From positions 1-24,450 of IMG/VR virus record IMGVR_UViG_3300018476_000043: DNA of 24,450 nt. The stretch is one strand, 5' to 3'. The notes below the pieces were generated by a model, which worked only from the letters and a program-made list of their open reading frames with translations, searched no databases and was not told where the DNA came from. This document shows positions 1 through 24,450 of the stretch, piece after piece; the stretch's first letter is position 1, and each line of letters begins with the position of its first letter. The position numbers and the translations under genes were made by a program. Source of the stretch: a virus.

Positions 1-102
1 CTCCGGCGCTGCAGTCCTCTCTCTCGGGCAAGGCACGAGCTTGCTGTGGCTGTACCCGTCGTGATGGCACATCTCGGGGGCTGCGGGTGGCGTACGGCTC
101 AT
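1..102 (-). CDS. Partial hypothetical protein with Cys/His cluster (3' end outside window)
   Basis: The frame opens at an ATG at 102 that overlaps the stop of the preceding coiled-coil gene (ATGA). It stays open for 34 codons to the window edge, so only the N-terminus is visible. Residues 11-25 hold Cys and His residues (MCHHDGYSHS, then LVPC) that could be half of a zinc ribbon, in keeping with the many small Cys-rich proteins in this early operon. No family is recognised. The overlap and the continuing gene-after-gene layout are the main support. Confidence 0.5.
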   Translation of the reverse strand, partial: MSRTPPAAPEMCHHDGYSHSKLVPCPRERTAAPE

Positions 103-965
103 CGCAGCGCCTCCAGTGCGCGCTTGATTCTGGCGCTCGGCTGCAGCGCCTCGTTCTCCAGCTCAGCCACGGCTCGGGCGATGCGGAACTCGTACCGTAC
201 TCCCTGCTGCACATTGTGTTCTGTCAGCTCCGCGATGCGGGCCAGCGCCGCATTGCAGCCATCGGCTAAGCGCGCCTGCTCTTGGATTGCCTCATGCCGT
301 TTCTCCAGCGCCGTGTCCCGTTCGGCGCGCGCGGATTCAACATCACCATGCAACCGTTCAGCTCGCTTGCCCCAGCGCGTGGCAGACTCCTGGTGCGCTT
401 TCACCTCGGACATCCAAGCGCTGTCTTTGCGCTCCAACTCCGCCCGGCACTCCCGGAGCGCGATGGTGTCGGGGTGCTCGGCACCTGCGGGTGCATGTCC
501 TATGTGCAATCCAATTGCATTATAGACGCGCGTCAGAAGAGAACGAGGCTCGTGAACAGCCTTGCACGCTGCGATGATTGCGTCTCCTAGGTCTAAGTCC
601 TCTGGCTCCGCTGCCTGCGCGGGGGTGGCGGAGAGCCGCGGGTCACACAGCGTGCACTCGGGCATGCCTATCCCGGAGTGGTCGCACGGACGCAGGAAAG
701 CATGAACGGCGCTCACTAACTGCTCTGCTTCCTCGTTGTCCGCATAGCAATCCTCGACTTGCTCCAGCAGCGCGGTCGCCTCGGCCAAGCGAGACTCGGC
801 GCGCTCGCACGGTAGGCGCCATGATTCGCCGATGGCGTTCATATTCCGCTCTGCTTTCTCCGCGCGGGCCAGCGCGGCGTCATACAGGCGCAGGAGCTTG
901 ATCGATCGGTCCGCGTCGCCGCCGCAGACCAAGGCCCGCTCCTCTGCCGTTAGCTCCTCGCTCAC
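99..965 (-). CDS. Hypothetical coiled-coil protein, 288 aa
   Basis: A GTG start at 965 overlaps the preceding stop (GTGA). The protein is rich in Glu, Ala, Arg and Leu. It has long predicted helices with heptad-like spacing at about residues 28-75 and again at 160-285. Between them (about 90-110) lies a small Cys/His patch, CDHSGIGMPECTLC, resembling a zinc knuckle. No catalytic motif is seen. It is cytoplasmic by composition, with no signal peptide or membrane segment. Its place at the far end of the early operon, after the recombination genes, suggests an accessory early function. I do not recognise the family. Confidence 0.7.
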   Translation of the reverse strand: MSEELTAEERALVCGGDADRSIKLLRLYDAALARAEKAERNMNAIGESWRLPCERAESRLAEATALLEQVEDCYADNEEAEQLVSAVHAFLRPCDHSGIGMPECTLCDPRLSATPAQAAEPEDLDLGDAIIAACKAVHEPRSLLTRVYNAIGLHIGHAPAGAEHPDTIALRECRAELERKDSAWMSEVKAHQESATRWGKRAERLHGDVESARAERDTALEKRHEAIQEQARLADGCNAALARIAELTEHNVQQGVRYEFRIARAVAELENEALQPSARIKRALEALR

Positions 966-1408
966 GACCCGCCCGCCTTGCTCGCAATCAATGCCTCACG
1001 GATGCGACGGAACGCGACCGAGCCGGCGTAAAGGATCGCCCGCGGGTCTCCGCCTTGCTCGGCCGCATCCAGCAAGCGTTGCTCGTGAGCGGAGCCTTCG
1101 AAGACGATCACCTCGATGCGCACGAGCAGGGCCAGGCGCCTCTCGGCCAGCAGCCGCCGCTCCACCTCCGACACCAGCAGATCACCGCGGTGTCTCGCCA
1201 GATCGCGGAACGTATCCCGCTCGGCCTTCAGCGCCTCGGTCTCCTCGCACCCGCACGGCCTCGAATCGGCCGGGTCCTCCAGGTGGTCCTCCTCCGGATC
1301 GCCCGCGGCGTTGCAGCTCACGCACGTCCAGCCCCGGTGAGCGCCAGGCCCACCGACGCGAGCCATCGGACGCCCGCAGCCGGGGCAGGGTAGCTCTGTG
1401 TCGCTCAC
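962..1408 (-). CDS. Hypothetical zinc-ribbon protein, 148 aa
   Basis: GTG start at 1408, one base after the stop of the HNH gene. The N-terminus carries a canonical zinc ribbon: CPGCG at residues 8-12 and CVSC near residues 29-32, with a further CGC near 52-54. The remaining two thirds is helical and charged (ERD, RRLLAERRLALL), a likely dimerisation or coiled-coil region. The ribbon suggests binding of nucleic acid or another protein, but no enzyme motif is visible. It ends in a GTGA overlap with the next gene, which supports both boundaries. Confidence 0.7.
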   Translation of the reverse strand: MSDTELPCPGCGRPMARVGGPGAHRGWTCVSCNAAGDPEEDHLEDPADSRPCGCEETEALKAERDTFRDLARHRGDLLVSEVERRLLAERRLALLVRIEVIVFEGSAHEQRLLDAAEQGGDPRAILYAGSVAFRRIREALIASKAGGS

Positions 1409-1409
1409 G

Positions 1410-1736
1410 TCAAAAGTCCTCCGTCAAGGATGCCGCCCGCAGGGTCACGGCGATCGCCTTCCACATCTCGCGCTCGGTCTCCGTGTGAGACAGCTCGCCC
1501 ACCGTCGCCCTCTGGTGCCACTCCTGGTGGTGCCGAGTGCAGAGCGGCACCGTCAGAAGATCGCAGCCCTTGAGCCCCGTGCCGCCGCCGCCCTGGCGCC
1601 TGCCGTGGTGGTGCGCCTGGACGTCCTGGTCGGTGCCGCAGAACCAGCAGGGCTGCCGGCGCACGAAGGTCAGGTGTGCGCCGGAGCGGACCGGGGAGGT
1701 CGCCGGATCTGCGCGGTACGGGTCCGCTCGGTCCAT
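1410..1736 (-). CDS. HNH-type nuclease-like protein (DUF968-like), 108 aa
   Basis: The visible order of motifs is Cys30-x2-Cys33, His42-His43, a Gly-rich loop, Lys56 with Asp59 (LKGCD), then VPLC66 followed by His69-His70 and His74. The pattern CxxC, HH, KxxD, PLCxxHHxxxH is that of the phage HNH/DUF968 family, in which a beta-beta-alpha metal finger cuts or binds DNA and the cysteines hold a structural zinc. The ATG at 1736 shares one base with the preceding stop (TGATG). Its position just after the RecT-like gene suggests a role in recombination or DNA processing. The substrate is unknown. A purely structural DNA-binding role is the alternative. Confidence 0.75.
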   Translation of the reverse strand: MDRADPYRADPATSPVRSGAHLTFVRRQPCWFCGTDQDVQAHHHGRRQGGGGTGLKGCDLLTVPLCTRHHQEWHQRATVGELSHTETEREMWKAIAVTLRAASLTEDF

Positions 1737-2893
1737 CAGCCCTCTTCGCCCGGCTGCCGACCGAGCACCGTGAAGGCGGGCCTCGGGGGGAGCTTGCTAT
1801 CCTCGATGTCCTTGTCGATGAAGAGCTGCGCCCAGGTGTAGGCGGCGCGCATCTCTTCCGAGCTCCAGCCCATGATCGTCGTGAGCCGGTCGCCGCTCTC
1901 CCAGGCCGGGTCGGCCAGGGACAAGGCCGCGTGCACCATGGCCCAGCTGAGAGGCGTCTCCTGCGGCTGGCGACGAGGGCGAGAGATCGGGATCGCCCCC
2001 TCCGGCTTGGCTTCGGGCTTGGCCTCGGCTGGCTTGGCTTCGGTGGCCTTGGTCTCCGAGACGGGCGCCGGCGCGGGCTCTGCCTTGGCTGCCTCCGGCG
2101 CTGCCCCGCGCTTGCCCGAGAGGCGCACCACCGGCACGCGCTTGCCCTCCGGGGTGCCCTCGGGAACGGGAGATGGCGCGGGCTCGCCGGTGGTCGTGAT
2201 GGGCTCTTCCCCGATCTCCCCCTCCATGGCGCCGAAGGTGTTGCCGTGCAGGCGAGCGAACACCCGGTAGAGGATCTTCCGCTCGGCCTTGCCGAGGATC
2301 GCGTCGCTGCCCATGCCGCCGTTGACCTTCACCGGGATGCGGCGATCGACGACGTTGTCGCCATCCTTGGTGTACTGGCAGTCGATGCGCATCGCCCGGC
2401 CCTGGAGCTTCCAGCTGGCACTGAACGGGACCAAAGCGCCGCCCTTGTCCGCGACCAACTGCGGGACTCCGGGCTCGAGCACGAGATCTGTGAGCCCCGG
2501 GAACTCGAGCACCTTCCTGTGAAAGCCCGCCTTGGTGCCATAGAAGCCGCCGGCAATGATGTTGAACTCGTTGCCGACGACCGAGAAGCCGCGGAGCATC
2601 GCCTCGATGCTGCACTCGCGCACGACGTTGATCCCGTAGCCGCCGTCCTTGTCCTTGTCGGTGAGAAAGCCCAGCTTGCTGCCCTGGAGCGGCATGATGG
2701 CCTGCAGAACGAAGGCATCGGTGAGCGCGGCGCGGAGCGCGGCGATGCCCTGGGCCATCTGCACGGCCTGCATGAAGGCGGGCAGGTTGCTGATCGCCTG
2801 CACGCCGCACTCCCGCACGGCGGCCTCGATGGCGTTGGAGACTTTTTCGATGGCGGATACCGTGACTGCCCCTGGGTTGACTGCTGCGCTCAT
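1736..2893 (-). CDS. RecT-like single-strand annealing protein, 385 aa
   Basis: The first ~230 residues look like the RecT family of phage single-strand annealing proteins: a helical N-terminus, PLQGSKLGFLTD near residues 69-80, a beta-rich middle with GYGINVVREC and GGFYGTKAGF, and FSASWKLQGR later. A Pro/Ala/Glu/Lys-rich linker (about 235-305) leads to a separate C-terminal segment (about 310-385) with several Trp, perhaps a protein-interaction module. The ATG at 2893 overlaps the stop of the Cas4-like nuclease. That nuclease/annealing-protein pairing is the classic phage recombination module (exo-bet, recE-recT). Family assignment rests on pattern and context, not on an alignment. Confidence 0.65.
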   Translation of the reverse strand: MSAAVNPGAVTVSAIEKVSNAIEAAVRECGVQAISNLPAFMQAVQMAQGIAALRAALTDAFVLQAIMPLQGSKLGFLTDKDKDGGYGINVVRECSIEAMLRGFSVVGNEFNIIAGGFYGTKAGFHRKVLEFPGLTDLVLEPGVPQLVADKGGALVPFSASWKLQGRAMRIDCQYTKDGDNVVDRRIPVKVNGGMGSDAILGKAERKILYRVFARLHGNTFGAMEGEIGEEPITTTGEPAPSPVPEGTPEGKRVPVVRLSGKRGAAPEAAKAEPAPAPVSETKATEAKPAEAKPEAKPEGAIPISRPRRQPQETPLSWAMVHAALSLADPAWESGDRLTTIMGWSSEEMRAAYTWAQLFIDKDIEDSKLPPRPAFTVLGRQPGEEG

Positions 2894-4017
2894 GCTTGCC
2901 TCCGGATGACCAGCGAGGTGCTGGTGCTGGTTGAAATGGCGCCGGCCTTGGCCAGCCTGTCATTGAACTCGCGCACGGCCTGGGCCCCGCTGCCCTTGCC
3001 GGCACGCTTCGCGATCAGTGTCTCGGCTTTGCTCACCGAGATGCTGATGACCTCGGCCTTGTCCGAGTCGTCGAAGCCCTGCTCTTCTAGCACCGGGAAG
3101 GCCTGGAGCACGTCGAGGTGGCGCTTCTCCTGGCGCAGAAGTGTGAGCCGTTTGGTCTCGCCCTCGACGTCTCCACTTCGGAGCACCTCGGCCTTGATGG
3201 CCTCGACGACCCGATCGGCTTGCTTGCTCAGAGCCCGGGCTTTCTCGACCAGCGCGACGGCGCGATCGGGGTCACGCCGGACGAGCTCGGCGATGGTCTC
3301 CTGGTCCTCGAGCTGCCCGGGGAGATCCTGGTCGGCAATGATGGCGAGATCCCGGCGAGCCAGGGCGTTGGCAGCCGGGCACTCGTGGCTGCGGGGGCAG
3401 TACTGACAGTGCGAGCCGGGGCGGTAGGTGCCGTCCCAGTTGACGATTTCGCTGGTGAACCGCGCGCGCCACTCGTCGAGGCCGGGGCGGCTGAGCGCAT
3501 AGTGCTCATACTCGTGCTCTCGCACCCACAAGACCCCTGCCGTGGCTGCGGTCAGCTCCGGGCGGTTGAGCAGCGCCAGCGCCGCGTAGCCGATGAGCTG
3601 CTCCCGGTAGTTCGAATCGAGACGCCCTAGCTTCCAGTCGCCGACGTGCGCCGTGAGCGCCGAGCGCCCGATGAGATCCGCGTGCCCGGTCAGCACCGCG
3701 TCGCCGACTTCAGCCTGCATCGCGACCTCCGTCTCGGCGCCGGGGAAGCTCTCCCGCACGCTCGCCCAGAGCTGGGCTCCGAGAGCGAGCATCACCCGGA
3801 GCTCCGACTCGTCCACGTCGTGCGCCTTGGCCAGGGCCGGCACGCCTTCCCAGTCGACCTTGCCCGTGCGCACCAGCACAGCTAGCCCCTCGTGCCCGGC
3901 CGTGCCGACGTCGGCCGCGTCGTTGTGCTCGTTGATGGGCACGGCTCCCGGTCGGACCGAGCCCGCGCACCGGAACGCCAGGGGGAGCGCGCTGCACCGC
4001 AAAACTAGTTTCGGCAT
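2890..4017 (-). CDS. Cas4/RecB-like PD-(D/E)XK exonuclease with probable Fe-S cluster, 375 aa
   Basis: The nuclease core is readable in order: GTAGHE (39-43), GHADLIG (111-117, Asp114), GDWKLG (126-131, Asp127 and Lys129) and QLIGY (140-144), the QxxxY motif of the RecB/Cas4 branch. Cysteines at 204, 207 and 213 (CQYCPRSHEC) with an N-terminal Cys (8 or 17) match the iron-sulfur staple of Cas4/AddB-type nucleases. The C-terminal ~150 residues are helical and resemble the DUF2800 group. It would degrade DNA ends to give the single strands used by the RecT-like partner. The start is the ATG at 4017, preceded by AGGA; the upstream extension is not coding-like. It is the first gene after a non-coding gap that holds a promoter-like site. 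Confidence 0.8.
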   Translation of the reverse strand: MPKLVLRCSALPLAFRCAGSVRPGAVPINEHNDAADVGTAGHEGLAVLVRTGKVDWEGVPALAKAHDVDESELRVMLALGAQLWASVRESFPGAETEVAMQAEVGDAVLTGHADLIGRSALTAHVGDWKLGRLDSNYREQLIGYAALALLNRPELTAATAGVLWVREHEYEHYALSRPGLDEWRARFTSEIVNWDGTYRPGSHCQYCPRSHECPAANALARRDLAIIADQDLPGQLEDQETIAELVRRDPDRAVALVEKARALSKQADRVVEAIKAEVLRSGDVEGETKRLTLLRQEKRHLDVLQAFPVLEEQGFDDSDKAEVISISVSKAETLIAKRAGKGSGAQAVREFNDRLAKAGAISTSTSTSLVIRRQA

Positions 4018-4027
4018 GCTGTTCCTA

Positions 4028-4055
4028 ATTGTACTGACATTGTGGGGACGGTCAA
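4028..4055 (-). promoter_or_regulatory. Promoter/operator candidate (site A) upstream of the recombination genes
   Basis: On the minus strand this gap reads TTGACC, 16 bases, TACAAT, a good sigma-70-like pair. The core TGTACTGACATTG (plus strand 4030-4042) is the same 13-mer, with one change, as at 6073-6085 and 17203-17215. The TACAAT hexamer is only about 10 bases from the ATG at 4017, so a transcript from it would be almost leaderless. The element could instead be an operator at the 5' end of a transcript made elsewhere. Confidence 0.5.
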
Positions 4056-4366
4056 TGTGTCGCTTCGAGGCACACCGGCTCGCGCTCGGTGAGCAGCCGT
4101 TGCCAGGCCTCACGCCGGGTGGAGCTGGAGTGGTACAGAGCGAAGCGCTGATTCGGAACGGGCCAGAGCCGCGCCCGGATCGAATCGCCGAGGGCGGCCG
4201 TGGCGAGCATCAGGCTGGCCGTGGCCATCACGCTGCCGTCGGGCCAGCCCTCGCTGATCTGCCTGCGCAGCATCCGGAGCACGTGCCCGTAGTACCGCTC
4301 CTCGTGGCGCAGCCAGAGCCAGAGCGCTCGGGGTGACTCCTGGTCGCGGACCCGGAAGGCTCTCAT
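4052..4366 (-). CDS. Hypothetical protein, 104 aa
   Basis: ATG at 4366 overlaps the stop of the DUF7768-like gene (ATGA). The protein is basic and Trp/Arg-rich (ALWLWLRHEERYYGHVLRML in the first third), with a moderately hydrophobic stretch ASLMLATAALG in the middle that is too short and broken to call a membrane segment. No motif or family is recognised. Its stop codon lies inside the TTGACC hexamer of site A, so it is the last gene before that regulatory gap. Confidence 0.65.
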   Translation of the reverse strand: MRAFRVRDQESPRALWLWLRHEERYYGHVLRMLRRQISEGWPDGSVMATASLMLATAALGDSIRARLWPVPNQRFALYHSSSTRREAWQRLLTEREPVCLEATH

Positions 4367-4686
4367 GTGTGCCCCAGCTCCCGGTATTCGACCGGGCGCT
4401 CCCAGTTGTGGGCGTGCTCGATCCCGAGCTTCATCCCGCTGGAGATGCCGCGATCGGTGTAGACGATGGTCTTGTTGGCGACACCCGCCCAGATGAAGCC
4501 GGCGACGATGCCCTTGCGGCGCTCGTCCGCGTCGTTGTCGTCGAGCACCCCGGGCTGCGTGTAGAGCCCGTGACTTGCAAACGGCGCCTCTCCCCGTCGC
4601 AGACAGTCCCGCATGCAGGCGCGCAGATAGGTCAGGTTCCCTTCCACGTCTCCCGCGTACGGGCTCTCGATGATGACCCGGATCAC
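4363..4686 (-). CDS. DUF7768/DUF4406-like protein (deoxyribosyltransferase-like fold), 107 aa
   Basis: The N-terminus MIRVIIESPYAG, a following helix with Cys, then ASHGLYTQPGVLDD, a KGIVAGFIWA helix and a TIVYTDRGISSGM segment match a widespread small phage/bacterial family related in fold to nucleoside 2-deoxyribosyltransferases (DUF7768/DUF4406). In such folds the SPYAG-type loop and the late acidic/Ser-Gly segment line a nucleotide pocket. No activity has been shown from sequence here. It could act on nucleotides or a nucleotide-derived signal in the infected cell. ATG at 4686 overlaps the preceding stop. Confidence 0.7.
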   Translation of the reverse strand: MIRVIIESPYAGDVEGNLTYLRACMRDCLRRGEAPFASHGLYTQPGVLDDNDADERRKGIVAGFIWAGVANKTIVYTDRGISSGMKLGIEHAHNWERPVEYRELGHT

Positions 4687-4970
4687 GTCGCCACCAGCCG
4701 CAGCTTGGGCCCGCGCTCGCCGTCCGACTTCGGCCCCGGCCGCTTCGGCTCAATCTGCCGCTGCAGATCCAAGAGCTGGAGGCTGAGCCGGGTGAACAGC
4801 TCGCCGCTCACGGTGGCAGGCCCGTTGACGTCCTTCTCCAGCTTGTCGACCAGCAGCCAGCAGAGCCTCGCTGTGGCGTTCAGGTGCCGCTGCGGGACGC
4901 CGAGCTGGACGTCGATGGTCAGGAGCCCCAGCCAGTGGTGCAGCTCGTCCAGGGTGGATTTGAACTTCAT
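4683..4970 (-). CDS. Hypothetical helical protein, 95 aa
   Basis: ATG at 4970 overlaps the upstream stop (ATGA). Most of the protein looks like an amphipathic helical bundle (residues ~1-70, with LDELHHWLGLL and LCWLLVDKLEKDV). It ends in a basic tail with several Lys, Arg and Pro. No Cys pairs, signal peptide or transmembrane segment are present. The family is not recognised. It probably works by binding a protein partner, but that is inference from composition only. Confidence 0.65.
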   Translation of the reverse strand: MKFKSTLDELHHWLGLLTIDVQLGVPQRHLNATARLCWLLVDKLEKDVNGPATVSGELFTRLSLQLLDLQRQIEPKRPGPKSDGERGPKLRLVAT

Positions 4971-5167
4971 TCGTCCTCCGTCTGGGTGGGCTCTGCCGCC
5001 GCTTTGCTCAGCTTCTCGTGGTAGCGAACGAGGGAGGCGTACACGCTCGGGTCGAGCGCGATCTTGTTGTCGTCGCTGTCATGCGAGCCGGTGCGCAGCC
5101 AGATGTGCCAGCCGTCGAACGACGCATAGACGCCGTCTCCCAGGTACTCGTGTTTCTCGTCAGGCAT
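4967..5167 (-). CDS. Small conserved-type hypothetical protein, 66 aa
   Basis: The start is taken as the ATG at 5167, with a strong GGGAG ribosome site just upstream and inside the end of the preceding gene (8-base overlap). The sequence YLGDGVYASFDGWHIWL, then SHDSDDNKIALDPSVYASLVRY, is of a type often met in phage genomes as a compact alpha/beta hypothetical protein. Function is unknown. It has no membrane segment. Its neighbours are equally small early genes. Confidence 0.75.
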   Translation of the reverse strand: MPDEKHEYLGDGVYASFDGWHIWLRTGSHDSDDNKIALDPSVYASLVRYHEKLSKAAAEPTQTEDE

Positions 5168-5396
5168 GATTCTCTCCCTCTTTCCACAGCGCCACGACCT
5201 CGGGACGCTGCACGTTTGCGGGGAACGCGATCCACTGGACGCAGATCGCCCCCTCGTCCTCATCGACGTGAAAGGAGCCGGTAGCCCCGCACTCGGGGCA
5301 GAAGCCCGCCCGTCCGTGCAGGTCGTCCACTGGCTCGCAGCAGGGCCACTCGAGCACCGTCGCGGTGCAGCAGTCGGAGCTGATGGTGTGACTCAC
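5160..5396 (-). CDS. Small Cys-rich (zinc-ribbon-like) protein, 78 aa
   Basis: GTG start at 5396 overlaps the preceding stop (GTGA). Cysteines fall as CC (9-10), CC (19-20) and CPEC (33-36), followed by a beta-type segment GATGSFHVDEDEGAICVQW. This resembles the small restriction-alleviation/Lar-like and phage zinc-ribbon proteins, in which a CxxC...CxxC ribbon is followed by a short Trp-containing helix (here EVVALWKEGE). The resemblance is by eye and weak. Function is unassigned. Confidence 0.65.
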   Translation of the reverse strand: MSHTISSDCCTATVLEWPCCEPVDDLHGRAGFCPECGATGSFHVDEDEGAICVQWIAFPANVQRPEVVALWKEGENHA

Positions 5397-5674
5397 GACG
5401 CCCTCCGTGCCGCAGCCCGGGGGGCCACCGTCTTGGCGAGCTCGGCCAGGGCGATCTCGTCCTCCGGCTCCGACGCGCAGAGCACGGCGCGATGGACGAA
5501 CTCCCCGTCGGTGTCCCGGTCCAGGCTCTCGGCGTGCTCGTCGGCCTGGGCCTCGGTGCCCATGACGCTCTCCCCCTGGGCGACGATCCAGGGCTGGTCC
5601 TCGACGTCGATGCCTGCGCGGACCCCGGCCAGGAACCGGCGCCGGCCGACGTACTCGATGCGGTAGCGGCTCAT
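5393..5674 (-). CDS. Hypothetical protein, 93 aa
   Basis: Start at ATG 5674, overlapping the upstream stop (ATGA). The N-terminal half is beta-like (YRIEYVGRRRFLAGVR) and the middle is acidic (EDQPW, QADEHAESLDRD). The C-terminus is Ala/Arg-rich. No motif or family is recognised. Tight packing and strong codon-position GC bias support coding. Confidence 0.6.
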   Translation of the reverse strand: MSRYRIEYVGRRRFLAGVRAGIDVEDQPWIVAQGESVMGTEAQADEHAESLDRDTDGEFVHRAVLCASEPEDEIALAELAKTVAPRAAARRAS

Positions 5675-5886
5675 GCTCCCTCCGTTTCGCTCGTGCGCTC
5701 GGCTTCCAGCTCGGCGTCGATCTCGGCCTGCACGGCCTCGAGATCTCGGTAGGCCGCGTCGCGCTGCGCCGCCTGATAGGAGGAATCGGATAGGCCCAGC
5801 TCGTTGACCTCTTGGCACCAGCGCTCGTGCCGGAGCCGGGTAGAGGCCCGGCGATCCAGGAGCGCCTCGAACTCGCCGTCGGTCAC
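5671..5886 (-). CDS. Small acidic helical protein, 71 aa
   Basis: GTG start at 5886 overlaps the stop of the 57-aa gene (GTGA). The product is strongly helical and acidic: residues ~40-68 (YRDLEAVQAEIDAELEAE) look like a coiled coil. A single Trp-Cys pair lies near residue 23. No family is recognised. Small acidic early phage proteins often act by binding host proteins or mimicking DNA, but nothing here proves that. Confidence 0.55.
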   Translation of the reverse strand: MTDGEFEALLDRRASTRLRHERWCQEVNELGLSDSSYQAAQRDAAYRDLEAVQAEIDAELEAERTSETEGA

Positions 5887-6056
5887 TTGCGGCCAGCTTT
5901 CTTGGGCAGGCTGCGGTGCTGGGCCAGGTAGCGCCGCTCGGCGGCGATCCTCCAGGCGACGAGGGCAGGCAGCACCGAGGGCTGGATCGGGTGGACGACG
6001 GGCGCTACCACGACCGGGGCAGACAGGGCGGGCTTGACTGGCTTGCAGGTACTCAT
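5883..6056 (-). CDS. Small basic Pro/Val/Ala-rich protein, 57 aa
   Basis: ATG at 6056 is the first start after the non-coding gap that holds operator site B, with AAAGG upstream. Residues 8-35 are Pro/Val/Ala-rich and fairly hydrophobic (PVVVAPVVHPIQP), too proline-broken for a standard membrane helix. The C-terminus is basic (RRYLAQHRSLPKKAGRK). The family is unknown. It is the leading gene of an internal transcription unit if site B is a promoter. Confidence 0.55.
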   Translation of the reverse strand: MSTCKPVKPALSAPVVVAPVVHPIQPSVLPALVAWRIAAERRYLAQHRSLPKKAGRK

Positions 6057-6070
6057 GGCTAGTACCTTTA

Positions 6071-6093
6071 ACTGTACTGACAATGTCAGCACA
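6071..6093. promoter_or_regulatory. Operator-like palindrome (site B) in the 6057-6144 gap
   Basis: The core CTGACAATGTCAG (6077-6089) is a perfect palindrome around one central base. It extends to 21 bp (6073-6093) with one mismatched pair: TGT-N-CTGACA-N-TGTCAG-N-ACA. The left 13 bases recur at 4030-4042 and 17203-17215. On the minus strand a TACAGT hexamer ends 14 bases before the ATG at 6056, with no clear -35. A weaker inverted repeat (GTCCGG/CCGGAC, 6099-6127) lies beside it. The rest of this 88-base gap shows nothing more. Confidence 0.65.
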
Positions 6094-6144
6094 AGCCAGT
6101 CCGGCTGGTGCGATTGTCGCCCCGGACGGGAACGCCGAATGCAT

Positions 6145-6306
6145 TTAGGCCACCAGCTCGGGGGCAGGCTCCGGGTCACCCGGCGGCCCGTAGCAGTAGT
6201 GCCGGACGGCGCCCCGTCCGGCCAGCACCTTCGGTCGGGTCGTCCAGCCCCGCTGCCGCTGGCTCTCCCGCTGCACCTGGATCTCGAGGTCACCGAGGGT
6301 GCTCAC
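6145..6306 (-). CDS. Small hypothetical protein, 53 aa
   Basis: GTG start at 6306 overlaps the stop of the next upstream gene (GTGA) and a TAA closes it at 6145. The sequence is short and basic in the middle (RESQRQRGWTTRPK) with a Tyr/Gly/Pro-rich end. No motif is seen. It is supported by the overlap, codon bias, and by being the last gene before the site B gap. Confidence 0.5.
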   Translation of the reverse strand: MSTLGDLEIQVQRESQRQRGWTTRPKVLAGRGAVRHYCYGPPGDPEPAPELVA

Positions 6307-6674
6307 GTCCCACCGAATATCGCCGTCCAGTTCTCCCGGAACCGTTGCAGCGCTCTCTTCTCGAGCAGCGCCACTCCCCAGTCCGTCATGCCCAGCACCG
6401 CGGCCACCTCCGCACGGGTCATCGCCTCTCCCCGGATCGCCAGGAGCGGCAGAGGCACCGTCACCGGGGCATGCGCCTGGTCCAGGTGACTCTGCCGACA
6501 GTAGGGCCGCACGTGGAAGTCCACCGGCGGGCCCTGCCTCTGGCGCTGGGCCGTCCGCTCCCGCCTCCGGCGATTGCACGCCACGTGATTCGGGTCCGCG
6601 CAGTGGATGCACAGGCGGCAGAGGTGGTGCTCGGTCCAGGTCGGATGCTCCTGGCACGTCTCGCAGAGTTTCAT
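6303..6674 (-). CDS. Cys-rich protein with sigma-region-4-like helix-turn-helix, 123 aa
   Basis: The N-terminal third has six cysteines (4, 7, 19, 22, 25, 33), arranged CxxC, CxxCxxC and one more, a probable double zinc site. Residues 84-115 (EAMTRAEVAAVLGMTDWGVA, then LLEKRALQRFR) have the spacing of the sigma region 4.2 helix-turn-helix seen at the end of RpoD-like sigma factors, where the recognition helix ends in a basic ALxxFR segment. This suggests a small transcription factor that binds promoter DNA or RNA polymerase. There is no region 2, so it is not a full sigma. ATG at 6674 lies next to the previous stop. Confidence 0.65.
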   Translation of the reverse strand: MKLCETCQEHPTWTEHHLCRLCIHCADPNHVACNRRRRERTAQRQRQGPPVDFHVRPYCRQSHLDQAHAPVTVPLPLLAIRGEAMTRAEVAAVLGMTDWGVALLEKRALQRFRENWTAIFGGT

Positions 6675-7538
6675 TCACGGTGTGGCCTTTCGGGTCGTGG
6701 CTTTCTTTCGCGGTGCCTTGGCCTTGGGCTGGCTCGAGGCCAGGGCCTTCTGCAGCTCTCCCGGCATCGGGAACCGGGCAGGGATGGTGATGCCCTTGGT
6801 GGGCTCCCGGTTCTTGTGGACCTGGTGCGCGTTCTGTACCCGAGCCCAGTGCGCCACCGCGTCAAAGACGCCGGACCTCGGATGCCAGCTCTTGACTGTG
6901 TCCCAGTCGATGAGATTCAGCTCGTGCGGGGCCAGGCAGTTGGCGAGCGCGAGCCGAAGCTCCTCGTTGTCCGATGCCGCCGGGTAGTTCTGCCTGAACG
7001 TCCAATACGGATCGGGCACCGGCGGATCTGTCTCCTCGTCGGGCTCGTCGGAAGAGCCGGAGATGCCCGCTTGCTGGACGATGTCCGGGTGGTCGCACTT
7101 CGGGCAGACCCACTGGAGGCTCCCGTTCAGATCGCACTGCTGCATCGTGCCGAGGCATTCGCAGCACTCGTATGCCGGGGTGATCACCCGAGTCCCGCAC
7201 TCCGGATCGTTGTCGAGCGCGACCGAGGCCCGAGCTTCGCGGGTGAGCGCATCCAGGGTCGAGACGCCGTAGCGCTGGACTGTCTGACCGTTGGGGCCCA
7301 CGAACGGCAAGTCCGGCTGCGCGCTCTCGGTCACGACGCCCGTCCGGATCTCCGAGCGGACGTCATCGATCTGCGCCTCCAGGTTGCGGGCCTCGACTCT
7401 CCACTGCCGGAGCTCGTCCCGGCTGGCTCTCACCCGGAGGCGGATGGTGTCCCGCTCGTCGAGCAAGCCCAAGAGCACTTGGGTGCGGTCGTTCTTCTCG
7501 GTAGGGGTGAGGGAGCGCTCGCGGGTGGACTGGGTCAT
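6675..7538 (-). CDS. Hypothetical coiled-coil/zinc-ribbon protein, 287 aa
   Basis: The start is the ATG at 7538, with GGAG upstream and an ATGA overlap with a small upstream gene; the in-frame extension above it lacks coding character. Residues ~15-66 form a charged coiled coil (LLDERDTIRLRVRASRDELR). Cysteines at 125-128 and 135 with CPKC at 145-148 form a zinc ribbon. The middle is acidic (161-178). Residues 180-245 are a folded helical segment with several Trp. The tail (271-287) is Lys/Arg/Ala-rich, as in DNA-binding tails. A nucleic-acid-associated role is likely, but no family is recognised. Confidence 0.7.
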   Translation of the reverse strand: MTQSTRERSLTPTEKNDRTQVLLGLLDERDTIRLRVRASRDELRQWRVEARNLEAQIDDVRSEIRTGVVTESAQPDLPFVGPNGQTVQRYGVSTLDALTREARASVALDNDPECGTRVITPAYECCECLGTMQQCDLNGSLQWVCPKCDHPDIVQQAGISGSSDEPDEETDPPVPDPYWTFRQNYPAASDNEELRLALANCLAPHELNLIDWDTVKSWHPRSGVFDAVAHWARVQNAHQVHKNREPTKGITIPARFPMPGELQKALASSQPKAKAPRKKATTRKATP

Positions 7539-7672
7539 TTCACTCTCCATGCATTGCAGCCCGCCGCTCGGCGGGCGAGCCAGTAGTAAATCTCCGCGTC
7601 GTGCAGGCCGCGCTTTTCGCAGACCAGCATGAGGCGGAGCCAGAAGCGGAGGCGCTTGAGCCCTCCATCGAT
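7535..7672 (-). CDS. Small basic protein, 31-45 aa, start uncertain (ATC 7672 or ATG 7630)
   Basis: Between the Fis-type gene and the 287-aa gene one frame has coding-like composition, with residues such as LKRLRFWLRLMLV and GLHDAEIYYWLARRA. It ends in a TGA that overlaps the ATG at 7538. It has no ATG, GTG or TTG until an internal ATG at 7630 (31 aa). A rare ATC start at 7672 sits eight bases after GGGAGG and would give 45 aa. The frame is the same as that of the upstream Fis gene, whose TGA at 7691 closes it. The product is basic, Trp/Arg-rich and amphipathic. Function is unknown. Confidence 0.45.
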   Translation of the reverse strand: MDGGLKRLRFWLRLMLVCEKRGLHDAEIYYWLARRAAGCNAWRVK

Positions 7673-7690
7673 CGCGGATGCCTCCCGACG

Positions 7691-8140
7691 TCATGGCCCA
7701 CACTTCGCCAGGGGCCTCGGCAGCCGCAGCGCCTTTTCGATGGTCCACTTATGCGCGCCGATCACGCCCTGGATGATGCGGGAGATCTGCCCCTCGCTCT
7801 TGCCCTCGGCGCGCAAGACGGCCACGCGATCCCAGGGGATGCGAGCGGCGACCCGTGCGAGGGACGCGGCCACCAGCGCCTCCTCGCTCGGGGGTTCCGG
7901 ATCGGAGCACTGTTTCATCGGGGGACTCTCCGCACGCGCCGAAGCGCGGCCCCGTTTCAGCATCTCCACCAAGGTCGTCCGGTTGAGGCCGAGCAGCTTG
8001 GCGGCCTGCTGCTTGTTGCCGAGCGTGCGGGTCAGGGCCTGCTCGATCATCCAGTCCCGGTACCGCTCCAGCTCGGCGGTCAGGTTGATCCCCTCGTCGG
8101 GCAAGGTGGAGGGCACCGGTGCCATCTCGGCCGCGGTCAC
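7691..8140 (-). CDS. Fis-type (HTH_8) DNA-binding protein, 149 aa
   Basis: GTG at 8140 overlaps the preceding stop (GTGA) and has GGGAGG seven bases upstream. Residues ~20-62 (ERYRDWMIEQALTRTLGNKQ, then AAKLLGLNRTTLVEMLKR) are a clear Fis-family helix-turn-helix, the kind found at the C-terminus of sigma-54 activators, but no AAA+ domain is attached. A second helical segment (about 105-140, VLRAEGKSEGQISRIIQGVI) may be another DNA-binding unit. It is a paralogue of the protein at 9561-9911. It likely acts as a dimeric nucleoid- or promoter-binding regulator. The same frame continues upstream without a stop into the sigma factor, so it could also be made as the end of that larger protein. Confidence 0.8.
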   Translation of the reverse strand: MTAAEMAPVPSTLPDEGINLTAELERYRDWMIEQALTRTLGNKQQAAKLLGLNRTTLVEMLKRGRASARAESPPMKQCSDPEPPSEEALVAASLARVAARIPWDRVAVLRAEGKSEGQISRIIQGVIGAHKWTIEKALRLPRPLAKCGP

Positions 8141-9130
8141 GGGGAGGCCTCCCAGCCATCGGCGACCATCGACCGCATCGGCAAGGGCTCGGGGAGCGTC
8201 GCAGGGCGGGGTGATGATCCGCTCAGCCCCTGTCCCGACAACTCCGTCCCGATGTCCTGCCCCAGGATCGGCAGAAAATCCCGGGCGTGCTTGTCCGCCC
8301 AGCTCTGCGCCTCCTGCTCCTCCCGGCACTGGTCGATGAGATGTCGCAGCGGGCGGTCCGCCCAGCCCACCACCTCGTACTGAGCGGCGGACAATGCGCG
8401 GGGGTGGATCCTCGCCCGCAGGCTCTCTAGCTCTTCGATCAGGTGTTCGATGTTCATGCTTCTCCCACTTGGCTGCGATGGCTTTGCGCGCGTCACGTCG
8501 GGGGCCTTTCTCGGCCGCGTACCCTCGAGTTTCCCCGGTAAGCCATTCCTGCATCGTGCCGATGGCCTGCGCGTGCAGCTGGCTGATGCGGGGCTCGCTC
8601 GTGCGGAGTTGCTTGCCGAGATCGGCGAACCTCTGCCCGCGAAAGTAGTGCCCCTTGACGATGTGCAGGTGCCGCTCGGTCAGCGGTGCACTGAGCGCTT
8701 CAGCGGTCGTGCGCTCCCGATCGATGCGGGTGATGGTCTGCTCCTCGGGGTTGGGCCGAGGACACGGCAGGCACTCCTCGAACGAGTGCGCAGCATCGGG
8801 TTTGCCGATGTCGTCGAAGCGGACCACGGTCGCGCGGGCGCCGCTGCCATTGCCCTTGCGCGCTCTGCGAGGCAGCCAGTCCTGGGCCCTGAGCTCGTCG
8901 AGGATCTGCCCACGGATGCGGGTGATGAGGTAGCCCTTGCGCTGCTCGGGGGTCGAGTCGGCGCTACTGCGGCGAACCGCGTCCCAGAGGCCAATGAGGG
9001 CCGCCTGCTGGAGGTCTTCCCGGAGCACGCTCCTCGGCAGCTTGCGCTGGATCGCGCCTGCGATCTCGGCGGCCATGCGGAGCTCCTCCGGGGTAATGCC
9101 GGCGGCGCCAATCTTCTGGGCTGCGCTCAT
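7691..9130 (-). CDS. FliA/WhiG-type sigma factor; frame runs on into the Fis-type gene, 479 aa as read
   Basis: Residues ~15-90 are sigma region 2 of the FliA/WhiG/SigB type: LREDLQQAALIGLWDAVRR (37-54) and the hallmark RIRGQILDELRAQDWLPR (71-88). Residues ~140-197 are region 4, with LTERHLHIVKGHYFRGQRFA leading into a helix-turn-helix. A normal family member would end near residue 200-240. Here no stop occurs until 7691: the frame crosses 8137-8457, where another gene is read in a different frame and this frame gives low-complexity Arg/Gly/Pro residues, then meets the Fis-type gene in frame at residue 331. So either a sigma-Fis fusion is made, or the true end was lost by frameshift. ATG at 9130 overlaps the preceding stop. 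Expected role: directs host polymerase to phage promoters. Confidence 0.8.
   Translation of the reverse strand: MSAAQKIGAAGITPEELRMAAEIAGAIQRKLPRSVLREDLQQAALIGLWDAVRRSSADSTPEQRKGYLITRIRGQILDELRAQDWLPRRARKGNGSGARATVVRFDDIGKPDAAHSFEECLPCPRPNPEEQTITRIDRERTTAEALSAPLTERHLHIVKGHYFRGQRFADLGKQLRTSEPRISQLHAQAIGTMQEWLTGETRGYAAEKGPRRDARKAIAAKWEKHEHRTPDRRAREPAGEDPPPRIVRRSVRGGGLGGPPAATSHRPVPGGAGGAELGGQARPGFSADPGAGHRDGVVGTGAERIITPPCDAPRALADAVDGRRWLGGLPVTAAEMAPVPSTLPDEGINLTAELERYRDWMIEQALTRTLGNKQQAAKLLGLNRTTLVEMLKRGRASARAESPPMKQCSDPEPPSEEALVAASLARVAARIPWDRVAVLRAEGKSEGQISRIIQGVIGAHKWTIEKALRLPRPLAKCGP
8137..8457 (-). CDS. Hypothetical helical protein, 106 aa
   Basis: ATG at 8457 has GGGAG upstream. The codons show strong G/C at the third position and the product has a balanced composition, unlike the sigma frame over the same bases. 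The N-terminal ~60 residues are helical (HLIEELESLRARI, then LRHLIDQCREEQEA) and the C-terminal part is Pro/Ser/Gly-rich and probably flexible. No family is recognised. It lies between the sigma factor and the Fis-type regulator, so it may belong to the same control module, for example as a partner or anti-sigma, but that is guesswork. Confidence 0.65.
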   Translation of the reverse strand: MNIEHLIEELESLRARIHPRALSAAQYEVVGWADRPLRHLIDQCREEQEAQSWADKHARDFLPILGQDIGTELSGQGLSGSSPRPATLPEPLPMRSMVADGWEASP

Positions 9131-9564
9131 GAGCGTGCCCTCCGTCCAGGCGTCGGGGCCTGCTCCACGCTCACCACGCGCGCCTTCATGCCCAGGATCA
9201 TCCGCACGATGGGCGCATCCCCGGGGCCAGTGCTCTGGCTCTTGCCGGCCACAGAGGCACCGCCGTCACCTACGATGACGACGCGGATCTGCGGCGGCTC
9301 GATGACGACCAGGGGAAGCTGTGGACCGGTCGGCTCGCGCGTGAAGCATTTCTTGCCGCCACCGCGCATGCCGGTTTCCGCGGCCCATTGCTTGCCGTCG
9401 ATGGTGTAGGAGCCGGGCCCGGTCCGGTGTGTCTCATCGGCGTGCTCGTGCGGCTGGTCGCCGCCCTCATGGGAGTGCGTGAGCTTGTTGCGGCCCGAGT
9501 GCGCGGAGTTGGGCCCGCTGATGTAGCAATGCTCGTGAAGCTCCAGACGGTTGCTCTTGGTCAT
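9127..9564 (-). CDS. His-rich hypothetical protein, 145 aa
   Basis: The first 50 residues hold ten histidines in HEH, HSHEGG and PHEH clusters, followed by a TGPGSYTIDG segment. The middle (about 85-105) is a beta/Gly-rich stretch, VVIEPPQIRVVIVGDGGAS. The His clusters could bind divalent metal or form a flexible tag; no known metalloenzyme motif is complete. ATG at 9564 overlaps the stop of the upstream Fis-type gene and its own stop overlaps the sigma start. The family is not recognised. It is flanked on both sides by transcription genes. Confidence 0.7.
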   Translation of the reverse strand: MTKSNRLELHEHCYISGPNSAHSGRNKLTHSHEGGDQPHEHADETHRTGPGSYTIDGKQWAAETGMRGGGKKCFTREPTGPQLPLVVIEPPQIRVVIVGDGGASVAGKSQSTGPGDAPIVRMILGMKARVVSVEQAPTPGRRARS

Positions 9565-9911
9565 CGCTCGGCCCCCTGGCGCTTCATCTTCTCGACGAGC
9601 GTGGTCCGGTTGAGACCGAGCAGCTTGGCGGCCCGTGCCTTGTTGCCGTCGGTTCGGTCCAGCGCCTGTTGGATGAGCGAGCGCTGGACCATGTCGAGGT
9701 AGTTGACGAGGTTCATGCCCTGAGCAGGCAAGATCGACGAGGTGAGGACTGGCGTTCTGGGCGCGCGCACCACCTCATCGACGAACGCTCGGCACTCGCT
9801 GCACCAGCGCAGCTCGTTAGGTCGAAGCTCGGAAGCAATCACGATCTCTCCGCAGGCGCACCGCGCCACGTTGGGGATGGCCCGCAGACGATTGCGCGTC
9901 GCCCGCACCAC
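9561..9911 (-). CDS. Zinc-ribbon plus Fis-type (HTH_8) DNA-binding protein, 116 aa
   Basis: The N-terminus carries CACG (residues 18-21) and CSEC (37-40), a short zinc ribbon. Residues ~72-113 (RSLIQQALDRTDGNKARAAK, then LLGLNRTTLVEKMKRQG) are a Fis-family helix-turn-helix closely matching the protein at 7691-8140. The two share GNK, AAKLLGLNRTTLVE and the following basic turn. It has no AAA+ domain and so is not a sigma-54 activator by itself. The start is GTG 9911 or 9908; no earlier start exists in frame, and this overlaps a short ORF in another frame. It is a likely promoter-binding regulator in the sigma block. Confidence 0.75.
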   Translation of the reverse strand: MVRATRNRLRAIPNVARCACGEIVIASELRPNELRWCSECRAFVDEVVRAPRTPVLTSSILPAQGMNLVNYLDMVQRSLIQQALDRTDGNKARAAKLLGLNRTTLVEKMKRQGAER

Positions 9912-9985
9912 GGCGGGGATGCAGCACAGAGCGCGATGGCCAGGGCGTCCGCCGGCAAGGCGTCGTCCTTCGCGTTGTGGTTCAC
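9839..9985 (-). CDS. Possible small protein, 48 aa, overlapping the Fis-type gene
   Basis: A GTG at 9985 overlaps the preceding stop (GTGA) and has a very good GGAGGT ribosome site seven bases upstream. The frame runs 48 codons and overlaps the first 24 codons of the Fis-type gene in another frame. Its first half looks coding-like (KDDALPADALAIALCAA), while the second half (CGRRAIVCGPSPTWRG) looks like an alternate-frame product. It may exist mainly to couple translation into the Fis gene. No family is recognised. Confidence 0.4.
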   Translation of the reverse strand: MNHNAKDDALPADALAIALCAASPPWCGRRAIVCGPSPTWRGAPAERS

Positions 9986-10473
9986 GCCGGCACCTCCGGC
10001 GTGTGTGCTTCCCAGTGGTGGCCCGCGAACACGATGCCGCCCGGGCAGAACGAGAGCAGCGCCAGGCCCTGGGCCATCGCGTTGAAGCAGAGCGCGAGAT
10101 CCCCCTTGCGCGCGGTGCCGCGGGCCTCGGTATCGCAGATCGCGGCGATGCCCTGGTGGTGGGAGATGACGTCCTGGCAGAGGGCCGCCACCTGCTGGCG
10201 GTACTCCCAGCGCCAGAAGCGCATCCGGTCGATCCAGAGCGGCACCGCGAAGCCCAAGAGCGATCGGGTCATCGGGTCGATGTCACCCTGGCTCTCGTCG
10301 ATGCGCATCTGGAGCAGCTGTTCCTCGGTGCGGCTCGCCCAGTAGGCCTCGCGCTCGGCGCGCATCCGAACGAAGCGGGCCTCGATGCGGGCCAGCTGAG
10401 CGGCAGAGGCAGCGGCCTCGTCGGTGGCCGGGTCCGCCTTCGCCGGGCGCTTGATGCCCCGTGCCTTGCTCAC
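9982..10473 (-). CDS. Hypothetical protein, 163 aa
   Basis: GTG start at 10473, overlapping the preceding stop (GTGA). The N-terminal 25 residues are basic and Ala-rich. Then comes a long charged helix (about 26-60), a Trp/Arg-rich segment (LWIDRMRFWRWEYRQQ, near 77-92) and a C-terminal region ending LALLSFCPGGIVFAGHHWEA, a type of ending seen in unassigned phage proteins. No membrane segment or catalytic motif is evident. It lies between the replication pair and the regulators; its role is unknown. Confidence 0.65.
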   Translation of the reverse strand: MSKARGIKRPAKADPATDEAAASAAQLARIEARFVRMRAEREAYWASRTEEQLLQMRIDESQGDIDPMTRSLLGFAVPLWIDRMRFWRWEYRQQVAALCQDVISHHQGIAAICDTEARGTARKGDLALCFNAMAQGLALLSFCPGGIVFAGHHWEAHTPEVPA

Positions 10474-10670
10474 CGGTAGCCCCTCCGGTGCGCGTTCAGA
10501 TGCCCCGGGCAGAGCAGGCTGGGCAGCGTCGCTTCCTGGCCGCAGCCGTCCCGGAGGCAGACGATCTGGCCGTTGTCGCAGACCAGGTTGAAGCGGCGGG
10601 CGTGCTCGAGGGCGCATGCGTGCACCGGGTCGAGCGGAGCTACGTCGGGGGAACGAGCGGGCTCGGTCAC
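10470..10670 (-). CDS. Small zinc-finger-like protein, 66 aa
   Basis: GTG start at 10670 overlaps the stop of the helicase-loader gene. The C-terminal half has Cys/His in the order C, C, CGQ, C, H, H (VCDNGQIVCLRDGCGQ, then LLCPGHLNAH), plausible for one zinc site. The N-terminal part is Pro/Asp-rich. It directly follows the replication genes and may be an accessory factor. No family is recognised. Confidence 0.6.
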   Translation of the reverse strand: MTEPARSPDVAPLDPVHACALEHARRFNLVCDNGQIVCLRDGCGQEATLPSLLCPGHLNAHRRGYR

Positions 10671-11392
10671 GCTGCCCCCTGCTTGGCGTCTCGGGCCGGG
10701 TGGCAATCGACGACCAGGACCGGCAGCTCCCCGCCGGTCGGTAGCGGCACGTGCTGCTCGATGAGCCGGCGCACGTAGGGCGCCCCGAGGTAGCCCGCGA
10801 GCTCCAATTTAGTGAGCCCGCTCGTGGCAAATGTTGCTCGGCCCGCGGCGTAGCGCTGGTCGATCACGTACTGGAGCGACCCCAGATCTCGCGCCTCCTC
10901 CGTGCCGAGGTCGTCGAGGTACAGGTGCCGCGCTCCGATGGCGGACCTCATGAGCGGCGCCCAGCCTTCCCCGAGGGCGTGGTGCCGCTCGGCCGCGCCG
11001 AGCTCGCGGGCGTGGACCCAGACGCCCGGGTAGCGCACGCCGATCCAGCGGGCGGCGCTCGTCTTGCCGATGCCGGTCGGCCCCAGGAGGAGCCCGCAGG
11101 GCGTGTCGTTGGCGCGGAGCTGGCTGGCCAGGTGGGGGTGGCGCACGCGCGACCAGAGCCTCTCGCGCTGGCGGAGCGCGTCGGCTCGGCGCTCGAGCCG
11201 CGCCGCGGCCACCCGCTGGTCGGTGTCGTTGGCGCTCGGCACGCGCTGGCCGATGACCACCCCGCCCAGAACCGTCTGGGCGCTCATCGAGAGCGTGGGC
11301 AGGGACGCCGCCACGCTCGAGAGCGGGCTGCGCTCGGGACGGGCCACGCTCGGGACTTGCTCGAGCAATCGATCGATGTCTTGCGCGTTCAT
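10667..11392 (-). CDS. DnaC-like AAA+ helicase loader, 241 aa
   Basis: The AAA+ core is clear: Walker A GPTGIGKT at 104-111, Walker B LYLDDLG at 157-163, a sensor-1-like FATSGLT at 188-194, and YVRRLIE at 206-212, where DnaC/IstB proteins carry the arginine finger. The first ~100 residues, helical and Arg-rich at 60-85, would be the helicase-binding region. In the DnaC/lambda P role such proteins load the host replicative helicase at the phage origin. ATG at 11392 overlaps the stop of the initiator gene (ATGA), matching the O-P order of lambdoid phages. An IstB-type transposition helper is excluded by the context, which has no transposase. Confidence 0.85.
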   Translation of the reverse strand: MNAQDIDRLLEQVPSVARPERSPLSSVAASLPTLSMSAQTVLGGVVIGQRVPSANDTDQRVAAARLERRADALRQRERLWSRVRHPHLASQLRANDTPCGLLLGPTGIGKTSAARWIGVRYPGVWVHARELGAAERHHALGEGWAPLMRSAIGARHLYLDDLGTEEARDLGSLQYVIDQRYAAGRATFATSGLTKLELAGYLGAPYVRRLIEQHVPLPTGGELPVLVVDCHPARDAKQGAA

Positions 11393-12198
11393 GCTTCCTT
11401 GCCTTCCAGGCTCTCGAATCCGGTAAACCCCGCGTTGCCTTGCTTGCTGCCGTGCTGCCGAAGCGAAGCGACGATGCCAGGGCTGGCGCGGGCGAGCTGG
11501 TTGGCGCGGTCCTTGGCGCGCTCGCAGAGCCACGGGTGGAGCTTCTCGACGCCGCCCCGGGGCAGCCCGGCGCCCCAGTAGTGCTTCCAGGTCGAGATCG
11601 CCTGCTCACGCGACACGGCGGCCATGAGGGCCAGGTCGAGGTACGCCTTCGGCGGGGTCTCGCTCGGCATCGTGAGGGTGCGCACTCCGCTGTCGGAGAC
11701 CACCCGGATGAGCCCCGGCACGGGCGGTGCCTCGGGCGCGCGATCCGGATCAGCACTGCTAGGCTGAGCTAGGATAGGATCAGCTAGGATAGGAGTGACC
11801 GTTGGTGACGCGGGCGGCCCACTGGTGACCGTTGGTGACTCTTCGTCACGAAACGTGACACCCGCGGCTCTGCGGGCTCGGCTCTCGAGCTTGCGCACCC
11901 GGTCGCTCTGCCGAGCGTTCTGCGCCTGGACGTAGTTCGGCATCACCAGCTGGGTCCCTCGCAGGGTCAGCACTCCGCGCTCGAGTAGCCGGGGCAGGCC
12001 TACCTCGACGATCGCCAAGGGCACCCCGGTCACGAGAGCCACGTCCGTCGCCGGCTCCTCGATGCCATCGAGCACCCCGGAGCGGTCGAGCTTCCGGATC
12101 AGAAACACGAGGACCGCCTGCCCCTCGAACCCGAGGCGCAGCCAGGTGCTGGTGTCCCGGGTGTAGAGGCGCACGTAGCTCTCGTCCTCAAAGTTCAT
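11389..12198 (-). CDS. Winged-helix replication initiator (lambda O-like role), 269 aa
   Basis: Residues ~1-95 look like a phage replication winged helix: YVRLYTRDTSTWLRLG, a helix VLVFLIRKLDRSG, then VEVGLPRLLERGVLTLRG and a beta wing. A basic segment (96-112) follows. Residues ~113-165 form a Pro/Ser/Thr linker with internal repeats (SPTVT twice, ILADPILA) encoded by DNA direct repeats. The C-terminal ~85 residues are helical (YLDLALMAAVSREQ, WLCERAKDRANQLAR), suited to contacting the loader or helicase. The order initiator, then DnaC-like loader, with iterons inside the first gene, parallels lambda O-P with ori in O. ATG at 12198 overlaps the upstream stop. Confidence 0.75.
   Translation of the reverse strand: MNFEDESYVRLYTRDTSTWLRLGFEGQAVLVFLIRKLDRSGVLDGIEEPATDVALVTGVPLAIVEVGLPRLLERGVLTLRGTQLVMPNYVQAQNARQSDRVRKLESRARRAAGVTFRDEESPTVTSGPPASPTVTPILADPILAQPSSADPDRAPEAPPVPGLIRVVSDSGVRTLTMPSETPPKAYLDLALMAAVSREQAISTWKHYWGAGLPRGGVEKLHPWLCERAKDRANQLARASPGIVASLRQHGSKQGNAGFTGFESLEGKEA
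11758..11859. repeat. Iteron cluster inside the initiator gene; candidate replication origin
   Basis: Two copies of AGCTAGGATAGGA lie at 11767-11779 and 11782-11794 (15-bp period), with a partial GCTAGG at 11758. Two perfect copies of GTGACCGTTGGTGAC lie at 11795-11809 and 11825-11839 (30-bp period). An inverted repeat GTCACG-AAA-CGTGAC follows at 11845-11859. The first block is clearly poorer in GC than its surroundings. Position inside the initiator gene and multiple short repeats fit an iteron origin as in lambda. The repeats keep the reading frame, so protein-level repetition is the alternative. Confidence 0.6.
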
Positions 12199-12443
12199 CC
12201 CTGGCCGGCCCCCACGTGCTCCGGAGGGCTGGCAATGACGCGGCCCACCGCGTAGCGAAGGGCCTTCTCTCGGCCGAGCTTCATGCGCAGCCGGCGCAGG
12301 GCCGGGTCCTCCCGCATCCAGCCGACGATCTTGTCGAGGTCCGCCACTTCCTCCTCGGTCAGGCGCAGGTGGATCGTGGTGGTGTCGGGCCGATCCTCTT
12401 GCCGAGGATCGTCGGGCTTTCGTCGCTTGGCTGGCTTGCTCAT
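12195..12443 (-). CDS. Small ribbon-helix-helix-like protein, 82 aa
   Basis: After a basic, charged N-terminus (about 1-20), TTTIHLRLTEEEVADLDKIV has the strand-then-helix pattern of ribbon-helix-helix (Arc/CopG-type) repressors: a short alternating strand, TEEE as helix cap, then a helix. A second helix contains GREKALRYAVGRVI. These dimers bind DNA through the strand. The call is by pattern only. ATG at 12443 overlaps the previous stop and the gene directly precedes the initiator, where a copy-control or early-regulation role would make sense. Confidence 0.55.
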   Translation of the reverse strand: MSKPAKRRKPDDPRQEDRPDTTTIHLRLTEEEVADLDKIVGWMREDPALRRLRMKLGREKALRYAVGRVIASPPEHVGAGQG

Positions 12444-12658
12444 GGTTCTCCTCCGGCACCAGGCCGGCAGTGGCGATGCGTCTTGGGCGGCTTCTGCGTG
12501 AGGGTCGAGGCCATCACCACGCGCTCGGCTCCGCAGTCACACAGGCATCTCCAGCGGGCGCCGTGGCCGATGCTCGGGGCGGGCCCTGTGACGGTGACGA
12601 GGCCGAAGCGCTGGCCCGTGAGGTCCGGGGTGGTCTGAGAGCGGAGAGGTCGGCTCAC
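12440..12658 (-). CDS. Small phage zinc-binding protein of the 'LTGQRFG' type, 72 aa
   Basis: The start is GTG 12658, overlapping the DUF1643 stop (GTGA). The opening DLTGQRFGLVTVTG, a central RWRCLCDCGAERVV and a final Cys (HRHC) form a pattern often found in phage proteins and at the N-terminus of phage HNH/AP2-type proteins: a short beta motif and a CxCxCG zinc ribbon. Here only this domain is present, with no HNH or AP2 part. It probably binds nucleic acid or is a remnant of a larger homing-type protein. Confidence 0.65.
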   Translation of the reverse strand: MSRPLRSQTTPDLTGQRFGLVTVTGPAPSIGHGARWRCLCDCGAERVVMASTLTQKPPKTHRHCRPGAGGEP

Positions 12659-13146
12659 GCGAACACTCCCGGCGCGAACCACACGAAGGGCTTCACGTCT
12701 TTGCGTAGGTAGAGCGGGTGGCTGGGGTGCCCGCCCTTGGTCAGCTTCAGCGCGTGGACCTCCACGCACGCGGCCCGCAGCCGTTGCCGCAAGGTGAGCG
12801 AGTCCCGCTCCCGGATGTTGGCGCCCCAGGCAGCCACGAACAGATCGGCCATGCCCGCCCAGTAGAGGACCGCATCGAGGTTGCCGGGCCCGACCGGATC
12901 GTCCACCTGCCAGAGCCCCTTCGGGTCGGTGGAGCGGAGCGCGTAGGCATTGACCTTCACGTACCGGGAGAAGCCCCAGGCCTGCGCGTAGCCGACCTCT
13001 CGCCGCACCGTGGCATCGTCCACGAAGGCGTCGGCCGTGCTCGGGTTGAGACCGCAGAACACGACCAGCTTGCCGGCGTCCGCCCACTGCCGGGTGAGCG
13101 TGGTCCGGTAGCGACCGCACTCACTGATGCAGGCGTCGCGCTTCAC
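12655..13146 (-). CDS. DUF1643-family protein, 163 aa
   Basis: All hallmarks of DUF1643 are readable in order: YRTTLTRQW (13-21), LNPSTAD (33-39), DDATVRR (43-49), WGFSRYVKVNAYALRSTDP (57-75), AAWGAN (105-110) and LTKGGHPSHPLYL (135-147). Length is typical for the family. DUF1643 proteins are common in phages and bacterial accessory regions. Their biochemical role is not established, although the conserved Asn, Asp, His and Gly suggest an enzyme active site. The start is GTG 13146 in a GTGA overlap. The family call is strong; the function is open. Confidence 0.85.
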   Translation of the reverse strand: MKRDACISECGRYRTTLTRQWADAGKLVVFCGLNPSTADAFVDDATVRREVGYAQAWGFSRYVKVNAYALRSTDPKGLWQVDDPVGPGNLDAVLYWAGMADLFVAAWGANIRERDSLTLRQRLRAACVEVHALKLTKGGHPSHPLYLRKDVKPFVWFAPGVFA

Positions 13147-13688
13147 GCTGCCGCCTCTTTGCTGGACGCGCCGGTGAGCGCGTCGATCTCCCGCTTCATC
13201 CAGGCCCCGAATGCCCCCACGTTGGGCGCCTTGTGCCAGGCGGCTCTCACCTCGATGAGGGTCTCCAGGCGAATCTCACCCCGCCGGTCGCGCGAGCGAG
13301 TGAGGTTCGCAGCCACCCGCGCCTGCTCGTCCCGCACCACGGTCCCGGGCGGGATGCCCTTGCGGGCGCGCTCCTCGCTCCGGTCGTTGTAGACCTTCTG
13401 CCGCTCGGCGCAGGTCGAGCAGGTGAGCATCCACTTGCCGCTCGGGTGCTTGCGATCCTGGTCGCGACCGCAGGCGCATTGTCCGGCGGCGTGGTGCCGC
13501 TGCTTGGCGAGCTTCTTCTTGCGGGCGCAGTACAGGTTGTGAGCCTTGCGCCGGGCGGCCTCTGCGGTCCGGGCCTCGACGATGACCCAGTCCGCGTCGC
13601 CTGGGCCGTCGATCTCGGTGACGCTCTCGAGCGCGCCCGCGTCGGTGAAGACGACCCGCCAGTAGCGGGGGGAGGACGCGCCGCTCAC
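13143..13688 (-). CDS. Hypothetical zinc-finger protein, 181 aa
   Basis: GTG start at 13688 (GTGA overlap). The N-terminal ~55 residues are alpha/beta (YWRVVFTDAG, DWVIVEARTAEAARRKAHNL). A very basic stretch (RKKKLAKQRHH, 56-66) then precedes a four-Cys site: C71, C73, C90 and C93 (QCACG, LTCSTC). The C-terminal half is helical and charged. A basic patch next to a zinc knuckle points to nucleic-acid binding. No family is recognised beyond that. Confidence 0.65.
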   Translation of the reverse strand: MSGASSPRYWRVVFTDAGALESVTEIDGPGDADWVIVEARTAEAARRKAHNLYCARKKKLAKQRHHAAGQCACGRDQDRKHPSGKWMLTCSTCAERQKVYNDRSEERARKGIPPGTVVRDEQARVAANLTRSRDRRGEIRLETLIEVRAAWHKAPNVGAFGAWMKREIDALTGASSKEAAA

Positions 13689-14371
13689 GTCTCCCCCTCC
13701 GACGTATCGCCCCGTTTACCGCCACCGAGCGGGGCCACCTCGGCATCACGGGGAGCAGTGGACCCCGGCTGTCCGATTGCTGCATCGGCATCAGCAGTGC
13801 GACTTGGCGACGGGACAAGTAGGGGAAACCCGTCTGCGCCTCGCACGGCGCGGTGAATGGGGCACGGGGTGCCGAGCAGCTGCTCGTACTCGCAGCCGCG
13901 GCAGGGCTCACCGTTGTTGGGGTTCGTCCAGCGGTAACCGTCCCGCTCGACGATGGTGTCTTCGGTCGTCTTGCACTCGCAGTCCACGCGCTCGGCGGGC
14001 TCGACGGGTTGCCAGAAGTGACGGGCTCCGCCGGGGTGGTGGTTGTCCTCCTCGAAGCCCTGAAGGCGGAACGCCTCTCGCGCGTGCCGGACATCGCGAT
14101 CTGTCGGGCGGCTGCCGAAGCGGGAGACCGACATGTGCCACTGCAGGATGTTCCGCCCGCTGCCGTCGGGGGCTTCGGCGAGACTGAGCGCGCTGATGAC
14201 GCTCACTGCCCCGCGTCGCCACATGCTCGCGGCGTGCGTCCCGCTGGCGAGAGTGCGCGGGGTGGGCAGCTGCATCCAGCCAGGCCCGGACGGGCGGCGT
14301 TCGGATAGTCGCCCGCCGGGGAGGTCAGCTCCCGGCGTGCTCGACAGAGGCCCCTGACCGGGCCGGCTCAT
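13685..14371 (-). CDS. Hypothetical phage protein with NHHPG motif and zinc cluster, 228 aa
   Basis: The core (about 50-125) has MWRRGAVSVISAL, QWHMSVSRFGSRPT and EEDNHHPGGARHFWQP, a set of conserved-looking residues that I associate with an unassigned phage family in which a His-Pro-Gly segment precedes a Phe-Trp. Further Cys/His pairs at 131/133, 157/160 and 170/173 (CEC, CRGC, CPIH) likely hold zinc. The first 45 residues and last 50 are Pro/Gly/Ser-rich and probably disordered. ATG at 14371 overlaps the integrase stop (ATGA), so it is the first gene co-translated after integrase. Function unknown. Confidence 0.65.
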   Translation of the reverse strand: MSRPGQGPLSSTPGADLPGGRLSERRPSGPGWMQLPTPRTLASGTHAASMWRRGAVSVISALSLAEAPDGSGRNILQWHMSVSRFGSRPTDRDVRHAREAFRLQGFEEDNHHPGGARHFWQPVEPAERVDCECKTTEDTIVERDGYRWTNPNNGEPCRGCEYEQLLGTPCPIHRAVRGADGFPLLVPSPSRTADADAAIGQPGSTAPRDAEVAPLGGGKRGDTSEGET

Positions 14372-16113
14372 TTGCTGCCCTCCCCATCGCGCTTGCGACG
14401 GGCAGCGTCCAGGCTCGACACGGCCGGCGCGGTCCGGTGCAGCTGCCGCCGGGCGAGCTCGGCCGTGCAGGCCAGCACCACGTCCCAGCGCTGGACCTTG
14501 GTGGCCTCTTCGACAGCGAAGACCAGGGCCCGGAGCGCCGCGTCCTCGGCAGTCTCCGGGAGAGCGGCTGCGAGGGCCTGCTCGACGGGGGAGTCGGACG
14601 CATGTAGGATAGGCGCCCCCGCGGCAGTGGAGCCGCCCGCCCCGGCCGTCTCAGCCCCCGCTGCTCTTTGGCCCGAAGTCGAAAAACCCGCTGGGCCAAG
14701 GGGTCCCTCCGGGGGTATTGAGGGGGTGTAGGTAACCGCCTGAGCGGGGTTTACGGGGTGTGAGTCGTCCCAGGGCAAATCGCACCGGTTTGTGAGAAGC
14801 GGGGTTTTGCTCGGCATTTGTACCACGTTGGCCCGAGCTTGGCCCGAGTCGTGGCTGGCGTCGTGACCCGCCGTCGAGAGCTCGCTGGCTCCCTTCATCC
14901 CGAGCGCGATGGCCATCGGGGCCCACCAGTGCAGGCCCTGCTTGCGGGCGTGCCGCACCCCGCGGTCGTACTTCTCCAGCACCTTCACGCTCTCGTGCCC
15001 GGACCGGTCCATGATCCACCGGTCGGGGAAGCCCAAGGCCCGGGCGAGGGTCACGAAGCTGGCCCGGAAGTCGTGGGTGGTGAACGGCCGCTCGCCCTCG
15101 GGGGTCTCATAGAGCTCCGGGCGGGTCAGCCCCGCCGCCTTCAGGTTCGGGTGGAGCTGGTGGTAGACGGTCATCCGCGTGAAGGCCTTGCCGGCAGGCG
15201 GCACGAACACCAGCACTGCGTCCGGGATCTGCAGGCGCCGCAGGCGCAGGGCCTCGAGCACATCAGGCTCGAGGTCCCAGTAGCGGGCCTTCTTGGTTTT
15301 GGTCCAGGCCTTGGCGACGCGGATCTTCCCCCGCTCGAGGTCGAGCGCTTCCCAGGTGTACTGGAGCACCTCCGAGATGCGGCCCCCGTGACGGTCCAGC
15401 CAGGCGTAGAGGAAGCGCTCCTCGAAGGTGATCCCGACGGCGGCCAGGAGCTGCTCATCCTCGTCGGGGTAGAACAGCTGGAACTGGTCGGTGTCCGTCT
15501 GCTTCGGCACCGAGACGTGGGGCACGTGCTCACAGAGCCGGAGCGGCTCGAGCGCGATGCGCATCACGTAGGAGAGTTCGCGGCAGTAGCGCATGCGCAC
15601 GTTCTGCTTGATGCCCTTCGGTATCAGGCGCTTGGCCTCGTCCACGTCGTCGCGGGTGATCGCATCGAAGGTCTTATCCCCGAGCACGGGGAAGAAGCAC
15701 GCCAGCTGGGTCCGTCGGGCGTTGCGCCCCTGCTCGGTGCGGTAGCGAATGTCGTCGGGGTGCAGCTCGTGGAGCGTGCCGTCGCAGAGGTCCTGGACCA
15801 CGCTGCGGAACGTGACGACTTTCTTCCGCGCTGCTGGCTCCGGCGAGAGCGCCTCCACCATGGCCTCGAGCGCGCGGAAGCCCCGCTCGGCTCTCGTGGC
15901 GCCGGCTTCCTCGAGGATGACCCGGGCCTCGGCATGCTTGCCGACTTCGCTCAGGCGCTTGGCCATCGCCTGCAGCCGGGCGAGGCGGTCCTTCGCTTGC
16001 GGCTCCTGGTCGTGCGGGACGTCGAGCGCGATCCACTCGTCGCGGCCGAGGTTCTCCCCGAAGCGGATGCGGCCGCCCCAGCCCTCGGCCTTTTTGCGGA
16101 GCCGGCTCGCCAT
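14368..16113 (-). CDS. int: Tyrosine-recombinase integrase with long C-terminal extension, 581 aa
   Basis: The catalytic set is complete: Arg245 (GGRISEVL), a Lys in the TKTKKARYW turn (~274-275), His347-x-x-Arg350 (THDFR), His373 (SGHES) and the nucleophile Tyr382 (EKYDRG). An arm/core-binding region precedes it (about 1-200). The core ends near 395 and is followed by ~190 extra residues: a Ser/Pro/Gly/Thr-rich linker (~410-505), then a helical segment (~505-565, SPVEQALAAALPETAED and beyond). Typical phage integrases end near 350-420. The linker DNA carries repeats that may be attP. ATG at 16113 shares one base with the preceding TAA. It would integrate and, with an excisionase, excise the phage. 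Confidence 0.9.
   Translation of the reverse strand: MASRLRKKAEGWGGRIRFGENLGRDEWIALDVPHDQEPQAKDRLARLQAMAKRLSEVGKHAEARVILEEAGATRAERGFRALEAMVEALSPEPAARKKVVTFRSVVQDLCDGTLHELHPDDIRYRTEQGRNARRTQLACFFPVLGDKTFDAITRDDVDEAKRLIPKGIKQNVRMRYCRELSYVMRIALEPLRLCEHVPHVSVPKQTDTDQFQLFYPDEDEQLLAAVGITFEERFLYAWLDRHGGRISEVLQYTWEALDLERGKIRVAKAWTKTKKARYWDLEPDVLEALRLRRLQIPDAVLVFVPPAGKAFTRMTVYHQLHPNLKAAGLTRPELYETPEGERPFTTHDFRASFVTLARALGFPDRWIMDRSGHESVKVLEKYDRGVRHARKQGLHWWAPMAIALGMKGASELSTAGHDASHDSGQARANVVQMPSKTPLLTNRCDLPWDDSHPVNPAQAVTYTPSIPPEGPLGPAGFSTSGQRAAGAETAGAGGSTAAGAPILHASDSPVEQALAAALPETAEDAALRALVFAVEEATKVQRWDVVLACTAELARRQLHRTAPAVSSLDAARRKRDGEGSK
14668..14848. other. Repeat-bearing segment within int; candidate attP/arm sites
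   Basis: TTGGCCCGA occurs at 14668-14676, 14828-14836 and 14839-14847; the last two are an 11-bp-spaced tandem of TTGGCCCGAG. A near copy, TTGGCCCAG, is inverted at 14691-14699. AGCGGGGTTT occurs twice between them (14743-14752, 14798-14807). The segment encodes the low-complexity linker of integrase. Clustered short direct and inverted repeats around a ~125-bp centre resemble an attachment site with arm-type sites, and myxophage Mx8 is known to carry attP inside its integrase gene. No core can be named. Confidence 0.4.
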
Positions 16114-16370
16114 TACCTGGCCTCCGGAGGCGCGGCCTTCAGCGCTTCGATACCAGCCTCGGTCACGATGAAGACCGTGTCTCCGCCGCTCAATTCGCCC
16201 GGCTTGCGTCCGACGCCCATCAAGCCCCGTGCGCAGAGCGCCTGGAGGGTCTCCCAGTCGGAGTGGCCCTCGCTGGCGCAGAAGTGATTGCGGTACGGCT
16301 TGCGCCCTGGCTTCGGGTATCCGAGCGAGTGATCGATCACGTGGCGCTCTTTGGCGGTCAGGCTCGCCAT
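16113..16370 (-). CDS. Small conserved-type phage protein, 85 aa
   Basis: Start at ATG 16370, sharing one base with the preceding TAA (TAATG). It opens LTAKERHVIDHSLGY and continues PYRNHFCASEGHSDWETLQA, CARGLM and ELSGGDTVFIVTEAGIEAL. This is a recognisable type of small phage protein in which a helical start, an RNHFxA segment and a C-terminal winged-helix-like 'VTEAGIEAL' end recur. It may be a small wHTH fold, but the function is unassigned. It sits directly before integrase and may be co-regulated with it. Confidence 0.7.
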   Translation of the reverse strand: MASLTAKERHVIDHSLGYPKPGRKPYRNHFCASEGHSDWETLQALCARGLMGVGRKPGELSGGDTVFIVTEAGIEALKAAPPEAR

Positions 16371-16741
16371 TACTTCACGCTCCGCAGCCGCCGTTTGACC
16401 CGCTCGATGGCCTCGGCCTCGGGAGATTCGGGCGGCAGCTGGACGGGCGGGCACTTGACCACCGTGGACGGCTTGCGGCCGACGCGCTCCAGCTCTTCGG
16501 CGATGGCGTCGGTGGTGAGCAGGAACCGGTCGCCCACGATCTTCGCCATCGGATCATGGGGGTCGGCGCCCAGCCGTCGACGCACCGCCGCGCAGTGCCG
16601 CCGCGCGCCCAGGATCGGGCTGCGCTTCTGGTCGCGCCACTCGTCGGAGGGGTGGGCCGCTGCGGCCATCTCTTCGCGGACGACCTTCCGCAAGAGGGTC
16701 TCCAGCCACATCTCGAACGGGCCGCTCATGGTGGCGCTCAT
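16370..16741 (-). CDS. Putative DNA-binding protein / excisionase candidate, 123 aa
   Basis: ATG at 16741 overlaps the preceding stop (ATGA); a second ATG at 16729 is possible. After a helical N-terminus (FEMWLETLLRKVVREEMAAA), residues ~45-90 (ARRHCAAVRRRLGADP, then IVGDRFLLTTDAIAEELERVG) have the look of a small winged helix-turn-helix with a 'GDRFLLT' wing, as in excisionase/MerR-like phage proteins. The C-terminus is basic (ERVKRRLRSVK). Its position two genes before integrase supports an excisionase role, but the assignment is tentative. Confidence 0.5.
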   Translation of the reverse strand: MSATMSGPFEMWLETLLRKVVREEMAAAAHPSDEWRDQKRSPILGARRHCAAVRRRLGADPHDPMAKIVGDRFLLTTDAIAEELERVGRKPSTVVKCPPVQLPPESPEAEAIERVKRRLRSVK

Positions 16742-16995
16742 TGTGCCACCCGCCCCGCTGCGTGGAGCCGGATAGCCCGGATCCGCCAGTGGGCGAGGGC
16801 CACCACCGGGCGCGTCGCGAGCATCATCTGCTCGAGCGAGGCCACGGCGGAAACGAGGTCAACTAGCGGGGCGGCGCGAAATCGGCCAACAAACCCGAGA
16901 AAGTTGTTTGGGGGGGGGGTTACTCCATGGTAGCGGACGAAATTCAGTCCGCTTTCGCGTAGTTGCCCCTGTTTCGCAACGCTTGTCGAGGTCAC
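16738..16995 (-). CDS. Possible small leader gene of the early operon, 30-85 aa, start uncertain
   Basis: An open frame from GTG 16995 ends in a TGA overlapping the next ATG. Third-position GC is poor over the first ~45 codons, which include a C10 tract (16910-16919 as G on the plus strand), and strong only after about codon 49. The likely real start is therefore GTG 16845 or ATG 16827, giving 30-36 residues (SLEQMMLATRPVVALAHWRI). The upstream part would be leader. The short product is basic with no family. Confidence 0.4.
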   Translation of the reverse strand: MTSTSVAKQGQLRESGLNFVRYHGVTPPPNNFLGFVGRFRAAPLVDLVSAVASLEQMMLATRPVVALAHWRIRAIRLHAAGRVAQ

Positions 16996-17155
16996 GTTAA
17001 CTCAGCCCTCCCTGGCGCCGCCCGCTGTGGGCCGCCTTGCTCGGGTGCTCCACATTGGCGCTGCCCCGGACCCGTCGTAGTGCACCGTTTCAACTACGTG
17101 GCGCAAGACTAAAACGCTACACTGGCCGCCACACTGAGTCAGTTTAGTACGCCCG

Positions 17156-17169
17156 TGTAGGCGCCTACA
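17156..17169. promoter_or_regulatory. Perfect 14-bp palindrome, putative operator
   Basis: TGTAGGCGCCTACA is perfectly self-complementary. It covers the expected transcription start just downstream of the leftward -10 candidate. A dimeric regulator such as the adjacent RHH protein is a natural candidate ligand. The sequence was not seen elsewhere in the window. Confidence 0.5.
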
Positions 17170-17197
17170 TGGTGCCACCGGTTGCGGCGAACGTCAA
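17169..17197 (-). promoter_or_regulatory. Leftward early promoter candidate
   Basis: Minus strand TTGACG (17197-17192), 17 bases, CACCAT (17174-17169). The -35 matches consensus at five of six positions; the -10 is weak (three of six). It would drive the early operon that includes integrase and replication genes. The palindrome lies at the expected start point and motif C lies immediately upstream of the -35. Confidence 0.4.
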
Positions 17198-17202
17198 CCC
17201 GG

Positions 17203-17215
17203 TGTACTGACAATG
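17203..17215 (+). promoter_or_regulatory. Operator-like motif, site C
   Basis: TGTACTGACAATG is identical to the left half of the palindrome at 6073-6093 and differs by one base from 4030-4042. It ends 11 bases before the GTG of the RHH regulator and abuts its AAGGG ribosome site, a position suited to autorepression. Unlike site B, its second half is not palindromic. Confidence 0.6.
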
Positions 17216-17226
17216 AAGGGCGCCCA

Positions 17227-17415
17227 GTGAGACGACTGACTACCGACGACCCGTCAACGATCAAAATGCAATTGCGGGTCACCCCGGAGGAGCGCGACGA
17301 GATCCGCGCGCTGGCACGGTATCTCCAGCTCTCGATGAGCGATCTCTTCCGCAAGCTGCTCGCCGAGGAGCGGCGACGGCTGATCGATCAGGGGCTCAGG
17401 CCACCGAGGAAGTGA
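17227..17415 (+). CDS. Ribbon-helix-helix (Arc/CopG-type) regulator, 62 aa
   Basis: The only plus-strand gene. The start is GTG 17227, six bases after a GAAGGG ribosome site; an in-frame TTG at 17182 has no such site. Residues ~10-50 fit a ribbon-helix-helix fold: strand TIKMQLRV, then TPEERDEIRALARYLQLSMS, then DLFRKLLAEERRRL. Such proteins are dimeric repressors that insert the strand in the major groove. Its gene faces the late operon and diverges from the early one, with an operator-like motif overlapping its own leader. It is therefore the best candidate for the switch regulator, although it could serve as an Arc-like modulator rather than the main repressor. Confidence 0.75.
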   Translation: MRRLTTDDPSTIKMQLRVTPEERDEIRALARYLQLSMSDLFRKLLAEERRRLIDQGLRPPRK

Positions 17416-17459
17416 TCGCCCGCGGTCTCGGGTGAACTACGTACGTCTCACCGCCGGGC
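17416..17459. terminator. Possible bidirectional terminator between convergent genes
   Basis: A nested imperfect inverted repeat lies between and over the two convergent stops (17415 and 17437): outer GCCCG (17418-17422) with CGGGC (17455-17459), inner GGTGA (17431-17435) with TCACC (17448-17452). There is no T-tract on either side, so a classic intrinsic terminator is not certain. Confidence 0.3.
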
Positions 17460-17640
17460 GCGCGTCGCGCTTCGGATCTGCTGCTGCTGGTGCAGCACGT
17501 CGCGACGGGGGAGCGGCTGCACCCCGGAGGGCGCCCTCTTTTCGCCAGAGCTTTCTCGCCCGGTCGTAGCCGTCCGCCCCGAGCTCGGCGGCGCTGACCC
17601 CCGTCTCCCAGACGAACCGGAGAAAGCGATACCAGCTCAT
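17437..17640 (-). CDS. Small basic hypothetical protein, 67 aa
   Basis: ATG at 17640 overlaps the endolysin stop (ATGA) and a TAG ends it at 17437. The N-terminus is aromatic (SWYRFLRFVW), followed by GYDRARKLWRKEGAL and a Pro/Ala/Arg-rich disordered tail. No membrane segment is long enough for a holin. It is the last gene of the late operon. No family is recognised; a lysis accessory role is only suggested by position. Confidence 0.6.
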   Translation of the reverse strand: MSWYRFLRFVWETGVSAAELGADGYDRARKLWRKEGALRGAAAPPSRRAAPAAADPKRDARPAVRRT

Positions 17641-18215
17641 GTCGTCTTGCCGGCGAGCGGGGTCAGCCCCGACCACACCCCGGGTAACGGCTGCCCCATG
17701 GGCGTGATGAAGTCGAGGCCCCCTCGGGGTCTCCATCCCGCTCTCACGCCGTCCTGCGAGTTGCCCTCGCAGGTGCTCACCCGATCGCCCCCGACGCCCG
17801 TCACGATGCCGGTGTGGCCCGTGCCGTCGGCACGCACGAAACACATCACGTCTCCGGGCAGCGGCGTCTCGGTGCGCGGGAACTTGGTCCGGAGCCGGGC
17901 GACGCTCGCCTCGGTGCAGCCGATGCCCGCGCCCCGGAGGATGGCGGAGACGAAGGCCGCGCACCAGGGGTTGCCGGGCTGGACCCCGCAGGCCCCGAGC
18001 CAGGCGTCGATCTCCGTGCCCCGGTTGACGCCCTCCTCCCGGAGGCCGACCCATTTCAAGGCGCCCAGCACCACGTCCTGGCGCCACTGGGGCAGGCTCT
18101 CGAGCGCCAGCGCCCAGGCCGTCTTGGGTCCCATCACGCCGTCGGGGTTGAGGCGCTGCCCGTCCGGGCCCACCCGGAGGCGCTGGAAGCCGACCAGGTC
18201 GACCGGGACCATCAT
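17637..18215 (-). CDS. Endolysin-like CHAP/NlpC-type cysteine peptidase, 192 aa
   Basis: Residues ~5-38 (VGFQRLRVGPDG, DGVMGPKTAWAL) resemble the end of a peptidoglycan-binding repeat. The catalytic part then shows Cys85 (NPWCAAFVSAIL), PLPGDVMCF (118-126), His134 (GTGHTGIVTG) and a polar residue near 150-152 (CEGNS), the Cys-His-Asn/Glu set of CHAP/TIGR02594-type amidases or endopeptidases. No signal peptide is present, so release needs a holin. ATG at 18215 overlaps the preceding stop; ATG 18212 is an equal alternative. Its location among spanin-like genes supports host lysis. Confidence 0.8.
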   Translation of the reverse strand: MMVPVDLVGFQRLRVGPDGQRLNPDGVMGPKTAWALALESLPQWRQDVVLGALKWVGLREEGVNRGTEIDAWLGACGVQPGNPWCAAFVSAILRGAGIGCTEASVARLRTKFPRTETPLPGDVMCFVRADGTGHTGIVTGVGGDRVSTCEGNSQDGVRAGWRPRGGLDFITPMGQPLPGVWSGLTPLAGKTT

Positions 18216-18628
18216 AGCCCGATCGCCTGGAGCAGCCCGTCCACCAGCCCCGGGAGCTCGCCCACCAGCTCGGTGGCCTCGGGCCACTGCTTGGCCGCAG
18301 CGCGCGCCGCAGCCCGGGCGGCGATCGCCACGACCGGCAGGAGCACCGCCCACTTGCCGAGGAACCGGGCGACCTTCGCCTTGCGCACCCGCACGCTCGG
18401 ACGGGTGGGAGGCGGCTCGGTGTCGGCCGTCTCGCTGTCGTTGGCGACCCGCAGCGCGGCGAGCTCGTCCCGCATCTCCTCGATGAGACGGTCGCGCGGA
18501 TCGGGCGGGAGCAGGCGCCCCTGCATCGGCACGCCGCCGCTCGGCGGGGTAGCGGTCAGGCGGAACGGCTCCGGCACCAGCGGCCGAGGCGGCAGCGGCG
18601 GCGGTCGGCTGCGCGGATCGTCCGGCAT
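18212..18628 (-). CDS. Single-membrane-segment protein of the lysis cassette, 138 aa
   Basis: ATG at 18628 lies two bases after the lipoprotein stop. The first ~35 residues are Pro/Arg-rich and disordered. A short acidic helix (RDRLIEEMRDELAALR) follows, then a basic stretch (RPSVRVRKAKVARFLGK) and one hydrophobic segment, WAVLLPVVAIAARAAA, near residues 92-107. A C-terminal amphipathic helix ends the protein. It lies directly before the endolysin, where holins or their regulators are usual, but one segment with a long soluble N-terminus is not a standard holin. Call it a membrane protein of unknown role. Confidence 0.6.
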   Translation of the reverse strand: MPDDPRSRPPPLPPRPLVPEPFRLTATPPSGGVPMQGRLLPPDPRDRLIEEMRDELAALRVANDSETADTEPPPTRPSVRVRKAKVARFLGKWAVLLPVVAIAARAAARAAAKQWPEATELVGELPGLVDGLLQAIGL

Positions 18629-18630
18629 CT

Positions 18631-18867
18631 CTACGGGGCTCCCGCGTCGGGCGTAGTCACCGGCGAGGCCGGAGGGGGGAGAGCGGCGGGTGCCTCGCAC
18701 GCGTTCAATCGGCCGACGAGATCTTCCAAGTCGTAGGGCGTGAGCTGCCCGGGATCGGCAGGCAAAAATGCCACAGCTTCCGCCCTGCACTGTACGAGCG
18801 CAGGCGTGCAGGCGGTGCTCACAACCACAGTCCCACCGAGTGCAACTAGCCAGGGGAGCTTGCGCAT
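18631..18867 (-). CDS. Small lipoprotein, o-spanin candidate, 78 aa
   Basis: Starting at ATG 18867, the N-terminus is a classic lipoprotein signal: basic RK, hydrophobic LPWLVALGGTVVV and a lipobox-like STAC with Cys20 as the lipidation site. The mature part is ~59 residues and ends Pro/Ala-rich (LPPPASPVTTPDAGAP), as in phage o-spanins. It follows an i-spanin-like gene. The position -3 Ser is not ideal for a lipobox. If correct it anchors in the outer membrane and, with the inner-membrane partner, disrupts the envelope after endolysin action. This would imply a Gram-negative host. Confidence 0.6.
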   Translation of the reverse strand: MRKLPWLVALGGTVVVSTACTPALVQCRAEAVAFLPADPGQLTPYDLEDLVGRLNACEAPAALPPPASPVTTPDAGAP

Positions 18868-18940
18868 GCACTTCAAGCTACGGGCGGCCCCCCAGGCCAA
18901 CCACGGCAGAATGACCCAACTCCACCCCTACGGGTGACGG

Positions 18941-19057
18941 CTACGGGTGAGGGGTCAGGCTCACGCCGGGCGGGTCTGCGGCGAGCCGTTCCAGCGGGAA
19001 AGCCAAGAGATCCTCCTGCTCCAGCTCGAGCCGCGTCCTCTGTAGCACTCCCGTCAC
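18941..19057 (-). CDS. Possible small protein, 38 aa, in the lysis cassette
   Basis: A GTG at 19057 overlaps the stop of the i-spanin-like gene (GTGA). The frame runs 38 codons with good third-position GC and the product (VLQRTRLELEQEDLLAFPLE, then a Pro-rich end) is plausible. The same frame is open far upstream across the i-spanin-like gene, so it may be only the tail of an alternate frame. No family. The 73 bases between it and the lipoprotein hold a weak CACCC-CTAC-GGGTG hairpin (18923-18936) and nothing else seen. Confidence 0.35.
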   Translation of the reverse strand: MTGVLQRTRLELEQEDLLAFPLERLAADPPGVSLTPHP

Positions 19058-19338
19058 GGCTTCGTTTCGTATGGCGTCTCGGTATCGCTCACCAGCTCTC
19101 TCAATGTGGGCCTCGGTCCGCGCAAGAAAGCATCGAGCAGCCTCCTCTGCTTCTCGTTCCACGCTGCGGTGTGCAGCCTCTCGAGATCGAAACGTTTCTG
19201 CTGCTCTCGCAGAAGCGCCTCTTCCAAGTACCGCGTCCTTCTCCAGAGCTGAAAGGTGAGCTTGATCCACCACAAGCCACCCGAGAGCGCGACGAAGAGC
19301 AGATCGCGGTCGGTGATCGGTGCGTTCGGTCCGTTCAT
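19054..19338 (-). CDS. Membrane-anchored coiled-coil protein, i-spanin candidate, 94 aa
   Basis: A short polar N-terminus is followed by one membrane segment (residues ~12-32, LLFVALSGGLWWIKLTFQLW), then a charged coiled coil (about 33-75, RTRYLEEALLREQQKRFDLE) and a polar tail. This N-in, C-out layout with a periplasmic coiled coil is that of Rz-type i-spanins, and a lipoprotein gene lies two ORFs on. No strong ribosome site precedes ATG 19338. One sits before ATG 19348 in another frame that is open for 135 codons over the same bases, so the reading frame should be confirmed. Codon quality favours this one. Confidence 0.55.
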   Translation of the reverse strand: MNGPNAPITDRDLLFVALSGGLWWIKLTFQLWRRTRYLEEALLREQQKRFDLERLHTAAWNEKQRRLLDAFLRGPRPTLRELVSDTETPYETKP

Positions 19339-19381
19339 TCGTCGGCATCGCTATTCTCTCCCATGGGTGTTTGACCAACTC

Positions 19382-20620
19382 TCAGGTGCGGCCGATGCCC
19401 GCCGAGGCGTACATGAAGGCATCGCGGGTCATGAACAGCCTGCCAGCGGCCACGGAAAAGGCCAGGACGGTGATGTCCTTGACGGTGGTGGGGCCGACCC
19501 ACGTCACAAAATCCGTGCTGGCGTAGAGCGCCGTCGTGCCGTTGTCGAGCGGGGCCACGATCACCATCAGCCCCGTCGACTTGCAGATCATCAGGCGCGG
19601 CTGGCTCACGAAGCTGGCCCCCGTCGGCGACTCGATGGTCGTGCCGGAGGTCCAGGTGGAGCCGTCGACCGAGAGAGCGGTGCGGATCCTGGCTCCCGCG
19701 TTGCAGCGCATGATGTGATAGACCGCGTCTCCCACGCCATCGACGAGCGGCGCTCCCGCTAGCGACCCTGGCTCCTCCGCAGTCGCCGCGCTCGGAGGGG
19801 AGAAGGATCCGGTAAAGCTCGTCCCGTCGCCGTCGGTCGACAGCGAGAAGCGGGGCTCGATGCCGGAGTTTCCGAGGGACACGATGTACCCTTGATTCGC
19901 GGTCGCCCCTCCGAGCACGGCGAGACCCCGCACCCCAGCAAATCCGCTGGCGGCGCTCGCCCACACCGTTGCAGCGTCTACGGATCGCGAGACGGCCCCG
20001 CTGTCATCGCCGCCGGCCAGGAATGTATCCCCTCCATTGGCCAGCGCGTTGGGAGGGGCGTACACGAGGTAGAAGGGAGTTGCCGTCGCGATGCCCGCCC
20101 CTCCCGCAGACCACGTGCCGCCGGCGTTGTCGCTGTAGCTGTTGCCATTGCCGCCCACGCCGATGACTACGACGCGCGTGCCGTCCGTGGCTGCCTCTCG
20201 GACGAGCGACGTGATGGACGCGATCGATCCCTGCACGTCGACCTCGGGGCCATCATAGGCCAGGATCGCATCGCTCGCGTCGGCCTTCACCAAGAGCGCG
20301 CCCGCGGTGGGGTCTCCGATGCCGTCGACCATCGTGGCCGCCATGGACTCGTCGGTGTCGGTCATCGTGGCCTGGAGCACCAGGAGATGCAGGGCTGCGA
20401 TCTGGAGCGCGCGATTGACCCCAGCGACGTGCTGGTTGTAGCCCGTGGTCATCTGATTCACGAGGTAGTTGACGTGCTGCGCCGCGGCCACCGTGCCACG
20501 GATGAAGCCGTTGGCCTGGGTCGCCGGATCCACCTTGGTGGGAGTGCCGATGTCCGGGCCGGCGGAGTAATCGTCGTTGGAGGCCCAGTCGGGGACGAGC
20601 GCGGGAAGTACTAGCGGCAT
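19382..20620 (-). CDS. Tail-fibre-like protein with Asp-box beta-propeller repeats, 412 aa
   Basis: ATG at 20620 follows an AGGAG ribosome site. Residues ~1-85 are a likely attachment region: a Pro/Asp start, then a helix with AAQHVNYLVNQMTTGYNQHV. From ~145 on, the chain is Gly/Ser/Thr/Ala-rich beta structure with four Asp-box-like motifs: SYSDNAGGTW (161-170), LSTDGDGTSF (260-269), LSVDGSTW (316-323) and YASTDFVTW (366-374). These mark a BNR/sialidase-type propeller that may bind or cut host surface glycan. Place directly after the baseplate wedge genes supports a receptor-binding fibre. No enzyme residues can be named. Confidence 0.7.
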   Translation of the reverse strand: MPLVLPALVPDWASNDDYSAGPDIGTPTKVDPATQANGFIRGTVAAAQHVNYLVNQMTTGYNQHVAGVNRALQIAALHLLVLQATMTDTDESMAATMVDGIGDPTAGALLVKADASDAILAYDGPEVDVQGSIASITSLVREAATDGTRVVVIGVGGNGNSYSDNAGGTWSAGGAGIATATPFYLVYAPPNALANGGDTFLAGGDDSGAVSRSVDAATVWASAASGFAGVRGLAVLGGATANQGYIVSLGNSGIEPRFSLSTDGDGTSFTGSFSPPSAATAEEPGSLAGAPLVDGVGDAVYHIMRCNAGARIRTALSVDGSTWTSGTTIESPTGASFVSQPRLMICKSTGLMVIVAPLDNGTTALYASTDFVTWVGPTTVKDITVLAFSVAAGRLFMTRDAFMYASAGIGRT

Positions 20621-20648
20621 GGGAGCTCCTGGTTGTGTGCGGGCGCTT

Positions 20649-21317
20649 TCATAGGATGATCACCGTTCCCCACTCCTCGACGTCGCTCCAGAGATCGCCC
20701 CAGAGGAACAGATCGGCGCTGTCGGAGTACAGAAACTGCAGGCCCACCCCGGCGGCTCGGGTATCGGGCAAGATCTCCGCGACCATGGCGACGCCGTTGG
20801 CATCGATCGGCTGGAGCGCCGTGAGGTGCAGGGTGGCGTTGCCGACCGCGGTCAGCACGTAGTCGCCCTCCCCGAGCAGCAGATTCAGCACGGCCAAGAG
20901 ATCACTCGCCCTGCCGCGGCTCACGTTGGCCAGGGCGCGTGCCTCGATGAGGATCCGGTAGTCCTCCGTGTCGAACCCGTGCCGAGGCTGACCGACGAGC
21001 TTGCCCAGCACTTTCAACCGTGTGAGGTCCGCGTTCTCCAGCGTGCGGGATTCCAGGATGTTCCAGAAGTTGTCCTCGAGGGTCTGCAGCTCCCGGATGA
21101 AGGCGAGCAGCACCCACGCCACGTTGGGCTTGCCCCAGAAGGGCGGCGCCAGCTTGCGCGCGGAGACCTCCTCGTGGTCGCGGATGTACTGCAGCGGCCC
21201 GCTCGGGGTGGCGCCCGCGTGCACGAACGTGCCGACCTCAAACTCGATGAGCTCGGTGCCGTCGGCGTCGCCCTCGGTCGAGAGCGCGGTGTCGATCGCG
21301 GTCGTGCCCTCGGCCAT
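20649..21317 (-). CDS. Baseplate/tail protein, DUF2612-like (P2 gpI-type role), 222 aa
   Basis: The central block reads FIRELQTLEDNFWNILESRTLENADLTRL..., then VLGKLVGQPR, DTEDYRILIEARALANVSRG and SDLLAVLNLLLGEG, the usual order in DUF2612 phage proteins: 'length/loop' helix, LGxxVGQPR, and an RxLIxAR...N segment. C-terminal ~60 residues are beta-like. In contractile phages this gene follows baseplate J and links wedge to fibre, as gpI does in P2. The start ATG 21317 lies four bases after the J stop. Quoted motifs are by eye, and the gpI equivalence rests on gene order. Confidence 0.8.
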   Translation of the reverse strand: MAEGTTAIDTALSTEGDADGTELIEFEVGTFVHAGATPSGPLQYIRDHEEVSARKLAPPFWGKPNVAWVLLAFIRELQTLEDNFWNILESRTLENADLTRLKVLGKLVGQPRHGFDTEDYRILIEARALANVSRGRASDLLAVLNLLLGEGDYVLTAVGNATLHLTALQPIDANGVAMVAEILPDTRAAGVGLQFLYSDSADLFLWGDLWSDVEEWGTVIIL

Positions 21318-21321
21318 GGCG

Positions 21322-22476
21322 CTAGCTCACATCCCCGGTGCAAGTGATGTCCGACTCGTCGAGCAAATATATGACACTCTGCAGCGCAGGCAGATCGCTC
21401 GTGCCCCCGTTCACCGTGAAGCTCACGTAGTCGTCCACCCCGGGCACGCTGAACACGCTGCCCGCCAGCTTGTGGAAGGTCACCTCCCGGCCAACCCTGG
21501 TGGGCATGGCCGCCAGGATGGCGTCCTTCACGTCGTCGATGGCCACGCCGGAGGCGGACTCGATGTTGACCGCGACGGTGATGCTGGTGGCCGTGGCCCG
21601 GTCAAAGAACTTGATGACCGGGCCGAGCTCCGCGTCCTGCGCCGTGCCGGACTCGGCGCCCTGCGGGAGGATGCCCTCGGCGCCGTGGTCGTGGATGACC
21701 TGCGCGATCTCGTCGTCGTCGGCCGCCGCGGGCGAGCCATCCCAGATGATCGCTCGAATGTTGTGGGGGCCGATGCCGTCGGCGTCCGTCACGTTGGAGA
21801 CGTTCTCGAACACCTCGGCCGAGAGCACGCCGTCGAGCAAGACGAGCTTGGCCCGGATGGCTCCGCGGGTGCGGGACCCGCCGATGGAGACCGCGCTCTC
21901 GCGACGGATGCGGAGCGCCGGGATCGACTCGATATCCTCCCCGGGATCCGCGGCCAAGGGATTGGTCACGGAATTCCAGCCCGCGACCGGGGTGGCGATG
22001 ACCGTGATGGTGCCCGCCTCGGCGATGGCCTCGGCGCCTGGGAACTCCGACTCGAACACGGCCGAGTAGTTGCCCGCCGTGGTGCTCACCACCTCGTCCC
22101 TGTTGAGCCATCTATTGGTGGGCTCATCGATCACGTGGGCCGCGAGATCTCCCGGGGCGTAGGTCTGCGACGCGTCGAGGTTGACCGTGACCGTGACCAG
22201 GCCGTGCTGCTCGCCGCGCCGGGGCACGCCGGTGAGACGGGCCAGCGCCACGAAGCGATCGTCGCTGGCGTTGTCGACGTCGAACGCGTGGTAGCACTCG
22301 AGCGCCAGGGCCTCGAGCTGCTCGATGTGATCCGCGTCTAGATTGGCGACATTCCCCAACACCGTCCGCTCGGTGAGCGTGAGCTTGGCGCTGATCTTCT
22401 CGCGCAGGAACTCTTGGATGCTGGTGAGCACCACGTCGAGCGTTCGAGGTTCATAGCCGGTTGACGTGATGGGCAT
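21322..22476 (-). CDS. Baseplate J-like wedge protein, 384 aa
   Basis: Length and layout fit the Baseplate_J family: a helical N-terminus (LDVVLTSIQEFLREKISAKL), the domain with ADHIEQLEALALECYHAFDV and ASDDRFVALARLTGVPR (about 46-85), a beta domain, then PALRIRRESAVSIGGSRTRG (185-204) and a C-terminal beta/alpha domain with HDHGAEGILPQGAESG (around 262-277), a signature also seen in P2 gpJ and Mu gp47. It forms the wedge that triggers sheath contraction. ATG 22476 has an AAGGA ribosome site. Confidence 0.9.
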   Translation of the reverse strand: MPITSTGYEPRTLDVVLTSIQEFLREKISAKLTLTERTVLGNVANLDADHIEQLEALALECYHAFDVDNASDDRFVALARLTGVPRRGEQHGLVTVTVNLDASQTYAPGDLAAHVIDEPTNRWLNRDEVVSTTAGNYSAVFESEFPGAEAIAEAGTITVIATPVAGWNSVTNPLAADPGEDIESIPALRIRRESAVSIGGSRTRGAIRAKLVLLDGVLSAEVFENVSNVTDADGIGPHNIRAIIWDGSPAAADDDEIAQVIHDHGAEGILPQGAESGTAQDAELGPVIKFFDRATATSITVAVNIESASGVAIDDVKDAILAAMPTRVGREVTFHKLAGSVFSVPGVDDYVSFTVNGGTSDLPALQSVIYLLDESDITCTGDVS

Positions 22477-22485
22477 GGCGTTCCT

Positions 22486-22842
22486 TCAAGCGATCGCGAA
22501 AGCGACTTCATCCGACGCGCTCTCGCCGTCCTCACAGGTTACCCGAAATCGCACGGTCAGCTCGCGCGTCGTGCGCTCGAGTTGCACCGATAGCTCATCG
22601 ACCGAGACCACCCCGTCGGTGTTGAGGAGGAACTCCCGGAAGATCTGGGTGATGACCCTGAAGTCGGGGCCCTTCACTAAAATGGTCCCGAGCATGGGCA
22701 GGCCCGCGTCCGGGTCCCACGAGATGGTGCCCGTCCAGATCATCGCGCCGGCTTGGATCTGCTGCAAGGCCATCGCGGCGCCGCGGGTCAGCACGATCTC
22801 CCGACCGTCGTCCGAGAGCTGGAGGTCACCGATCACGGGCAT
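22486..22842 (-). CDS. gp25/gpW-like baseplate wedge protein, 118 aa
   Basis: A small alpha/beta protein: VIGDLQLSDDGREIVLTRG, a helix with QQIQAGAMIWTGT, a DPDAGLPMLG segment and REFLLNTDGVVSVDELSVQL, then two closing strands. Size and order (before baseplate J, after the spike) match the gp25/gpW or DUF2634-like wedge group, which joins sheath to baseplate. The ATG at 22842 shares one base with the spike stop (TAATG). The exact sub-family cannot be told by eye. Confidence 0.75.
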   Translation of the reverse strand: MPVIGDLQLSDDGREIVLTRGAAMALQQIQAGAMIWTGTISWDPDAGLPMLGTILVKGPDFRVITQIFREFLLNTDGVVSVDELSVQLERTTRELTVRFRVTCEDGESASDEVAFAIA

Positions 22843-23408
22843 TAGCGTGCCTTCACTTTCGAGGCCGCGACCGGGCCGAGCGAGACGGCGGGCACCACTG
22901 GTGGTGGGACCACTCCGGGAAACGGAATCGGCGGGCTCGGTGTGCCGGTCGCAGCGGTCGCGTGCGTATGGTTGTCGAAAGCGTATTGGATCTTATCGAG
23001 CGCCGTTTGCACGAGGTTGGCCAGTGCCACGAATTGCACCGCCTGCCCGGCGCGCGCTACGACCGGAATGCACACCGCGTGCAGGCCGTGGCGACGGAGC
23101 ACCTCCGGTTGCTCGACGGATCCGGTGTCGAACCATTTGGAAAAGCTCTCCTCGGCAAACACGAGCAGGCAGGTATCCCCCGCGGCCCACGCCCCTGGCC
23201 AGAGCACGGGCACATCTCCCAAGGGCGGCACCGTCACGAACTCTCCGTCGGTGTTCTCGAGCTGGACTGCGAGGGTCACCTCTGCGGTCTGCTCACCCTC
23301 ATCGTAAGAGCGGATCTCCCCCACCATCGCCGTGTGCACCGAGCGCAGGCGAGCGGCCAGGATGGTGTCGAACACCTGGCCCCAGGCAGGGTTGCGAGGG
23401 TCAGCCAT
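22842..23408 (-). CDS. Gp138-type baseplate spike/puncturing protein, 188 aa
   Basis: Residues ~23-118 match the N-terminal OB-like domain of the Gp138 family: VHTAMVGEIRSYDEGEQTAE, VPPLGDVPVLWPG, a GDTCLLVFAEESFSKWFDTG segment and RRHGLHAVCIPVV. NHTHA (146-150) supplies the His-x-His seen at the tip of P2 gpV/phi92 gp138 spikes, where it binds iron. A Pro/Val-rich C-terminus ends the chain. The trimer would sit at the tail tip and pierce the outer membrane. The ATG 23408 shares one base with the preceding stop (TGATG). Confidence 0.85.
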   Translation of the reverse strand: MADPRNPAWGQVFDTILAARLRSVHTAMVGEIRSYDEGEQTAEVTLAVQLENTDGEFVTVPPLGDVPVLWPGAWAAGDTCLLVFAEESFSKWFDTGSVEQPEVLRRHGLHAVCIPVVARAGQAVQFVALANLVQTALDKIQYAFDNHTHATAATGTPSPPIPFPGVVPPPVVPAVSLGPVAASKVKAR

Positions 23409-23722
23409 CAGCCGCGCTTGCGCCCCTTCTGCGCTGCTTGCCCGGATGCTGCGGCCACGGGAGGCGGCTCTACCCGGGGCGCCGGGTGCCGGTCGGAGGG
23501 GGAGGCCGCGCGCTCCCCGGGCGGCAGGGCAGCAGCCAGCGCCACGACCGAGACGACCGGGAGCTGGAAGCGGATTTCATCCGGCGGCTCCCGGAGCCTG
23601 GACAGCGTCTCGAGGCACCGCGCCTTGAGCTCCGCCACGCCGCCGTTGTCGAGCGCGACCCGGTGCCCGAGGGCGTGCACGTGGCCTCCCTGCTGCACGA
23701 TGGGAATCACTTGGGTGTTCAT
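23408..23722 (-). CDS. Hypothetical baseplate-region protein, 104 aa
   Basis: The first half may fold (QVIPIVQQGGHVHALGHRVA, then LETLSRLREPPDEIRFQLP). The second half is Ala/Pro/Arg-rich and disordered (PPGERAASPSDRHPAPRVEP, ending KGRKRG). No family is recognised. It lies between the hub and the spike, a place where small baseplate adaptors are usual. ATG 23722 is eight bases after the hub stop. Confidence 0.65.
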   Translation of the reverse strand: MNTQVIPIVQQGGHVHALGHRVALDNGGVAELKARCLETLSRLREPPDEIRFQLPVVSVVALAAALPPGERAASPSDRHPAPRVEPPPVAAASGQAAQKGRKRG

Positions 23723-23729
23723 GCCTGCC

Positions 23730-24450
23730 TCACTTGTAGGGTCTCCCCGTCCACTCGATGCCCCAGGAGTCGACCGAGTGCGAGTCGCCGACGTGGTGCG
23801 TGGCGACCGCCACCAGGTTGCCCGTGAAGGCCTCCTGCTCGACGCGGAACGGAACGCCAGGGATGAGATCGCCCCGGAGCAGGCAGACGCCCGTCACCCG
23901 GGTGGACCCGGCGGCGAAGCCCGGCTCGGCCTTGGCCACCGTTTCGATTTCCACCGTCCCGATGAGCCCGCTGTCAGCGCGGAGCAGCGGCCCCTGCCGG
24001 TCGCCCACGGGCAGGCCGGCTTCGCGGATTTGCAAGGTAGAGTCCTGAATAGACCACTGCAGCCCGCACGAGCGGGTCACGTGCTCGAGCTCGTCGAACA
24101 CCGCGCCCGACAAGGTGAGGGAACGTTTCAGCGTCTTGCTGCCGTTGGCCAGGGTCGCCCCGGTGAAGTCCTTCAGGTTGCCGGGGCCCACCCCGAGCGC
24201 CTTGCCCAGCTCATTGAGCACGGTGCCAATGGGCGTGCCGGCGGAGAAGGTCTTGTTGATGCGGGCAGAGCGGCACTTGCTGTCGCCGTCGCCCCCCGAC
24301 ACCCGCGTGACGAACTCGGTGCCCTCCTTCACGGTGCGGGCCGAGCGCAGCTCCCCGTCGAACAGAACCCCGACGTCGTCGACATAGCCGGCCTCGAGCC
24401 GGACCCGCACAGACGCGAGCTTGGCGAGAGCCGCCTGGTGCGATGGGGTC
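23730..24450 (-). CDS. Baseplate hub-like protein (gpD/gp27-type), N-terminus outside window
   Basis: The reading frame is open to the window edge (first full codon at 24449), so the start is beyond it; GTG 24410 is probably internal. Visible features include DDVGVLFDGELRSA, TEFVTRVSGGDGD, FSAGTPIGTVLNELGKALGV, LKRSLTLSGAVFDELEHVTR, SCGLQWSIQDSTLQI, and VTGVCLLRGDLIPGVPFRVE. This is the usual order of a tail hub of the gpD/gp27/XkdQ type: a 'FxGxLxS' domain, a helical insert and a beta C-terminal domain. It precedes the spike gene, as hubs do in contractile phages. Confidence 0.75.
   Translation of the reverse strand, partial: TPSHQAALAKLASVRVRLEAGYVDDVGVLFDGELRSARTVKEGTEFVTRVSGGDGDSKCRSARINKTFSAGTPIGTVLNELGKALGVGPGNLKDFTGATLANGSKTLKRSLTLSGAVFDELEHVTRSCGLQWSIQDSTLQIREAGLPVGDRQGPLLRADSGLIGTVEIETVAKAEPGFAAGSTRVTGVCLLRGDLIPGVPFRVEQEAFTGNLVAVATHHVGDSHSVDSWGIEWTGRPYK

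Follow-up and report, generated by a model that had tools for sequence, protein, structure and literature searches.

A small RHH protein as the probable repressor of type-specific repeated sites in a virus record and its relatives

A 62-aa RHH protein encoded in this virus record probably acts as a phage repressor on the motif TGTACTGACA at three places, namely its own leader by the int promoter, the promoter of a small gene and the promoter of an exonuclease gene. Copies of the motif lie at each of these places, one of them overlaps a near-consensus promoter, and in related phages the motif changes together with the type of RHH protein. From this pattern we infer that the protein binds and represses there and regulates its own synthesis. 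The window, i.e. the whole stretch of 24,450 bases analysed here (~68% G+C), carries baseplate, CHAP-endolysin and integrase genes, all of which run leftward. The following features of the window are relevant:

2890-4017, minus strand: PD-(D/E)XK exonuclease gene under promoter P3 (PDDEXK_1, E 8.5e-10; phrog_69 exonuclease, E 1.6e-18)
4028-4055, minus strand: promoter P3, TTGACC-16-TACAAT, before the exonuclease gene
4030-4042, plus strand: candidate operator site 3, TGTACTGACATTG, within the P3 spacer and -10
6071-6098, minus strand: possible weak promoter P2, TGGCTT-16-TACAGT, read from the sequence and missed by the promoter scan
6073-6093, plus strand: candidate operator site 2, dyad TGTACTGACA-A-TGTCAGCACA, overlapping a weak leftward -10
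14368-16113, minus strand: tyrosine integrase gene in the leftward operon (Pfam Phage_integrase, E 3.4e-14; PHROG integrase)
17169-17197, minus strand: candidate leftward promoter of the operon with int; the same hexamers occur in relative L002
17203-17215, plus strand: candidate operator site 1, TGTACTGACAATG, located within the RHH leader, upstream of the leftward -35; type-specific in relatives
17227-17415, plus strand: RHH regulator gene, 62 aa, GTG start (Pfam NikA-like; PHROG Arc-like repressor)

An RHH gene with a comparable control region was found in four IMG/VR contigs:

L002: 3300046709_000165, record G001
L004/L010: 3300046714_000549, record G002
L009: 3300046737_000236, record G005
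L021, divergent: 3300048898_000130, record G004, 42,992 bases

A scan with an RHH alignment recovered the same four relatives (L002, L004, L009 and L021) and nothing further, and alignments of the left-operon protein, integrase, exonuclease and RHH protein yielded no contig beyond the known ones. L016 (G006), a fifth relative via its baseplate gene, shows no RHH match. L005, obtained by a pattern match, has neither an integrase match nor such a control region and was taken as a chance hit. In L014, homologues of window 1736-2893 and 2890-4113 are located at 11127-12559 on the strand opposite to its own baseplate genes, unlike in the window. A megablast search of positions 10000-24450 against 50,697 named phage records gave no match. 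By tblastn against named phage records, the window integrase found a single record (Virus Rctr16k, 32.5%), the RHH protein two weak matches (E 0.05 and E 2), and the baseplate protein 491 records, every one below 60% identity. Two scans of bacterial genome contigs displayed no relatives of the integrase or the baseplate protein.

The GTG of the RHH gene at 17227 aligns with the starts in the four relatives, which confirms 17226 as the end of the control region drawn in the earlier note. The window protein scores 31.1 bits with the Pfam model NikA-like (cut-off 27) and 14.4 bits with RHH_1, which is under the cut-off of 20.5. NikA-like is the best Pfam model and matches five of five members of the group at E up to 1. 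The PHROG Arc-like repressor matches the window protein at E 2.2e-4 and is the top PHROG match for four of the five proteins of the group scanned; among PDB sequences, the antitoxin MazE7 gives the best match (E 0.00098). An AlphaFold monomer model (five-sequence input, mean pLDDT 74) displays helices at 20-32 and 37-54 and no strand. Among the Foldseek matches listed for this model (50 of 99), RHH proteins are frequent, including TacA, AtaR, ParG, NikA, AmrZ and CopG, and none of those listed has E <=0.001.

RHH proteins of the group are 62-90 aa long. Identity is 90% between window and L004, 91% between L002 and L009, and 44-47% between groups (45% for L002 versus window, 47% for G004 versus window). 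The presumed DNA-reading strand has one sequence per RHH group in the alignment: IKMQLRV in the window and L004, RQMKFLV in L002 and L009, and VVIQSRV in L021. In Arc, the bases are contacted by alternating strand residues; by analogy, the presumed recognition triplets would be K.Q.R, Q.K.L and V.Q.R, one for each motif type described below.

Every 14-mer of 16996-17226 was compared with the remaining window at up to 2 mismatches, which gave many G+C-rich chance matches and, in addition, TGTACTGACAATG with copies at 6073 and 4030. A regulon motif, announced but left unspelled in the earlier note, could thus be recovered as TGTACTGACAWTG at 17203, 6073 and 4030, with three exact copies in the window versus none in 100 shuffles (type A). 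A start codon follows each copy: the RHH GTG at 17227, the ATG of a 57-aa frame at 6056, and the exonuclease ATG at 4017. The halves of the site 2 dyad are 11 bp apart, and sites 1 and 3 each hold one good dyad half. All four exact matches of the half-site fall inside the three sites; at up to 2 mismatches, 19 half-sites versus 21.4 expected correspond to chance level. A word with 2-3 mismatches at window 3399 recurs in L014 within the exonuclease coding sequence and was set aside.

P3 is the sole sigma-70-like site in the window with at least 9 of 12 consensus bases (spacers 15-18). Chance alone would give 2.55 such sites (0.15 with at least 10 of 12 bases), so that this count is not unusual in itself. 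The copy at 4030 fills the P3 spacer and touches the -10, and the promoter at site 2 has a poor -35. Corresponding counts are 2 versus 1.9 expected in L002 and 4 versus 8.05 in G004. The near-consensus promoter of the window sits on a motif site (1 of 1), as do both of L002 (2 of 2), these being its sites 2 and 3, and one of four in G004, where the other three lie off RHH words.

Co-variation of motif and RHH type is most evident in L002, in which the integrase is 92% and the left-operon protein (16370-16741) 96% identical to the window. At the same three places that hold type A in the window, L002 carries TGTACA-N5-TGTAY. This type B motif, ATGTACANNNTNTGTAY, has four overlapping matches in L002 at up to 1 mismatch, all of them exact (none in 100 shuffles), at 8459-8475 in the RHH leader, 19495-19513 and 20798-20814. 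The latter two precede the same downstream genes as the window sites. All four TGTACA words of L002 (0.5 expected) are located within type B sites, and the half-sites are again 11 bp apart. Type B is absent from the window, as is type A from L002 at up to 1 mismatch. A type B consensus built from the leaders of L002 and L009 only finds L002 sites 2 and 3 with 1-2 mismatches, and 60 simulated sequences gave no match at up to 3 mismatches. With 2 mismatches allowed, the type A word is further met at L002 19496 and L009 9211, which are the own operators of these phages, and at G004 39629; type B at 4 mismatches matches G002 7646.

In the divergent relative L021 (G004), both the RHH protein and the motif are of a third type. 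Type C, CGTAGTACAAT, is present in two copies in the 42,992 bases of G004 (leader and 23576); the other four records lack it even with 1 mismatch allowed. The copy at 23576 lies at the -10 of CTGGCA-17-TACAAT, and the unit downstream reaches an exonuclease VIII homologue at 25274-26227 (phrog_412, E 2e-31). At both type C places (L021 9849-9859, minus strand; L102 3576-3596, plus strand) TACAAT starts 15 bases before an ATG, and at this short distance both G004 messages may be nearly leaderless. L102 of G004 also holds four large consecutive frames of 1092, 738, 463 and 1024 aa at 8656-18615 (minus strand); the two tested, of 1092 and 1024 aa, gave no PHROG match at E 0.001.

Only the distant sites count as independent evidence, given the physical linkage between leader motif and RHH gene. 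Such sites could be compared in three phages (window, L002 and G004); a distant site lies upstream of recombination genes in all three, and it matches the resident RHH type in each. L009 and G002, being fragments without the exonuclease region, hold no distant site. The RHH protein therefore most likely binds and represses at these places, judging from the joint change of motif and RHH type at unlinked sites. The proposal of an RHH regulator working through the regulon motif is well supported in this respect, since the co-variation includes sites 11-13 kb away. The RHH pairing is at odds with the identities of the backbone: for the wedge protein, identity to the window is 81% in L002, 82% in L004 and 87% in L009, and 16930-17109 matches L009 in 162 of 182 positions. 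Hence, the RHH gene and site 1 seem to be mobile between backgrounds. Window 16992-17240 and L004 9237-9485 share 249 identical bases, with flanking genes about 80-84% identical; the L004 contig ends exactly there, and the identity may represent either a recent exchange or an assembly joint.

Based on this dataset, we hypothesize a mechanism in which pairs of RHH dimers would bind half-sites about one helical turn apart. At site 3, where a near-consensus sigma-70 promoter lies, the protein would occupy the spacer and the -10 and thereby exclude host RNA polymerase, and at site 2 it would cover the weaker -10. Bound at site 1 beside its own start, it would limit its own synthesis. Site 1 would also lie near -47 if the leftward start is at ~17162, so that the int-operon promoter may be either repressed or activated. 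Joint diversification of the RHH gene and its operators may have given rise to at least three specificity types, in the manner of heteroimmune repressors.

Whether the same protein also maintains lysogeny is a separate matter. The earlier note had seen no classical CI/Cro pair in the window and had considered a separate repressor elsewhere; five records, one of them 43 kb long, were searched for a CI-type repressor, which fragments may miss. HTH_3 exceeded the cut-off of 23 in none of the five (one match of 13.7 bits, in G004) and was detected in 14 of 14 control genomes, and S24 had no match in the five and was detected in 13 of 14 control genomes. Pfam scans of 122 frames (68 of G004, 54 of window and L002) displayed no CI/Cro-type or other phage-repressor family besides RHH in these three records, and no antirepressor family. 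The frames were picked by length and codon-position G+C, with a few manual additions, and included only a minority of the structural frames of window and L002. Sigma-70, HTH_8 (Fis) and HTH_23 domains were recovered by the same scans. In the window, the gene at 7691-9130 (minus strand) joins sigma-70 regions 2 and 4 (region 4 under the cut-off) to a C-terminal Fis-type HTH_8 domain, and a separate HTH_8 protein is encoded just upstream at 9561-9911 (minus strand); the two are possibly a phage sigma factor or late activators.

We rate it as just short of an even chance that the RHH protein keeps the prophage silent. The presence of an integrase and the difference in specificity types between close phages make such an immunity role plausible, and the odds are only moderate because another repressor may be missed in fragments. 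The RHH protein could instead be an Arc- or Cro-like early down-regulator of the recombination genes and of itself, with another repressor, unrecognised or unsequenced, holding lysogeny, which we regard as possible but clearly short of even. In P22, RHH proteins occur alongside an HTH repressor. The motif sites do sit on early recombination genes, and the window is a fragment; on the other hand, no CI-type protein exceeded the threshold in five records including one of 43 kb. Diversification of specificity between close phages, moreover, is typical for immunity repressors and speaks against a mere early down-regulator.

That the motifs serve a phage sigma factor or activator as promoter elements, and are not RHH sites, appears improbable. 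The sigma-70 regions 2 and 4 and the Fis-type domain of gene 7691-9130, the overlap of motifs with -10 elements, and the position of TACAAT 15 bases before the ATG at both L021 sites would fit this idea. However, window and L002 have the same site 3 hexamers (TTGAC-16-TACAAT) but different spacer motifs, and motif types sort with RHH types. Between these two phages the sigma-like protein shares 69% identity, which weakens the idea to some extent.

The earlier note had placed its emphasis on a palindrome. The control region described there is real, the palindrome not being its key part; that it is the only sizeable non-coding region holds provided that the 68-aa frame 17437-17640 is coding. The palindrome TGTAGGCGCCTACA exists at 17156-17169, as do additional inverted repeats (ACTGAGTCAGT at 17133-17143, and CTACACTGGC/GCCCGTGTAG). 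The leftward TTGACG-17-CACCAT exists as well, with the -35 at 17192-17197 and the -10 at 17169-17174 on the minus strand. It matches 8 of 12 bases of the sigma-70 consensus, has a poor -10 and was chosen by neither promoter scan; the leftward transcript would start at ~17162, inside the palindrome. One further feature is needed here:

17110-17191, no strand assigned: block with 69 of 82 bases identical to L002 despite different RHH types, holding the palindrome and the leftward -10

It is very unlikely that this palindrome is the RHH operator and the centre of the switch. It does lie at the predicted start of the int-operon promoter and is unchanged in L004, which has the RHH type of the window. 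Yet it differs by one base in L002 (TGTAGGCGCCCACA) despite the different RHH type, reads TACAGGCGCCTACA in L009, whose RHH type is that of L002, and is absent in L021. No further copy is found in the window at up to 3 mismatches, the distant sites included. Perfect palindromes of at least 14 bp number 2 in the window versus 3.7 expected (200 simulated sequences), with a chance of about 0.027 for one in 231 bp of the same composition; taken merely as a palindrome, TGTAGGCGCCTACA is evidence of little weight. As it does not track RHH type and decays in relatives, and as such palindromes are expected by chance, it is probably not an RHH operator. It may instead belong to the leftward start region or be bound by another factor. 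The weight it had been given does not stand, the palindrome being nearly unchanged across differing RHH types and degraded or lost elsewhere.

As an RNA element the leader was rejected. No Rfam match at gathering score was obtained in 16700-17700, and folding was no better than that of shuffles for the window (z 0.07), L002 (z -0.53) and L021 (z -0.10), and weakly better for L009 (z -1.49, 16 of 200 shuffles equally good). The first left-operon frame (16738-16995, minus strand) contains a run of 10 G at 16910-16919, possibly a slippage tract; the run has 13 G in L002, and since it is longer by exactly one codon the frame stays open.

Highly improbable is a role of the RHH protein as a relaxosome, partition (ParB-III/ParG-like) or antitoxin protein, with the motif as oriT, centromere or autoregulatory site, since NikA-like as best Pfam model of five of five members, MazE7 as best PDB match and the RHH adapters described as pairing with ParM or ParA in plasmid prophages (PMC8026635) are opposed by the Pfam scans, in which 68 frames from G004 and 54 from window and L002 matched no family of relaxases, ParA/ParM or toxins, by a downstream neighbour of the RHH gene on the opposite strand, by motif sites at gene starts spread across 13 kb, and by the integrase.

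A repressor with repeated sites at early promoters has known counterparts, of which F55 of the archaeal virus SSV1 appears to be the nearest in function and Arc/Mnt of P22 the nearest in bacteria, as far as sequence can tell. SSV1 F55 is described as an RHH protein of 55 aa whose 11-nt site recurs at several early promoters as well as at its own transcript, and is held to maintain the carrier state (PMC9608457). The present protein likewise is a small RHH protein with repeated candidate sites (three in the window, three in L002, two in G004) at its own leader and recombination promoters. Unlike SSV1, this is a tailed phage of a bacterium with sigma-70-like promoters; the site sequences are unrelated, and three specificity types occur among the relatives here. 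In SSV1, RadA mediates the release of F55 upon DNA damage.

The P22 proteins Arc and Mnt control the antirepressor gene, next to an HTH repressor (C2). Here too an RHH regulator occurs in a temperate tailed phage, but the motif sites belong to recombination genes and to the control region of int, and the records searched revealed neither an HTH repressor nor an ant gene. The use of both Arc and Mnt for the lysogenic state of P22 is described in PMC10516654, as is YosL of SPbeta, a predicted Arc-type RHH protein that favours lytic growth. For the RHH protein AlgZ, similarity to "repressors" of phiKZ and phiEL is mentioned (PMC3564109). Lambda-type CI/Cro and heteroimmune families share with our phages the divergent control region and the joint change of repressor and operators, and differ in that the regulator here is RHH, with no HTH_3 over the cut-off and no S24 match. 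The difference from NikA/MobC relaxosomes is that no relaxase family was found in an incomplete set of 122 frames from three records. Among the matches listed from openly licensed PMC text, no RHH immunity repressor of a tailed phage besides that of P22 is mentioned.

A bolder reading, somewhat less likely than not, is that in these temperate myovirus-like phages, which would lack a CI-type protein, the RHH protein of 62-90 aa is the immunity repressor, in at least three heteroimmune types (presumed triplets K.Q.R, Q.K.L and V.Q.R), each with matching operators at the RHH/int region and before recombination genes. It would be a tailed-phage counterpart of F55 and would contain a natural RHH recognition code. 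The well-known lysogeny switches are based on helix-turn-helix repressors; an RHH protein in this role in tailed phages would, if the proposal is true, widen the known switch designs. The three protein-operator pairs would then allow testing how an RHH strand reads DNA, and how immunity types originate. RHH type and motif together offer a handle for sorting uncultured temperate phages.
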